Assembly (NCBI RefSeq): GCF_038039215.1
Contig: NZ_JBBPCL010000001.1
Span: 1,550,001-1,614,000 of the forward strand
Direction: 5' to 3'
DNA: 64,000 nt
From: Pseudonocardia sp. T1-2H
Lineage (GTDB): Bacteria > Actinomycetota > Actinomycetes > Mycobacteriales > Pseudonocardiaceae
Shown here: positions 1 through 64,000 of the stretch, in pieces
Layout: each line of letters opens with the position of its first letter
Numbering within the stretch: the stretch's first letter is position 1
Program-made: the position numbers and the translations under genes
Notes under the pieces: generated by a model
Databases searched by the model: none
What the model was told of the DNA's origin: nothing
The model's input: only the letters and a program-made list of their open reading frames with translations

Positions 1-669
1 GTGAGCGACGAGGCGACCGGGCGGCCTGGTACACGCCGCACGATCCTGGTCGTCGTCGTGCTGGTCGTCGTTCTCGTGGGCGGCGGGATCGGCGCCGCCG
101 TGGCGGGGATCCGCTCCTTCGAGGGGAGTGCCCCGCTGTACGCACCGCCGGGCCCACCCTCCTCCAGCGCCGGGTCGAGCGAGGTCACGCTCAGTTTGGA
201 CGCGATGGCGCACCCGGCCGGGGAGTCCGTGCGGTCGCTGCTGCAGCGCTACTTCGACGCGATCAACGCCAAGGACTACCAGGGCTGGTCGGACACCGTC
301 GTGCCGGAACGGGTGGCCCGCCAGCCCGAGCAGGCCTGGCAGGCGGGCGTGCGGACCACCGTGGACGGCACGATCCGGGTGGACCGCATCGACGATCGTC
401 CCGCCGATGCCGTCCTCGCCCTGGTCCGCTTCGTGAGCACCCAGGATCCCGCCGATGCCCCCGAGATGCTGCGCACGGGCCGGATCTGCTGGCGGGGCAG
501 CCTGCCGCTCACCGGGAGCCCGCCGCGGATCGACACGGGCGCCGCCGGGAGCCTCGTCGGTACCCCCTGCTCAGCTCGGTCGAGTACAGGTTCCGCCGGC
601 CCGGCACAGGCCGAACCTGTGCCGGGACGCCGGGAAGGGTGCTCGAGGAGAGCGGTCAGACCTTCGTGA
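1..669 (+). CDS. Putative membrane-anchored hypothetical protein
   Basis: The reading frame opens with GTG on the first base of the window, so the true start could lie upstream. Residues 1-13 are polar and basic, followed by a Val/Leu-rich transmembrane helix at about residues 14-36, then a Pro/Ser-rich linker and an extracytoplasmic domain with a paired-Cys region near the C terminus. The domain has the look of actinobacterial secreted NTF2-like or lipoprotein-type proteins, but no family is recognised. The last 40 residues are Arg/Ser-rich and the stop overlaps the convergent fabF 3' end by 14 bp, so the real C terminus may be shorter. No function is assigned. Confidence 0.55.
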   Translation: MSDEATGRPGTRRTILVVVVLVVVLVGGGIGAAVAGIRSFEGSAPLYAPPGPPSSSAGSSEVTLSLDAMAHPAGESVRSLLQRYFDAINAKDYQGWSDTVVPERVARQPEQAWQAGVRTTVDGTIRVDRIDDRPADAVLALVRFVSTQDPADAPEMLRTGRICWRGSLPLTGSPPRIDTGAAGSLVGTPCSARSSTGSAGPAQAEPVPGRREGCSRRAVRPS

Positions 670-1897
670 ACACCAGGCTGGCGTTGTGCCCGCCGAAACC
701 GAAGGAGTTGTTCACCGCGGCGGTGAGCTCCATCTTCCGCGGCTCCCCGGACACGACGTCCAGGGTGACGCCCGGGTCCAGCTCGTCGAGGTTGCGGGTG
801 GCGGGGATGATCCCGTCCCGCACCGAGAGCATCGCGACGATGCCCTCGACGGCGCCCGCGCCGCCCACCAGGTGTCCCAGGGCGGACTTCGGGGCGGTGA
901 GGACGGGGTGCTCGCCGATCGCCTTGCGGATCGCGACGGTCTCACCCACGTCACCGGCCACCGTCGACGTCGCGTGGCAGTTCACGTGCCCAACGTCGGA
1001 CGGGGAGATCTCGGCGGTGCGCATCGCGTTGGCCATGGCGCGGGCCTGGCCCGTGCCCTCCGGGTCCGGCCCGGTGATGTGGTAGGCGTCGGAGGTGATC
1101 CCGACGCCCGAGAGCCGGCCGTGCACGGTGGCCCCGCGGGCGGCGGCGTACTCCGCCCGCTCGAGGACCATGACGCCCGCGCCCTCGCCGAGGACGAACC
1201 CGTCCCGCTTGGTGTCGAACGGGCGAGACGCCCTCTCGGGCTCTTCGTTGCGCTGGCTGAGCGTGCGCGCCTGCACGAACCCGGCGACGGTGAGGCCGCT
1301 GATGCACGCCTCGGCGCCACCCGCGACCACGACGTCGACCTCGCCCGCCTTGAGCAGCCGGTACGCCCAGGCGAGCGCCTCGGCCCCGGTGGCGCACGCG
1401 GAGGCGGGACTGTGCACGCCACCGCGCGCCCCGATCTCGAGGCTGACCATGGCGGCCGGCCCGTTGGGCATCAGCATCGGGACGGTCAGCGGCGAGACCT
1501 TCCGCAGCCCGCTCGTCTCCAGGAGGTCGTCCTGGTCGAGCAGGGTGGTCACGCCGCCGATGCCCGTCCCGATGACCACGGCGAGTCGCTCGGGCTCGAC
1601 CCGCGGCTCCTCGCCCTTCTCCACCGCGAGGCCCGCGTGGGCCCACGCCTCGCGGGCCGCGATGATCGCGACCTGCTCGGCGCGGTCCATCCGGCGGGCC
1701 TGCACGCGCGGCAGGACCTCGGACGGCTCCACGGCGAGTTGCGCCGAGATCTTGACGGGCAGGTCGAACTTCTCGACCCACTCGCCCCGGGTGAGCCCGA
1801 CGCCGGACTTGCCGGCGAGCAGGGCGTCCCAGGTGGAAGCGGCGTCCCCGCCGAGCGGGGTCGTCGCGCCGTAGCCGGTGACGACGACGTCGGTCAT
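656..1897 (-). CDS. fabF: Beta-ketoacyl-ACP synthase II (KAS II)
   Basis: This 413-residue condensing enzyme extends acyl-ACP with malonyl-ACP in type II fatty-acid synthesis in the cytosol. The thiolase-fold catalytic triad is visible: Cys168 in the ASACATG motif, His308 in NCHAT and His342 in the KSALGH motif. Length and motifs are typical for FabF. It is the last gene of the minus-strand fabD-fabH-acpP-fabF cluster, 88 bp after acpP, and the ATG is preceded by a purine-rich GGAGGCGGAG stretch. Family assignment is secure. FabB versus FabF rests on the actinobacterial gene order. Confidence 0.96.
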   Translation of the reverse strand: MTDVVVTGYGATTPLGGDAASTWDALLAGKSGVGLTRGEWVEKFDLPVKISAQLAVEPSEVLPRVQARRMDRAEQVAIIAAREAWAHAGLAVEKGEEPRVEPERLAVVIGTGIGGVTTLLDQDDLLETSGLRKVSPLTVPMLMPNGPAAMVSLEIGARGGVHSPASACATGAEALAWAYRLLKAGEVDVVVAGGAEACISGLTVAGFVQARTLSQRNEEPERASRPFDTKRDGFVLGEGAGVMVLERAEYAAARGATVHGRLSGVGITSDAYHITGPDPEGTGQARAMANAMRTAEISPSDVGHVNCHATSTVAGDVGETVAIRKAIGEHPVLTAPKSALGHLVGGAGAVEGIVAMLSVRDGIIPATRNLDELDPGVTLDVVSGEPRKMELTAAVNNSFGFGGHNASLVFTKV

Positions 1898-1985
1898 GAC
1901 TCCGCCTCCGCGGAAGGAAGTACGTCGGCGGGCATGCGGGGGCCTCCTGAAACGGTGCAGCGGCAGAGCGGATGTGAGCGGGGTC

Positions 1986-2228
1986 TTACTGGTTCTTCGA
2001 GATGTAGTCGACGGCGTCGCCCACGGTCTTCAGCTCGGCGAGCTGCTCGTCCGGGATCTTGACGCCGAACTTGTCCTCGGCCTGCACCGCGATCTCGACC
2101 ATGGAGAGCGAGTCGATGTCCAGGTCGTCGACGAAGGACTTGTCGGCGGTCACCTCGGCGGTGTCGATGCCGGCGACCTCCTCGACGATCTCGGCGAGGC
2201 CGGAGAGGATCTCGGCGTTGTCAGCCAC
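1986..2228 (-). CDS. acpP: Acyl carrier protein
   Basis: An 80-residue acidic protein that carries growing acyl chains on 4'-phosphopantetheine. The attachment serine is Ser40 in the DIDSLSMVE motif. The frame is open further upstream, but the GTG at 2228 is the likely start: it gives the usual MADNAEIL-type N terminus and normal ACP length, and has an AGGAGT ribosome-binding site about 6 nt upstream. It lies between fabH and fabF, the standard actinobacterial order, and is probably cotranscribed with them. Confidence 0.96.
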   Translation of the reverse strand: MADNAEILSGLAEIVEEVAGIDTAEVTADKSFVDDLDIDSLSMVEIAVQAEDKFGVKIPDEQLAELKTVGDAVDYISKNQ

Positions 2229-2297
2229 GGGTGTACTCCTTCTGGTGGGGGGTGGTGCCGGTCGGTGCAAGCAAAGCAGGCCTCATCGAATCAGGCC

Positions 2298-3284
2298 TCA
2301 CGGGCAGACGATTACCTGGCCCGCGTAGGAGAGGCCCGCGCCGAAGCCTACGAGCAGCGCGAGCTCACCGGAACGGATCTTCCCGGCGGCGCGCATGTGG
2401 TCGAGCGCCATCGGGATCGAGGCCGAGGACGTGTTGCCCGAGTACACGATGTCGTCCGCGACCCGCATGTCCTCCCGGGCTCCCTTGGCCCGCAGCCGCT
2501 TGGCGACGGCCTCGACGATGCGCAGGTTCGCCTGGTGCGGGACCAGCACGTCGATGTCCGCGGGCGTCAGACCGGCCTTCGCGACGGCCTCGAGCGCCAC
2601 CGGGGCGATCTGCGTGGTGGCCCAGCGGAAGACCGCCTGGCCCTCCTGGTGCAGCTTGTTCGTGCTCTCGGCGAGGATCCGGATGGTCGACGCGATGTCC
2701 CCCGCGCTGCCCCAGGCGACCGGCCCGATGCCGACCTCGTCCTCGGTCGAGGCCCCGCCGACGACGGCCGCGCCGGCGGCGTCCGCGAAGATGATGCACG
2801 TCGAGCGGTCGTCCCAGTCCACCCAGTCCGACAGCTTCTCCGCGCCGATGACGAGGGCGTTCTTCGACGTCCCGGAGCGCACGAGGTCCGCGGCCGCGCC
2901 GAGTCCGTAGCAGAACCCGGCGCACGCGGCGTTGAGGTCGAACGCGGCCGCGGCGTGGATCCCGACCCGGTCCGCGGTCTGCGCGGCGGCGTTGGGGATC
3001 GGGTTCGGCATCGTGCAGGTCGCGACGATCACGGTGTCGATGTCGCCGGTGTCCAGCCCCGAGTCCTTCACCGCGCGGGCCCCGGCCTCGACGGCCATGT
3101 CCACGAGGCTGGTGTCGTCCTGGGCGATCCGGCGCTCCACGATGCCGACGCGGTCCCGGATCCACTGGTCGTCCGTCTCGACCCGCTTCGCGAGGTCGGC
3201 ATTGGTGACGACCTGCTCGGGCTGGTAGCTGCCGAGCCCGAGGATGCGCGCCCCGGCGAGGGCGGGCGCCAGGTTGAACTTCAC
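2298..3284 (-). CDS. fabH: Beta-ketoacyl-ACP synthase III
   Basis: This 328-residue enzyme primes type II fatty-acid synthesis by condensing acyl-CoA with malonyl-ACP; in actinomycetes it usually takes branched short-chain starters. The Cys-His-Asn triad is present: Cys121 in NAACAGFC, His250 in PHQAN and Asn284 in YSGNTSS. The GTG start at 3284 overlaps the TGA of the shifted fabD frame (GTGA), which indicates translational coupling. The 69-bp gap to acpP carries only the ACP ribosome-binding site. Confidence 0.95.
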   Translation of the reverse strand: MKFNLAPALAGARILGLGSYQPEQVVTNADLAKRVETDDQWIRDRVGIVERRIAQDDTSLVDMAVEAGARAVKDSGLDTGDIDTVIVATCTMPNPIPNAAAQTADRVGIHAAAAFDLNAACAGFCYGLGAAADLVRSGTSKNALVIGAEKLSDWVDWDDRSTCIIFADAAGAAVVGGASTEDEVGIGPVAWGSAGDIASTIRILAESTNKLHQEGQAVFRWATTQIAPVALEAVAKAGLTPADIDVLVPHQANLRIVEAVAKRLRAKGAREDMRVADDIVYSGNTSSASIPMALDHMRAAGKIRSGELALLVGFGAGLSYAGQVIVCP

Positions 3285-4236
3285 TGTGTGGGCTCCTTCT
3301 GAGCCGCTCCCGCGTGCTCGGCGATCAGCGCGACGGCCTTGTCCAGGTCGTCGGGGGTCTTCAGCGCCAGGGTGGCGGTGCCCTTGAGGTCGCGGCGCAC
3401 CAGGCCGACGAGGGTACCCGCCGGCGGAGCTCGATCACCGCGGTGACCCCGAGCTCCTTCAGCGCGGCCATGCAGGAGTCCCAGCGGACCGGCTTCGTCA
3501 CCTGCGAGACCAGCCGGTCCAGCGCGTCCTCGCCGGTGGTGACGACCGAGCCGTCGGCGTTCGTCAGCAGCGGGCGGACCGGGTCCGCGGGGGAGATGTC
3601 CTTGGCGTGGGCGCGCAGCGCCTCCTCGGCGGTCGCCATGAACCGCGTGTGGAACGCGCCGGCGACGGGCAGCGCGGCCGCCCGCCGGGAGCCCTCCGGG
3701 GGTCCGGCGACCAGCTCGTCGATCGCGCCGATCGGGCCGGCCGCGACGATCTGGCCGGCGCCGTTGCGGTTCGCCGGATCGAGCCCCAGCTCCGCCAGCC
3801 GGGCGACGACGACGTCCGGCTCCCCGCCGAGCACGGCGGCCATGCCGGTGGGCTCGAGCGCGCAGGCGGCGGCCATCTCGCGGCCGCGGACGGCGGCGAG
3901 GGCGACGGCGGCGTCGGGGGAGAGGACCCCGGCGATGGCCGCGGCGGCGAGCTCACCCACGGAGTGCCCGGCCGTCGGGGCGCCGGAGGGCAGGTCGATC
4001 CGCGCGGCGAGTGCGGCGGCGGCGAGCAGGGCGTTGGCGACGACCAGCGGCTGGGTCACCGCCGTGTCCTTGATCTCGTCCGCGTCCGCGGTGGTGCCGA
4101 GCCGGCGCAGGTCCAGCCCCGTGGCGTCGGACCAGGCGTCGACCTTCGCCGAGGCCGCAGGGTCGTCGAGCCAGGGTTCGAGCATGCCGGGGGTCTGGGA
4201 TCCCTGTCCCGGCGCGAGCAACGCGATCACAGCCAC
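3281..4236 (-). pseudogene. fabD: Malonyl-CoA:ACP transacylase, frameshifted near its 3' end in this sequence
   Basis: FabD loads malonate from CoA onto ACP. The N-terminal GQGSQ motif and the GHSVGE nucleophile elbow (Ser92) are intact, as is the GAFHTRFM histidine region. After the VIEL motif (about 3430) the frame runs into an Arg/Ser-rich tail, while the next frame carries the normal FabD ending (PAGTLVGLVRRDLKG and onward) to a TGA at 3281-3283 overlapping the fabH GTG. One missing C in the CCGCCGG stretch at about 3418-3430 explains this. Because fabD is essential and the tail is well preserved, a sequencing indel is more likely than decay. Confidence 0.88.
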
Positions 4237-4399
4237 CTACCCAACACGGCCGACCTCCGGCTCCGGGATACCGCCACGCACCAACTCCGACCCCGGGATT
4301 TGGAGGATGTCCACAACGCGACCGGGATCATCGACCCGACAGGCGAGTGGTCGCCGGGACGATTTGTAGGGTCCCGTAGGTGACCGTGGTCTCGATGAT
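4237..4399 (-). promoter_or_regulatory. Probable promoter/operator region of the fab cluster
   Basis: This 163-bp gap separates fasR (stop at 4400) from fabD (start 4236), both on the minus strand. In Streptomyces coelicolor FasR binds the fabDHPF promoter in the matching position, so an activator site is expected here. No clear -35/-10 pair was resolved by eye; a TACAAAT stretch (minus strand, about 4360-4370) is the best -10-like candidate. This is inference from gene order. Confidence 0.4.
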
Positions 4400-5674
4400 T
4401 CATCTCCGATGCTGGTCAGAAGTGTATGCGGGCGCGTCGAGGGCATGGTCCGCGGCAGCGAGGCGACCGGCCACGAGCGCGGTCCGCAGCACGAGCTGGT
4501 CCCGCGGGTCCGCCGGCACGAGGCCTGTGAGTTCACTCACCCGGCGCAGCCGGTAGCGCACCGTGTTGGGGTGCACGAACAGCGCGCGGGCACACGCCTC
4601 GAGCGCGCCGCCGCCCTCGATGTAGCTCCCGAGGGTGCGCAGCAGCTCGCCGCCGGCGCTCCCCAGGGGCTCGATCACGGTCTCCACGAGCCGCCGGTGC
4701 GCCACGGCGTCGCCGCACATCGCGCGCTCCGGGAGGAGGTCGTCCGCCGCCACCGGCCGGGGCGCGTCCGGCCAGGCGGGGGCGGCGCGGAGCCCGGACA
4801 GCGCGTCCCGGGCGCTGGCGTGGGCGTCGGTCAGGCCCGCCGCCAGCGGTCCGACGACGACCGGGCCCGGGCCGAAGTCGGACACGATCGGCCCGATCAC
4901 GGCTTCCGGCGACGACGCGCCGACGGCGTCGTCCGCTGCGCCCCGGCTCCGGCGCGGCTCGCTGAGCAGCACCACGAGCCGGTTTCCCTGCACCCCGACG
5001 AGAACCGAGCGGCCGAGCCGGGCCGCGTGCCGGCGCAGCCCGGTGAGCGACTCCGGCGGTGGGTCCGCCTCCTCCGGCGGGGGGCTGCCGACGATCACGC
5101 GGACGGCGGCGGCGGGGTCCCAGCCGAGGACGGCGGCGCGGGAGAGCACGCCGTCGGCCCCGTCCTGGGCGTCGCCCCGGACGACGCCGTCGACCACGAG
5201 GGCCTCCAGCCGCGCGTCCCACGCGCCGCGGGCCTCCGCGGCGGCGGCGTAGACCGTGGCGGCGGCGAAGGCGATCTCCCGGCCGAAGCGCAGGACGGCC
5301 TCGACGAGGATCCGGTACTCCTCGCGATCGGCCGCCAGCGGCGGCAGCCGCTCCTCGAAGACCTCGGTGGCGATCCGGACGAGGTCGACGGTCTGGCGCA
5401 GGCTCAGCCGGCGGGCGAGGTCCCGCGGCGCGATCCGGAAGGCCTCGGCGGTGAGCCGGATGGTCTCGGTGGGCTCGCCGAGCCACGCCACGAAGTTCGC
5501 GACGCCCGTCTGCGTCACGAGGAGGACGCCGGCGCGCTGGTCCGCGGGCAGCCGGGCGAACCACGGCTGGCGCTCCTCCATGGCGCTGAGGCAGGAGCCC
5601 GCGAGGTCGCCCGCTGCCAGCTCCAGGCGCCGTAGCGTCGCAGGTGAGACCCCGCGGACCTCGGACAGCGTCAC
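4400..5674 (-). CDS. fasR: PucR/CdaR-type transcriptional regulator, FasR-like activator of fatty-acid synthesis
   Basis: About 425 residues with a GGDEF-like/CdaR-type central region and a C-terminal helix-turn-helix of the PucR class (LGSYIEGGGALEACARALF, then HPNTVRYRLRRV at about residue 385). It sits directly upstream of fabD in the same orientation, as SCO2386 (FasR) does in S. coelicolor, where it activates fabDHPF. The frame is open to 5746, but the N-terminal extension overlaps a long inverted repeat; GTG at 5674 (VTLSEVRGVSPATL) is the more likely start. Assignment as FasR is from synteny and domain type; acyl-CoA response is not visible. Confidence 0.82.
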   Translation of the reverse strand: MTLSEVRGVSPATLRRLELAAGDLAGSCLSAMEERQPWFARLPADQRAGVLLVTQTGVANFVAWLGEPTETIRLTAEAFRIAPRDLARRLSLRQTVDLVRIATEVFEERLPPLAADREEYRILVEAVLRFGREIAFAAATVYAAAAEARGAWDARLEALVVDGVVRGDAQDGADGVLSRAAVLGWDPAAAVRVIVGSPPPEEADPPPESLTGLRRHAARLGRSVLVGVQGNRLVVLLSEPRRSRGAADDAVGASSPEAVIGPIVSDFGPGPVVVGPLAAGLTDAHASARDALSGLRAAPAWPDAPRPVAADDLLPERAMCGDAVAHRRLVETVIEPLGSAGGELLRTLGSYIEGGGALEACARALFVHPNTVRYRLRRVSELTGLVPADPRDQLVLRTALVAGRLAAADHALDAPAYTSDQHRR

Positions 5675-5716
5675 GCGCAGAGCATGGCACGTCCGGGGCT
5701 CGACCCGCCCCCGGAC

Positions 5717-5759
5717 GTCGTCGACCGGGGTGACCGCTGGGGTCACCCCGGTCGACGAC
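5717..5759. terminator. Perfect 19-bp inverted repeat, terminator-like hairpin or operator
   Basis: Arms at 5717-5735 and 5741-5759 are perfectly complementary with a 5-nt loop. The hairpin lies 109 bp downstream of the cold-shock gene stop and 43 bp upstream of the chosen fasR start, all on the minus strand. There is no T-tract, as is common for actinobacterial terminators, so it may stop cspA transcription or serve as a regulator site for fasR. Confidence 0.6.
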
Positions 5760-5867
5760 GACGTACCGATCGATCTCTGTGCGGGGACCTGGAGGCCTCG
5801 CGAGGAGCGCAGAACCGGTGAGCGCCGATGGGTGGTGGAAGGTGTTTGCGGGTGTCGGTCGGTCCGA

Positions 5868-6074
5868 TCAGCCGAGCGGGGTGACCGCGGTCGCCTGCGG
5901 CCCCTTCTGTCCCTGCTCGATGTCGAACGACACGCGCTGCCCCTCGTCGAGGCTCTTGTAGCCGTTCACCTGGATCGCGGAGTAGTGCACGAACACATCC
6001 GCGCCACCACCGTCGGGTGCGAGGAAGCCGTAGCCCTTCTCGCTGTTGAACCACTTGACGGTGCCCTCTGCCAT
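5868..6074 (-). CDS. Cold-shock-domain protein
   Basis: A 67-68 residue single cold-shock domain that binds single-stranded RNA/DNA and acts as an RNA chaperone. RNP1 (KGYGFL) and RNP2 (VFVHY) are both intact and the protein has the usual CspA length. A GAGGAG ribosome-binding site precedes the ATG by about 7 nt. It is flanked by aceE upstream and fasR downstream on the same strand but separated by 281 bp and 193 bp, so it is probably monocistronic. Confidence 0.95.
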
Positions 6075-6355
6075 TCTTGCTCTCCTCGTGCCTGCTCACC
6101 GGAACGCCGTGTCCCGAATTGCGCCGCCCGGCCGCCACTTCTTCGCGACCAGGCGGAACGCCTTCCGCGCGATCGCGCGGTCGGCATCGGGCGGAGCCTA
6201 GCGCGATCCAGGCGCGTTGCCGAGAGTCAATTCGCCGGTTATCCGATCCGGAACGCGGAGGAAACACGGGAGCGGAGAGCCGGGGCGCCGATCGGCGTCG
6301 ACGGGTATTCACGTAACCGATTACGCACAGTTCTCGGCGCCCCGCGCCCCGATGG

Positions 6356-9127
<2,772 letters not shown>

Positions 9128-9408
9128 GGGATCTCCCTGCGTGGGCGTGCTATGTCGGTACTTGTGGTTCTCTGTCGACGTGGTCGTCGACCGTGTCGCG
9201 GGTGGTGCTGCGATGGTGCCGCTACCGCCCGTCAGCCGTGGTACGGCGGGCGGGCGACACACCCCCTATCGTGCCCCTCTACGCATGATCACGGAACGGC
9301 GGTTGCGCGCGGCAGGCCGGTCGTGTTCGGATTCCGCATCGATGAGTCGGGTTCCACCCGGGCGCGGACACTGAGTCCGCTCCCGTTCACGAGGAAAGAG
9401 GTGCACGC
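9128..9408. promoter_or_regulatory. Divergent promoter region aceE / DUF3052 gene
   Basis: No gene is supported in these 281 bp. The two flanking genes diverge from here, so promoters for both must lie inside. A GAGGAAAGAGG ribosome-binding site for the rightward gene occupies about 9389-9401. No regulator site was recognised. Confidence 0.5.
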
Positions 9409-9846
9409 GTGGTCGCCGCGGAAGATGCCGGACGAACGTCCGACATCGCGGGCAAGCTCGGTGTCGAACCGGGCATGGTCGTCCAGGAACTGGGTTATGA
9501 CTCCGACGTCGACGAGACGGTGCGCGACGCCGTCGAGGAGCGCTCCGGCGACGAGCTCCTCGACGAGGACGCGCAGGAGGTCATCGACGTCGTGCTGATG
9601 TGGTTCCGGGAGGGTGACGGCGATCTCGTCGACGCCCTGGTGGACGCCCGCGCCAATCTCGCCGACAACGGCATCGTCTGGGTGTTGACCCCCAAGACGG
9701 GCCGGGACGGCCATCTCGAGCCGAGCGAGATCGCCGAGGCCGCGCCGACGGCGGGCCTCACCCAGACGTCGAACGTCAGCGTGAGCGACGAGTGGGCCGG
9801 TGCCCGGCTCGCATCGCCGAAGGCGAACAGCAAGGCCAAGCGGTGA
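9409..9846 (+). CDS. DUF3052 family protein
   Basis: A 145-residue acidic protein typical of the actinobacterial DUF3052 family, with the conserved GYDSDVDE and GIVWVLTPKTGRDGH stretches. The family's function is unknown; it is conserved next to aceE and ahpE in many actinomycetes. The GTG start at 9409 follows a purine-rich ribosome-binding site. The C terminus ends in a basic SPKANSKAKR tail. It precedes ahpE by 120 bp on the same strand. Confidence 0.9.
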   Translation: MVAAEDAGRTSDIAGKLGVEPGMVVQELGYDSDVDETVRDAVEERSGDELLDEDAQEVIDVVLMWFREGDGDLVDALVDARANLADNGIVWVLTPKTGRDGHLEPSEIAEAAPTAGLTQTSNVSVSDEWAGARLASPKANSKAKR

Positions 9847-9966
9847 GCTGAGCCCTTGACAGCCGTGGCGCGGGTGGGCGGCTCGCCCCCCGTGGCCTAG
9901 GCTCGGCCGGGAACGTGCCCGCCGGGTGACCGGCGGGCTCCCGCATGCCTCCGAGGAGTTGTACGC

Positions 9967-10428
9967 ATGGCCGCACCCGAGGTCGGTTCCCAGGCCCCCG
10001 ACTTCACGCTGAAGGACCAGAACAACCAGGAGGTGACCCTGTCGTCGTTCCGCGGCGACAAGGCCGCCCTCGTGGTGTTCTACCCGTTCGCGTTCTCGGG
10101 GGTCTGCACGGGCGAGCTCTGCTCCGTCCGTGACGACCTGTCGAGCTTCCAGAACGCCGACGTGCAGATCCTTGCCGTGTCGGTCGACCACCCGTTCGCG
10201 CTCAAGGCGTGGTCGGACGCCCAGGGATACGAGTTCCCGCTGCTGGCGGACTTCTGGCCGCACGGCGAGGTCGCCAAGGCCTACGGCGTCTTCAACGACG
10301 GCGCCGGCTTCGCCCTGCGCGGCACGTTCCTCGTGGACAAGGACGGCGTCGTCCAGTTCTCCGAGGTCAACGGGCCGGGCGAGGCGCGTGACCAGGACGG
10401 CTGGAAGAAGGCGCTCGCGGCGCTGTGA
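9967..10428 (+). CDS. ahpE: AhpE-type peroxiredoxin
   Basis: A 153-residue thioredoxin-fold peroxidase that reduces hydroperoxides and peroxynitrite. The peroxidatic Cys47 sits in the FSGVCTGELC motif with Pro40 and Thr48 upstream and downstream as expected; Cys52 follows. Actinobacterial AhpE enzymes act as one-Cys peroxiredoxins reduced by mycothiol or mycoredoxin, which is the likely partner here. The ATG is preceded by GAGGAG (about 9953-9958). The gene ends 34 bp before the tRNA. Confidence 0.94.
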   Translation: MAAPEVGSQAPDFTLKDQNNQEVTLSSFRGDKAALVVFYPFAFSGVCTGELCSVRDDLSSFQNADVQILAVSVDHPFALKAWSDAQGYEFPLLADFWPHGEVAKAYGVFNDGAGFALRGTFLVDKDGVVQFSEVNGPGEARDQDGWKKALAAL

Positions 10429-10462
10429 GTCGTCTCTCGGGGCCCTCGGGCCCCGGGAACCC

Positions 10463-10537
10463 GGGCGCGTAGCTCAGCGGGAGAGCACTCGGTTTACACC
10501 CGAGCGGTCGCAGGTTCGATCCCTGCCGCGCCCACCA
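10463..10537 (+). tRNA. tRNA-Val (anticodon UAC), CCA encoded
   Basis: A complete cloverleaf can be drawn: acceptor GGGCGCG/CGCGCCC, D-arm GCTC...GAGC, anticodon stem CTCGG/CCGAG with loop TTTACAC (anticodon TAC), T-arm GCAGG/CCTGC with loop TTCGATC, discriminator A and encoded CCA. All stems are fully paired. An integrase gene begins 89 bp downstream in the same direction, so the 3' end of this tRNA is the likely attachment site of the adjoining element. No second copy of the 3' end was found by eye. Confidence 0.97.
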
Positions 10538-10626
10538 CTCTGAGCAGCAAGTATGCAGCTGACGCAGCTTGTGCGCTCCCGTCGTGGGATCAAATGTGGT
10601 GCGAACTGCCTGCTAGCGTGATCGGC

Positions 10627-12438
10627 ATGGCCGGTTCGCCCCAGCGCCGCAAGCGCCAGCGCGGCAGTATCGAGGAGCTCCCGAGCGGGGCCCTTCGCGT
10701 CTCGGTGTACGCGGGGATCGATCCAGTCACCGGACGGCGGCACTACCTCAAGGAGACCGTGCCGCCCGGGCCTGCGGCGTCCGCGGAGGCAGAGAAGGTC
10801 ATGCGCCGGCTCGCGAACCAGGTCGACGAGCAGCGGCACCCGCGGACGAGCGCGACCGTCGACCAGCTGCTCGACCGCTACCTCGAGAACCTCGACGTCG
10901 GGCGGACGACGCACCGGATGTACGCGAAGTACCTGGAAAAGCACGTGCGGCCGTTCATCGGTCGCCAGAAGGCCGGCGCGATCGACGCCGACGCCCTCGA
11001 CTCGCTCTACGCCGAGCTTCGCCGCTGCCGGATTCACTGCACCGACAAGCGCGCTGTCGACCACCGCACGCCACACGAGCACACCTGCGACGAGCGCTGC
11101 CGTCGTCACGAGTGCCAGCCACTATCGGCTTCGACGATCCGCCAGATCCACTTCGTGCTCAACGGGGCATACGGCAAGGGCGTTCGATGGCGCTGGGTCG
11201 CTACCAACCCCGTCGCGTTGGCAACGCCGCCAGCCGCGCGGAAGCCGGACCCTCAGCCACCGTCCGCAGAACAGACCGCGCGCCTCCTGAACGAAGCGTG
11301 GGCCGACCCGGACTGGGGCACGCTGGTCTGGCTGGCAATGGCTACAGGCGGCCGTCGAGGAGAGCTCTGTGCGCTCCGGTGGTCCCACGTCGACCTCGTC
11401 AACGGGGTGCTGACGTTCCGGCGGAGCATCGCTCAGGACGGGACCCACCGCGAGGAGAAGGACACCAAGACCCATCAGCAGCGCAGACTCACCCTCGACC
11501 CCGAGACCGTGGCGGTGCTGCAGGAGCACAAGGAGCGGGCAGTCGAGCGGGCTGCGGCGCTAGACCTCGACCTCGGCGACGAGACGTTCGTCTTCTCTCT
11601 TGACCCCGACGGCACGAACCATCTCGTGCCTAGTTCGGTGTCTCAGCGGTACAGCCGCCTCGCTGCGCGAATCGGGATCGACACTCATCTGCACAACCTG
11701 CGGCACTACTCAGCCACCGAATTGATCGCCTCCGGCGTCGACGTGCGGACTGTCGCGGGCCGCCTGGGCCACTCGGGCGGCGGGATCACGACCCTGCGCG
11801 TCTACGCCGCCTGGATGTCCGAGGCAGACCAGCGAGCTGCCGGCGGACTGCTCGGGCGGATGCCGGCAAGGCCCGAGGTTGTAGCCGATCCCGTCGAACG
11901 GGCGTTGGGCGATCCGAAGACTCCCCGCGAGCTACTCGCTGCAGACCTCCGTACAGACATTCTGACCGGAAAGATTCCGCTGGGCGGCCATCTGCCAGGT
12001 CTGAAGCAGCTGGCCAAGGAGCGGGGTGTTTCCACCAGCACTGTTCACAGGGCTTTCGAGCTACTCCGTGAGGCTGGCCTGATCGTTGGGGATCCGGGGG
12101 AGCGGCCGACGGTGCTCGCGTCACTGGCGGCGGAGACATCTGGCCGAGCAGCAGAGACCGACGAGGTAGCGGCCGAGCTTGCCGGCACAGTGCCACCCGA
12201 CTTAGCCAAATTGCCGGCCGCTCGGCAGTGGTTGGATCTCGTAGTCCGCCATAGGGGCGTTGTCGTTAGCCGGCTAACAACTGAGGTGAACCGGCGAAGT
12301 GGTGCGGAACTCAGACAAGTCCTCGCCGGGGTGATCCGCCGCAGCGGCGGCGACGCGGCGTTGATCAACGACTACGAGATGGAACTGCGGGCGGCTGGCG
12401 ACGACGAGCTCCTCACGACGTTCGTTGCTGCCCGCTGA
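10627..12438 (+). CDS. int: Tyrosine recombinase (integrase) with a C-terminal GntR-type helix-turn-helix domain
   Basis: About 603 residues from the ATG at 10627 (GTG/ATG alternatives upstream). Order: basic N-terminal arm-binding region, SAM-like core-binding domain, a Cys/His-rich insertion (HEHTCDERCRRHEC, about residue 150), then the catalytic domain with Arg in TGGRRGEL, HNLRHYSA (H-x-x-R), GHSGGG and the Tyr in LRVYAAW. After it, at about residues 430-500, lies a GntR-like winged helix (LRTDILTGKIPLGGHLPG ... GVSTSTVHRAFELLREAG) and a further 100-residue tail. Ordinary integrases stop near the tyrosine. Location next to the tRNA supports a site-specific integrase role; the fused domain may autoregulate or guide binding. 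Confidence 0.9.
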   Translation: MAGSPQRRKRQRGSIEELPSGALRVSVYAGIDPVTGRRHYLKETVPPGPAASAEAEKVMRRLANQVDEQRHPRTSATVDQLLDRYLENLDVGRTTHRMYAKYLEKHVRPFIGRQKAGAIDADALDSLYAELRRCRIHCTDKRAVDHRTPHEHTCDERCRRHECQPLSASTIRQIHFVLNGAYGKGVRWRWVATNPVALATPPAARKPDPQPPSAEQTARLLNEAWADPDWGTLVWLAMATGGRRGELCALRWSHVDLVNGVLTFRRSIAQDGTHREEKDTKTHQQRRLTLDPETVAVLQEHKERAVERAAALDLDLGDETFVFSLDPDGTNHLVPSSVSQRYSRLAARIGIDTHLHNLRHYSATELIASGVDVRTVAGRLGHSGGGITTLRVYAAWMSEADQRAAGGLLGRMPARPEVVADPVERALGDPKTPRELLAADLRTDILTGKIPLGGHLPGLKQLAKERGVSTSTVHRAFELLREAGLIVGDPGERPTVLASLAAETSGRAAETDEVAAELAGTVPPDLAKLPAARQWLDLVVRHRGVVVSRLTTEVNRRSGAELRQVLAGVIRRSGGDAALINDYEMELRAAGDDELLTTFVAAR

Positions 12439-13134
12439 ATGATCTCCGGAGCGGTTCGAGATGAAGGTGGTCCCCTGCTGCGCGGAGAGACTGGCGGAGC
12501 CCGTCCGGCCTGAGCGTTGTGCCAAGGAACTGGACGAAGAGGAGAACCTGGGGCACGTGATGCAGTCAACTGCCCATTCAACGAGCCACCGCAGTAGAAG
12601 GCTTCTTGACGGCCAGGCACTCGGGGACCCGGCCGGACGTCGTCTCCGATGCCGCGATCACCTGCGCGCTGTCCGCCGACGTCCGCCGCTGTCCCCACTC
12701 CCCTGGCACGGTTGTCTCAGTTAGTCACTCACGGCCCGGCTCGCGAACCCAGCTCCTAACGCGAACCATATTCGTCGACAACCTGCTCGTCAGCCTCTCC
12801 AGACCTCTCGTTCACCAGCCCACCCGCTGCCACGTCGTGTCAAGCACGCACCGAGAACGAGCGACGTCGGTTGGGAAAGGGCACACATCGCTGGCCAGGT
12901 CGCCCGCGGCTCTCATGGGCCCAGATGTCGCCCTCCGCCGGCGAAGGCGAATGCGTAGCGACGGTTCTGTGTGGGGCTAGGGGCCCCGCGCAGGTTCGCC
13001 GTGGACGGCGCCCGAACCACGTTCGATACTTCGGCCGGCTCGGGCAACACCTCTTCGTCCCGAAGTGACCGCTGCGGAGTCCACTCCAGAGATTGCACAG
13101 GTCATCCCTGGCGAGTCGGGCTAGCGTGTCGCCC
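12439..13134. other. Gene-poor interval between integrase and methyltransferase
   Basis: Nothing convincing is coded in these 696 bp: the open frames are short, Arg/Ser-rich and lack ribosome-binding sites. The right part contains the first copy of a 39-bp repeat (12976-13014). Promoters for the methyltransferase must lie here. Confidence 0.5.
12976..13014. repeat. Direct repeat copy 1 flanking the methyltransferase gene
   Basis: A 39-bp stretch beginning GCTAGGGGCCCCGCGC that is about 85% alike by eye to 13810-13851, in the same orientation. The pair brackets the methyltransferase gene, which suggests a past insertion or duplication. Confidence 0.5.
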
Positions 13135-13776
13135 ATGCCTGACACCTGGCTGTCCGATACCCGCTCCTCGTACAACACCGACGCCTCCGGATACACCGAG
13201 AAGATACGTGGACTGCTCGGTGCGAGCCCTTACCTCCGCGCGAGCCTGGCGTTGTTCGCCGAGTTGGTGCACGGTGCCGGAGGCGGGCCAGTCGTCGATG
13301 TCGGCTGCGGGCCGGGGTACGTCACCGGCCACCTCCACGACGCCGGAGTGGACGCGTTCGGCATCGACCTCTCGCCCGAGATGATCGCCATCGCGCGGCG
13401 CGACTACCCCGACCTACGCTTCGAGGTTGGGACAATGACCGATCTCGACCTGGCGGACGGCTCGGTCGCTGGCGTACTAGCGTTCTGGTCCGTGATCCAT
13501 GTGCCCGACCATGCCATGCCCGGCGTGTTCGAGCAGTTCCGCCGAGTGTTGCGCCCAGGCGGTCCGCTGCTGGTCGGCTTTCACGTCGGTGACGAGACAC
13601 GACACACGTCCGAGGGCTACACGGGTCGCCCGATCAATGTTGAGAGTCACCAGCGCCAGCCGAGCAAGGTCGTGGGCTGGCTTCGTGCCGCGGGGTTCAC
13701 GATCGAGGCCGAACTGGTCATCGGGCCGGACAAGGACGTCCCGGGAGCTGTCATCTTTGCGCGCAGCAGCGCCTGA
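13135..13776 (+). CDS. Class I SAM-dependent methyltransferase
   Basis: A 213-residue Rossmann-fold methyltransferase. Motif I is VVDVGCGPG (about residue 52), followed by an acidic GIDLSPEM motif II and the post-I DLDLADGSVAGVLAF region typical of methyltransferase family 11/25. The chosen ATG at 13135 gives the MPDTWLSDTRSSYNTDA start usual for this group; an upstream TTG at 13093 is less likely. Substrate cannot be told. It is a lone cargo gene between two integrases and is bracketed by short direct repeats. Confidence 0.88.
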   Translation: MPDTWLSDTRSSYNTDASGYTEKIRGLLGASPYLRASLALFAELVHGAGGGPVVDVGCGPGYVTGHLHDAGVDAFGIDLSPEMIAIARRDYPDLRFEVGTMTDLDLADGSVAGVLAFWSVIHVPDHAMPGVFEQFRRVLRPGGPLLVGFHVGDETRHTSEGYTGRPINVESHQRQPSKVVGWLRAAGFTIEAELVIGPDKDVPGAVIFARSSA

Positions 13777-13809
13777 CCGAGCCTTGACGTCGCCGTCCTA
13801 CTAGCTATA

Positions 13810-13851
13810 GCTAGGGGGTCCCCCGCGCCGGTTCGCCCTGGACGCTGCCCG
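13810..13851. repeat. Direct repeat copy 2 flanking the methyltransferase gene
   Basis: Second copy (GCTAGGGGGTCCCCCGCGCC...) of the 12976-13014 repeat, 33 bp after the methyltransferase stop and just before the remnant integrase. Confidence 0.5.
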
Positions 13852-13989
13852 TGGGATCGGACCATCGTGGTCATCGCCGGGGCTCCTGCTCTTCCTTCCG
13901 CCGACGTGGTCGCGGCGCCTTGACCAGGAAGAGAAGGTCTGGACCCCGCGGCCACGGGCTGCGCGAAACTGCAGCTCAGAGCGGCTTTC

Positions 13990-15103
13990 GGCCCGGCGTG
14001 GTGCGGGACGTCGAGCGGACCGGGCAGAGCGGCGCCGCAGCGGAGCTCGCTCTGAAGGCCGCGCTGCGCGACCGGAGCCAGGCAACTCGCGACGGCGAGC
14101 TCGAGAGCGAGTCGACGGTTCGCCAGCTGGGAGAGCTGTGGCTGGCTGAGACCGACCGTGCTGTCCGCCTCGGCAAGCGCTCGCCGTCGACTGCGCAGCA
14201 GTACAACTACCGCTTCGACCGCCACGTCCGCGACGGCCTCGGTGCCCTCCGGGTGCGTGAGCTGACGGTCTCCCGTCTGGACCGGCTCGTCGTCGAGGTT
14301 CACGACCGCTTCGGTACGGCGGCGGCCAAGACGACCCGGACTGTGCTCAGCGGCATGATCGGCCTCGCGGTCCGGTACGAAGTGCTGGAGCGCAACCTCG
14401 TGCGGGACGTCGGCCGCATCGAGAGCGCAACGTCGTCGGCCCGCGCCCTGGCCATCGACGAGCCCCGTGACCTGCGGAGGAAACTGCGCGCGGATAAGCG
14501 GTGCCGGGACTGGGACCTGGTCGACTTCATGCTCGCCTCCGGCTTGCGGATCGGTGAGGGTCCGCGATGACCTGGGCTGTTCCCGATCTCGACGCGGGGA
14601 CGGCCGAGGTGCGGGGCACGGTCGTCCGGATCACTGATGAAGGCCTGGTGATCAAGCCACGCCCGAAGAGCAAGAGCGGCTTCCGGAAGCTGGAGCTGTC
14701 GACGTGGAACGGCCGGAATGCTTCTCCGCCGCCGGGCTGCCGTCGCTCCGAATCAGTGGGACGCCGTCTTCACGTCGCCGAACGGCGGGCTCCGCGACCC
14801 GTCGAACACCCAGTCCGATCTCCGGAAGGTGTTCACGGAGGCCGGCTACGACTGGGTGAGCTCGCACGTCTACCGCAAGACCGTCGCAACGCTGATGGAC
14901 CAGGCCGGGCTCACCGCTCGTCAGGCGGCCGACCAGCTCGCCACTCGAAGGTGTCGATGACGCAGGACAACTACCTCGGCCGGAAGGTCGCCCGGACCGG
15001 CGCGGCCGTCGTCCTGGAGGTCTTCGGCACGGCCACCCTGAAACCCATTTCTGGGGGTACTCCGGGGGCCGATCATGGCCCGGAGTCCGAGTCGAAGCCC
15101 TGA
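13990..15103 (+). pseudogene. Decayed tyrosine recombinase (second integrase)
   Basis: Three reading frames carry consecutive pieces of one integrase. The core-binding domain is in frame to about 14565, ending at the SGLRIGE arginine box; the next piece (DAGTAEVRGTVVRITDEG) is shifted; a third (WDAVFTSPNGGL ... SHVYRKTVATLMDQAG) holds the H-x-x-R box; the tyrosine (TQDNYLGRK) follows after another shift near 14945. At least three frameshifts mean it is inactive or very poorly read. It ends just before a tRNA-like remnant, the usual place for an integrase at an element end, so it marks an older integration. Confidence 0.82.
15052..15069. repeat. 18-bp direct repeat, copy 1
   Basis: TGGGGGTACTCCGGGGGC at the 3' end of the decayed integrase. 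An identical copy lies at 15271-15288, with the tRNA-like remnant between them. Confidence 0.6.
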
Positions 15104-15114
15104 CCTGGCATTGA

Positions 15115-15185
15115 GTCGGCCCCCGGGGGATCGAACCCCGAACCCGCGGAGTCAAGATCCACTACCTCGACGGGGTCCCGACACT
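15115..15185 (-). other. tRNA-like 3' remnant (possible old attachment site)
   Basis: On the minus strand a T-arm (CGGGG TTCGATC CCCCG) and a 5-bp anticodon-type stem (GTGGA/TCCGC around TCTTGAC) can be drawn. The loop has C instead of the universal U33, no matching acceptor 5' strand or D-arm was found, and CCA is missing. It reads as a tRNA 3' fragment left by integration next to the decayed integrase rather than a working tRNA. Confidence 0.4.
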
Positions 15186-15270
15186 TGCTGTTGACCCTCG
15201 TACGCTGCGCAGACTCGCAAGCGCACCTGTCGCGGGCGTCGGCTCGACGCGGGCTTCTGCCGTTGATCTA

Positions 15271-15288
15271 TGGGGGTACTCCGGGGGC
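15271..15288. repeat. 18-bp direct repeat, copy 2
   Basis: Identical to 15052-15069 in the same orientation, 219 bp apart. The pair flanks the tRNA-like remnant. Confidence 0.6.
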
Positions 15289-15343
15289 ACGCCCACGTCC
15301 CGCGCCTACTGAGTGCCATCCCGTTGACCTGTCGCCAGACCGA

Positions 15344-15421
15344 CCGGACGGACGCCCGTGGGCGGCCCTCGACGCAACCGCACCTGACCTTGCCACGCTC
15401 CGCCCACGGGTGGCCGTCCGG
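15344..15421. repeat. Long imperfect inverted repeat
   Basis: 22-nt arms at 15344-15365 and 15400-15421 (CCGGACGG...CCCGTGGGCGG and its complement) pair with only about two or three mismatches around a 34-nt loop. No gene is supported in 15186-15509, so this is non-coding structure. Confidence 0.6.
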
Positions 15422-15433
15422 TATACGCCCACC

Positions 15434-15479
15434 GGGAGGTCTTCGGGATGGCACGGTGCCGCCATCCTGAAGACCTGCC
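15434..15479. repeat. Second adjacent inverted repeat
   Basis: Arms at 15434-15452 and 15461-15479 pair at 17 of 19 positions with an 8-nt loop. It lies 31 bp before the convergent stop of the HEPN-motif gene and could end its transcript, though no T-tract is present. Confidence 0.55.
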
Positions 15480-15509
15480 CGCCCGGCGAGGGCATCGACG
15501 CATGATGGC

Positions 15510-17063
15510 TTATGGCGCCCAGGGCACCTCAGTTAGCGATCCGAGATACTTGGACTCTTGAGCCGCCGAACGTATGCGCCCGCTATAGCCGATCGTGTTG
15601 AGAATCGCGAAGCGCAAATAGTCAAGAGCAATCTCGGACGCTTCCGCCCACTGGTAGGCCGTCCACCTCGTCGCCTTGTCCCGCGTGGGGTGAATAATGT
15701 CGTTGCGCATCTTGATCAAACACTGCAAGGCGTCGCGGGGACTTCCGTCTGACATCGGTCCGAGTATTGATGCCACACCTTGGAAGTGCGTAAAATGAGC
15801 CGGAATTCCGAGCGGGACGGAGCAGTCGTTCAGCAGGCGCCTGATCTGCTGACCCGTACTTAAAGCCTCCCATGAACCCTTAGACTCCACGCCCCGGATT
15901 TCAACGAAGCGCGAGAATGCTAGCAATTGAAGAGCAGACACCGGCAATGCGACGGCGAGCTCAACATTCACATCGTAGCTAGCAGTGAGATAGTAGGAGA
16001 TTGCGTACTGGAGCACCTCTTCGCGGTACTCGTCGGCCGTGAAGTCGAGACAGCGGGCAACAATCTGCTCCAGCTGATCCACTGCCTCAGTCTCGTCGAG
16101 CAAAGCATGGACGTTTCGCATCCGATCAACGCCGCCGCAATGCCACTTGGCCCAGACAGCCTTAGACTCTTGCCAGCCCACCGGCAGCAGGCACTGCACC
16201 GACCGCCCCAGAGCCAAGCTAATCGCAAGTCTGATTGCATTACATGGCTTCTCGGCGTCCGCAGCCGAGAAGCGTGAAGCGTCAACTCGGGTCAACCTGC
16301 CGACATGAGTGACGTCACTCGTTCCGCTAGCAGCCAATTGTTGCCAGTACTTCCGAGACAGGGATGCTATCGGGTCGAGCGTTAGAGCCCAGCCGGCCGC
16401 CTGGACGCGGATGCCCCCGTCCCACCACACCCACGGCTTCTCACGATCCCTGACGCGTGTGCCGCCGATGCTCTGCCAGCCGTTCGGAATCAGGAAGGTC
16501 AGACTGTCGAGGTCGTCCCCTTCGCCGACATCTGGGCTCGCAATTCGATCCTCCATCCAGCTATTGGTAATGCCCTTATCCCAGATAGACGGTTCACCTG
16601 ACGGTTGGGGAGGAATGCCAAGAGAAGTGTCGACATGTACATCGCCCATCCGCGTCCACTTCGGAGCCTCGGTAGGATCTCCTGCAGCGCCAAAGATGTC
16701 ATCGATGATGCTGCGATTAGCGCCGCCCCGCGCAATCAAGCGAGGGGTAGGGTTCCAGGTGAAGTGAATGTCGCCTTCATGCTCAACATTTAGGTCCGGC
16801 GCTAGGGAGAACTTCCCAGTGTAGATCGGGATGTCGTTACCGATCCCTGCCGGGCGATAGTGATGGGCTACGACCGGATCAAAGTCCTGTCGCGCAACTA
16901 TAGTTCCCGCGTCGGACGTCTTGTGCGTTGTGTATACGACTGTTCGACCGCCCTCCTCTGCCAGTCGGACATTCGGCGGAAGCCCCCCTTCATTCCGAAC
17001 CTCCTCCTCATCGCTAGTCAACTTTCGCAGCCTGCCCATCATCCGGCGTACCACAGATCGCAT
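15510..17063 (-). CDS. Uncharacterised protein with a C-terminal HEPN-like RNxxxH motif
   Basis: A 517-residue protein of unknown family. The N-terminal half is rich in Trp, Asp and beta-type segments; the C-terminal 150 residues are helical and contain MRNDIIHP (Arg453-His458), the R-N-x(3)-H signature of HEPN ribonuclease domains, followed by a typical long helix (TAYQWAEASEIALDYLRF). Its base composition is visibly less GC-rich than the neighbours, pointing to transfer. It stands alone between two gene-poor stretches in the element. An abortive-infection role is inference from the motif and location. Confidence 0.7.
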   Translation of the reverse strand: MRSVVRRMMGRLRKLTSDEEEVRNEGGLPPNVRLAEEGGRTVVYTTHKTSDAGTIVARQDFDPVVAHHYRPAGIGNDIPIYTGKFSLAPDLNVEHEGDIHFTWNPTPRLIARGGANRSIIDDIFGAAGDPTEAPKWTRMGDVHVDTSLGIPPQPSGEPSIWDKGITNSWMEDRIASPDVGEGDDLDSLTFLIPNGWQSIGGTRVRDREKPWVWWDGGIRVQAAGWALTLDPIASLSRKYWQQLAASGTSDVTHVGRLTRVDASRFSAADAEKPCNAIRLAISLALGRSVQCLLPVGWQESKAVWAKWHCGGVDRMRNVHALLDETEAVDQLEQIVARCLDFTADEYREEVLQYAISYYLTASYDVNVELAVALPVSALQLLAFSRFVEIRGVESKGSWEALSTGQQIRRLLNDCSVPLGIPAHFTHFQGVASILGPMSDGSPRDALQCLIKMRNDIIHPTRDKATRWTAYQWAEASEIALDYLRFAILNTIGYSGRIRSAAQESKYLGSLTEVPWAP

Positions 17064-17329
17064 TGTTGACCATGATACGACAAGATCGTCCCGTTCCGGT
17101 GTAAACGTCCGCGATAGAACGGATCGAATCGGCCGCGCCGGGTGATGACCGGCCGGAGGCCGCAGTACCGCGCGGGTGGCGCCGCAAGGCGCCCCTGAAC
17201 AAGGTAGGGGAAGTCTGAACCCCGGGAGGCGTCATCGCCGGGTCGCACTGAGGTGACGGATCCGGTGACTTGCTCAGCGCTAGCCTGATGACGGTGTAGT
17301 TGATCGGCAACGAGCAGGAGCGTGGACGA

Positions 17330-17773
17330 GTGGCACCCCGTGGTACCTACCGGCAGATCGCGGAGGATCTGCGGCAGCGCATCGCCAGGGGGGAGTTCGG
17401 TCCCGGCGCGCTCGTGCCGTCTGAGTTGACCCTGGCTGAGGCGCATGAGGTGTCGCGCGGGACGGTGCGTGCCGCACTTGCGATGCTCGTCGACGAGGGT
17501 CTCGTGGAGGTCGTCCCGGGGCAGGGCCGGCGGGTGGTTGGTACGCCTGTCAACGTCGAGCCGGTGAGCGCGTACGAGCGGATCGCGGCCGAGTTGTCGG
17601 CACGCGTCGCCGCTGGCGAGTTCGGAACGAACGACCCATTGCCAAGCGAGGCGGCCCTTGTGGAGGCGCACGGAGTCTCCCGCAACACGGTGCGGCGCGC
17701 GTACAAGCAGCTGGTGGACGCCGGAGTCGTCGTGGTCAAGCAAGGGGCGGGGGCGTACCCGGCTCCACGCTGA
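17330..17773 (+). CDS. Tandem GntR-type repressor (two winged helices in one chain), KorSA-like
   Basis: From the GTG at 17330 the 147-residue protein holds two GntR winged-helix domains in a row: YRQIAEDLRQRIARGEFGPG ... VSRGTVRAALAML (about residues 5-65) and YERIAAELSARVAAGEFG ... VSRNTVRRAYKQL (about 80-140). No effector domain follows. KorSA of the Streptomyces element pSAM2 is a GntR repressor encoded near the Nudix protein Pif, as here. A TTG at 17300 is an alternative start. Likely a repressor of transfer or excision genes. Confidence 0.85.
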   Translation: MAPRGTYRQIAEDLRQRIARGEFGPGALVPSELTLAEAHEVSRGTVRAALAMLVDEGLVEVVPGQGRRVVGTPVNVEPVSAYERIAAELSARVAAGEFGTNDPLPSEAALVEAHGVSRNTVRRAYKQLVDAGVVVVKQGAGAYPAPR

Positions 17774-17816
17774 CGGCGGGTGTTCGCTGCTGCGTCGGCT
17801 GGCTACGGTTGATCGT

Positions 17817-18392
17817 ATGACGCGCCCGCAGGACGACGCCGGACGTTGGATCGTGCACAGCGAGCGCCCGATCTACGAGAACGAGTGGGTGACGGTTGGG
17901 CTCGCCGACATCTCGGTTCCGTCGGGCGAGAGGTTCGACCACCACACGGTGACGCTGCCGTCCGCTGCGATGACCGTCGTTCTCGACGACGCGGGAGAGA
18001 ACGTCCTGATGTCCTGGCGCCATCGGTTTGTGCCGGACGTGTGGAACTGGGAGCTGCCGGGCGGTCTGCTCGACGCGGGCGAGTCGCCCGCTGAAACTGC
18101 AGCCCGGGAGGTCGAGGAGGAGACCGGCTACCGGCCTCGCTCCGTGGAGCACCTGGTGTCGTTCGAGCCGATGGTCGGCACCGTTCGCAGCGCTCACCAC
18201 GTGTTCCTCGCTCGGGGTGTCGAGCGCGTTGCGGATGCGACGGAGCTGAATGAGGGCTCGTTCGAGTGGATCTCGCTGGCTGACGTGCCGGAGCTGATTG
18301 CGAAGGGCCGCATCGCCAACTCGGGATCGCTGGTCGGGCTCCTGCATGTGCTGGCGTTGAGCGGGCCGACTGCGCGCTCACGCGCCGAGTAG
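17817..18392 (+). CDS. Nudix hydrolase, Pif-like
   Basis: A 191-residue protein with a full Nudix box, GX5EX7REVXEEXGY, in GGLLDAGESPAETAAREV...EETGY (about residues 81-104). It cleaves a nucleoside-diphosphate-linked substrate in general terms; the exact substrate is unknown. It follows the tandem GntR gene by 43 bp. In pSAM2 the Nudix protein Pif gives immunity against redundant transfer between donors, and the matching order suggests the same job, but this is by analogy. The 3' end overlaps the convergent XRE/TPR gene by 15 bp. Confidence 0.86.
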   Translation: MTRPQDDAGRWIVHSERPIYENEWVTVGLADISVPSGERFDHHTVTLPSAAMTVVLDDAGENVLMSWRHRFVPDVWNWELPGGLLDAGESPAETAAREVEEETGYRPRSVEHLVSFEPMVGTVRSAHHVFLARGVERVADATELNEGSFEWISLADVPELIAKGRIANSGSLVGLLHVLALSGPTARSRAE

Positions 18393-19495
18393 ATCGTCGA
18401 TTCGTCTGCGTTGGCGCTGGGAGCCGGTTCGCCCGGCGAGAGTGGCCGCCCGCTGTGCATGAATTCGGGACTGGGTTGCGTCGCCCCGTGCTTGGAAGGC
18501 CAGGGCCAGGTCGACGCGCAGGCTGACCTCCGCCCGGCCGTACTGGCCCTCGCCCATGGCGTCGAGGGCGGCCGTCAGTTCGGTGATGGCGCTGGTTTCG
18601 CCGAGTCGTGCGAGGCAGTGGCCGCGCCAGCGGGCGAGGTGGCCGGCGTTGAGCATGACGAACGGGAGTCCTTCCTCGTCCGCGGACGGCAGCTCATCCG
18701 CGGCTGCGTCGAGGACCCGCAGAGCTGAGTCGCGGTCGCCGAGATTGGCGAGCACTTCCCCTTCGGCTGCGTGAAGCCACGCCCTGAGCATTGCGGAAAC
18801 CGCAGTTCCCGCCTGCTCGCGCGTTGATCGAATCAGGGCGAGGGCGTCGGCCGCCTCCCCGGCATCGAGGAGCACGAATCCTTGTTGTGCTCTCGCATAG
18901 GCGTAGCCCGCGACCTGGCCGCTTTCGCGTGCGGCTGCTGTCGCCTTCTCGTGGAAGTGCCAGGCCTGATCCAGATGGCCCATGTCGAGTGCCTGCCAGC
19001 CGGCCAATGCGGCGGCTTGACCAGCTCGTCGGCGGCGGCTTCGCGATGGGCGCCGGGCAGGGCGTAGCGCATCAGGTCCTCGATGCTGTCGACGTGCCCC
19101 GTGGTCTGGTGGTAGATCGCGGCACCGCCCAGGCGACGGTCGAGCAGACGGATGCTCTGGGTCTGCCCGCGGAGCAGTTCGACGAGGCCTGCGTCGAGCC
19201 GGGTGAAGGCTGGCCGATCGGGAAGCTCGCCGACCGTCGTCGCGGTCTCCTCGACGAGAGCCGGGTCGACCAGTCCGAGTTCGAACGCAGAGACGCCGTA
19301 GACCTCGCACAGGAGGTCTCGATAGAAGTCCCCGACTGCGCCGCCCTGGTTCTCCCAGACGGCGACCCGGCGCCCCAGGCTCTCGTCCTTCGGTAGCTGC
19401 ACACCACGTCGCACCGCGGCAGTGCGAAGCTCGCGGAGGAGCCGGACCTTCTTCCAGCCGCGGTCTGAGCGGAGCTGTGCCAGGCGGTTCGACAT
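18378..19495 (-). pseudogene. XRE-type regulator with TPR-like C-terminal domain, frameshifted
   Basis: The N-terminal part from 19495 (MSNRLAQLRSDRGWKKVRLL) has an XRE-like helix-turn-helix and a linker; the C-terminal part (GQAAALAGWQALDMGHLDQAW to the stop at 18378) has TPR-type helical repeats, as in actinobacterial BldD-like or tetratricopeptide XRE proteins. The two parts sit in different frames and join at about 19018-19026, where a single lost G restores the protein. With the shift repaired the product is about 372 residues. Both halves are well preserved, so either a recent mutation or a base-calling error is possible. Confidence 0.78.
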
Positions 19496-19648
19496 CGCCC
19501 TCCTTGATCTTCTCCTGTCTAACCATGACGCCCTGAGCTGCAGGAATCAACCCTGATGCGCCGGGTCGCGTCACCTGACGTCATCCCGCGTCATCTGCCG
19601 GCGACCCCTGTCACGGCCGCAATCTCGGTCCCACAGGAGGCAACGGGA

Positions 19649-19677
19649 TTGACAGCCCGACCACTTGTACCTAGCTT
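19649..19677 (+). promoter_or_regulatory. Sigma70-type promoter upstream of the excisionase-like gene
   Basis: TTGACA at 19649-19654 and TAGCTT at 19672-19677 with a 17-bp spacer. It reads into the helix-turn-helix gene at 19719 and the transfer operon behind it. The -35 box is a perfect consensus, rare in such GC-rich DNA. Confidence 0.6.
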
Positions 19678-19709
19678 CTTCAGTACACGTGCAGAACATG
19701 TACAGAAGC
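19674..19709. promoter_or_regulatory. Inverted repeat overlapping the -10 box (probable operator)
   Basis: GCTTCT...GTAC (19674-19686) faces GTACAGAAGC (19700-19709). The dyad covers the -10 box and likely transcript start of the promoter at 19649-19677, so a repressor bound here would block the operon. Candidate binders are the tandem GntR protein or the XRE/TPR protein nearby. Confidence 0.5.
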
Positions 19710-19718
19710 GGGGCAGTG

Positions 19719-19973
19719 ATGCAGGGATCGATGGTCAACAAGGAGTCCGCCGAGCCGCCGCGCTTCTACAGCGTCGCGCAGGTCGCTCAGATGCTCGGCA
19801 TGTCCGCCATGACCGTGTACCGGGCCATCGGCGCCGGGGAGTTCCCGGCGGTCCGAGTGCGGGGCCGACTGATCGTTCCGGCCCGCGCGGTTGCCGAGAT
19901 GGTCGATGCCGCTGTCGCGAGTCAGGGCGTGGTCGACGCCTCCGGCTGGGTTCCCGGGCAAGCCGCCGGCTGA
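19719..19973 (+). CDS. xis: Helix-turn-helix protein, excisionase (Xis)-like
   Basis: An 84-residue MerR-type helix-turn-helix protein: FYSVAQVAQMLGMSAMTVYRAI, then the wing FPAVRVRGRLIVPARAV. Proteins of this size and pattern serve as excisionases (recombination directionality factors) or small regulators in actinomycete elements. The ATG at 19719 or the one at 19731 fits; the frame is open to 19665 but that covers the promoter. It is the first gene of the rightward transfer operon. Confidence 0.78.
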   Translation: MQGSMVNKESAEPPRFYSVAQVAQMLGMSAMTVYRAIGAGEFPAVRVRGRLIVPARAVAEMVDAAVASQGVVDASGWVPGQAAG

Positions 19974-20017
19974 GTCGCGGCGCAACCAGAGCAGCTGGAC
20001 GAAAGGACGACTGAGTC

Positions 20018-20260
20018 GTGAGCAGCGTGGGTTTGTTGATCTTCGGTGCGATCGCGGGCGCGGTGATCTGCGCGAAGGCGCGGTCGGCGATGGGTGCGAT
20101 CGTGTTCTCGCTGGTGGCGTTGGTGTTGTTCATCGCTACGCCGGTGGGGCAGGGGTTGCCGGGTGCGGTGTCGGGGTTCATGTCGGCGGTGGATCAGGCG
20201 TCGACGCCTGCGCTGAACGGTTCCGGGCCGCAGCAGGCCAGCTCGGGGGCCGTCGGATGA
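20018..20260 (+). CDS. Small membrane protein of the transfer operon
   Basis: 80 residues from a GTG at 20018 with two hydrophobic helices (about residues 4-18 and 25-43, separated by a short KARSAMG loop) and a polar Ser/Gln-rich tail. Small membrane proteins of this kind occur in the transfer operons of actinomycete plasmids. Its TGA overlaps the ATG of the WhiB gene, so translation is coupled. Confidence 0.7.
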   Translation: MSSVGLLIFGAIAGAVICAKARSAMGAIVFSLVALVLFIATPVGQGLPGAVSGFMSAVDQASTPALNGSGPQQASSGAVG

Positions 20261-20697
20261 GCGGGCGGGAATGGGCGGCGCGGGCTGTGTGCCGGGATGT
20301 GGACCCGGAGGTGTTCTTTCCGCTTGCCGAGGCGGGGCCGGAGTTGGTGCGGCAGGAGGCGCGGGCGAAGCGGGTGTGCGCGGGGTGCCCGGTGCTCGCC
20401 GAGTGCCGCGAGTTCGCGGTGGCCGAGCTGGGGCACTGGGTGGCGGGCGGGTTGAGCGAGTCCGAGCGACGCGAACTGCGGGCTCGACTTCCGCGGCCTG
20501 CGGTCGCGGCGGCTGCGGTGGCGGTGGTGGTGCCGTCGTCGGCGTCGAAGCGGGAGCTGGCGACGGCGGGTCGGGCGGCGATCCGGGCCGGGGCTGGCCG
20601 GGCCGAGGTGGCGCGGGAGTTCGGGGTGACGCCGCGGACGGTCGAGCGGTGGGTGGCGCAGGCGCGCGAGGAGCAGAGAAAGCGGGGTGCGGCGTGA
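20257..20697 (+). CDS. WhiB-family iron-sulfur regulator with a C-terminal helix-turn-helix
   Basis: 146 residues. The WhiB [4Fe-4S] ligands are Cys12, Cys41, Cys44 and Cys50 (VC...CAGCPVLAEC), followed by the GGLSESERR turn that replaces the usual GVWGG/GGLT motif. After an Ala/Val-rich linker, residues 100-140 form a homeodomain-like helix-turn-helix (AEVAREFGVTPRTVERWVAQ). WhiB proteins bind the sigma factor region 4; the added DNA-binding domain is not part of the core family. The ATG overlaps the upstream TGA and the stop overlaps the next GTG. Confidence 0.9.
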   Translation: MSGREWAARAVCRDVDPEVFFPLAEAGPELVRQEARAKRVCAGCPVLAECREFAVAELGHWVAGGLSESERRELRARLPRPAVAAAAVAVVVPSSASKRELATAGRAAIRAGAGRAEVAREFGVTPRTVERWVAQAREEQRKRGAA

Positions 20698-21229
20698 ACG
20701 CGGGTGCGAGGAGCGAGGCGATGGCCGCGGTGCGGTCGCAGGTGGGTCAGGTGGTGCGGCGTGCGGCGCGGGATGTGTTCGGGGCGTCGATCGTGGAGGC
20801 CCCGGTGGAGGGGTTCCGGCTGTTGACCCGGTCGGCGTTGGATGACCCGCGGGCGGGGATCCGGGCGGCGTTGGCGGTGCAGGGGATCGCGGGTTCGCTG
20901 GTGGGGGGTATGCCAGGGAGGCGCGGGCGGCGGGCCGGTCATGGGAGGACATCGCCGAGGTCCTCGGGATCGAGGACGACCGCGACGGCTATTGCGGTCG
21001 GGGTGAGGTGGTGTATCGGGTTCTGGTCGAGAGCGAGCCGCTGCCGGGTGCGGAGCGTTCCCGATTCGAGCGGTCCTCGACGTACTGGCGGTGCGGGTCA
21101 TGCCAGGAGCGTGTGACCGATCGGGGTCCGTTCGAGTCCCACCCTGCCGACAACGAGTCCGGACACGCCGGGTCCTGCGTCCGCCACGCCGCCGACGTCG
21201 CGGCCTACGTGCGGGATCGGGGGTGGTGA
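20694..21229 (+). pseudogene. Conserved transfer-operon protein of unknown function, frameshifted
   Basis: Starts with GTG at 20694, overlapping the WhiB stop. The first part (VRSQVGQVVRRAARDVFGASIVEAP ... AVQGIAGSLVGG) is in one frame; the second (YAREARAAGRSWEDIAEVLG, then a Cys/His-containing WRCGSCQERVTDRGPFESHP ... GHAGSC) is in the next. The shift falls in a run of six G at 20903-20908. With it repaired the product is about 178 residues and ends with a possible zinc-binding region. Function unknown; similar proteins sit next to WhiB in actinomycete elements. Confidence 0.7.
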
Positions 21230-21231
21230 GC

Positions 21232-23134
21232 ATGTGGACGCTGATCCTGATCGTGGCCCCGATCGCCGGAGCGGTGATCGCGGCCAAGCGCGGCGCCAAG
21301 GCCCTCGCCGTCCTGCTCGGCGGGGTGGCGCTCCTCCCGCTATGGGGCGTTATCGCGGTGGCCGGCCTTCCGGTGCTGCTGATGGGCGCCGCCCTGGTCG
21401 GGGTGGTCGCCTGGCATCGGTGGTCGCGGTCCTCGTCGACGGTGACCCGTTGGGGCGCCCGGTCGCGGCGCAAGTCCGGAGTCGCCTCGACCTGGGATGT
21501 GGTCCGGTTCGCCGGTGGGTGGGCGATGCTGCGCAAGGCCGCCCAGGTCCGCCCGTCGTTCGCCGGCCTCTCCCGCCGTGCCCTGGTCACCGGGGTGCGG
21601 GTGTCGGAGGTCGCGGTGCGGTTGTGCCGGGTGGGGTGGGCGACGGTATGGGCCTCGATCGAGGACGTCGTGCTCGTCACCGGGTCTCCACGGATCGGGA
21701 AGACGGGCTGGCTGGCGGGTCAGATCATCGATTCCCCCGGCGCGGTGCTGGTGACCTCGACCAAGCTGGACCTGCACGAGTTGTGCACCCCGTACCGGCA
21801 GCGCCTGGGCCCGGTGTTCGTGTTCAACGCCGTCGGGTTGGGGGAGCAGCCCTCGACGATCACGTTCGACCCGTTGACTGGGTGCGGGGATCCGGTGACC
21901 GCAGCCGAGCGGGCCGCGGACATGCTTTCCGCCGTCTCCTCCGGAGGCGGCGGGGACCGGGAGTACTGGGAAGCTCCAAGGCCGCCGCGTCCTGGAAGCA
22001 CTCCTGCACGCCGCAGCGCTCGGGCACCGGTCGATGCGTGAGGTCCTGGGGTGGGTCGCCGACCCCGACGGGGCGCGTAAGGAGGTGACCGGTCTGCTGC
22101 GGCGTTCGCCGGAGCCGGCGTTCGGGGTGAGCTTCGAGCAGTTCGTGGGCACCAACGACCGCACCCGCACGAGCATCACCTCGACGATCATGCCGACGAT
22201 GGGGTGGCTGACCTCCGCCCCGGCGCGGGAGGCTGCCGGGCTGGGCCCGGAGGGGGCGCGTCCGTTCGACGTCGCCGAGCTCCTGGAGTCCAGGGCGACG
22301 GTGTTCCTGCTGGGTGGGGAGGAGTCTCACGCTGCGCCGCTGGTGTGTGCGTTGACCGGGCACATCGCCCGTGAGGCCCGGCGGATCGCGGCGACGAGGC
22401 CGGGTGGCCGGTTGGACCCGCCGTTGCGCGTGGCGCTGGACGAGGCCGCGCTGATCTGCCCGGTCCCGCTGGAGTCGTGGACGGCGGACATGGGCGGGCG
22501 CGGGGTCACGATCCTGTGCGTCGTGCAGTCCCGGGCCCAGCTCCTGGCCCGCTACGGTGAGCACGGGGCGGCGACGATCCTGAACAACGCGGGTGCGGTG
22601 ATGGTGTTCGGCGGGTCGCGGGATAAGCAGGATTTGGAGTTCTGGTCGACGCTGAGCGGGGACCGTGACGAGTCCTCAGACACCACCGACCCCCACGGCC
22701 GCACCCGGTCGCGCTCGAGCCGCAAAACACCGGTGCTCTCGCCCGCGCAGATCGCGGCCATGCGCCCGGGGCGGGTGTTGGTGATCCGTCGTGGGATCGC
22801 CCCGGTGGTCGGGCAGGCGCAGATGGCGTGGCGGCGCCCGGACATGCGCTGGGCCGCCCTGTCCCGGCGGCGGCCGAACCTGGCGCGACGGATCGCCGCC
22901 CTGGTGGCGCGGGTGCCGGGTGTGCGGTCGTGGGTGGCGCTGCTGGTCCCGGGCTGGCCCGGACAGGTTCTCGCCCCCGCCCCGGCTCGTGAGGCGCTCG
23001 ACGAGGGCCTGGTGATCGAGGGCCAGGTCTATGACACCGACCAGGACAGCAGCGCCGAGCAGCCGGGCGAGGCCCCGGAGCAGGCGCAGGCCGAGGCCGG
23101 GCAGCCGGTGACGGCGGAGCGGAGCACCTCATGA
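21232..23134 (+). pseudogene. traD: VirD4/TraD-type coupling ATPase, frameshifted
   Basis: The N terminus has two or three membrane helices (residues 1-60), then a P-loop (VLVTGSPRIGKTGWLAG, about residue 155) and, after the shift, a Walker B segment (PLRVALDEAALICP), a sensor (LCVVQSRAQLLARYG) and an acidic C-terminal tail. Such proteins bring relaxase-bound DNA to the transfer pore. The frame breaks at about 21968-21975: DREYW is followed by out-of-frame KLQGRRVLEALLHAAALGH, and the next frame continues from about 21970 to the stop at 23134. Repaired length is about 634 residues. An ATGA overlap links it to the next gene. Confidence 0.85.
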
Positions 23135-23463
23135 ACCCCCACGAGGAGATCCGGTTCTCTGCCCAGCACGGCGGGCACGACACCGCCCCGGCCGTTCTCC
23201 TGGTCCTGCTCGTGCTGACGATCACCGCCACGGTCGCGGTCGTGGTGACCGGCACCGGCCTGGTGATTGCGGCGGCCACTGCCGCGGGTGGGGTGCTGAC
23301 GGTGGCGGGAGCCCGGGTGTTGGCGCGTCGGGTGTGGGAGCGCCGCGAGGACGCCGCGGATGAGATCGAGGGGGCCCGCTGGTGGGCCACCCAGCAGAAC
23401 CACCGCACGAGCAGCACGGAGTTGTCGCCCGGTGAGCCGGGCCCGCGGGAGCTGACCCGCTAG
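23131..23463 (+). CDS. Small two-helix membrane protein
   Basis: 110 residues: polar N terminus, two hydrophobic helices at about residues 20-40 and 43-65, then a basic/acidic helical tail. The ATG overlaps the TGA of the coupling-protein gene. Probably a membrane partner of the transfer apparatus; no family recognised. Confidence 0.7.
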   Translation: MNPHEEIRFSAQHGGHDTAPAVLLVLLVLTITATVAVVVTGTGLVIAAATAAGGVLTVAGARVLARRVWERREDAADEIEGARWWATQQNHRTSSTELSPGEPGPRELTR

Positions 23464-23586
23464 ACCCCGCCGCCGGCGCGGGGACACGTTCGCCGGCACT
23501 CCCTGCAGTGATTTCGGGACGCGAGGACGTCGCGGCCTTGGTTTGCGCTGCCCGAAACCCGGGCGGGCACACGAGGAGGACACACG

Positions 23587-24240
23587 ATGAGCAGCACCAC
23601 GAACAGCCAGCACGACCGGTACGCCCGCGAGATCGACGACCCGGACGCGTCTCTGGTGCCGGTGTCCGCGACCGAGGCCGCGGCCAGGATCTCGGTGGAG
23701 GCGGGCCGGTCGCCTCAGGTAGCCGAGGCGATCGTACGCGCCTACCTCGACGACCTCTCCGCCGAAGTCGGGGTGCCAGTGCACCAGTGGGGCCTCGACG
23801 CCGCGGACGTGGCGGAAGCGCGGCGCCGGTTCGAGTGGGTGGACTTCGAGCAGGGCGAAACCGTCGAGGCGGCCCGCACCCGGGCCGCGCGGGAGGCGGC
23901 CGCGTGGACAAGGGCGGCAGCCACGATCGACCGGGACCAGGCCCACGGCCGGGGCGGCCGTATCGACCAGGAGGTCCGGTACTGGACCGAGCGAGCCCGC
24001 ACCGGCGATCAGGACGAGGACCGGGCCCAGGACGCCAAGGCGGGGGCTGGGCAGGAGCACGCCGAGCCGTTCGGCCCCGGGGCGGCTGGGCAGGATCCGC
24101 TCGACCGGGCGCGGCAGGCCTGCACGGTGCTGCCTGCCCAGACCAGCGTCGCTGCCGCCCTCGACGACACCGTGCCCAGCGCTGGGCTCCACGAGGCCGA
24201 CGGCGCGGCGGCGGCCGCGGGAGAGGCGGTGTCGCGATGA
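23587..24240 (+). CDS. Hypothetical transfer-operon protein
   Basis: 217 residues, Ala- and acid-rich, largely helical by composition. The N-terminal 100 residues contain VSATEAAARISVEAGRSPQ and a DDLSAEVGVPVHQWGLDAAD stretch that look like a folded helical domain; the rest is low complexity. Its stop overlaps the start of the next gene (ATGA at 24237). No function can be assigned. GAGGAGGACAC before the ATG is a good ribosome-binding site. Confidence 0.7.
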   Translation: MSSTTNSQHDRYAREIDDPDASLVPVSATEAAARISVEAGRSPQVAEAIVRAYLDDLSAEVGVPVHQWGLDAADVAEARRRFEWVDFEQGETVEAARTRAAREAAAWTRAAATIDRDQAHGRGGRIDQEVRYWTERARTGDQDEDRAQDAKAGAGQEHAEPFGPGAAGQDPLDRARQACTVLPAQTSVAAALDDTVPSAGLHEADGAAAAAGEAVSR

Positions 24241-24911
24241 GCACGAACCCTGAGGAGGCCGGGTCCGGGGCGGTGGCCGGGCTGGCCCGGGAGGTCGACG
24301 CGCTGCGCCGCGAAGTCGGTGGACTGGCCGGGGTCCCGGAGCGGGTCGACGAGCTCGCCGCGCTGCTGGCCCGGCTGGCGGATTCGGTGGCGGCGCTCTC
24401 GGCGCGCAAGGCGGCCCCGGCGGCGCCGTCCTGGCTGCTCGCCCCCGAGGACCAAGCCGCGACCGGTGAGTTGCTCAACGGGCTCGCGGGCTGGCTGGGG
24501 GAGGTGTTCCTGCGTTACCCGGACGGGGTCGAGGTGTTGCCGGAGTGCTGGTGCTGGCACCCCGACGTCGTCGAGGAGCTGGTGTGGCTGATGCACGCCT
24601 GGTCGGCCGCCTACCAGGGCGCAGGGGCGTCGGCGGGGTTGGCGGGGGACTGGCACGACCGTCAGCGCCCCGGCGTCGTGCGCCGCATCCGCGCGACGGC
24701 GGGGACGTGTTCGCGGGAGAACCACCAGACCCGCCCCGGCTGGACCACCACCACGAGCGCCGCTCGCGTGGTGCCCGCGGTCGCCGACCTCGGCGCGATC
24801 GCCGAGTGGTGGGCCACCGACCGGGCCGGTACGGCCCCGCAGGCCCCAGATGTCGAGCACGAGTCGTCTCTGATCGGGGCGGCGATGAACGGAGCAGGAA
24901 GTTTCCGATGA
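24237..24911 (+). CDS. Hypothetical transfer-operon protein with N-terminal coiled coil
   Basis: 224 residues. Residues 10-60 are a Leu/Val heptad region (AREVDALRREVGGLAGVPERVDELAALL). A conserved aromatic domain follows (LPECWCWHPDVVEELVWLMHAW ... GDWHDRQRPGVVRRI), similar to proteins found beside relaxases in other actinomycete elements. Start and stop overlap neighbours as ATGA. It may be a structural or DNA-binding accessory factor, but this is not shown. Confidence 0.7.
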   Translation: MSTNPEEAGSGAVAGLAREVDALRREVGGLAGVPERVDELAALLARLADSVAALSARKAAPAAPSWLLAPEDQAATGELLNGLAGWLGEVFLRYPDGVEVLPECWCWHPDVVEELVWLMHAWSAAYQGAGASAGLAGDWHDRQRPGVVRRIRATAGTCSRENHQTRPGWTTTTSAARVVPAVADLGAIAEWWATDRAGTAPQAPDVEHESSLIGAAMNGAGSFR

Positions 24912-25981
24912 CCACCGCCCACCATCACCGCGCCGAGGACCGGGCCGGAACTGACCGCGTTGACGCGCCCTTGTCAACGAGTGGCGGCTGGGTGCGGGCC
25001 GCGGTGTGGCTGCCCGGCCTGGCCGTCGCGGTCGGGGCGGCGGTGGCGACCGCGCACGGGCTCTACGAGGTCGCCGCGGCCGCGACCGTGCCGACGCTGA
25101 TCGCCTGGCTCTACCCGCTGATCACCGACGGGCTCGCACTCGTCGCCTACACCGCCACTGCCCGCCTGGCCGGGTCCGCGCGGCGCTACGCGTGGGGCGT
25201 GGTCGTCCTGGCCGCCGGCCTGTCCGGTCTGGCCCAGGCCAGCTACCTCGCCTCCGTCGACACGAGCGCCGCGCCCGGAGCGGACGGCACGGCGGCGGCG
25301 TTCGAAGTCTCGGCCGCTCTGCGGTTCGGGATCGGGGCCTGGCCCGCGATCGCCGCCGCAGTGGTAGCGCACCTGCTCTACCTCCTGGCCGAGTCCGCCC
25401 GCCCCGAGCACGACCGGCCGCCCGCCGCCGCGCCGTCGAGCGAGGAGCCCCCAGTAGCCGTAGCCCCGCCCCGGCCGGAGATCACCGCCGCCGCGGCGCC
25501 GGTGACCGAGCCGCTGACGGTCGTCCGCGAGCAGGTCGCGGTCGAGTTGGTCGGCGCGCCGGTACTCGCGCTGTCCACCGGTCACCGTTCAGGCCCGGGT
25601 GTTCACCCGGCCCTGTTCAACACCCCCGCTGTACAAGCCGACGCACTGAACACCACCCCCACTGAACACCGCCCGGAACCGGGCGCAGGTGTTCAGCCCG
25701 GGGCGGCCCCGGCGGTCCCGGCCCGACGGGTCAACAGCACCTCGGACCGTTCACCGTCCAAGCCCTTGGATTCCCCGGTCCGGGACCGAGCCGAGGGCGT
25801 GGCACGGGCGCACCTGGAGCGCCGGGGCGCGCTGCCCACGGTCTCGGAACTGGAGCAGGCCGCGCAGGTGTCCCGAGGCACCGCCGCCGCCGTCCTCAAG
25901 ACCCTCCGCGAGACCCCGAACGCCGTCGAGAGCCAGAACTACGACCGCTCCCTGAGCGAGAACGAGCACCAGAACTCATGA
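24908..25981 (+). CDS. SpdB-like/DUF2637-type membrane protein with C-terminal helix-turn-helix
   Basis: 357 residues. Four hydrophobic helices fill residues 28-160 (VWLPGLAVAVGAAVATAHG, IAWLYPLITDGLALVAYTA, AWGVVVLAAGLSGLAQASY, GAWPAIAAAVVAHLLYLLA), the pattern of DUF2637 plasmid spread proteins. A Pro/Ala-rich linker of about 120 residues leads to a helix-turn-helix at about 300-340 (ALPTVSELEQAAQVSRGTA). Spd proteins move plasmids along the mycelium in Streptomyces. The start overlaps the upstream stop. Confidence 0.8.
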   Translation: MTTAHHHRAEDRAGTDRVDAPLSTSGGWVRAAVWLPGLAVAVGAAVATAHGLYEVAAAATVPTLIAWLYPLITDGLALVAYTATARLAGSARRYAWGVVVLAAGLSGLAQASYLASVDTSAAPGADGTAAAFEVSAALRFGIGAWPAIAAAVVAHLLYLLAESARPEHDRPPAAAPSSEEPPVAVAPPRPEITAAAAPVTEPLTVVREQVAVELVGAPVLALSTGHRSGPGVHPALFNTPAVQADALNTTPTEHRPEPGAGVQPGAAPAVPARRVNSTSDRSPSKPLDSPVRDRAEGVARAHLERRGALPTVSELEQAAQVSRGTAAAVLKTLRETPNAVESQNYDRSLSENEHQNS

Positions 25982-26222
25982 CCCACAACGCACTCATCAC
26001 CACGACCAGCACCACCAGACCAACAACCAGCCAGATCACCTATCAAGACACCAAGACCACGACCACAGCCAAGAACACGACCAGGACCAAGACCCAAAAC
26101 GAGGATGCACACCTTTGCATCACGATCCCAGGGCCCGTTCCGGCCTCCGGCCGCCCGGGAACCGCCACCCCGCTATTTGATCTTGAGTGTGCGGCACTGA
26201 CGGCCGGGACAAGGTGGTTTTC
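25978..26222 (+). other. Interval before the relaxase gene (possible origin of transfer; Thr-rich small frame)
   Basis: A short Thr/Asn-rich frame starts with ATG at 25978 overlapping the upstream stop, but it is repetitive and runs past the relaxase start, so it is probably not a protein. The composition is less GC-rich than the genes on either side (ACC/AAC-rich plus strand). oriT is usually next to the relaxase, so this is the best place for it; a GC-rich dyad lies at about 26128-26160. Inference only. Confidence 0.35.
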
Positions 26223-29200
26223 GTGCTGAGGATCAGCAACGGTTACAGCCCGGAGTACCTGTTGAAGGAGGTCGCGACCGGGCGGGAGAACTACTACACC
26301 GGCGCGGTCGCCGAGGGCGAGCCCCCGGGGCGCTGGTGGGGCGCCGGCGCGGAGAAGCTCGGCCTGCGCGGCCTGGTCGACGCCGCGGATATGCGGGCGG
26401 TCTACGAGCGGTTCCTCGACCCGCGCTGCGAGGGGTTCAACGACCCGTCCCGGTGGGAGGAGGTGAACACCCTCGGGCAGACCGGTCGGGCGTACAAGTC
26501 CGAGGAGGAGTTGTACGCCGAGGCGATTGAACGCGAGCCCGGCGCGAGCCCTGAACGCCGCGCTGAACTCCGGGTCGAGGCGGGCAAGAACGCGCGGCGG
26601 AACGTGGCGTTCTACGACGCCACGTTCAGTGTTCAAAAGTCGGTGACGCTGCTGCACACGGCGTTCGAGGCCAAGGAAGTCGCTGCCCGTACAGCCGGGG
26701 ACGAGGAGTCGGCGCAGGCGTGGGGTCGGTTCCGGACCGCGGTGGAGGACGCGATCTGGGCGGGCAACAACGCCGGCCTCACCTACTTGCAGGACAAGGC
26801 CGGCTACACCCGCATCGGGCACCACGGCGGCGCCGCTGGGCGCCATGCGGATGCCCACGAGTGGACCGTCGCGTCCTTCTTCCAGCACGATTCCCGGGAG
26901 CGGGATCCGCAGCTGCATATCCACAACACGATCCTGAACCGGGTCGAGGGCCCGGACGGGAAGTGGCTGACCGTGGACGGGCGGAGCCTGCACCGCTGGC
27001 GCACGGCGGGGGCGGCAGTGGCGGAGCGGACGACGGAGGAACGGATCACCGCCACCCTCGGCATGCTCCTGGCCACGCGCCCGGACGGGAAAGCCCGCGA
27101 GGTCGTCGGCGTGTCGGCGGAGGCGATGGACCTGATCTCTACCCGGCGGCGCAAGCTCACTGCGAAGGCTGCGGAGCTGGTCGCGGACTTCGAGGCGCGC
27201 TACGGGCGGGCCCCGACCAGCTACGAGCGCGAGCGGATCCACCAGGCCGCCACGCTGGTCACACGGAAGGCGAAGTCGCACGACGGGGAGACCCGCGCCG
27301 AGCTGCTGGAGCGCATCGACTCCCGGATCCGCGCCGACATCAGTGGTGGGCTGGCCGGGGTCGCCGACGCCGCCCTGGCCGCCCGCACCGGGAACGTGGC
27401 GGCGCAGACCTGGTCTCCATCGGCGGTGATGGAGACCGCGCTGGCGGATGTGCAGTCCCGTAAGGCGGCCTGGACCCGCGCGGACCTGACCGCGGCGATC
27501 AACGCCGCGCTGCCGGACTACCTGGGCACTACCGACGGGGCTGACGTCGCCCGGTTGCTCGACGGTCTCACTGAGCAGGCATTGCGCTCGGCGACCCCGC
27601 TCGACGCGGCCCGGCCGGCGGACGAGGCGCTCCCGGCCGCGCTGCGCCTGGCCAACGGCGAATCGGTCTACCAACAGCCCGGGGCGCAGCTCTACGCCAC
27701 ACCCGACCACGTCCGCACCGAGCGCTACCTCGTCGCGGCGGCCGCGCACGGCGACGCCGCCACCCTGCCCGCGGCGCAGGTCGAGCGGTTCCTGACTGGG
27801 CTGGCCGAGCAGGGCATCGAACTCGGGGTCGACCAGGCCGCCGCCGTCCGCGGCGTCCTCACCTCCGGTGCCCGGATCGAGACCCTGGTCGGCCCGGCCG
27901 GGACCGGGAAATCCTTCGTCGTCGGTGCCCTGGCGAAGGCCTGGTCGGACCCGGAACTCTCCGGAGGCCCGGTGCGGCGGGTGTTCGGGTTGGCGACCTC
28001 CCAGGTCGCGACCAACGTCCTGGCGGGTGAGGGCTTGCGGGCGCGGAATGTGTCGCGCTGGCTCACGACGCAGGAGCGGCTGGCCGCGCCGGGTGCCGAA
28101 ATCCAGGCCCAGGCGCAGGGCGAGGATGCGTCGTGGCGGTTGCACGCCGGGGACCTGGTGGTTGTCGACGAGTCCGCGATGACCGACACCGCCGCCCTCG
28201 CAGCGATCCACAAAATTCTCGACGCCGCGGGCGCCAAGCTGCTGCTGGTGGGCGACCACAAGCAGCTCGCCGCGGTCGGCGCCGGCGGCGGCATGGACCT
28301 CCTCGCGAACTCCGGTGCCCGCTACGAGCTCGCCGACGCGCGCCGGTTCACCGCCGACTGGGAACGGGCCGCGTCGCTGCGGCTGCGTGCGGGCGACGAG
28401 GCGGTGTTGCGGGACTATCACCAGCACGGCCGCCTGTTGGACTCCGGCACCGTTGCGCAGGCGGAGGAGTCCGCTACGCGAGCGTGGTTGGCCGATACCC
28501 TCGCCGGACAGCGTTCGTTGCTGCTGGTCGACAGCAACGAGCAGGCCGCCCGTCTGTCGTCGGAGCTGCGCGCTGAGCTGGTCCGCCTCGGTCGCGTCGA
28601 GGAGACGGGAGTGTCGCTCGGGCTCGAGGGCACCACCGCCGGGGTCGGGGACGTGGTGCAGGCGCGTCGCAACGGCTGGCACCTCGCCGGGGTCGAGGGG
28701 AACCGGCGCGGGCCGATCAACCGCGAGACATACAAAGTGACCGCGGTACGCGAGGACGGCTCGCTCGAGGTGACCCCGGCGACCGGACCTGCCGTCGACG
28801 GAATGACACCGGAACGAATGGTCCTGCCCACCGAGTACGTGGCCGCGGACCTGGCGCTCGGCTACGCCACCACCGTGCACGCCGCCCAGGGCGCCACGGT
28901 CGACACCGCGCACACCGTCGTCACCGGGCGCACCGGCCCGGCCGCGCTCTATGTCGGGATGTCGCGGGGGCGGGAGTCCAACACCGCGCACGTGATGACC
29001 GTGTCGGTGGTCGAGGATGCCGCGGACGGGCGGGAGGACCAGACGATCCACCGTGACCCGATCGCGGCCCTGTCCGGGCTGCTGGACCCCGACGAGGCCC
29101 GCGGGTCCAAGTCCGCCCTTGCCACGGCCACCGAGTCCAGTAGCGAGACCGAGGCAGTTCGCACCCCGGCGGAGCTGCTTGCCGACGCCTCCCAGCTCGC

Positions 29201-30626
29201 CGCGACCGACCGCACCGTGACCTGGCTCGACGAGCTGACCGCCGATGGGACCCTGTCGTTCCTGGAGCGGGCGCGAATCGCTGCCGAGGACGGTGCCGCG
29301 TCCCTGACCCGCGTGCTGCGGCGCGCGGAGCTGGCCGGGCGTGACGCCCGCCAGACCCTCGTCGACGCCGTCGCCGGACGGCCGTTGTCGGGGGCGCGCA
29401 ACGTCACCAACGTCGTCTACGCCCGGATCACCGAGCGCGACCGGTTCGACCCAGAAGGCAGATCCTGGGCCGAGTGGACCCCCACCGTCACCGACCCGGA
29501 GTGGCAGTCCTACCTCGCCCGCCTCGCCGCGGCCGCGGATCAGCGCACCGCCGATCTCGGCGCCCAGGCTGCTGTTGACGCGTCCGGGTGGGCGGTGCAG
29601 ACCTTCGGTGAGGTCCCGGAGGACCCGACGGAGCGGGCGAGCTGGCAGGAGAAGGTCGCGACCGTCGCCGGCTACCGGGAGCTGCGCGGCCACGACAGCG
29701 ACGACCCCGCTGATGTCCTCGGTCAAGCGCCGGCGCCGGGGCAGACCGAGGCGTTTGCCGCCTACCGGGCCGCGTGGCGCACCCTCGGGCGCGCGGACAC
29801 CGACCGCGAGGAGATGGAACTGACCGACGGGCAACTCCACGTCCGCGTCCGTGCCGCGGCGAGGGAGGACGCATGGGGCCCCCGCTACGTCGGCAACGAA
29901 CTGGCCGGCACCCGCCAGGCCGCGGCGTCACAGCGCCAGACCGTCGCGCTGCGCACCGCCGAAGCCGCCGCCGCCGACCCGGACGAGCAGGGACGGCTGG
30001 AACAGGAAGCCGCCGACGCCGCCGCCTTGGCACAGGTGCTCGACGAGCAGGCGGCGAAGTTGCAGGAGATCGACGATGCCCGCGCGATCTGGCTCGCCCA
30101 CACCGCCCAAACCAGGGTCAGGGGCGAGCGATCCAAGGCCGAGCTGGCGATCCGCCACACCGACGAGGAACCAGAACCACAGGTGACCGCGGAGGAATGG
30201 ATCACCGCCGACAAGGCCGCCCGGGAAGAGGACGACGCCCACCGCGACATCACCGAGGCCGACCTCTACCAACCCGACCAGCACCACACCCGCGCCGAGG
30301 ACACCGACGACACAGGAGAGGCCACCGTCAGGACCAGAGACGAACGAATGGAGGTAGCGGTCGAGCCGGACGTGCGGGAGATCGCCGTGCGCGAGCCCGC
30401 CCAGGTCGACGAAGACGTCGTGCGGGTCCCGTCCGCCGACGAGACCAGCGTGGCGCTCGATGACGCCCGCCGGGCACTCGCCGAGGTCACCGCCCGCCAG
30501 GTCCTCGACGCGCAAGACACCGAACAGCGCGCCGCAGAACTGGTGCGCTGGCACACCGACGACCACCCCGCCGAACACGGCATCGAGGAAGAACGCAGCC
30601 CCGGCGACGAGTACGCCGACGCCTAG
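26223..30626 (+). CDS. traA: MobF-type relaxase/helicase (TraA)
   Basis: 1467 residues from the GTG at 26223, preceded by AAGGTGG. The TrwC relaxase domain comes first: tyrosines Tyr8, Tyr12 and the pair Tyr24-Tyr25, and the metal-binding His222/His232/His234 (HDSRERDPQLHIHN). A RecD-like helicase follows with Walker A GPAGTGKS (about 557-564), Walker B VVVDESAMTD, a QLAAVGAGG motif and the YATTVHAAQGAT motif VI area. The last 350 residues are charged and helical. It nicks at oriT and unwinds DNA for transfer. It is the last gene of the transfer operon. Confidence 0.95.
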   Translation: MLRISNGYSPEYLLKEVATGRENYYTGAVAEGEPPGRWWGAGAEKLGLRGLVDAADMRAVYERFLDPRCEGFNDPSRWEEVNTLGQTGRAYKSEEELYAEAIEREPGASPERRAELRVEAGKNARRNVAFYDATFSVQKSVTLLHTAFEAKEVAARTAGDEESAQAWGRFRTAVEDAIWAGNNAGLTYLQDKAGYTRIGHHGGAAGRHADAHEWTVASFFQHDSRERDPQLHIHNTILNRVEGPDGKWLTVDGRSLHRWRTAGAAVAERTTEERITATLGMLLATRPDGKAREVVGVSAEAMDLISTRRRKLTAKAAELVADFEARYGRAPTSYERERIHQAATLVTRKAKSHDGETRAELLERIDSRIRADISGGLAGVADAALAARTGNVAAQTWSPSAVMETALADVQSRKAAWTRADLTAAINAALPDYLGTTDGADVARLLDGLTEQALRSATPLDAARPADEALPAALRLANGESVYQQPGAQLYATPDHVRTERYLVAAAAHGDAATLPAAQVERFLTGLAEQGIELGVDQAAAVRGVLTSGARIETLVGPAGTGKSFVVGALAKAWSDPELSGGPVRRVFGLATSQVATNVLAGEGLRARNVSRWLTTQERLAAPGAEIQAQAQGEDASWRLHAGDLVVVDESAMTDTAALAAIHKILDAAGAKLLLVGDHKQLAAVGAGGGMDLLANSGARYELADARRFTADWERAASLRLRAGDEAVLRDYHQHGRLLDSGTVAQAEESATRAWLADTLAGQRSLLLVDSNEQAARLSSELRAELVRLGRVEETGVSLGLEGTTAGVGDVVQARRNGWHLAGVEGNRRGPINRETYKVTAVREDGSLEVTPATGPAVDGMTPERMVLPTEYVAADLALGYATTVHAAQGATVDTAHTVVTGRTGPAALYVGMSRGRESNTAHVMTVSVVEDAADGREDQTIHRDPIAALSGLLDPDEARGSKSALATATESSSETEAVRTPAELLADASQLAATDRTVTWLDELTADGTLSFLERARIAAEDGAASLTRVLRRAELAGRDARQTLVDAVAGRPLSGARNVTNVVYARITERDRFDPEGRSWAEWTPTVTDPEWQSYLARLAAAADQRTADLGAQAAVDASGWAVQTFGEVPEDPTERASWQEKVATVAGYRELRGHDSDDPADVLGQAPAPGQTEAFAAYRAAWRTLGRADTDREEMELTDGQLHVRVRAAAREDAWGPRYVGNELAGTRQAAASQRQTVALRTAEAAAADPDEQGRLEQEAADAAALAQVLDEQAAKLQEIDDARAIWLAHTAQTRVRGERSKAELAIRHTDEEPEPQVTAEEWITADKAAREEDDAHRDITEADLYQPDQHHTRAEDTDDTGEATVRTRDERMEVAVEPDVREIAVREPAQVDEDVVRVPSADETSVALDDARRALAEVTARQVLDAQDTEQRAAELVRWHTDDHPAEHGIEEERSPGDEYADA

Positions 30627-30627
30627 G

Positions 30628-31183
30628 CTAGGCGACCGGATCAGCCTTCGCTGACTTGTCGGCCGACCCCAGCTGCTTACTCCACGTCCAGAGCGCACGA
30701 TCTAGAGTTCGCAGATCGCATCGAGCTTCTCGTGGCGATGTCACGGCAGAGCGCGAGGTAGGGCGTATAGCGTGGATCGGGTCCGCTGAACTCTCCATGG
30801 GCACGAAGGGTTTCCATCGCCCGAACATCGGTCACTGTGAACATGTCCGCGTTCCAGACCGTCAGCAGAGCGCTGGCCACAGGCGTCTGGACGCCCGCCA
30901 GCAAGTGCAGGATCCGATGCTTCAGACGGTTCGGTGCTGATAAGGCGACCCTGGTGATGTCTTCGATGTCTTCGTCCGAGTTCGAGTTCAGCCGACTGAG
31001 CACGCGGGTGCTCTTCCAGCGGCCGACCGCCAGCAAGTCCGCCCGGGTGAAGTACCCACGCTTGGCAGCCGTTGGCCCTACGCGTTCCAGTAGGTCTCGC
31101 TCAAGGTCCCCGAGGGGATAACGGCTGCTCCAGTTCCGCACAAACTCCTCGTCGATAGTCCCAGAGGTCACGGGTGCGCTCAT
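30628..31183 (-). pseudogene. HhH-glycosylase-like hypothetical protein, frameshifted near the end
   Basis: The main frame (31183 to about 30735) has WKSTRVLSRLN and the segment LLAGVQTPVASALLTVWNADMFTVTDVRAMETL, which resembles the helix-hairpin-helix region of small DNA-glycosylase-like proteins of actinobacteria. The frame then stops early, while the next frame continues with DLRTLDRALWTWSKQLGSA to a TAG at 30628, the expected ending for this group. The break is near 30728-30740. Convergent with traA, 1 bp apart. Function unproven. Confidence 0.6.
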
Positions 31184-31308
31184 CGATCAGCCTTTCGCCG
31201 GTTTCATAGACGCCTGACCATGCTGGATGACGGCAGCGGAGAGAGTTCTGCAACACTATCGTGGGGCGGCAAGACCGACCCATATGGGGCACCTGCGCAC
31301 CGTAGGCG

Positions 31309-32328
31309 TCATATGCCCTTTCGCTGCCGCAGATAGAGGTCGGCGTTGAGGCCGATATCAATCCACCAGTCCATCCACGAAGCGTCGCTGGACGTCTCCA
31401 CGTCGGGCACCGCATCTGACAGCACTCGGCCATCGGCCGTGACCAGCTGGTCGCCGACCGTCTCAACTGGGGAGCGGTCAGCGTCCAGGACGTAAGGGTA
31501 ACCGCGGCTTATGTCTGCAACGACCTGCCGCACGGGTTCGGTGAACGACGCTCGTCGAGTTTGGAACTCGGTCCATCCACAGACGGTAGTTCCAGCTTGG
31601 AGCGTGCCCACGATCGATCGGGCGGAGCCGGCAGGCCTCGCACTCGCAGCAAACTCGAACAGGTTGCGCTCGGCTTCCTCATGGGTCGGCCAGTCCGGTC
31701 CGAGCCGGTAGTAGCCGACCGCCCTTCCCGAGAGCGGTCGCAACGGGAATCCTTCGACCTGTCCGTCGGGATCCCTGCGTGCTAGCTGACCGTCGCAGGC
31801 GTCGAAGAACGCGAAGGCATCGATGAGTGTGTCCAGGACATGCCTCCCCGCCACGTGGTTGTCGTAGGCGGAGATGCGTGTGCCGTAGACGCCACCGTGC
31901 TGCTTCCGGAAGGTGTCAACGGGCAGATCTGTCCGCTGCTTCCAGCGGGGGAAGATCAGAAAGCGCCCCTCATCTAGTGGCCCGACCGCTCGTCTGATGT
32001 CGGGGTCCACCACGTCCGCACGGTGCGTCGCTACATCCCGCAGCGAAGCGAATGCCCACACCACCTGCCCGCACGGAGTAGTGCCCCGCAGATCGACATA
32101 GTCCTGGCCACCGGATGCGCAATACACCTCGTTGTCGAGCGTGCGGATAGCCCACAGCGCTCGGTCCACCTCGTTGACGATTGAGTCGAAGTCCTCGAAC
32201 TGCACCATCTCGCCCGGCATCACTGAGCCGGCGACGCTGGCACACTTCTCAGCGCAGCGGTTGATGTCCTCGGCCAGAGCACGCATGCGAAGCGCGCCCT
32301 TGCGGAATAGCTCGTCCTTCACCTGCAC
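31309..32328 (-). CDS. Hypothetical protein
   Basis: 339 residues from a GTG at 32328. Mixed alpha/beta composition with many Asp, Trp and Tyr residues (DASWMDWWIDIGLNADLY near the C terminus) and no membrane helix or signal peptide. No family recognised. It is separated from neighbours by 125 bp on the left and 42 bp on the right and reads like a cargo gene of the element. Confidence 0.65.
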   Translation of the reverse strand: MQVKDELFRKGALRMRALAEDINRCAEKCASVAGSVMPGEMVQFEDFDSIVNEVDRALWAIRTLDNEVYCASGGQDYVDLRGTTPCGQVVWAFASLRDVATHRADVVDPDIRRAVGPLDEGRFLIFPRWKQRTDLPVDTFRKQHGGVYGTRISAYDNHVAGRHVLDTLIDAFAFFDACDGQLARRDPDGQVEGFPLRPLSGRAVGYYRLGPDWPTHEEAERNLFEFAASARPAGSARSIVGTLQAGTTVCGWTEFQTRRASFTEPVRQVVADISRGYPYVLDADRSPVETVGDQLVTADGRVLSDAVPDVETSSDASWMDWWIDIGLNADLYLRQRKGI

Positions 32329-32370
32329 CGAGCAAGCAGACCAGCAATCACGGCAAGTCAGCCAGCAAGA

Positions 32371-32604
32371 TTATGGCTCGGTGGGACCAACGGTGCCCGC
32401 CACGCGTTGGAGAGCGGCAGCGGACCCGGCGAGATCAGCGCGATGCAGCGGGGCTGCAGTATCTGCCGCGGCAACGGCATCCCTGGCCAGCCTTCGCAGG
32501 ATCCCCGCGACCTCCGCGGCCTGAGCGGCGTCCACCGTCACGATCAGGCTTTGTCTCAGCAACGCCTGCTCGGCGAGCAATGTCGTCCAGGTCCAATGAT
32601 CCAC
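32371..32604 (-). CDS. Small helical hypothetical protein
   Basis: 77 residues, Ala/Leu-rich, predicted to be two long helices (LLAEQALLRQSLIVTVDAAQ, AVAAADTAAPLHRADLAGSA). It lies directly upstream of the 339-residue gene on the same strand with a 42-bp gap and may be cotranscribed. Short and without recognised homologues, so confidence is moderate. Confidence 0.5.
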   Translation of the reverse strand: MDHWTWTTLLAEQALLRQSLIVTVDAAQAAEVAGILRRLARDAVAAADTAAPLHRADLAGSAAALQRVAGTVGPTEP

Positions 32605-32684
32605 GCGCAGGCCTCCCTCGCCGCGCCGATGCGCTGCACCAAATCCGCGCTAGCCCACCGCCGTCGACGGGCGCCGCGAGCAGA

Positions 32685-33164
32685 TCAGCTCGCGGCGCTG
32701 ACTGCTGCCGTGGGGCCGATGACCGGGCGGGGCCCGTTACGCCGCCACGCCCACTGCAGCACCGCACACACTGCCTCGACGTAGCCCGGTCGATCGGCGT
32801 AGCGGCGGGTCGCCGGATCCCTCGCCGCCAGGATCTCCGCCGCGACGTACTCGGCCTCGATCAGCTCCTCATACGCCACCGGCGTCCCACCGGTGATCGG
32901 CCGCAACGCCAACGACCGCCAGCCGTTCACGTCGGTGGTCGAGCACGCCATCCACCGGCACGCGATCACCAGCCCGCCTGCGCGCCACGACGGCCGGCCC
33001 GCCGCCGTCTCCGCCGCGGAGTACACCTCCGCCTCGCGCCAGAACTCGCCGAACACCTCCCGCGACACTCGAAGGTTTCGCACCGGAATTCGAGCGATGT
33101 CGTGGCCCGTCACAGTCTTCATAGGGGAATAGTTGCACGGCATCCCGACAATTTCACTCAGCAT
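32685..33164 (-). CDS. Hypothetical protein of the element
   Basis: 159 residues, with the likely folded part from GHDIARIPVRNLRVSREVFGEF onward; Trp-rich and containing a Cys in VIACRWMACSTTD. Alternative ATG starts are at 33143 and 33122. No family assigned. Same strand as the two genes downstream, 80 bp apart. Confidence 0.6.
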   Translation of the reverse strand: MLSEIVGMPCNYSPMKTVTGHDIARIPVRNLRVSREVFGEFWREAEVYSAAETAAGRPSWRAGGLVIACRWMACSTTDVNGWRSLALRPITGGTPVAYEELIEAEYVAAEILAARDPATRRYADRPGYVEAVCAVLQWAWRRNGPRPVIGPTAAVSAAS

Positions 33165-33348
33165 CGCAAAAGCGACCTTTCATTCGGCCATTGACAGTGA
33201 TCTGTCAATTCGGCCATCTGTGATCGGTGCGATTACTGACGCGTCAGCATGGATGTGTGGCGTCTGAGGAGGTCTGCGACGTGCAACGCCCGACCTGGCG
33301 CTCGGGCGTAACGGATGAGCCTCGTGTGGCGAGCAACGGCACGCTCCC

Positions 33349-33876
33349 TTGATCAACACTTGGAAGGTTGTTCGCACGTGCTCGTTCTCGGCCCGCCCAC
33401 TGCGTCGCGCAGTACCCCAGCCCTGGGGATCGCAGCGTGAGCCGATCGCAGAAGGGCACCCTGTCGCGGGATGTGGTTGCCTGGTCGTCCTCGTCCTGAT
33501 CTTCGGTGGGCTTATCCGGGCGTGCAGCGGCGGCGACGAGGAGCCCAGGCCGCTCTCCCGCCCGACAACCACGACCACAGCTACGACGACGTGGCGCGCG
33601 CCCGCCACGGTCAACCAGGCGCCGCCAACGACGACCACAACCACGACGCCACAGGAAACCCCGAAACCGCGGCCCAATCCAGAGCCGAACCCTGAACCGA
33701 ACCCGGAGTCCGACCGGACTACTCGGCGCACCACCGAGGAAGCGCCGGCCGCGGTGTACTACGCGAACTGTGATGCGGTGCGAGCCGCCGGGGCCGCACC
33801 CATTCATGCGGGCGACCCCGGTTACCGGAGGGCTCTTGACCGAGACGGTGACGGTGTCGGATGCGCCGGAGACTGA
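33349..33876 (+). CDS. Membrane-anchored Excalibur calcium-binding-domain protein
   Basis: A helix (CGCLVVLVLIFGGLIRA, about residues 42-58) is followed by a Thr-rich and PNPEPNPEP low-complexity stalk and a C-terminal Excalibur domain (YYANCDAVRAAGAAPI ... YRRALDRDGDGVGCA) whose DxDxDG loop and two Cys match the family. These are usually cell-surface proteins. The start is uncertain: TTG at 33349 gives an odd basic leader, and a later start just before the helix is possible. The stop is convergent with the next gene (6 bp). Confidence 0.8.
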   Translation: MINTWKVVRTCSFSARPLRRAVPQPWGSQREPIAEGHPVAGCGCLVVLVLIFGGLIRACSGGDEEPRPLSRPTTTTTATTTWRAPATVNQAPPTTTTTTTPQETPKPRPNPEPNPEPNPESDRTTRRTTEEAPAAVYYANCDAVRAAGAAPIHAGDPGYRRALDRDGDGVGCAGD

Positions 33877-33882
33877 CGTCGA

Positions 33883-34473
33883 TCACGAAAGCCGGGGGTT
33901 GTCGTCGAGGTCGTCGAGTTCGTGGATGAGCTGATCGGTGCTGTTCTCGGCGACGCCGGGGATCGCGCCGAGGGCGGTGAGGGTATTGCCGTGGTGGGTT
34001 GCGGCGAGCAGGCGGCGCCGCGAGATGTCGTCGTGGTCAGCGCCAGCCTCGGTGATGATCTGCTCGGCGCGGGCGCACAGTTCGACCGCGATCTGGTGGC
34101 TCAGACGAATCTCTCGCATGGAGGCAGGCGAGACCGCACGGAGCGCGGCGAGGCGCCCTTCCTCACGGTTTGCTCGGTAGATCGATCGGAGGAACCCGAC
34201 AGTTTGGGTGTGGGCCAGGCGCTCTTTCGCGGCCTGGTGAGCTGCAGCGGTACGCAGATGGTCGGCGTCGAGGCGCTCCAGTAGGAACCGGGCGTAGCTG
34301 TCGCGCCATGCTTGCGCCCGCGGCAGATACCGCGGTTCGTCAGCGCTACCAACGTTGAGCAGGGTAGGCCCTGGGTCGCGTTCGTAGAGCACGCAGTTCG
34401 CGGCGAGCGACCAGGCCGTCAGCGCGTCCGCCAGGTCCTGCGGCAGCTTCTCGTCGAGGCCGTCGTCCTCCAT
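33883..34473 (-). CDS. Hypothetical helical protein
   Basis: 196 residues, mainly helical, rich in Ala, Leu, Glu and Arg, with an acidic C-terminal tail (IHELDDLDDNPRLS). No signal peptide or transmembrane segment. No family recognised. Typical small cargo of actinomycete elements. Confidence 0.6.
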   Translation of the reverse strand: MEDDGLDEKLPQDLADALTAWSLAANCVLYERDPGPTLLNVGSADEPRYLPRAQAWRDSYARFLLERLDADHLRTAAAHQAAKERLAHTQTVGFLRSIYRANREEGRLAALRAVSPASMREIRLSHQIAVELCARAEQIITEAGADHDDISRRRLLAATHHGNTLTALGAIPGVAENSTDQLIHELDDLDDNPRLS

Positions 34474-34583
34474 GCCATGGACGGTAGCCAGTTAACTCGG
34501 CCGCCGCGGGCATTTGAAGAATCGGGCGACAGCGATTCAACCGGGCCGCGGCGCAGTCCATCGGCTCGCGCCGTGAGCGGCGG

Positions 34584-34862
34584 TCAGCTGCTTCGGGTGT
34601 TGGGGTCCAAAGACTCCCGCAAGGCGTTCGCAAGCCCACGAACGGCGCGGCGGATACCGGGGGGGATCGCCCGGCCGTTGTTCAGCTCGATTGCCGCGTT
34701 GTGCAGGAGGTTACTGAGGTTCATGGCGACCTCGCGGTCCCCGATCACCTCGTCGCGGTAGTCGACGAGCAGCTCGGCGATGATCGAGTAGGCGCGGGCC
34801 TCGGCGGCAACGTCGGCGTTCAGCGGTGGCCGTTCGCGGTCGTAGCGGCTCGAACCACTCAT
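34584..34862 (-). CDS. Small hypothetical protein
   Basis: 92 residues from the ATG at 34862, which has a GGAGG site 9 nt upstream; the frame is open to 34964. Helical, with ARAYSIIAELLVDYRDEVIGDREVA and a basic C-terminal half. Function unknown. It faces the 35-kb repeat leader. Confidence 0.55.
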   Translation of the reverse strand: MSGSSRYDRERPPLNADVAAEARAYSIIAELLVDYRDEVIGDREVAMNLSNLLHNAAIELNNGRAIPPGIRRAVRGLANALRESLDPNTRSS

Positions 34863-35065
34863 GACGTCCACCCTCCAGCGGCCGCGGACCAGGGTCGCGC
34901 GGGGCCGCCGACCTTCCCCATCGCCGGCCACCGCGCGAGCCCCACGGTAACCCAGATCGAACATTAGTTCGACCTCTGGCGGTTTGGCGAAGTCAACGGC
35001 CGGACCGAGTCAGGCGGCAACCAGGCCAGACGCCCGGCCACCGCAGGCCTCCGTGGCGAGTACGC

Positions 35066-35212
35066 GCTCAGGGCCGCGCCGGCCAAGCAAAAAAGAAGGT
35101 GGGCGCCCTTCGGGCGGGGCCTGCCGGCCCTTGGCTTAGCACGGCCGACCTCCCGGTAAAGGGTGCTCCGCTGCGCTGCGCATCGCCTTCGGCGACGACC
35201 TTCGGTCGCCCT
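35066..35212 (+). other. GC-rich structured leader (left part)
   Basis: Non-coding stretch with many short dyads (for example GCCCTTCGGGCGGGGCC at about 35105-35121 and CGCCTTCGGCGACG). Much of it has a diverged parallel at 61378-61540, starting with the shared GCGCTCAGGGCCGCGC. It runs into the 91-bp repeat and ends at the metallopeptidase gene, so it may be a transcribed structured leader. Confidence 0.45.
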
Positions 35213-35303
35213 TGACCGCGAGCCTCCACGGCCGTGCAGGTGCGCCTTACGGCGGCGGGGGACAGCACCCCGCCACCCCAAGGGGACGGGCCAGCAGACC
35301 CAC
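35213..35303 (+). repeat. 91-bp GC-rich repeat, copy A
   Basis: Begins TGACCGCGAGCCTC and ends CCAGCAGACCCAC just before the ribosome-binding site of the metallopeptidase gene. Positions 35250-35297 (48 bp) are identical to the core of 62834-62877; the outer parts differ at a few positions. Same orientation in both places. Confidence 0.8.
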
Positions 35304-35313
35304 GGAGGTTGTG

Positions 35314-36111
35314 ATGTCCAGCAGCGCGAGCGCCGGTTCCGAGCAGGAGACCGCGATTGACGCGGCCGCGTCAACGGCGGGGATCAGTGCGCCGATGGTC
35401 GCAGCCTTGGAGGGGGCGTGGTCGGCGATCCGGGCCCGGCACCCGGAGGTTCCGCCGGTGGTGCTGATCGTCGGCGCGGGATCGGGGTCGGGGGCATCGC
35501 TGCGCTTGGGGCATTTCGCGGCGATGCGCTGGAGTAGCCCGGATCAGCCCAAGGCGGCCGACACCAACGGTGCGGCTGCCGGGGAGCGGTTCCCGGAGGT
35601 GTTCGTCGGGGGCGAGGGTCTGGCCCGGGGCCCTGCCGAGGTGCTGGCGACGTTGCTGCACGAGGCCGCGCACGCGCTCGCGCATGTGCGACGAATCAAA
35701 GACACGTCCCGGCAGGGTCGGTGGCACAACGCCCGGTTCAAAGCGCTGGCTGAGGAGTTGGAGATCGAGGTCACCAAGGACGCGAAGTTGGGGTGGTCCC
35801 CGACCAGCCTGCCGGTCGCGACCCGGGCGACCTATGCGGTGACGATCGGCGAGCTCGGCCAGGCGCTGCGGTTGATCCGGGCGGTGGAGATCACCGGGGC
35901 TGGGAAGACGTCGAAGCCGTCGCCGCCGGCCGTGTGCGGATGTGGGCGCAAGATTCGTGTCTCGAAGGCGGTCCTGGTCGCCGGGCCGATCCTGTGCGGG
36001 GCGTGCGGCACGGAGTTCACGGTCGACGGCCCCGATCCGGAACCCGACATAGCCTATGGCGGGGACGGCGAGGGCGCGGCTGGCGAGGTCGAAGCGGGGG
36101 CGGTGGCGTAA
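35314..36111 (+). CDS. SprT-like zinc metallopeptidase-domain protein
   Basis: 265 residues from the ATG at 35314 (GGAGG 5 nt upstream). The HEAAH zinc motif is at residues 116-120 with His138 in RWHNARF as likely third ligand, the SprT/WSS1-like pattern. A C-terminal zinc ribbon has CGCGRKIR ... LCGACG, then an acidic tail. SprT-type proteins cut DNA-bound proteins in eukaryotes; in actinomycete plasmids such genes are common but unstudied. The gene follows the structured leader and repeat directly. Confidence 0.85.
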   Translation: MSSSASAGSEQETAIDAAASTAGISAPMVAALEGAWSAIRARHPEVPPVVLIVGAGSGSGASLRLGHFAAMRWSSPDQPKAADTNGAAAGERFPEVFVGGEGLARGPAEVLATLLHEAAHALAHVRRIKDTSRQGRWHNARFKALAEELEIEVTKDAKLGWSPTSLPVATRATYAVTIGELGQALRLIRAVEITGAGKTSKPSPPAVCGCGRKIRVSKAVLVAGPILCGACGTEFTVDGPDPEPDIAYGGDGEGAAGEVEAGAVA

Positions 36112-36348
36112 TCGCGCCGCGGGTGGATCCCGTGCCGTATCTGGCTCGGGCGGCGGTGAGCTGGCTGGCGTTGTGACTCGCAGCTGCCCTCCCGCGGCGG
36201 TCTGCGGGGCCGAACCCGCTCCGGTTTGAACAGGCCACGCCCGCCGAAGGTGTCCCACCACCGCCACACCCCGTCGTTCTCCGTACCGCATCTGTCGCGG
36301 CCCTCGAGGACCTCGACCGCGCCGGCCAGGCCGCGATGGTGAACGCAG

Positions 36349-36729
36349 CTATGTCTGACTGCTGCCGTACGGCCGGGTGATCACCTCGAGGTTGTGGCCC
36401 TCCGGGGAGTCGAAGTAGGCCCCGCGGCCTCCGTCGCTTGTGTTATAGCCCGGCGTGCCGTGCCACGGGTCGGCGTGGATCGGCACGCCCCGCTTCCGCA
36501 GTCGCCCGGTCACGGCGTCGAACTCGTCCTCGGAGACGAGGAACGCGTAGTGCTGCGGAGGCACCTCGTCGCTGTCCATGTAGTCGAGGCTCGCTCCGTC
36601 GGGCAGCGCGACAACGCTGAACGGTCCGAAGCGGGTCGGCGCGGGCAGCCCGAGCACCTCGGCAAGGAAGCGCGCGCCGGCTTGCTGGTCGTGGGTGGCG
36701 ACGATGGTGTGGTTGAACGCGATGGCCAT
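36349..36729 (-). CDS. VOC (glyoxalase/bleomycin-resistance) family protein
   Basis: 126 residues with the paired beta-alpha-beta-beta-beta fold of the vicinal-oxygen-chelate family: FNHTIVATHD (metal His7), HYAFLVSEDEFD and the ending YFDSPEGHNLEVITRPYG with the Glu ligand. Function within the family (isomerase, dioxygenase, resistance) cannot be told. Isolated gene at the left edge of the restriction-modification operon, opposite strand. Confidence 0.88.
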   Translation of the reverse strand: MAIAFNHTIVATHDQQAGARFLAEVLGLPAPTRFGPFSVVALPDGASLDYMDSDEVPPQHYAFLVSEDEFDAVTGRLRKRGVPIHADPWHGTPGYNTSDGGRGAYFDSPEGHNLEVITRPYGSSQT

Positions 36730-37050
36730 GGAACTCAGGGTGCGACCTCGACCTGGGTCGAGGTCAAGAGTCTGACCGGTTTCCGGCCTGGGTCAGTCCT
36801 CACGGATGGGTCGCTGCCCGCTGCCGTTTGCGACGTCCGGTCGCTTCTCTCGTTCCGCCGGGCCTGAGGAAGAGGCGGTGGTTGTGGCGCTGGACCGGGG
36901 AGTCCGCGGCACTGGCTCAGTTCATCTCAGGCGGCGAGACCCCCGGGATGTAGGGGCCCGGGTGACTGCCGGATCGACGGGCCGGGGGTGTGCGGTTGCA
37001 AGGGGCACGCTCCCTTTCTGATTTCGGAAAGGAAGTGCGCCTACGGTCAG
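36730..37050. promoter_or_regulatory. Divergent region VOC gene / restriction-modification operon
   Basis: No gene is supported in this 321-bp stretch. Promoters for the VOC gene (left) and the restriction-modification operon (right) must lie here. The right end carries a dyad at 37004-37041. Confidence 0.5.
37004..37041. promoter_or_regulatory. Inverted repeat just upstream of the HTH controller gene (possible C-box)
   Basis: GGCACGCTCCCTTTC and GGAAAGGAAGTGCGCC pair imperfectly (about 12 of 15) around a TGATTTC loop, 9 bp before the start at 37051. Controller proteins of restriction-modification systems bind dyads in this position. It also contains the AAAGGAAG ribosome-binding site, so binding would affect translation or transcription start. 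Confidence 0.45.
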
Positions 37051-37308
37051 ATGGTGCCCGACGACCTCGACGACCTGGCTCGTCAGCTGTCTGGCGCGGT
37101 GGGCAGCCTGACCGAGGCCGAGATCCTCGAGGCGGTACGCCAGGCAGAGGAGATTCACCTGGCCAGCAGGGCTAGGTCGGGCCGGCTGTTGGCTGAGCTG
37201 CACGGGCGGGGGCTGTCGTGGCCGGCGATTGCGCGGGCAACCGGGCTGAGTCAGACGACGGCCTACCAGTGGGCTCAGCCTTACCTGATGGTCAAGGACC
37301 CGGAGTGA
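37051..37308 (+). CDS. Small helix-turn-helix protein, possible restriction-modification controller
   Basis: 85 residues. A helical N-terminal half (LTEAEILEAVRQAEEIHLASRARSG) leads to a helix-turn-helix, LSWPAIARATGLSQTTAYQW. The stop overlaps the GTG of the restriction nuclease (GTGA), so it is the first gene of the operon. Unlike typical XRE-type C proteins the HTH is at the C terminus. Alternatively it is a DNA-recognition subunit. Confidence 0.72.
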   Translation: MVPDDLDDLARQLSGAVGSLTEAEILEAVRQAEEIHLASRARSGRLLAELHGRGLSWPAIARATGLSQTTAYQWAQPYLMVKDPE

Positions 37309-38501
37309 CGGAGGATGCCGGTCCCGGCGCAGTCGCGGGCCGGGCGTTCGCGCGTGTCTACCGGGTGTCGCGTCGGGAGGACCTCGCCGACTACATCGCT
37401 GCAGCGTTCGCCAAGTCGGGTGCGCAGGTGCTCTACGCGACGAGCCCGCAGCGCGCCCCGATGTACTTCGCGGTCCAGACAGCAGCGGGCGAGCGGGTCG
37501 GGGTGATCATCTACCCGTTCCGGGCTAACCGGATCGAGACGGGGAACCGGCCGAAGGACGAGCACAAGCTGCAGATCCGCTACGGCGGCCAGGACGGCTG
37601 GGGCGGGTCGCATCCGGTCGGCTACGACGTCGCGAACGTGGACACGACCCTGGTGCTGGGTGTGAGCATGGCGGCGGGCGTGTTCGTGGGGCTCGACCCG
37701 CAGATCTATGACCCGTTCCCGATGGGGATCTCGACGTACTTCAAGGACGGGCAGGTCGCCGAGGCGGTGGCGAGCAACGGCTGGGCGGTGTTCGAGCGGC
37801 ACAACCTGCCAGGGCGGCGCCGGCCGGACCGGCGCTCACCGGAAGGCCTGGAGACCTTCGTCCTGTTCGAGCCCCGCAGGCTGCTGGACTATGTGCGGTT
37901 CGAGCGGCGTGCAGCTGACCTGGGTCTGGACCCGGCACTGCGGTTCACCACGGCTGTGGAGGCGGGCAAGACCGTCGACACGGCCGGGGAGATGACGACC
38001 TCGCTGCATGGGCTCGAGGCGCAGTTTGACATGACGAGCACTGAGATCCTGGAGATGATCAGTCAGCGCAACCGGCTCACGGTGGCGGTGCGGGGCGGGG
38101 TCGCCGAGTATCACCTGCAGAAGGTGCTTGATGCGGACCCACAGGTAGTGTCGGCGACGTCGCTGGACCAGGACGGTGCCCATGACTTCGATGTGGTGAT
38201 GCAGGACGGGAGGACCGTCCGGGTCGAGTGCAAGAACAGCTCCCCGAAGCGCTACGCCAACGGCGACATCAAGGTCGAGGTGCAGAAGACCCGCGCAACG
38301 CAGGGCGACCCGGCTGGCCGGCTTTACCGGCCCGAGCAGTTCGACGTGGTGGCTGCCTGCCTGTTCGCGCCGACCGGTGAGTGGCGCTTCGCCTACCGCG
38401 CCACCGCGGATATGGACAAGGACAAGGAGCACGACGACCGGCTCGCCGCCCTGCAGCGAGTCACCGAGGTGTGGAAGCCGACTCTCTTGGAGGCCCTGTG
38501 A
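37305..38501 (+). CDS. Probable type II restriction endonuclease, PD-(D/E)XK fold
   Basis: 398 residues from the GTG at 37305. The C-terminal domain (about 250-350) has the nuclease core: YHLQKVLDADP, then HDFDVVMQDGRTVRVECKNS, giving D-x(n)-E-x-K. The N-terminal 250 residues are unlike known folds (a VSRREDLADYIAAAF start and a GIGTS/IYPFRANRIE-type segment) and may recognise DNA. Overlaps with the HTH gene before it and the cytosine methyltransferase after it (GTGA each) tie it to one modification system. Recognition site unknown. Confidence 0.82.
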   Translation: MTEDAGPGAVAGRAFARVYRVSRREDLADYIAAAFAKSGAQVLYATSPQRAPMYFAVQTAAGERVGVIIYPFRANRIETGNRPKDEHKLQIRYGGQDGWGGSHPVGYDVANVDTTLVLGVSMAAGVFVGLDPQIYDPFPMGISTYFKDGQVAEAVASNGWAVFERHNLPGRRRPDRRSPEGLETFVLFEPRRLLDYVRFERRAADLGLDPALRFTTAVEAGKTVDTAGEMTTSLHGLEAQFDMTSTEILEMISQRNRLTVAVRGGVAEYHLQKVLDADPQVVSATSLDQDGAHDFDVVMQDGRTVRVECKNSSPKRYANGDIKVEVQKTRATQGDPAGRLYRPEQFDVVAACLFAPTGEWRFAYRATADMDKDKEHDDRLAALQRVTEVWKPTLLEAL

Positions 38502-39622
38502 GCAGCACGGACAGCGCGGCTTCCCCAGATCGTCGGTGCCCCATGGCATCGTCTGTGCCTGTGAGCGAGGAACGAGGGGTCGCAGTCTCCCTGTTCTCCG
38601 GCGCCGGGGGACTTGACCTGGGCGCGGAGCAGGCGGGCTACCGGGTGCAGGCGGCCGTGGAGTACAACCACGACGCCGCAGACACGATGGAGAAGAACTT
38701 CCCCGATCTTCGGTCCCCGGTGATCCGGGAGAACATCCTGCAGGTCCCGTCGGAGCAGATCCGTGAGGCCGCCGGGCTGGGGCCGAAGGAGAGCCCGGAG
38801 CTGCTGATCGGCGGGCCGCCGTGCACCCCGTTCAGCAAGTCGAGCTTCTGGCTGGACTGGAAGCGTGACGGCCTGGACCCGAACGCCTCTCTGCTGCAGG
38901 AGTACACGCGGGTACTGCGTGACCTCAAGCCGCGGTACTTCGTGCTGGAGAACGTCTACGCGCTCACCTACAACAACAAGCAGAGCCGCCCCCACTTCGA
39001 GCGCCTGCTCCGGGAGATCGACGACTTCGGCTACGACTGCAACTGGGAGGTACTGAACGCGGCGAACTTCAACGTCCCCCAGGCACGTCCCAGGCTAGTC
39101 ATCGTCGGAGCACCCAAGGGTGCACGCACCCCGACCCTCCCGTCGGCATCGCACGGTGGTCGCTGGGAGCGTCAGAACGTGGGGAAGGCCGACTCCCCCC
39201 ATCAGACGGCGGGTGAGGCCCTGGCCGGGCTCGTCACCACCCCGGAGCCGGCCGACGAGGTCGCCGGCCAGTACGGGCACCTTCTACCAGGGATTCCGCC
39301 GGGTGGGAACTACCTGCACTACACCGCCGAGCGTGGTCACCCGGAACCGCTCTTCAGGTGGCGCAGCCGCTACTGGTCATTCCTCCTGAAGCTGGATCCC
39401 GACAAGCCGTCTCCGACGATCCAGGCACAGCCCGGTCCGTATGTCGGCCCTTTTCATTGGGAGAATCGTCGACTCCGCGTAGCCGAGCTGAAGCGGCTCT
39501 TCACATTCCCCGACGAGTTCGAGCTTGTCGGCTCGCGCAACTCGATCCAGGCGCAGCTAGGCAACTCCGTGCCCCCGTTGCTGGCGAGGACTGTCATCGA
39601 GGCCCTCACCGACGAGGAGTAG
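38498..39622 (+). CDS. dcm: DNA (cytosine-5-)-methyltransferase
   Basis: 374 residues from the GTG at 38498. Motif I SLFSGAGGLDLG (31-42), motif IV GGPPCTPFS with catalytic Cys109, motif VI FVLENV, motif VIII QARPRL and motif X GNSVPP are all present. It methylates cytosine at C5 to protect DNA from the upstream nuclease. The target-recognition region (about 200-290) is short. Followed within 2 bp by vsr. Confidence 0.95.
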   Translation: MSSTDSAASPDRRCPMASSVPVSEERGVAVSLFSGAGGLDLGAEQAGYRVQAAVEYNHDAADTMEKNFPDLRSPVIRENILQVPSEQIREAAGLGPKESPELLIGGPPCTPFSKSSFWLDWKRDGLDPNASLLQEYTRVLRDLKPRYFVLENVYALTYNNKQSRPHFERLLREIDDFGYDCNWEVLNAANFNVPQARPRLVIVGAPKGARTPTLPSASHGGRWERQNVGKADSPHQTAGEALAGLVTTPEPADEVAGQYGHLLPGIPPGGNYLHYTAERGHPEPLFRWRSRYWSFLLKLDPDKPSPTIQAQPGPYVGPFHWENRRLRVAELKRLFTFPDEFELVGSRNSIQAQLGNSVPPLLARTVIEALTDEE

Positions 39623-39624
39623 CC

Positions 39625-40062
39625 GTGGCGGACGGATGGGTTAGCACTTCGAAGAGTACCCACCTTCGAGGCCGCAAGAAGGTCAGCACCGAGCCTGAGG
39701 TGCTCCTACGGAAAGCGCTGCACGCTGCTGGTGCTCGGTTTCGACTGCACCGCCGGATTGCCCCCGGATGTACCCCTGACCTGGTACTGCCCCGTCATGG
39801 CGTCGCTGTCTTCGTCGACGGCGACTACTGGCACTCCTGCCCGCTCCACGGTAGGAAAACTCCTTTCACGGGTCCGAACGCTGACCTGTGGGAGCAGAAG
39901 ATGCACCGCAATCGGGAGCGCGACGCCCGGTCTACGGCGTTGGCCGAGGAACGCGGTTGGACTGTCCTTAGGCTGTGGGAATGCACAGTCCGGGCAGACC
40001 CGTCGCTCGCAGCAACCGCCGTCCTCGAGCAGCGCTCACTGCCGCCTCTTGCGGTCACGTAA
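39625..40062 (+). CDS. vsr: Very short patch repair endonuclease
   Basis: 145 residues from the GTG at 39625. Vsr nicks at T:G mismatches made when 5-methylcytosine deaminates. Motifs: VSTEPEVLLRKAL, CTPDLVLPRHGVAVFVDGDYWHSCP (Asp52, His70 region) and WEQKMHRNRERD. Placement after the C5-methyltransferase is the usual one and supports its role. The reading frame is intact. Confidence 0.94.
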   Translation: MADGWVSTSKSTHLRGRKKVSTEPEVLLRKALHAAGARFRLHRRIAPGCTPDLVLPRHGVAVFVDGDYWHSCPLHGRKTPFTGPNADLWEQKMHRNRERDARSTALAEERGWTVLRLWECTVRADPSLAATAVLEQRSLPPLAVT

Positions 40063-40102
40063 GACGCGTAAAAGTGTGACGTCTGCAGTCGCCAAAGATC
40101 AG

Positions 40103-43100
40103 TTACCCCACAACTCGGCGCAAGATTGTCAGCGGCTGCCGGTCGGCCTCGTAGGGATCGCTCCAACTCAGGTTGGTGACGCCTAGCTGCTCCCCAGCGT
40201 GTTTCTGAACCGCTCGTTGGGCGTCCGTGAGTAGGTGCGCTTCGCGACGCCACAACGGGTGCCCGAGAGCCACTGCTCGTCCCGTCCGACCATCGGCGAT
40301 GACAGGAACGTTGACGATCGTGTGATGCTCGAGGTCGACCCCCTCGATCGCCGTGAGTGACTCAGCGAGGGCGCGGCCGCGAGCCTGCCAAAGCTCGAAC
40401 GGGAGTTGCTCGCCGGCGGCGATGGCGAGCATGTCGAGTGCCAGCCTCCAGTCCAGGGCCCCGTGGAGTCGTCGGTTGTCGTATGACCGGAGGCAGTCAG
40501 GGCAGGAAGTCGTGCAGACCTGATGGGTCTTGTCCAACCACCTCTCGGTGAGCTCATGTCGCGTCGAGTGCAGAAGCTTGTCGAACACGGTGGCGTGGCC
40601 GATCTCCGCGGCGTAACCGGCCCCGTTCTCGAGAGCATCAGCTATGAAGATGTCGTAGGTCGGGATGTTGAAGCGTCGAACGGGCTGAAGACCGACGACA
40701 AGCTCCTGTGGATCGACATCGAGCTGTGCCTGGCAGGCGATCCGAAGTGCCTCAGCGAGTGACCAGAACGCAGCCCTCCCCGCGGGAACATGCTGGGGGA
40801 GTGACGAGATGGTCCCAGCGGGGACGTTCGCGTCTCTCAAACCCACAATGAGGACGTCCGTGGTCCGGACTTCTCCGATTGCCGCCGGCTCGAGGCTTGT
40901 ACCCGCCGGGATCTGCCATGTCTTCGGTGGGTAGCGAGACGGGTCCGGGACGATGACCGACCCGTCGGTGAGCTGGCGCAGAGGGAAGAGGGCCCCGCGG
41001 TTGTCATTAACCTGAACGACCTGGGCCTGCTCGAACGTCCGCAGCTGAAGTGCGAGAATCTCTTCTGACCGGGTCGGTGGGGTCGCGGTTGTCACTGCGG
41101 GCAGCGCAGCTCCTGGGGAGAACTCGTTCTCGTCGTTGTAGTCCTTGGCCCTATAGGTCGTCCGAAAGCCAAGCGGTTGGTACATCGTGAACGCGAACAG
41201 CTGCCCCTGACAGACCTCGCACGTCTCCGAGCCCGGAGATGCGATGACGGCATCGCACTCTAGGCAGCGTGCCATCTTGTAGGCCGGTCCCAACGGGTCT
41301 TTGGCCTCGACGCGGTAGCCCTTGAGGTCGTAGGCGGCGAAGCCGGCCGCAACATGCAGCACGCCGTCACGGACGACTTGAGCGCCCGGTGCAAAGGCTG
41401 AAACTGCCATGTCCAAGGGGCGGTCTGCGACCTCCGCAGAGTCCAGGGTCGACTTGTTCCTAGCCTCGTGGCTGTACAGAGACCTGGCCCGCGTCGGGAA
41501 CCCGAACATCGGGAGAACGCCGGCGGTAGCGAGAAGCTCGCTTAGCTCCGAGATGGGCGGTGTGACTCGGGCAATCGCAGCGTCTACGTCCGATACGAGC
41601 GTCGTCGATGCCCAGTCGTGGAGCACGGCGATCTCGTGACCAGCAAGTCCCGTGTAGCTGCAGAGCCGCTCGACGGCTTGACCAACAGCCGCGGAGGTCT
41701 TTAGCCAGAGCTGGACCTCGGGCCGATATGTCGACCATTGGCCCGTCGAGCCGAACGAGCCGTGGATGCTCTTCGGCGTCCAGGCCGGCGGGTTCGATGT
41801 CGACAGGAACGCTTGCCGAAGTACCTCCGCAGCGATGACGCGACGCACAATCGGTAACCGGTCCAGATCGAGGAACGGCTGTGGCGGGATGTCGCCCGTC
41901 ATTCGGTGGGTGTTATTGAAATAGTAGTCGTCGTGAGTCCTGTCCCGGCAGACCGTGACAGCGTAGGAGTAGGCCTGACCGGCGCGGCCAGCCCTGCCGA
42001 CTCGCTGCTGATAGTTGAAGCGTTGCGGCGGCATGTTGGCCATAAGCGTCGATCGCAGTGAGCCGATGTCGACGCCTACCTCCATCGTCGTGGTAACGCT
42101 GAGGACATCAAGACCACAGGTGAGACGGTTCTCGCGGGGCTCGGGAAGCAGGACTCCACGGAACCATCGTTGCCGCCGGCGTTGCTCATCGAGTGGCTTT
42201 GTCTGGCCGGTAAGTTCAGCAACGGCCAGTCTTCGAGGCTCGCGTTGTGCCAACCATGCGTAGTAGTCCTCCGTCAGGGTTGCGAGGCCGTCCTCGACTA
42301 GCTCCACTCCTCGACAGTTGCGGTTCGCGCACGCGCCTCCGGACCGATGAAGGTGACGGTAGGAGCATGAGATGCACCGCCAGACTCGGCCGGCGGAAGG
42401 TACGACGACAAGCGGTGCCAAGCCTGTATGGATCTGTAGCAGCCATCCCGTCGCCACGGCGAACGTGAGAGCCTCACTGGCCCATTCAATGAGTGCTTGT
42501 CTGTCCACGCCAAGCTGGTCACCGACCTTCTCGAGGTACCGCCGCACCACCCGGGGGATAGTCGGTTGTGGGTCTCCGTAGTCCGCGCCGACGTATCGCC
42601 GTGATGTTCCAAGAATGCGGATACAGGACGCCAGAATTTCCTCGGCCCGAGCTTCGTTGACCGGCGAGCCGATCATGCGGATCGATGAGGGGGCAACATA
42701 CCCGAGGCCTGCGGACTCGATGTCGCGTCCGGCCCGATCGAAGAGAGCCATCGCAAGCCCAGCGTTGAGCTTCTCCGCGTAGGCGGCGCGCGTTGCCGCT
42801 ACGTTCTCGCCGCCTGCCTTGTCCCACAAACCGGGCGTAGGCGGTTCGAAAACCGTGTACCAGGGGTCACCATCGTCAGTCTTACCCATCGACGGCGCGG
42901 GACCGGCTGGATGAACCCCGAGCTGTAGAAGCTGTTCGTTGACGCGGGCTCGGAGCGTTGCCCAGCTGGTTCGCGAGACCCCGCCGCCTTGACGTGCAGC
43001 ATCGAGTTGATCTTGTTCTTCTGGCGTCAGCTTGAGCCACTGCTGTTTCTGGACGAGACCATAGAGCTCGGGCGACGTACGTATCGTCTCGGCGAGAACG

Positions 43101-45450
43101 TGCTTCTCGTCCTCTGTTAGCGAGGTCGGGTCAGTGGTCGACTTTGTGAGGACATCGACGACGTCCGGTGCCTCCCTCCCCAACGCCTGGCGCACCACCT
43201 GGCGGACCAGGTCTCGGTAGTGGTTGCGGGCCACGCCAGCGGCTGTGCGAGCAGCGTCGTCTCTACTGTCCGTGAAGACGATCGTCTTGCTGTCCTCCGG
43301 TAGGTCCCCCATCGTTCTGATCAGCTGAGAGAGGAACACTTGAGTTGACTGCGCGAGACCTGACGTGTGAGCACGGATCGGGCTTCGGACCTCACCGCGC
43401 CAGTACATCTCGGGATCTCTGTTGTGACCCTTCTGAGCGCAAGCCGGACACATCTCAGGGAGCGCGGGCGGCTTCTCCTTGCTGTCACCGGGAAGCCCGC
43501 GATAGGTCATCACCCAACCTGTTGCGTTGAACGAGCCCAGCTCAACGAGCCCAGTACGTGGGTTCAGCTCGGCTGGGCTGAAGCTGAACTTCACCGTTCC
43601 CGACTTGGCGGGAAGTTGGTGAGACCACTCAAGGTCAGGGCTGATCGGCTTCGCACCGGGCCAGTACCACATGTACTCGCCGTACCGGCGGCGGAACACT
43701 GGTTGCTGCTCCATCGCCGGTACCTCTGCGGTGTCTGGTCCGAGGACCCAGCCGAGACCCTCCTCCTCGGGAAGCCGGTCAACGACAAAGCCGCCGAGAC
43801 TGACATCGCCACAGTCGAAGCAGTAGAGGAGGTCTAGAACCCGGGACCCGCAGTCCGGGCAGGACGACGCCGGGACATCGAGAAGCCTTCCGATGGTCCG
43901 CGCGGGGTCGGCTGGCCCCGTACCGCAGGACGGATTCGAGCATGCCCAGACTCCGCGGACAGTCCGTGCGAAGAGATGCGCTCGCAGGGGGATTGTGGTG
44001 TCTCGGTCAGCCGGGTCATCAGCGATTCGGGTGAGTACCTCGCCCAGCGCCTGCCGGTCGCGCTCACTGCCGTCGGCGTCTGCGAACAGGCGCCGAGCTA
44101 TCTCCGCCAAAGGCGTCGCACGGTGACGACCGTCGTCGGGCGAGTAGCAGGCGCCTGCAACGGCCTGGGACAACGTCGGCCCATCGGCCCGCGGCTCGTG
44201 GCCGGCGTCGCCTCTGAGCACCTGCGACCGAGTCAGCTTAGGCGGAGTGCCGATGGACCGAGGCTGCCCTGCGGTGATGTGGAAGGAGTCGCGCGACGCT
44301 CCGAAAAAGCCCTCGAGGTACTGGCGACTCTCTTCGCCCTCGTCAAGGGAGGCGCTGGTGGCAACAAAGCGAAGCTGGGAGCTGTCGGGCTCCAGGCCCA
44401 ACCGTGCAAGCAGGTTGCGCAAGATCATTGCGACCTCGCTGCCTTGTGTGCCTCGGTAAAGGTGGAGTCGTCAACCACCAGGGTGAGCACGTGCTCTGGC
44501 GCGTGCGCCAACCAGTCGCGGGTTCTTTCAAAGAGCGGGCTGTCGGCATCCCGCATCAGAAGAGCATTAAGCATAGAGTAGTTCGTCACGAGCACGTCGG
44601 GAGGAGTGACTCGCATGTCCCAGCGCACCAGCATCTCGTTTCGGCGCGGATCCGAGAACTGTGTCAAGTTGTCCGGGCTGTAACCGGCTGCCTGCAGGTC
44701 GTCGTACTCACGAGTGATGCCTCGTAGCTGCTCCGCGACCCGCGCAGCATTGTCAGAGCTGCCCTGCGGTTGCGTGACGGTCCCAAGAGAGGCTGAGGTG
44801 TAGCGGCCGAACCAGAGCTGGGACTCTCGACGAAGCGCCGCAATGTTGCGGACCGCGCGGCGGAGTCGGACGACCTGGTCCTCGACAAGTGCATTCGTGG
44901 GATACAGGACGATAGCCCGCATCGATGCCGGACGGCTCTCACTGCGTAGTGGTTTCCATCGGTTGGCGTTCGGCGCGCTCCACCAGTCGTTAACCGCGGG
45001 CTCGTTGGTCCATGACATCGACTCGTCAACGAGCCGCAGGAGCACTGGCAGGAGGAAGCTCTCGGTCTTGCCGGACCCTGTTCCTGACGTGACTACTACG
45101 TTGGGCCGTGTGTTGCTGCTTCCTAAGGAGTAGCGGATCGCCTCGGCCTGGTGTTGGCGCAGGAGGATAGGGGAGGCTTCTTTGGTGAACGCGCCAAAGA
45201 GGGCCCTCCCCACGATCTCTGCAGCTGTATCAGAGACGCCGGCCTCCCGGGTGACGTCGAGTAGCGGCATCCTGGCATCGTAGGGTACGACAGGTTCCAG
45301 CAAAGGATCTGCGAAGAGACGCCCGGGTCGTTCGAGAAGCGCCCGCCGCTCTTCCATCAGGCTCTCATTGCGGAGCCAGAACGCCGTATCGAAGTACCGA
45401 AGGTAAGCATCCCGGATTGAGTCGTTGGTCGACAACGGGTTAGCAGACAT
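40103..45450 (-). pseudogene. DruE-like superfamily II helicase with C-terminal DUF1998-type zinc domain, one frameshift
   Basis: About 1782 residues if repaired. N-terminal part (45450 to about 44470): VVTSGTGSGKTESFLLPVL (Walker A) and LVVDDSTF where LVVDELH is expected; the next frame gives [25 protein letters not shown], so one base is missing at about 44466-44470. The long second part has ATSASL (motif III), [12 protein letters not shown] and [13 protein letters not shown] (motifs V-VI) and ends with a Cys-rich [14 protein letters not shown] ... [11 protein letters not shown], the DUF1998 signature. Size and layout match DruE of Druantia type III. The upstream partner is 13 bp away. Confidence 0.8.
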
Positions 45451-45463
45451 GCAGCACCTCGGC

Positions 45464-48400
45464 TTAGGTAGCGAAAAGATCGAAGATGTGCTCAGCGAAA
45501 GACTTCGACACGTCGTGGTATGCGATTGCGCGCTGGTCCTTCACTTTCTGCGGTAACCGGCCGCTGCTTAACACGGCCGCGCGACCGTACATGCCAGGGA
45601 GGTCGGCGCCAAGCGCAACGACAAGCAGGCGGGATTTTGAGTAATAACCTAGGAGTGGTCGTCCGAGGCGCTGAGCCTCTAGGTGTTTCACCAGTTGTGC
45701 CGTTCCGACTGCTGCTTCCTGTCGCTCGATATCTGCATCGGATCGGTATACATAAAGCGTGCGGAATGCGGACTCGAGACGGTAGGCGCCCGGGGTGGCC
45801 GCTGTTTGGACCGGCTCCCAGTATGCGGCTGTCACGTTGAAGCGCTCAATCTTTCGCGCCCCAGGCATGGGAACGCGGCACAGCTTTGCACCAACACGAC
45901 TTAGCTGCGGCAGAATGTTGAGTAAGGCCGACGCCGCGCGCGGGACGATCTTCACGGGGGCATCAGAAGGCAACAGGTCCCGTAGCCCAGGTAGTAGGTC
46001 AGCGACGGTCGAGGCGGTCAGGCCCTCCACGAACCAGGACCTCGGGCCTTCCCTGTTCTCCTCGTACGAGTACTTCCCACCGACATCATTTACATTCTGC
46101 TCCAGCTGCGCTCGCGCGCTGTCGGACCATGCGCCTACGAGGTAGAAGGACCCGTCAGCCGCTTCCGCGAGAGCCGGCGGAGCTATCGACCAGGACGTCA
46201 CCTCGAGCCGCTCGTTGCGGCTCAGGTCGACGTGCCCGAGGACCTCGAGACTGCGCCGGAAAGAGTCGGCCGCAATGGCCGAGGAGTCAACCTGAGTAAT
46301 CACCCGGTCCAGCGACGTCACGGTGCCACCTCCGAGGTGGACGAGTGCGTCGAGCGCAACGTCGTGATCGACTACCAGTGTATCAGCGCTTGCGATTTGT
46401 GCCAGGCGGTCCGAAATGCTGATCTCGGCGCCAAGGTCACTCGAGCGCGGACGGTTTCTCCGTGGCCACGATGGATATCGCTTCTCAATTCCACACTGAC
46501 TGCAAGAGCCAGACAGCATCGGCGATGGCGGCTTTCCCATGGGGGTCGGCGGGAGCTGGATGCGATGCGCTCCCGTGACGACGCACGACTTAGGGTTAGG
46601 GGCCGCAATGACAATCGGCACCGAACTTTGCCGGGGTGGCCGGTTAGCTGACCACCAAATCTGCCCGATCTTCGTGGCGGAGGGCTTCATGATCTGGTGT
46701 GTCGTCGCTGGAACAGAAGCGCCCCGAACAACGTGCGACGAGCCGTCGAATTGGTCGATAGCAGTCGTAGCGGTGAGTGGCTGGTCCGGATGGTAGCCGA
46801 CAACAACGGCCGTGTCCCAGGTCCAGCGGTCCGGGGTGTCTGACGACCGCAGCCGCAGGATTGAGCGCTGCAGCGCTCGGTTCCCGGTGTCGAGCTTGAG
46901 TTCGTAGTCGCCGTCCTCCAGCTCCATCTCGGCGAGATCGACCAAGAGCACCCCACGCTGGCTTTGCCAGCTATGCGACTCGATCGCGTCGCCCGAGGCC
47001 AGCTGCATGCGGGACAGCGAGAGGGCAAGCTCGTTGTCGAGCTGAGACACCGCACGAATCTCTGGTGGTCGAAGTGCCGACCACTTGCGAAGGTTCCCGG
47101 GAAGCTTCATACCGCCGGCGATGCTTAGCTGTGAGGAGATGACCGGCACGAGCGGGTTAAGGTCCGGATACTTCGACGCAGAGATGGGCGCCGACAGAAT
47201 CTGAACGTCCGTGAATAAAGACCATCCCCGCGGAAGCCCCTGCAACGCGTCCCGGCGTTGAAAGCCTGGACGAGCAATCGCTTTGAGGAGCCCGTCTACC
47301 TGGTCCGGCAGCTGACCCTGGTTCTTGACGAGAACAAGTGAGTCCTCGCCGAGCTGGACCCGTTCGCTCTCGACGAATGCGTTGGTCAGCTCGTCCCGGC
47401 GGAAGGGAACCACACGGTGTGGGTGACGCCGGGCCTGGACTCCTGTGCGTGGGTCTACCAGGTGCAGAACGCCTTCCACCACGGAACCTGGGTCAATGCT
47501 GCCCGCCGTCCGCGGACGGACCGTGCCGCCCCCGAGCGGAAGCATGTCGATACGCGGCGTGCCATCAGCGCTCTCAACGACGAGCTCGTCGGGGCAGACG
47601 CTCCGAGCATCGTTGCCAGGAACGACAGCTGAAGAGCAGGCTTGGGGAAATTTCGTAGCTGTGCCATGAGCCGGATGTCACCGGTTCGTGGCTGTGCCGA
47701 CGTGCCTCCGGCGTCAATGGGATCAGTGGCATCGCGGTTGTCCCAGCTCGCCAGCTCCGTCGCGGCGACCTCCGCAATCCGCTCCTGCGCACCGGTTCGC
47801 TGCCACAGACCCTGCAAGTTCTTGCTCGCAGGACAAGGAACTTGCTGGATCCAAGTGTCAAGGATCCTTGCCATGTCGGCTGGCGGGATGTCGCTTCCCG
47901 GTGGAAGGCCGAACTGACGGAACATCCTCGTGAGATGGCGCCGGTCCGCGGCCCGGATGAGCGCCTGAGACAGCGGAAGGCCGATATAGCGGTGGGTAAG
48001 CGCGAACGCTGTGGGTACACCGTAGCGACCATCGTTCAGTGTCAGCCAGTCGTTGAGTCCACGCCACAGCTGCTCGGCGGCTGCCTGGTAGGCACTTTGC
48101 AGTCGTTCCTTCGGCTTGTCCCCTGTGACTCCCAGAACCGCAGCGAGACGCGGGTAGTAGGCATGGACGGCCACATTACGATCACTCCCCATCGCTTCGG
48201 CCGCCAGTGTGAACGCAGCCAGCAACGCCAACGTGGGGGGCGGCTTGACATGGGAGTCAGACTTGCTCCGGCGTCTGACGTCTCGCCGCCACCGGTCGAG
48301 GTGTTGTAGATGAGCGCGGAACACATCGGCGGAGCCGCCGTGAAGCGCCAGGGTCGCCCGGACAGCCTCCACAAGCTGGCCTTGCGCCTCGTCGACGTCG

Positions 48401-48540
48401 ATCGACAGATGCGAGGAGACCTCGGCCAGAACAGCGTCGTCCATGTCTAGGTAGACGGGGCGGCCAGCCTGATCTTCGGAGAAGACGGTTGCGCATATTG
48501 CAGAGTTCCAGCGGAGGTAGTCGTCCCACGCGTTCTCCAT
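45464..48540 (-). pseudogene. DruH-like large protein, one frameshift
   Basis: About 1025 residues if repaired. The ATG at 48540 has a GGAGG site 5 nt upstream. The first part reads to about 47615 (ending QLSFLATMLG before shifting); the next frame continues PDELVVESADGTPRID and on to 45464. The break is at about 47612-47624. No catalytic motif was recognised; a CSQCGIEKRYP segment near the middle could bind zinc. It immediately precedes the DruE-like helicase on the same strand, the arrangement of Druantia type III (druH-druE). Identification is by size and neighbour. Confidence 0.62.
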
Positions 48541-48671
48541 CTTGGCCTCCAACTGACCCTTGACGGCCTCTCGGTGCCATGCCTGCTCACCACTGAGGGC
48601 ACAACCGCCGCCCGTATGATCGACTCGCGTCGACACTCCGTCGCGGCGCCACGCCGGACCGTACTCGTGGT

Positions 48672-48687
48672 TAGGCTGAATAGCCTA
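48672..48687. promoter_or_regulatory. Short perfect dyad upstream of the DruH-like gene
   Basis: TAGGCT GAAT AGCCTA, 6-bp perfect arms with a 4-nt loop, 132 bp upstream of the start at 48540. Could be an operator. Too short to be certain. Confidence 0.3.
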
Positions 48688-48791
48688 GTGCTGCTACGCC
48701 TGGTGAGGTCACCCGAAGGACTAGGGGGACGCGAAAATCGGAGAGCCGCGAACGCGGCAGGTCGCTACCGTCCGCGTACGCGATCTGACGG

Positions 48792-48998
48792 CTACCGCGC
48801 CAGCTGGTCGAGCTCGATAACGTCGATGTCGAGTTCGTAGGCGACAGCCTGTGCCGCAACAAGGGCAGCAGAGGCGTCAGTAGCATTCAGCTGGAGGCCG
48901 AAGCCACGTAGTTCTCGTATGGTACGAGTCTGAGTTCGCTGCAACCCAGCGGAGCGACATATCGCCTCTTTTCTCAGTAATTCGACCCGTCCAGGCAT
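48792..48998 (-). CDS. Small hypothetical protein upstream of the Druantia-like pair
   Basis: 68 residues from the ATG at 48998: a basic N-terminal half (LLRKEAICRSAGLQRTQTRTIRELRGFG) and a helical, acidic end (AVAYELDIDVIELDQLAR). Same strand as the DruH-like gene, 251 bp upstream. It could be a small regulator or immunity factor, but no family is recognised. Confidence 0.4.
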   Translation of the reverse strand: MPGRVELLRKEAICRSAGLQRTQTRTIRELRGFGLQLNATDASAALVAAQAVAYELDIDVIELDQLAR

Positions 48999-49321
48999 GG
49001 AGTATCGGCGTCACTCATGTCGTGTACTTTCGTTGGTGGGATAACAGGACATCAAGGACCATGAGACCACGTTTCCCCGTAAAGCTGCGTCGAATCTCGA
49101 CGGCGCGGCGGGTTGTGTGTTCGCTGTCGGCGGGCCACGCAACGCGTAAAGCATCAATGGCTTCATCCCAGCCAGGCGTGCCGCGCAAAACTTCTAGCCC
49201 CAGTACGGGGACGCCGCTGTGCTGCCTGAGCTTCCCATGGTCTAGTTTCGCTTGCTGTGGTGAGCGTCTTCAAGACGGAGGCATGTAACCACACGGACGT
49301 GTGCAGGGAGAAGAGGTCGCG
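48999..49321. other. Divergent interval between the Druantia-like operon and the HNH nuclease gene
   Basis: This 323-bp stretch is less GC-rich than average. Apart from the short minus-strand candidate at 49015-49188, no gene is supported. It should carry the promoter of the HNH gene. Confidence 0.4.
49015..49188 (-). CDS. Short candidate gene upstream of the Druantia-like pair
   Basis: 57 residues from a TTG at 49188 to a TGA at 49015: LRGTPGWDEAIDALRVAWP ... VLDVLLSHQRKYTT. The sequence looks protein-like, and the same frame stays open upstream to about 49267 without an ATG or GTG, so the start is unclear and the gene may be 5'-truncated. It ends 17 bp before the 68-residue gene. No function suggested. 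Confidence 0.3.
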   Translation of the reverse strand: MRGTPGWDEAIDALRVAWPADSEHTTRRAVEIRRSFTGKRGLMVLDVLLSHQRKYTT

Positions 49322-50251
49322 ATGGTCGAAACCGATGTTGCTAGGGACTGGTTCGTTGCAAATGAAGGGCGAGTAGTCAGTTGGAAAGAGCTCTCGCGAC
49401 ACGAACCTCGGATGGTTAGCGCACCCAAGGGGATCTACAAACCTGCTGGCGATCGGTATGCGCTGACGGTACGAATAATGAAGGAGAGTCGCTACCCCGA
49501 TGGCAAGATCTTCTACGACGAAAGTGGGTGGCGCTGCGCGTACCATCAGGAGGGTAGTGATCCGTCGCGCCGAGATAAGGAGTTCACCAACAGGGCCCTT
49601 ATGGAATGTCTGCGGGACGGCATCTCGGTCGGTGTTCTTAGGGAAGAGTCGTCAACGTCAAGCGGCGTACATTATCGAGTAATAGGACTGGCCAATATTG
49701 CGCGATGGCTTGACGGATTCTTCTTCCTGCAGAGTGTGTCTCGATCACCGGGTGAGCGAGATATCGTCGCGTCAGTCGTTGAGGCTGAGGCTCGCCGCGA
49801 GATGACAGATGACAAGGACGCTCCGGATGATGACTACGACGCACGGCTTCGGGCCGAACGCTCCATAGTCGCGCGTCAGGGTGCGTCACATTTTCGTGCT
49901 GCGCTCCTCGAATGGTACAGGGGACGGTGCGCACTCAGTGGTAGTGATGCCGTGCCCGTTCTCGACGCGGCACATATCGTTCCCTATCGCGGTGTTGACT
50001 CGAATATGATCTCTAACGGAATTTTGATGCGGACCGACCTGCATACGCTATTTGATAAGTTACTACTTTGTATCGACCCAGATTCAGGGACCGTTCGGCT
50101 CTCGGCTAATGTCCCTGAGTCGGCCTATGGCTGGATCGATGGTCAGCGGGCCGACGGCTGGGGCGTTACGCTGGGCGACCGCCAGATCGCCGCTTTGCGG
50201 CGTGCATGGAGCCGATTCCGCGACGAGGAGGTCGCTCGTGGCGTTCTGTAG
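49322..50251 (+). CDS. HNH endonuclease with an N-terminal reader-like domain (type IV-like)
   Basis: 309 residues from the ATG at 49322 (AGAGG 7 nt upstream; GTG at 49301 is an alternative). Residues 1-150 form a beta-rich domain (APKGIYKPAG, YPDGKIFYDESGWRCAYHQEGSDPSRRD) reminiscent of the modified-base reader domains fused to HNH in McrA-like enzymes. The HNH domain (about 195-260) has CALSGSDAVPVLDAAHIVPY, an Asn in NMISNGILMRTDLHTLFD. The low-GC composition suggests transfer. A modification-dependent restriction role is inferred from domain type and the defence neighbourhood. Confidence 0.78.
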   Translation: MVETDVARDWFVANEGRVVSWKELSRHEPRMVSAPKGIYKPAGDRYALTVRIMKESRYPDGKIFYDESGWRCAYHQEGSDPSRRDKEFTNRALMECLRDGISVGVLREESSTSSGVHYRVIGLANIARWLDGFFFLQSVSRSPGERDIVASVVEAEARREMTDDKDAPDDDYDARLRAERSIVARQGASHFRAALLEWYRGRCALSGSDAVPVLDAAHIVPYRGVDSNMISNGILMRTDLHTLFDKLLLCIDPDSGTVRLSANVPESAYGWIDGQRADGWGVTLGDRQIAALRRAWSRFRDEEVARGVL

Positions 50252-50254
50252 ACA

Positions 50255-51201
50255 TCCGTTCGGATGGCGGCCAAACAGCGATGGGCGCCTTACTGATCCT
50301 CGACCCGACGATGAACGAGAACCCGGCGTCTTCCAACGCGTTCAGGTTCTTCGCTGACAGCATCCCGGCGTCGGCGACCACGACCATGTCCTTCACGCCG
50401 TGGCGCTGCTGGAAGCCGCGTAGAACCGGGAGCAGGGTGGACCCGCAGATCCAGGTCGGGCTGCTCGTCGACCCGTCCGGGTTCCCACTCGAGGTGGCCT
50501 GTTTCGAGGGCAACACCGCCGAGACCACCACCTACGACCTGGCCGCGCACTTCGAGCGGCACGGCAACGCCTTCGACGACGGCCAGCACCTTGAATCCTC
50601 GCGGGTCATGGGCACCGGGAAGGCCGCCCGGTCCCGGCGGGTGGTCTACCACTACCTGTTCGCCCGGCATAAGCGTGACGACCGGGCCATCAACGCCATG
50701 GTCGACCGGGCCGAGAAAGTCGCTGCCGGCACGCGGCCGTTGAACAAGGACCGGTTCGTGCGCATTGACGCCGCCGGGAAAGACGTGGACTGGGGCCTGG
50801 TCGAACGCGCTCGCCAGCTCGCCGGGCTCAAGGGCTACGTCACCAACCTGCCCATCTCCACGATGGACGCCGCGGCGGTGGTCGCCGCCTACCACGATCT
50901 CTGGCAGGTCGAGAAGTCCTTCCGTATGGCCAAGTCCGACCTGCGCGCCCGCCCGATCTTCCACCGCGAACGCGACGCCATTGAAGCCCATCTGACCGTC
51001 GTGTTCGCCGCCCTCGCTGTGTCCCGGCATCTACAGGACGCCACCAGCGTCTCCATCAGGAAGCTCGTCCGCGCTCTGCGGCCGCTGCGCACCGTCCGCA
51101 TCGACGTCGGCGGGCACCCCATCACCGCAGCCCCGCAGATCACCACCGAAGCCCGCGCCCTGCTCGACCGACTACCCGCGATCAACGCGCCGGGGCACTA
51201 A
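50255..51201 (+). pseudogene. Scrambled IS1634-type transposase remnant with an inverted internal block
   Basis: The 3' two thirds reads forward: DPQIQVGLLVDPSGFPLEV, then FEGNTAETTTYDLAAHFERHGN and the DDE-type C terminus (YHDLWQVEKSFRMAKSDL, RPIFHRERDAIEAHL). The block that should sit between ETTT and YDLAAHF, containing LPVLRGFQQRHG and MVVVADAGMLSAKNLNALED, is missing there and lies upstream in opposite orientation at about 50283-50437. The N-terminal part of the transposase is absent. Not functional. Confidence 0.85.
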
Positions 51202-51214
51202 ACCTGTGCAACTC

Positions 51215-51429
51215 AGGTCTGGCAAGCGGTCGTCGCGCTGGCCTGCGAGATCACCGCCTGGACCCAGATGCTCGCCTTCACCACCCACCCGGCGCGGCGA
51301 TGGGAACCCAAACGGCTCCGGCTGCGGCTGTTCTCGATGCCCGCCCAACAAGCCCGCCACGCCCGCCGGACCGTGCTGCACCTGCCCGCCCATGCGGTCT
51401 GCCGGCGCGCCGCCTGGAGCTCGACATGA
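51215..51429 (+). pseudogene. IS1380-type transposase C-terminal remnant
   Basis: The frame from about 51215 reads VWQAVVALACEITAWTQMLAF, then RRWEPKRLRLRLFSMPAQQAR ... RTVLHLPAHAV to a TGA at 51429, the ending of IS1380-family transposases. Everything upstream of it is missing. Debris beside the IS1634 remnant. Confidence 0.75.
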
Positions 51430-51592
51430 TCGGAAACCTGCACCGCGTGATCTGTATCAGCGGGACGCGTAGATCGCTCTTTCTTGACACGATGATGGAG
51501 AGGACGTCCGCGGAGGAGTCGACGTGACAGGACCTTGCCTTCGCGACGCCGCCTTCGGAGTATCGATTTCGGCCGCATAGGGAGTATCGATC

Positions 51593-51952
51593 ATGGCGCG
51601 ACATCCCAGTCGGAAGGACATCGCCGCGGTCCAGAAGTGGGAGCAGGAGGCGCTCTCCGATTATTTCTCGTCGATGTCCGCGGTCGATAGCGACGCGGAG
51701 CTGAAGGCGCTCTGGGAGGCCGTGCGCGCGCTGGTCTTCGCGCGAAGCCCGCGCGAGGTGATGGAGGTGATCGCGGCGAATCCGGGCCTCCTCACGGAGC
51801 GGGGTGATGCCACCCTCAATGTCACGGAGCACTTCATCGTGCACCTACCCATGCCATTCGCCGCGGCGACCCTCAGGGATCGCCGGGAGTGGCTGACCCG
51901 GATGCGTGAGGTCGGCACCGGCGCGAGCGGCCCGGCGCTGCCCGATGCCTGA
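51593..51952 (+). CDS. Small CHAT-operon protein (gene 1)
   Basis: 119 residues from the ATG at 51593. It contains VMEVIAANPGLLTERGD ... LRDRREWLTRMREVG, resembling the linker found just before or within TPR arrays of actinobacterial CHAT proteins. No catalytic motif. Its stop overlaps the start of the Sel1/TPR gene by 8 bp, so the operon probably begins here. Likely an adaptor or sensor; inference. Confidence 0.72.
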   Translation: MARHPSRKDIAAVQKWEQEALSDYFSSMSAVDSDAELKALWEAVRALVFARSPREVMEVIAANPGLLTERGDATLNVTEHFIVHLPMPFAAATLRDRREWLTRMREVGTGASGPALPDA

Positions 51953-53507
51953 GGTGCCGGCACGGGTCACATCGCTGTACGCGTCGCGGCGCTGGCTCGA
52001 CCGGCGGTTGCGTGCGGGTGACGAGCCGTCCGAGCATCCGCCGAGCGGCCTGGAGCGCGGGCGCGCGGTGGGCGCGGTGAACATCGCGGGCCCGCTCATC
52101 CGGCAGGGGCGCACCACGGAGGGCCGCGCGTGGCGGCACGGCGCCGCTCTCGCCGGCATGCCCGAGGCGGCGCTGGAACTCGGCGGCGACCTGATTAACG
52201 GCAACGCTTTCGCCGAGGGCGAGCTCTGGCTCCGCCGCGCCGCTGAGGGCGGCCTCCCGGCGGGGATGCTGCACCTCGGACGCTACCTCCTCTTCTCGGG
52301 CGATCGGGACCAGGCGGACGCCTGGCTGCAGCGCGCCATCGAGGCCGAGCCCGCGACTGCGCACGCGCTCGTCGACGACCTGCAGCTCCGCGGCTTTGAC
52401 TCGGACGTTGCCCGCTGGACGGTGGCCGCCGCGGAGGTTGGTAACGCGCGGATGGTCGCCGACGCCTACGACGCGGCGGTCCGGCGGGATGACCGCGCCG
52501 ACGCCGAGCGCTGGTGGGCCTACGCCCGGGCGCTGGGTGACGCGGACGCGCTCGAGCGCGGCGCGGCGCTGGCCGCCGAGCGCGGGGATGCGGACGACCG
52601 CCGACGCTGGCTGCAGGCGGCCGCGGCGCGGGGCCATGCCGATGCGACGCTGATGCTCGCGGGGGAGCGCGTGGAGGCGGGCGACCGCGCCGCGGCGCGG
52701 TCGCTGCTCGAGCCGCTCGCCGCTGGCGGGCACGCCGGCGCCCTCGACGTGCTGGCGCGGCTGGCGTGGCTCGACGGCGATGCGGCGGCTGAGCAGCGCT
52801 GGCTGGAGCGCCTGGTGTCCACGGGTGAGACAGACGCGCTGTTCGCGTGGGCGACGAAGCTGACGGAGGAGGCTGGCGACCTGGTCGCCGCTGCGCGCGT
52901 CCACGACCTGGCCGCTCGCCACGGGCACCTCCCGGCGGCCGTCGAGGCGGGGCGGCTGAACCTACGCCGCGGGGACGCGGACGCGGCGGCGCGCCTGCTG
53001 GTGGCGCCGGCCGCGGCGGACCTGCCCGACGCGGGGCTTCTGCTGGGGATGGCCGAGCTCGCGGCGGGACGGCCCGACGCCGCCCGCCGCGCGTTCCGGC
53101 GCGCCGCCGAGGGCGGCGACGCCCGCGCGGCGCACAAACTGGGGCTGATCGCCCACGAGGTCGGCGACCGCGAGACCGCGCGGACGTGGTACCTGCGTGC
53201 GGCCAAGGGCGGCGAGACCACGTCGATGTGGAACCTCGCGCTCATGGCCCAGGAACGCGATCAGCAGGACGCCGTGCGCTGGCTGGCGATCGCAGCGAGT
53301 CACGGCCATGCCAAGGCGGCCACCCGGCTGGGCGCCTTCGAGGCCAGCCAGGGTCGCACGGACGAGGCGCTGCGCTGGCTGGCGCAGGCACAGGCCCTGG
53401 GCGACGACGACGCGCCAGCGGCGATCGCCGCCATCGAGCGGCACCTCGCGACAGGTGGTCGCCGGCGCCGGTGGGCGCCGTGGCGCCGGGGCGGCGGCGA
53501 TGGCTGA
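51945..53507 (+). CDS. Sel1/TPR-repeat protein (gene 2)
   Basis: 520 residues made almost entirely of helical pairs of the Sel1/TPR type (AEGELWLRRAAEGGLPAGMLHLGRY, RRAFRRAAEGGDARAAHKLGL, ARTWYLRAAKGGETTSMWNLAL, and so on), ending in a basic RRRRWAPWRRGG tail. Such solenoids bind partner proteins. The ATG overlaps the preceding stop and the stop overlaps the CHAT start by 8 bp, so the three are translated in step. Likely a scaffold for the protease. Confidence 0.88.
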   Translation: MPEVPARVTSLYASRRWLDRRLRAGDEPSEHPPSGLERGRAVGAVNIAGPLIRQGRTTEGRAWRHGAALAGMPEAALELGGDLINGNAFAEGELWLRRAAEGGLPAGMLHLGRYLLFSGDRDQADAWLQRAIEAEPATAHALVDDLQLRGFDSDVARWTVAAAEVGNARMVADAYDAAVRRDDRADAERWWAYARALGDADALERGAALAAERGDADDRRRWLQAAAARGHADATLMLAGERVEAGDRAAARSLLEPLAAGGHAGALDVLARLAWLDGDAAAEQRWLERLVSTGETDALFAWATKLTEEAGDLVAAARVHDLAARHGHLPAAVEAGRLNLRRGDADAAARLLVAPAAADLPDAGLLLGMAELAAGRPDAARRAFRRAAEGGDARAAHKLGLIAHEVGDRETARTWYLRAAKGGETTSMWNLALMAQERDQQDAVRWLAIAASHGHAKAATRLGAFEASQGRTDEALRWLAQAQALGDDDAPAAIAAIERHLATGGRRRRWAPWRRGGGDG

Positions 53508-56500
53508 CGTGCTGCCGCTGCAGGAGCAGGAGGAGCTGCGCTTAGCGATGACACGGCCGCGGATGCCGTCCGCCGCGCGGACGCAGGCCGCCGCCGCATA
53601 TGCCGCGGTCGCTCCGGCGTTTCAGCGCCTCGCCGCCGCGGAGGGCCGCTACGACTACGAGGGCGACCTCGACGGGCTCGATGAGGCGCTGCGGACCTTC
53701 GAGTCGGTGGACGGCACCCCCGCGTGGCGCGCGCTGGCCGCCGACCGCCGGGCGGACTGGGGGAGGCGCGCGTGCCTGATCTACCGCGGGCGCTACGAGG
53801 AGACCGGCGCCGAAGATGACCTCCGCCGCGCAGTGGCGACGGCGGGCACAGCGGCCGAGGCCGCCGCGGCAGCCGCCGCCGCCGCCGACGACGCCGAAGC
53901 CGCAATGAGCGCCGTCGCGGCGCTGGTCACAGCGCGCACGGGCGCGCCCGTGGAGGCGACGCTGCCCGCGGTGCGGCAGGCGATGGGCCGCGAGATCGAG
54001 GAGGCGCGTGCGCAGGTCGCTGAGATCGAGCCCACGGTGCTCGCCGTGCTCGGTGAGCAGCTCACCGGGCGCTTCGACCGTGACCGCCGGCACGGCGACG
54101 CCGACCGTGCCGTCGACGTGCTGCGCCGGGCACGGTCACTGCGCGCCGAGCTGCGCATTGAGCCGGACGCCGCAATCGACGTCCGCCTCGGCGGGGCGCT
54201 TATCCTGCGCTTTAAATATGCTGGCGCCCGTGCGGACATCGACGAGGCGGTCGCGGTGCTGCGCGAGGGCGTCGAACACGCCGGCGACGATCCTGACCGC
54301 GCGCGGGCGCTCGACGGGCTCGGCTGCGCGCTCCTCGCGCGCAGTGAGCACGCCGCCAGCGGCGATGACCTCGCCGAGGCGGTCGAACGGCTCTCCGAGG
54401 CGGTGGCGCTCAAGCCCGCCTCCCCGTGGTTCCGCGCGAACCTCGGGACCGCGCTGGTGGAGCGCTTCGGGCGCCAAGGCGACCGCGCGGACGGCGCACG
54501 CGCAGTCGAGCTCCTCGAGTCCGCGCTCGCCACGATCCCGCCCTCGGCCCCGGACCGCCGCCGTATCGAGCAGAACGTCCTGGCGGCCCGCCACACGTTC
54601 CGCGAGCCGGGCGCAGCCACGCTCAGCACGCGGGCGCTTGTCGACGCCACGCCCGAGGGAGCTCGCGGCCGGCCCGGGCGAATGGGGGCACTCGCGCTCG
54701 ACCTGGTCGTGGAAGCCGAGCGCACGCTCGACCTGACGAGCCTCGATGAAGCGGTACGGACCGCGGCGCAGGCGCTTGACGCGACGGCGCCGGGCGCCGT
54801 GGACCGGCCCAGCATCGTGCACGCGCTCGGGCGCGCGCTCGCGACGCGGTTCGCCGTCCTGGGAGCCGACGCCGACCTCGACGACGCCATCGGCGCGCTC
54901 GCCGAGGCCGCCCACGACTCCGGCCACAGCGCAGCCGAGCGCCCCGATTTTCTCCTCACGCTGGCGGAGGCTCGGTCCATGCGCGCGGCGCGGACGGGCG
55001 CCCCGCAGGACGCGGAGGTCGCGGAGGCGAGCTTCTTCGATGCGTGCACCGCGGGGGAGGAGCAGAACGCGACCGCCGCGCGGCGCGCCGCGGCGGCGTG
55101 GCTTGCGTGGGCAGCCGAGGAGGGTGCCTGGGACGCGGCAGCCGAGGCAGGGCGCCGCGCGATGGTCGCCGTCGATCGCATCCATCGGGTCCAGTTCGGG
55201 CGCGAGAACCGCGAGGCGATGCTCGGCGGGGCTGGCTTCATCAACGCCGACGCGGCGATCGCGTTCGTGCGGTCTGGGCAGCCCGCCGAGGCGCTGCTCG
55301 CGCTCGAGCACGGCCGCGCGCGGCTGCTATCCGCGGAGCTTGAGCGCGACCGCGCGGAGCTCGACGCGCTGGTCGCAGCGGGCCGCGGGGACCTCGCCGA
55401 GGCGTTCCTCGCTGCGGCGCGCAGCGTGAGTGGCGCCGAGCGCGCTGGGGACGCCAGCACCGTGCGGGAGGCCGACGCGGTGCTGCGCGCGGTGGCCGGG
55501 GAGATCCGCAGGGTTCCCGGGCACGACGCCTTTCTGCAGCAGGTCGGCGTGGACGAGCTTCTGCGGATCGGCGGCGAGGCGCCGCTGGTCTATGTCGCCG
55601 CCGGCCTCCTCGGCGCGACCGTGGTCGCGGCCGTCCCCGGCGGCGAGGTGCGGGCGCGCCTCCTCGATGGCGTTGATGCCTATGTGGTGGGCGGACTGGT
55701 CGACGACTACCTGGCCGCGCTGAAGGCGCGCTGCACCGCGCCGCACGCCTGGCGCGGGGGACTCGACGCCGTGGGGGAGGCGCTCGGTGCGATGCTCTGG
55801 CCGGCGCTCCTGTCCGTCCTGGGCGGCGTGGACCGCGCGGTGCTCGTCCCGGCCGGCCTGTTTGGCCTGCTGCCCGTGCAGATCGCATGGTGGCGCGACC
55901 CGCTCGGCCGCCGCTACGCGATCGACGCCTTCGAGTTGAGCTTCGCGCCGAACGCCAGGACGATCGCGGCGTGCCGACGACTGGCCGCGACCGCCGACGC
56001 GGGGTCTGTGCTCACCGTCGCGGCGCCGGAGCGCACCGACGTCGCGCCGCTGCCGCTAGCGCGCGCGGAATCCGACGGCGTGCGGTCGGCGTTCGCCGTG
56101 GGCGAGCAGGTGGCCGGGCCGCAGGCGATGAAGGCGGAGGTCCTCGGCGCGCTGCACCGCCATGGCGTCTACCACTTCGCCTGCCACGGTCGCTCGACGC
56201 CCGACCGCCCGCTCGACAGCGCGCTGCTGCTGGCCGGCGACGACGCGCTGCGCGTCCGGGACCTCCTCGAGACCCCACTGCCCGGAGCCCGGCTGGCGGT
56301 CCTCTCGGCGTGCGAGACGGCGGTGATCGGGCGGCGGCTCGTCGATGAGGTGATCGGGTTGCCGACCGGCTTCCTCCAGGCGGGCGTCGCCGGCGTGATC
56401 GGGACGTCGTGGGAGGTCGGCGACGAGAGCGCCGCGCTGCTGGTCCGGCGCTTCTTCGATACGTGGGACAGCGAGCGCCCGGCCGCGGCGCTCCGCGCGG

Positions 56501-56670
56501 CGCAGCGGTGGTTGCGCGAGAGCACGAACGCCGACAAGCGCGCCGCCTACCCGGACATCGCGGCGGCGCCGCCGGAAGGGCTCGATGCCGAGGACCTCGA
56601 GGACTGGGGAGCGAGCCGCGACCATGCCGGCATCGAGCGCTGGGGCGCCTTCGTGCACACGGGAGCCTGA
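53500..56670 (+). CDS. CHAT-domain (caspase-fold) protease with TPR-type N-terminal region (gene 3)
   Basis: 1056 residues. The first 600 or so are TPR-like helical repeats. The C-terminal CHAT domain (about 760-1030) has the caspase-type dyad His896 (YHFACHGRS) and Cys938 (LSACETA), plus the expected GTSWEVGDESA strand. CHAT proteases serve as effectors in bacterial conflict systems, where activation cleaves a partner or host protein. It is the central gene of a five-gene operon with a solenoid partner before it and a small Cys-rich protein and a membrane protein after it. Very GC-rich, with no breaks in frame. Confidence 0.93.
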   Translation: MADVLPLQEQEELRLAMTRPRMPSAARTQAAAAYAAVAPAFQRLAAAEGRYDYEGDLDGLDEALRTFESVDGTPAWRALAADRRADWGRRACLIYRGRYEETGAEDDLRRAVATAGTAAEAAAAAAAAADDAEAAMSAVAALVTARTGAPVEATLPAVRQAMGREIEEARAQVAEIEPTVLAVLGEQLTGRFDRDRRHGDADRAVDVLRRARSLRAELRIEPDAAIDVRLGGALILRFKYAGARADIDEAVAVLREGVEHAGDDPDRARALDGLGCALLARSEHAASGDDLAEAVERLSEAVALKPASPWFRANLGTALVERFGRQGDRADGARAVELLESALATIPPSAPDRRRIEQNVLAARHTFREPGAATLSTRALVDATPEGARGRPGRMGALALDLVVEAERTLDLTSLDEAVRTAAQALDATAPGAVDRPSIVHALGRALATRFAVLGADADLDDAIGALAEAAHDSGHSAAERPDFLLTLAEARSMRAARTGAPQDAEVAEASFFDACTAGEEQNATAARRAAAAWLAWAAEEGAWDAAAEAGRRAMVAVDRIHRVQFGRENREAMLGGAGFINADAAIAFVRSGQPAEALLALEHGRARLLSAELERDRAELDALVAAGRGDLAEAFLAAARSVSGAERAGDASTVREADAVLRAVAGEIRRVPGHDAFLQQVGVDELLRIGGEAPLVYVAAGLLGATVVAAVPGGEVRARLLDGVDAYVVGGLVDDYLAALKARCTAPHAWRGGLDAVGEALGAMLWPALLSVLGGVDRAVLVPAGLFGLLPVQIAWWRDPLGRRYAIDAFELSFAPNARTIAACRRLAATADAGSVLTVAAPERTDVAPLPLARAESDGVRSAFAVGEQVAGPQAMKAEVLGALHRHGVYHFACHGRSTPDRPLDSALLLAGDDALRVRDLLETPLPGARLAVLSACETAVIGRRLVDEVIGLPTGFLQAGVAGVIGTSWEVGDESAALLVRRFFDTWDSERPAAALRAAQRWLRESTNADKRAAYPDIAAAPPEGLDAEDLEDWGASRDHAGIERWGAFVHTGA

Positions 56671-56674
56671 CGCG

Positions 56675-57070
56675 ATGGACGACGACGACATCCTCGAGGC
56701 GGCCCGCACGATCCGGTCGGTCCTCGCCGAGATGCCGGGGATCGATGATCCCGCGGCGATCGACGCCGCGCTCGCCGCCGCGGTGTCGGAACACGACGTC
56801 CAGGCCGCGCGCGCGGAGCTGTGGCGCCGGCCCGTGATGCGCCGGTGGGCGAAGGAATTCGTGCGCCTCGGCGTGCCGCCGGAGCTCGTCCTGGAGCAGA
56901 CCCGGAGCGGCGCCGCCCCGCCGCCCGGCCACGGCGGGATCGTCGCGGCGCCTCGCTTTCGCTGCCCGCAAGGCGACTACGTCTGGTACCGGCGCACCGC
57001 TGTCCACGCGGTGCCACTTTGCCCAAGTCACCGCGTCCGCGTGGTGCCCGATATGGGCGCGGTCTCATGA
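56675..57070 (+). CDS. Small Cys-containing protein (gene 4)
   Basis: 131 residues. An N-terminal helical region (DDDDILEAARTIRSVLAEMPG ... AVSEHDVQAARAELW) is followed by a compact C-terminal motif RFRCPQGDYVWYRRTAVHAVPLCPSHRVRVV with two Cys and one His, which may bind zinc. Starts 4 bp after the CHAT stop and overlaps the membrane-protein start as ATGA. Could be an adaptor, substrate or sensor of the protease; not known. Confidence 0.75.
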   Translation: MDDDDILEAARTIRSVLAEMPGIDDPAAIDAALAAAVSEHDVQAARAELWRRPVMRRWAKEFVRLGVPPELVLEQTRSGAAPPPGHGGIVAAPRFRCPQGDYVWYRRTAVHAVPLCPSHRVRVVPDMGAVS

Positions 57071-58098
57071 TCTCGAGCTTCTGGAGCGGGCTGGGCGGCA
57101 AGCTTGCGGAACGCGGGGCCGCAGCGCTGTTCACCCCGGCATTCGCGTTCTGGGCGCTCGGTGTTGGCGCTTGGCTCCTGAGCCGGCCCGACGCCGCCGC
57201 GCAGCGCCGTCTCATGGACGCGTTCGAGGGCCTCTCGGGGATCGCGCAGGCCACGCTGATCGTCCTGGTGTTGCTGGTCGTCGCTGCCTCCTCGGTTGTC
57301 GCCGAGCGCCTCGCGCTGGCGGTCCTGCGCGTGCTGGAGGGCTACTGGCCGCGGCCGTTGCGAGCGCTCGCGCGCGCCCTCGTCAGGTGGCGCGCTGCGC
57401 GCTTCGTGGTGCTAGAGAAGCGCTGGGTCGAGCTCTACGCTCGCCACGAGGAAGGGCGCTCCGCTCAAGGGGAGGAGCAGGAGCTCGTCGATCTCGAGCG
57501 GCGGCTCGCGGCGCTGCCGGCGCGCGCCGACCGACTGATGCCCACGCGGCTCGGGAACGTCCTGCGCGCCGCCGAGAGCGGCGTCGAGGACAAGTACGGC
57601 ATCGACCCGGTCCGCTGCTGGCCCGCGTTGTGGCTGGTGCTCCCGGATGCGACGCGTACGGAGGTCACGGCCGCGCGGGCGAGCCTCGACACGGCCGCCA
57701 CGTGGGTGCTGTGGTCGGTGCTGGTGGTGGTGTGGGCCGTGTTCACGCCGTGGGCCGTGCCCGTTGCCGTGGTGGCGGCGGTCGCGGCGTACGCGAACCT
57801 GCTCGGCACCGCGGCCCGCTACGGCGAGCTTGTCGACGCCGCCTTCGCGCTGCATCGGGGGCTGCTCTACGACGCACTCGGGCGCCCGCGACCGTCGCAG
57901 CCGTCCGACGAAAGGGCCGCCGGCCGGGTGCTCACCGCGGCGCTGTGGCGAGGGCCCGAGGTGGCCGCACAGCTCCCGAGTACCGCTCCGGACGCGGCCG
58001 AGGCGCCAGCGATCCGGCGGGCTCCGCGGCCACCGTCGGACGCAACTGCAGGAACCGTCCGCGTTCGTCGAGGGGGTCGCGCTGGGCCGCGGGCATAA
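57067..58098 (+). CDS. Membrane protein of the CHAT operon (gene 5)
   Basis: 343 residues with four probable transmembrane helices: about 16-38 (AALFTPAFAFWALGVGAWLL), 58-82 (IAQATLIVLVLLVVAASSVVA), 213-235 and 237-255. The cytosolic part between has a charged helical stretch (VDLERRLAALPARADRL). It is the last gene, overlapping gene 4. A membrane partner is what a death effector or signal receptor would need. A downstream frame ending at 58153 (EPSAFVEGVALGRGHKEAL...) also looks protein-like, so the C terminus may be frameshifted. Confidence 0.8.
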   Translation: MISSFWSGLGGKLAERGAAALFTPAFAFWALGVGAWLLSRPDAAAQRRLMDAFEGLSGIAQATLIVLVLLVVAASSVVAERLALAVLRVLEGYWPRPLRALARALVRWRAARFVVLEKRWVELYARHEEGRSAQGEEQELVDLERRLAALPARADRLMPTRLGNVLRAAESGVEDKYGIDPVRCWPALWLVLPDATRTEVTAARASLDTAATWVLWSVLVVVWAVFTPWAVPVAVVAAVAAYANLLGTAARYGELVDAAFALHRGLLYDALGRPRPSQPSDERAAGRVLTAALWRGPEVAAQLPSTAPDAAEAPAIRRAPRPPSDATAGTVRVRRGGRAGPRA

Positions 58099-58775
58099 AG
58101 AGGCTCTGCTCTTCGTCATGAAGCGTGGTGAGCCGGTGATGAGCGGCGAATGACTCTCACCTCCGCGCGGCGGAGTCCAGCACGGCGGTGCTCAGCTTGG
58201 GGGCGTTGTTGCAGCAGCAGGGCAGGCGACTCGTGAACGTGGGCGGACGCCCCTCGCTGACCGGCGAGCGGCGTCCACCAGAGTGGTGTTCGACCGGCCT
58301 GGTGACGGGCGGACGTTCAGCACCGGTGGGTTGGGCCGGGGGGCGACCGAGCACGATCCGGTGCGCGATGCCCTCCCGGTGCGCTCGACTCGACGTCCGC
58401 GGCGAGCTGAACGGATAGCACGGGGGAGCCGGGGAGGGGAAAGATCCACCAAGACCCGACCAGCAGCGGATGCCGCTGGCCACCCGGGACCGGAACGTCC
58501 CGCTGGTCAGAGCAACGTTCCGCCGGTTCCCAGGTGAGCGCACTTGCAGTGCCGGTGATGTTGGTGGAGATCGAGGCGATCGTCGGCATTCCGGCCAAGC
58601 TGTCGCGATCGGCGTTGATCGACAGGCTGAAGCGCTTGGGCTCCATGGCCGAGCTGACGCAGCGTGTCGCGGCTCCGCACGCCAGCGCGGTGGGTGATAG
58701 TCGCGGCTGTGTAACGTCAGCTCGCCGCGGACAGGTGAGCCAGCTTGGCTGCGGTGTCTCCCATGGGTGGCGTGG
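58099..58775. other. Gene-poor, degraded interval after the CHAT operon
   Basis: Open frames here are short, Arg/Pro/Ser-rich and broken, with no ribosome-binding sites. Several small dyads occur (for example around 58458-58540). No intact gene is supported over 677 bp. It looks like decayed insertion DNA. Confidence 0.5.
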
Positions 58776-59528
58776 ATGTCTCATGGGATAACAGCGGGGA
58801 TCGACTTGTCGACGAAGGCCAGCACGACAGCGGTGTGTGTCATCGAATGGCAGGCAGGGCGGGCTGTGGTCTCGTTGCTGCGCGACACCTCGGACGTCAG
58901 GCTTGTGGAGATCTGTCAATCGGCTGACAAAATCGGCATCGATTGCCCGTTCGGCTGGCCGGAGCCGTTCGTCGAGGCGATCGCCGCCCACGCTTCGCAT
59001 GAGCCCTGGCCCGGCCGCGGCCTGCCGCCCGATGAGTACCGCAGGAAGTTGTCGCTGCGCACTACCGATCTGCACGTCGCCCAGACCCTGAAGAAGACCC
59101 CGCTGTCGGTGTCCGCAGACCGAATCGGGAGGACGGCGATGCGCTGAGCTCTTCTGCTCGACAGGCTGGCTGATGTCGACCGCAGCGGAGTCCCGGCAAG
59201 GTGGCAGAGGTCGTACCCCGCAGCGTCGCTCGCGTCCTGGCGAGTCGACAACACCAGCTACAAGTCGCCAGGCAACCTCACGACGCTTGGCAAGCTGCTG
59301 AGCGACCTCACGCCACGGCTCCCGTGGCCAAAGTTCGAAGACGACGCGCATGAGAGCTGTCTGCAAAGCGACGACGCTTTCGATGCGATGATCGCCGCGC
59401 TGACGGCGAAGGCTGCCGAACGCGGCCTGACGCACCTGCCTGAGGACGAGGAACAGCGCCGACTCGCGAACTCGGAGGGCTGGATCCATGTGCCCCGCGC
59501 CGGGTCGCTCGATGAACCGCTGAGCTGA
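58776..59528 (+). pseudogene. DUF429-family protein with one in-frame TGA
   Basis: One continuous frame from the ATG at 58776 to 59528 encodes a DUF429 (predicted RNase H-like nuclease) protein of about 250 residues: TAGIDLSTKAST, IGIDCPFGWPEPF near the start and DDAFDAMIAALTAKAAERG ... EGWIHVP at the end. A single TGA at 59145-59147 interrupts it after RIGRTAMR, where a Cys or Trp codon is expected. No frameshift is needed. It is either a nonsense mutation or a base-calling error. Confidence 0.75.
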
Positions 59529-59654
59529 GCTCCGGGTCTGGGCGTGGGGCCATTCATGGGGCGAAACGGTGTCGCGTGGTGCGGTTGGAGGGGCTTCAGT
59601 GACCCACGACGGGGGCATAGTTGCTGGTAGAGACCAGATATCATGAGATCCGGC

Positions 59655-59701
59655 CGCCTTTTAATCCGCGGGTTCAGGGTTCGGTCTCCTGGGGCCCACC
59701 A
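59655..59701 (+). other. tRNA-Lys-like 3' remnant
   Basis: CTTTTAATCC (UUU-type anticodon loop), CGGGTTCAGGG TTCG T-arm and a GGGGCCCACCA end resemble the 3' half of tRNA-Lys, but the acceptor stem and D-arm are missing or do not pair and the T-loop has changed bases. It is the sort of fragment left at an integration site. Just downstream is a cut-off F420 oxidoreductase. Confidence 0.4.
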
Positions 59702-59730
59702 TGTACTCCTGCACGTTCGGTAAGGAGGTG

Positions 59731-59893
59731 CTACTCGACCACGTGCCGAGCCGGCGGCCAGACGTGGTCCATCGCGCTGACGCGCGCGAACCCGGCCTCC
59801 TCGGCGGCGGTGACGATGCGGGTCAGGTCGTCGGCCGGCCCCGCCGGGCCGGACGGGTAGGTGAAATCCGCGATGTGCCAGACCGATCTTCAC
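59731..59893 (-). pseudogene. N-terminal fragment of an LLM-class F420-dependent oxidoreductase
   Basis: With one frame correction near the start the minus strand reads MKIGL and then ADFTYPSGPAGPADDLTRIV ... AEEAGFARVSAMDHVW, the opening of LLM-class F420 oxidoreductases. It ends at a TAG at 59731 after only about 55 residues. The rest is gone, cut next to the tRNA-like remnant. Evidence of a deletion or insertion event. Confidence 0.72.
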
Positions 59894-59994
59894 GATGTCC
59901 TCGGTGCCTTCTCGTCAATCAACGGTTTCGACGCTAGCCGCTATGAGCTGCCCAGATGTCATCTGACGGTGGCCCTGCTGGTACCCGGTTCGGC

Positions 59995-60702
59995 TCAGGT
60001 GGGCACGGTGGCGGGGTGCCGGGCGGAGAGGGCGTGCGCGGTGGTCGCGGCGGCGGGCTGAAACTCGGCCAGCAGCGCGGCGACCTCGGTGCGCGCGGCG
60101 GCGATGTCGGCCTCGGCGCCGTCGTGCAGCCCCTCGACCACGACGAGCGCCCGCGTGGTGGTCGGCCGCGTCGCGCTCTGCGCGCTCTGCCGCCAGCACC
60201 AGCGCCGGGCGCAGGCGACGCCGGCGCGGTCGACGAACACCACCTCCCCGGGCTCCGGCGCGCTGGCCTCGGCCGCACCGAGGTCGGTGAACCGCTCGGT
60301 GCCGGTGGCGAACCGGACGGTGATGCCGCCGTCGATCCCGGCGAGGTCGACCACGGCGACCGGCAGCGCGTACCGGATCGACACGAGGTTGCCGAGGTCG
60401 ACGAGGGTGTTGATGGATGGGATGTCGCCCTGCTTGGCCAGCCGCCGCAGGAGCGCCTCCGCGGCGCTGCGGTACTGGGTGGGCTTCGCCCCGAACGCTG
60501 CGAACGCGCGGCGCCAGGCCGCGATGGATGGCAACTCGGCGACCGGCGTGGTCGCGAGCCGCTGCGCGACGTCCCGCTGGGCGGCGCGGTAGCGCTCCAG
60601 CAGCGCGGGCGGCGTCGATCCATTGGTCAGCCGGGACGCGGCAACGATGCCGGCGTGGATCGCCGGGTACCGCTCCAGGACGGCGGGGTCGTAGCGGAAC
60701 AC
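59995..60702 (-). CDS. B3/B4-domain protein
   Basis: 235 residues with the B3/B4 fold found in the beta subunit of phenylalanyl-tRNA synthetase and in stand-alone proteins: SINTLVDLGNLVSIRYALPVAVVDL, FATGTERFTDLG, GEVVFVDRAGVACARRWCWRQS. The stand-alone forms may bind or edit mischarged tRNA. The C terminus is Ala-rich. No neighbours suggest a pathway. Confidence 0.85.
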   Translation of the reverse strand: MFRYDPAVLERYPAIHAGIVAASRLTNGSTPPALLERYRAAQRDVAQRLATTPVAELPSIAAWRRAFAAFGAKPTQYRSAAEALLRRLAKQGDIPSINTLVDLGNLVSIRYALPVAVVDLAGIDGGITVRFATGTERFTDLGAAEASAPEPGEVVFVDRAGVACARRWCWRQSAQSATRPTTTRALVVVEGLHDGAEADIAAARTEVAALLAEFQPAAATTAHALSARHPATVPT

Positions 60703-60731
60703 GCGCGAAAGACTAGGGCCAGACCAGTCCC

Positions 60732-60854
60732 GTGACCGAGTCCAACGAGCCTGTGATCAACGGGACCGATCCGGGCCTGCCGATCGGGCTCGGCGACGTG
60801 CGGGCACGCGGCTCCCGGGCGCTGCCCGATGGGCTCGCCGACGCGCTTTGCCAC
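60732..60854 (+). pseudogene. Truncated gene start next to IS630 debris
   Basis: A GTG at 60732 opens a protein-like N terminus (TESNEPVINGTDPGLPIGLG) diverging from the B3/B4 gene. After about 40 residues the sequence turns into IS630-type debris, so the gene was probably cut by the insertion. Product unknown. Confidence 0.35.
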
Positions 60855-60987
60855 GCGGTCAGCGGCCGTCAGTCGGGCCGGGCGCGGACCCGTTGGCGGC
60901 GGAGACCCGGGCGCAGGCCGCGAGGAGCAGCCGCAGCGGCGGGGACGGCACGTCGGACGACGGGGCTGCCAGCGCTCGTGATCGTCG

Positions 60988-61311
60988 GTGGCTCGCTACC
61001 GCAGTGGGCCGCTGCGCGCGTTCCTGCGCGCGCAGCGCGGCTGGTTGACCGTGCACTACCTGCCTGCGTACGCCTCGGAGCTGAACCCGACCGAGAACCT
61101 GTGGGTGTCGTTGAAGACCCGTGATCTGGCGATCCGGGCCGCCGCCACCGTGGAGGAGTTGCTGGTGCTGGCCCACCGGGGTGTCCACCGCCTCCGCCGG
61201 CGACCGGACCTGCTGGGCAACTTCCTCGTCCACACCCGGACTGCAGCCCTTCAACCAAATAGGAAAAGCCCGTTAATCCGTCGGTTGGAGTTCAGGTCCT
61301 GCAGCACATAG
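60988..61311 (+). pseudogene. IS630-type transposase C-terminal fragment
   Basis: VHYLPAYASELNPTENLWVSLK ... TVEELLVLAHRGVHRL ... LLGNFLVHT is the last third of a DDE transposase of the IS630 family, holding the Glu of the ELNPTENLW motif. The N-terminal two thirds, with the first Asp residues, are missing. Confidence 0.8.
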
Positions 61312-61377
61312 CAACATCGTTCCTGACTGCCGCTGCCGCTTTGCCGGAGCCGGTTCACCCCACATCGCGCCAATAAG

Positions 61378-61560
61378 AGCGCTCAGGGCCGCGCGGGCCG
61401 AGAGCCCTTGGCGGACCGCCTTCGGCGGGGGCCGGTCGGCCTCTCGAGCTTCGCACGGCCTCACTCCAGGTCAAGGTCGCTGCGCTGCCCTCCGCGTCCC
61501 TTCGGGACGGCCCTTGCGGGTCGCCCTTGACAACCCCACGTCAACCTGCGGGGCGTAGCG
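61378..61560 (+). repeat. GC-rich dyad-rich sequence related to the 35-kb leader
   Basis: Starts with GCGCTCAGGGCCGCGC and contains GCTGCGCTGCC ... GTCGCCCTTGA in the same order as 35066-35212, with lower similarity. Several hairpins can be drawn (for example GCGGACCGCCTTCGGCGG). Non-coding. Confidence 0.5.
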
Positions 61561-61812
61561 GAGGCTCGGCCGTCTTGTGGCCCGGTCGCCGAGTCGCGGG
61601 CCGGGTCGCCGGACACCATGTGGGCTCGGGTCTCGCCGCCACGGGGTGCTCCGTCCTACCGGACCGCGAGGACTGGCAGCGCTCGAACCCGCTTGCAAGA
61701 GCGTGCTCGGCGAGCGTGCGGGGGAATCGAGGTCGAAAGGCCACGGTCTGCTCCGTCCCCCGGAGGGTCGGTGACCACACAGGTCACGACGTACGAAACA
61801 GGGAGACAGCTC

Positions 61813-62307
61813 ATGGACCGGCACGAAGTCGACGAGGAACTGTCCGCAGCCGGCGCGCAGGAGTTGCTCACGGCTACCGCCGCCGCCCATCTCGCCTACA
61901 ACGGCAAGGACGGCACGCCGTGGGTGATCCCGGTCGGCTTCTACTGGACCGGTAGTCAAGTGATCGTGGCCACGGCCACCACCTCTCCGAAGGTCGCGGC
62001 CCTCTCGGCCCGCCCGGATGTCGCCGTCTCCATCGACGCCGGCGACACACCCGGCGGGGCGCGGGCCTTGTCCATCCGCGGGCGGGCCAGCGTCGAGATC
62101 GTCGACGGCGTTGTCGAGGAGTACCTCGCCATGGCCAGGATCAGCATGGACCCCCACGCGGCCGCCGAGTTCGAGCAGCACGTCCGTGGCATGTACGAAC
62201 AGATGGCGCGCATTGCGATCACCCCGAACTGGGCCCGCTTCTACGACTTCGGCGCCGGGCGTATGCCCCGCTTCCTGCGGGAGCTCGCCGAGCGCAGCCA
62301 GCCCTAG
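61813..62307 (+). CDS. FMN/F420-binding split-barrel (PNPOx-like) protein
   Basis: 164 residues from the ATG at 61813 (GGGAG 7 nt upstream). A GTG at 61771 with a GGAGG site is an equally good start and would add 14 residues. The split-barrel core is seen: AAHLAYNGKDGTPWVIPVGFYW, SPKVAALSARPDVAVSID, ALSIRGRASVEIVDG. Members reduce or oxidise small substrates with FMN or F420. A stand-alone gene between insertion-sequence debris; intact. Confidence 0.8.
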   Translation: MDRHEVDEELSAAGAQELLTATAAAHLAYNGKDGTPWVIPVGFYWTGSQVIVATATTSPKVAALSARPDVAVSIDAGDTPGGARALSIRGRASVEIVDGVVEEYLAMARISMDPHAAAEFEQHVRGMYEQMARIAITPNWARFYDFGAGRMPRFLRELAERSQP

Positions 62308-62501
62308 AGGCTTGCCCGCGCTGACCGGGGGTCACGCGTCAGCGCTTCGTCCGCCCTCCGACGGCGTCTTATCGGTCTGGGAGTAGTTCGTTCCCGTCGT
62401 GGGAGGTGTCCGGCCGTCCTCATCGGTGTCCAGGCCGGTGCCCTGCGGGTGGCCTTCGGCCAGCCTGGACACCGACTGCGGGCGGCTGGAGTGGGCCACG
62501 A

Positions 62502-62745
62502 TCAGGAAGCGACGCCGATGCTGGTCACGACGCGGCCGGTGGCAGGTGGGCCGGTGTCGCCCTCGGGGCGGCGGGCCGCGAGGGCGGCTTCGTGTCGGGC
62601 GGGGTCGTAGGGGGTGTGGTCGGCCCAGCAGCGCCAGATGATCCGTAGCCAGGCCCGGGCCAGGACGCGTACCGCGTGGGCGTGGTTGAGTCCGCGCGCT
62701 CGGGCGCGGACCCGACGGGGTTGGTGCGCATCCCGGCCCTTCAGG
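62502..62745 (-). pseudogene. IS110-type transposase C-terminal fragment
   Basis: ARARGLNHAHAVRVLARAWLRIIWRCWADHTPYDPARHEAAL is the usual ending of IS110-family transposases. Only the last 80 or so residues remain. Confidence 0.7.
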
Positions 62746-62790
62746 TCATCACCCAGGCTCGCAAGGCCTGTGAGTCGAGCTTGCCCTGAG

Positions 62791-62881
62791 TGACCGCGAG
62801 CCTCGGAGGCCGTGCCGGGTCGCCTTGCGGCGGCGGGGGACAGCACCCCGCCACCCCAAGGGGACGGGCCAGCAGGCCCAC
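62791..62881 (+). repeat. 91-bp GC-rich repeat, copy B
   Basis: Same sequence and orientation as 35213-35303, with the 48-bp core (from CGGCGGCGGGGGACAGC to GGGCCAGCAG) identical. Unlike copy A it has no intact gene behind it. Confidence 0.8.
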
Positions 62882-63311
62882 AGTTCGGGAGGCCACCCTG
62901 AGCGCGCGTCGCACCCGCCACCTGGCCGTCGAGCAGGCGGCACAGTCCCGACCGGCGGTGCTGGGCCGGATGGTTCCGGCGTCGTCGGCGGTGATGGGGT
63001 AGTGGTCCAGGTGGCCGGGATCGTCCCGGCCCGCCTGGACCTCTCCCACGTCGGCACGCCCGAGCAGCAGCTCGGGTTGAGCCTGGGTACTAGGGACGCG
63101 CTCGTTCGAATGTGGCACGAGCAGTAAGGGCCAAGGTCGATGACCGGAGGGCGGCGCAGATGTTCGCCGAGTGGTCACCGGTCCGCTGCACCGGATCATG
63201 CGAGGGAACGCGATGAACCAGCGGGCTGATTTCAGCGGAACTGCGCCCGTGCAGTGGCCCCGGGGCCGGCCTTGGCCGAGCGATTAGGTCAGCAGCCAGC
63301 TGCCGCGACTT
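62882..63311. other. Gene-poor interval before the amidohydrolase gene
   Basis: Overlapping short frames on both strands, none with good codon use or ribosome-binding site. Holds probable insertion debris. No gene supported over 430 bp. Confidence 0.45.
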
Positions 63312-64000
63312 TCATGCTGGGAAACCGTCGCGGGCGTGCACCACCTCGCCGTCCACCAGCGTGGCGACCACCTCGATATCCTTGATGTCGTCCTCGGCGC
63401 ACGTCATCGGGTCGGCGGACAGGATCGCGAGGTCGGCGAGCTTGCCGGTTTCGATCGAGCCGAGCTTGTCCTCCATGAAGAGCGCGTATGCCCCATTGAT
63501 GGTGAAGATGCGCAGCGCCTCCTCCCGCGAGATGCTCTGGTGCGGACCGATCACCTCTCCGGTGAGCCCGGCCTGCCGCGCGATGGACTGCCAGATGGTG
63601 AACATGGGGGAGCGGGGCCCCCAGTCGGTCTCCTGGCACACCGGCACGCCGGCGTCCAGCCACCAGCGAAGCGGAATGGCGTTCTCCGCGTACTCCTTGC
63701 CCAGCCGATCGAGGTAGACCTCGGCGCCCTTGCCCCAGATGAAGTTGGTCGCCGTGGTCGGGACGATACCGAGCCGCTTGCATTCAGCGATCTGCTCGCG
63801 GGTCGGGAACTCGCAGTGTTCCAGGATGAACCGGCGGTCCGCGATCGGTGCTTCACGGTCGAGCTTCGCCATGGTGTCCAGGAAGATCTGAACGGAACCG
63901 CGCCCCGCGGCTTCGCCGTGGATGCGTAGACCGTGCTGGGCGGCGAGCCGGACCACAGCCCGATACGCCTCCACCGGGGCCAGCGGTCCTGGCGAGACGA
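63312..64000 (-). CDS. Amidohydrolase-family protein (YtcJ-like), 5' end beyond the window
   Basis: At least 229 residues visible, cut by the window edge. The metal-dependent hydrolase pattern is seen in LRIHGEAAGRGSV (His ligand), FILEHCEF (His), PVCQETDWGPRSPMFTIW (Asp) and ISREEALRIFTINGAYALF with LGSIETGKLADLAIL near the C terminus, typical of the YtcJ-like exoenzyme/amidohydrolase group. Substrate unknown. Reads leftward toward the repeat zone. Confidence 0.85.
   Translation of the reverse strand, partial: VSPGPLAPVEAYRAVVRLAAQHGLRIHGEAAGRGSVQIFLDTMAKLDREAPIADRRFILEHCEFPTREQIAECKRLGIVPTTATNFIWGKGAEVYLDRLGKEYAENAIPLRWWLDAGVPVCQETDWGPRSPMFTIWQSIARQAGLTGEVIGPHQSISREEALRIFTINGAYALFMEDKLGSIETGKLADLAILSADPMTCAEDDIKDIEVVATLVDGEVVHARDGFPA

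Follow-up and report, generated by a model that had tools for sequence, protein, structure and literature searches.

A conserved caspase-clan protease, ribbon protein and membrane protein, probably an unnamed bacterial cell-death or defence machine

Described systems closest to the locus

Caspase-clan proteases are widespread in bacteria and, to our knowledge, the substrate is not known for most of them. Bacterial gasdermins are soluble, beta-rich pore formers, and with these a protease is found beside a membrane-acting partner, with the type of that protease (caspase-like or other) varying. The locus considered here, five genes (g1 to g5; Table 1) found within a 64-kb stretch of DNA ('the window', i.e., the whole of the stretch analysed), is similar in that its protease adjoins a membrane partner and in that the protease type is exchangeable. 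It differs in that g5 possesses hydrophobic helices, and no gasdermin family is among the Pfam matches listed for g5 and its relatives (25 of 40 families in the case of the relatives).

Borvo is a one-gene system. Its protein, BovA, is anti-phage and is tabulated as CHAT in the accessible part of the source (PMC10952713). At E values of up to 1, BovA is the sole PADLOC model that g3 matches (E 1e-4, 19 bits), but this match consists of the catalytic segment only, i.e., g3 residues 893-991 against profile positions 510-601 of 720. With the BovA model unmatched over its length, g3 is not assigned to Borvo, and g4 and g5 differ further in being without PADLOC matches.

With Craspase (type III-E CRISPR), cleavage of the substrate Csx30 frees a sigma factor, as described in the available portion of PMC10028731. 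The g3 CHAT protease is akin to the Csx29 of that system, a TPR-CHAT protein which provides the nearest solved relatives of g3 (E 1.4e-4). The NCBIfam Csx29 model, however, matches g3 at 35.6 bits (E 4.8e-9) versus a cut-off of 300, so that g3 is not classed as Csx29. The locus also differs in that no Cas7-11 is among the matches listed for 15 window proteins (PADLOC; 25 of 59 families in one list).

CATRA conflict systems (Burroughs and Aravind 2020) are ternary and depend on a caspase, according to the accessible text of PMC8195603, and the likeness is that of a ternary system built around a caspase-clan protease. None of the CATRA Pfam families is among the matches listed for g1 to g5 at E values of up to 1. 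A search with CATASP (PF20271) matched 0 of 10 genomes, with the positive control giving no match either. A distant link to CATRA is nevertheless possible, as the CHAT protein of one related locus (L106) contains a sub-threshold CATASP match (17.2 vs 29 bits, E 0.0047).

EACC1-caspase systems, lastly, are membrane-associated, with EACC1 as a single-helix membrane partner (Kaur et al. 2020; PMC7159879, in the portion available). A membrane-associated caspase with a membrane partner is thus the point of likeness. By comparison of descriptions only, and with that source in part, g5 differs in having about four helices along with a ribbon adaptor rather than one helix.

The operon and its protease

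An earlier, sequence-only reading of this DNA described a co-directional run of five genes with 8-bp and 4-bp overlaps along with a 4-bp gap, and the coordinates agree with this. That is, all five genes, among the ORFs of the 64-kb window, lie on the plus strand and span 51593-58098, with 8-bp overlaps between g1 and g2 (51945-51952) and between g2 and g3 (53500-53507), a gap of 4 bp between g3 and g4 (56671-56674), and a 4-bp overlap, ATGA, between g4 and g5 (57067-57070). Matches to DDE transposases are found upstream (50206-51201) as well as downstream (60988-61311), and Druantia II-like genes (Druantia by PADLOC match) and an HNH gene adjoin the operon.

Table 1. Features of the five-gene operon, in positions of the window
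Feature	Positions	Strand	Description
g1	51593-51952	+	119 aa small protein, accessory
g2	51945-53507	+	520 aa TPR-type solenoid, accessory
g3	53500-56670	+	1056 aa CHAT protease; long N-terminal region
CHAT domain of g3	55768-56664	+	residues 757-1055
Catalytic His896 codon of g3	56185-56187	+	
Catalytic Cys938 codon of g3	56311-56313	+	
g4	56675-57070	+	131 aa adaptor (suggested)
g5	57067-58098	+	343 aa integral membrane protein, family without a name

The protease, g3, matches the Pfam CHAT family PF12770 over residues 757-1055 at 154.8 bits versus a cut-off of 24 (E 4.5e-45). This match over the curated cut-off, together with a His/Cys dyad, places g3 among the CHAT proteases. The dyad is of caspase type and is as first read, residue 896 being His and residue 938 being Cys. 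Among 74 aligned rows of related CHAT proteins (the window's own row being counted twice), the His is seen in 70 and the Cys in 71, the remainder being gaps; every row covering the dyad position, that is, retains it. TPR in g3 falls below the Pfam cut-off (TPR_11, 22.4 vs 26.8 bits), and TPR is likewise absent or below cut-off in five of the 11 CHAT partners scanned, with a TPR-type match over cut-off in the other six, three of these being TPR-S.

For g2, the Sel1/TPR solenoid of the earlier reading has stood as to TPR type (TPR_8, E 9e-9, over the Pfam cut-off) but not as to Sel1 (E 0.94). The domain found at about residues 37-112 of g1 is found again within the CHAT proteins of other loci. 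A lipoxygenase identity for g1 (E 0.0052, below cut-off) was rejected.

Linkage of protease, g4 and g5

Of 142 genome loci with a g5 gene, the best 80 were assessed for linkage. Among these, g4 is present in 78, directly upstream of g5 in 76, and in 70 of 77 cases no more than 30 bp separate the g4 stop from the conserved N-terminus of g5. A caspase-clan protease is found in 72 of the 80 (CHAT in 63, C14 caspase in 12, both in 3) and is situated no more than 2 kb from g5 in 68 of those 72. All three plasmid loci (3/3) possess g4, g5 and a protease. Among 12 further g5 loci, CHAT is beside g5 in nine; a g4 match, weak at best, is seen in only four of the 12, one of these matches being on the opposite strand.

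The protease-g4-g5 core recurs in four phyla, and of the 78 phylum-labelled rows of the g5 tree, 74 are from Actinomycetota (32), Cyanobacteriota (32) or Chloroflexota (10). In some cyanobacteria the CHAT protease is replaced by a C14 caspase, and a single such change, inside the cyanobacteria, suffices on the g5 tree. Distribution is patchy both in the window's genus (10/60 genomes) and in a sample of its phylum (6/296), the window's genome being included in each count; a g4 profile search of that genus gives a match solely in the window's own genome (1/60).

Only one other locus among the best 80 (L032) has all five genes in order, with a g2 homologue of 40% identity in the same position. 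This 1/80 for g1 and g2 together is a lower bound, because many of the 80 sequence records stop inside g3 or shortly upstream of it. What is conserved is g3-g4-g5, with g1 and g2 as accessory genes; the module, that is, is a caspase-clan protease along with g4 and g5, the last being four-helix by hydropathy. A grouping of five unrelated genes by chance beside mobile elements might be imagined, given that transposase matches flank the operon on both sides. That relatives keep g3-g4-g5 together, however, with L032 retaining all five in the same order and the core three recurring in four phyla, already refutes this explanation, to which we give virtually no credence. What had been proposed as a five-gene unit is therefore upheld for its g3-g4-g5 linkage but not for its five-gene order, seen at one other locus of 80 as a lower bound. 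What had been proposed as a self-contained protease system is upheld for its linked protease and membrane partner, but not for a fixed CHAT protease, which a C14 caspase can replace.

Neither g4 nor g5 has a family match over cut-off in Pfam, NCBIfam or PADLOC, in keeping with the claim that the gene set matches no named system. Among 112 g5 relatives, no Pfam family (25 of 40 families listed) is matched in more than three, the best at E 0.0022, and a PDB sequence search with g5 found no relative up to E 10. No description of the g4-g5 pair was found in the literature covered, some of it as partial texts and with subscription papers and bioRxiv largely outside that coverage, so that an earlier account may exist.

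The g4 protein consists of an N-terminal domain (about 1-66), read as helical, and a zinc-ribbon-like C-terminal domain (about 90-131). The possible zinc motif noted earlier corresponds to a putative ribbon, Cys97/Cys116/His119, with the second cysteine of the motif missing in the window's copy. This ribbon also forms the C-terminus of C14 caspases at three loci (L036, L041, L058), where a further stretch looks EAD10-like by eye, and of MinD/ParA-like NTPases at two (L075, L100). These fusions suggest that g4 may be an adaptor. The N-terminal domain, found three times in tandem at L077 (by eye), is not found in proteases except as a marginal hit at L090 (E 0.1), and like-with-like docking is therefore not seen. 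Topoisomerase V, the best of the PDB hits with the g4 profile (E 1.9e-4), was rejected as chance, since it involves profile residues 22-66 only and no stretch passes alone; gasdermin-B chains (E 0.9 and 6.2) were rejected as noise.

For g5, about four membrane helices had been claimed and hydropathy concurs, i.e., two hydrophobic regions either side of a polar middle, with stretches at about 18-40, 59-82, 208-229 and 236-256. The central domain (83-207) is basic and highly conserved among relatives, and its positive charge fits a cytosolic location.

Possible functions

From sequence, the module is probably a cell-death or defence machine without a name. It may be, though we hold this tentatively, that a sensor acts through the CHAT protease to effect proteolysis at g5, via g4, the outcome being defence or a regulated death of the cell. 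The g3 N-terminal part, aided here by the g2 solenoid and g1, would sense a trigger, unlocking the CHAT active site. The g4 ribbon would bind the g5 cytosolic domain, with the g4 helical domain holding the protease at g5. The protease would then cleave g4 or g5, opening or freeing g5 in the membrane, with membrane potential lost and the cell halting growth or dying before the invader spreads. The g5 protein may be the pore or the membrane target, as the earlier reading suggested, or else an anchor. A more specific version is rather unlikely. In it, g5 would represent a previously undescribed family of alpha-helical executioners in the membrane, triggered by proteolysis, present in several phyla, independent of gasdermins, and opened by a CHAT protease or C14 caspase docked via a zinc-ribbon adaptor to kill the cell. 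The candidates for substrate and dock are obvious, that is, g4 and g5, which remain neighbours of the protease in four phyla, even where the protease family has changed. Three genes thereby make the substrates of bacterial CHAT proteases and caspases, along with killing via the membrane, directly testable.

The g4-g5 pair might instead be a membrane platform or sensor, with g5 tethering the protease at the inner membrane and sensing envelope damage, and with the released protease cutting other host or phage proteins. This is possible though somewhat doubtful. The pair is constant as the protease changes, but the same picture would be expected if a membrane effector stayed constant while its proteases changed. 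Fusion of the ribbon to proteases and NTPases is expected of an anchor, and the central part of g5 is very conserved, as a docking surface would be; the loops of g5 are short, however, with no sensor domain visible outside of the membrane. At 5/80 g5 loci, with at least 6.7 kb available on both sides, no protease is detected, which counts against the protease-triggered reading above. Four of these retain g4 (L040, L048, L091, L101) and are consistent with a platform, the fifth (L060) being without g4 as well.

Regulated death or defence is also to be weighed against a quite unlikely role in stress response or development, e.g., controlled lysis or envelope remodelling in filamentous and colonial bacteria, rather than against phages. 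Many Actinomycetota, Cyanobacteriota and Chloroflexota carriers are filamentous, and those phyla supply nearly all of the labelled tree rows, as enumerated above. No copy was found in the viral contigs and phage records searched. Nor is there a clear excess of defence genes nearby, PADLOC matches beside 32 loci being at most 2/60 for members versus 1/60 for control ORFs, in a small sample of two families at a threshold of E 1e-15 and of actinobacterial loci only. The window's Druantia-like neighbours contrast with that result, and their adjoining the operon counts against a regulator. Patchiness within the genus and carriage by plasmids, too, are more like a conflict system. In addition, the C14 partners at L031 and L038 carry nSTAND1 and neighbours at L036 and L058 carry EAD10, both of which are conflict-system parts according to the accessible portions of reviews.

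Genes g3, g4 and g5 as a module

The genes g3 (CHAT protease), g4 (zinc-ribbon adaptor) and g5 (membrane protein) constitute a genuine, widespread and unnamed module of three parts, one founded on known protease families and whose mechanism we infer. In it g5 may serve as a pore or as a target, and the module may act against phages. The five frames and junctions of the operon are exactly as a sequence-only reading had described them, and the caspase-type dyad claimed for g3 is borne out as well, g3 matching the CHAT family with His896 and Cys938 occupying the dyad positions. The g3 N-terminal region additionally displays a TPR_11 match, though one below the Pfam cut-off, i.e., 22.4 versus 26.8 bits. 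Neither g4 nor g5 matches a Pfam or PADLOC family at E <= 1, nor an NCBIfam family above its cut-off.

Searching with the g5 protein yielded at least 226 relatives at E <= 0.01 among 8000 scored candidates. A profile based on an alignment of 29 of the 120 relatives listed was then used to scan genome contigs, giving 142 places encoding a g5 relative, the best 80 of which were retained for neighbourhood analysis. Among these best 80, g4 is present in 78 and is found immediately upstream of g5 in 76, while a CHAT protease is seen in 63 and a C14 caspase in 12, nine of the latter lacking CHAT. Neither protease was found in eight loci, including L085, L103 and L109, whose records stop less than 2 kb upstream of g5. 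For 68 of the 72 loci with a protease, the nearest one is no more than 2 kb from g5 (farther in L038, L075, L079 and L100), and the distance from the g4 stop to the conserved start region of g5 is 30 bp or less in 70 of 77 measured loci (median 6 bp). As the wider g4 profile was built in part from these same loci, the narrower first profile provides a cleaner count, that is, g4 in 70 of 82 g5-bearing sources, with the window and its duplicate, L001, among the 82.

Protease, g4 and g5 co-occur in Actinomycetota, Cyanobacteriota, Chloroflexota and Pseudomonadota. The sole acidobacterial locus, L048, has g4-g5 preceded by an Hsp70-like gene and small genes (153-6760), with no protease in the stretch examined. 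A g5 tree of the window and 79 loci (L091 was omitted, as its record splits g5 over several frames) requires one change to the C14 state, defined as C14 in loci without CHAT, and places it within cyanobacteria. On this tree the window clusters with the Actinomycetota loci L032 and L060 (SH-aLRT 99). L060 carries a g5 (10001-10966) similar to the window's copy, without g1 to g4 in the approximately 10 kb examined on either side. The dyad is kept in every row covering it, including 13 of 13 C14 rows; among CHAT rows His is seen in 70 of 74 and Cys in 71 of 74, the remaining rows have gaps there, and the window's row is counted twice.

Plasmid records and whole genomes served as sets outside of profile building. 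All three plasmid records with g5 possess g4, g5 and a protease together: C14 on a Nostoc plasmid and CHAT on those from Rhodococcus opacus and Streptomyces goshikiensis. Among whole genomes, g5 is present in 10 of the 60 sampled from the window's genus and in at least 6 of 296 in a phylum sample, the window's genome being included in both counts; the phylum figure is a lower bound as seven candidates were scored per genome in the rows listed. Twelve of the 17 g5 places outside the window's genome were examined (omitted were two of genome G218 and one each of G149, G152 and G034). CHAT adjoins g5 in nine of the 12, and four give a weak match to g4 (E 0.013 to 7e-5), in one case on the opposite strand. 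Across the 60 genus genomes, with at most 72 candidates scored in each, the g4 profile matched in the window's genome only, so these distant copies either lack g4 or have one that is too diverged. This scarcity counts against a strict triad within the genus.

Accessory genes and domains

The Sel1/TPR solenoid proposed for g2 stands as a TPR-type solenoid, but the Sel1 match by itself is not significant. The five-gene order, sought in other genomes, is complete in L032 (identities to the window of 30% for g1, 40% for g2, 40% for g3, about 37% for g4 and 48% for g5), but no other locus of the 80 has a g2 homologue at E 1e-10, a count to be read as a lower bound because many locus records break off inside g3 or shortly ahead of it. 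The g1-like domain is free-standing in L032 and fused into the CHAT proteins of L083, L076, L055, L108, L110, L034 and L075. Eight further g1 homologues are of similar length, one being on a contig of 101043 bases, a size given also for the contig of a g4 and a g5 homologue.

By Pfam scan, six of 11 CHAT partners have a TPR-type match over the cut-off (L034, L046, L068, L077, L083 and L110), this being TPR-S in L046, L068 and L083; the other five have CHAT alone above the cut-off. In L110 the CHAT protein (5511-9506) matches CpXC at its N-terminus (E 5.5e-11), which represents a further type of cysteine-rich partner.

The g4 and g5 proteins

As read from sequence, g4 consists of a helical N-terminal domain followed by a ribbon. 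Some members show the ribbon motif C-x2-C ... C-x2-H; the window and many cyanobacteria have another residue in place of the second Cys. That ribbon forms the C-terminus of a C14 caspase in L036 (Peptidase_C14, E 2.5e-21), L041 and L058 (the latter two assigned by profile) and of a MinD/ParA-like NTPase in L075 and L100. The simplest reading is that g4 is a dock, linking proteases or switches to g5. By eye, L077 has three tandem copies of the g4 N-terminal domain.

A hydropathy average over 112 relatives, which is not a structure, places g5 hydrophobic stretches at about 18-40, 59-82, 208-229 and 236-256, the central domain (83-207) averaging a net charge of about +5.5. By sequence, g5 has no match in the PDB.

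Defence context

Adjoining the operon are an HNH gene and genes matching Druantia type II DruM, DruE and DruF, and transposase matches flank the operon on both sides. Since the two DruF pieces lie in different frames and overlap, the Druantia system may be broken or misread.

Druantia type II matches in the window
Feature	Position	Strand
DruM	38381-39622	+
DruE, first frame	40103-44428	-
DruE, second frame	44425-45450	-
DruF, first frame	45464-47545	-
DruF, second frame	47455-48636	-

Around actinobacterial loci, no clear excess of defence genes was seen by PADLOC at 1e-15 in what is a small sample: at most two of 60 neighbours, i.e., two families with one member each, versus one of 60 control ORFs. 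The neighbours, all non-core, come from 32 loci: of 261, 130 were drawn at random and the nearest 60 kept, at least two of which carry the g1 domain. For the controls, 130 of 263 ORFs, taken from 20 stretches in five genomes, were drawn at random and 60 of these used. Both sets were called mechanically. Two scanned C14 partners (L031 and L038) contain nSTAND1, and EAD10 genes adjoin the fused-type loci L036 and L058; in passages of Kaur et al. (PMC8195603, PMC7159879) both are conflict-system parts.

Just upstream of the operon (window 49301-51201) is the HNH endonuclease gene, then an overlapping DDE transposase frame. Downstream (window 58767-61311) are a short frame matching 85 of 214 DUF429 positions and a DDE_3 transposase remnant.
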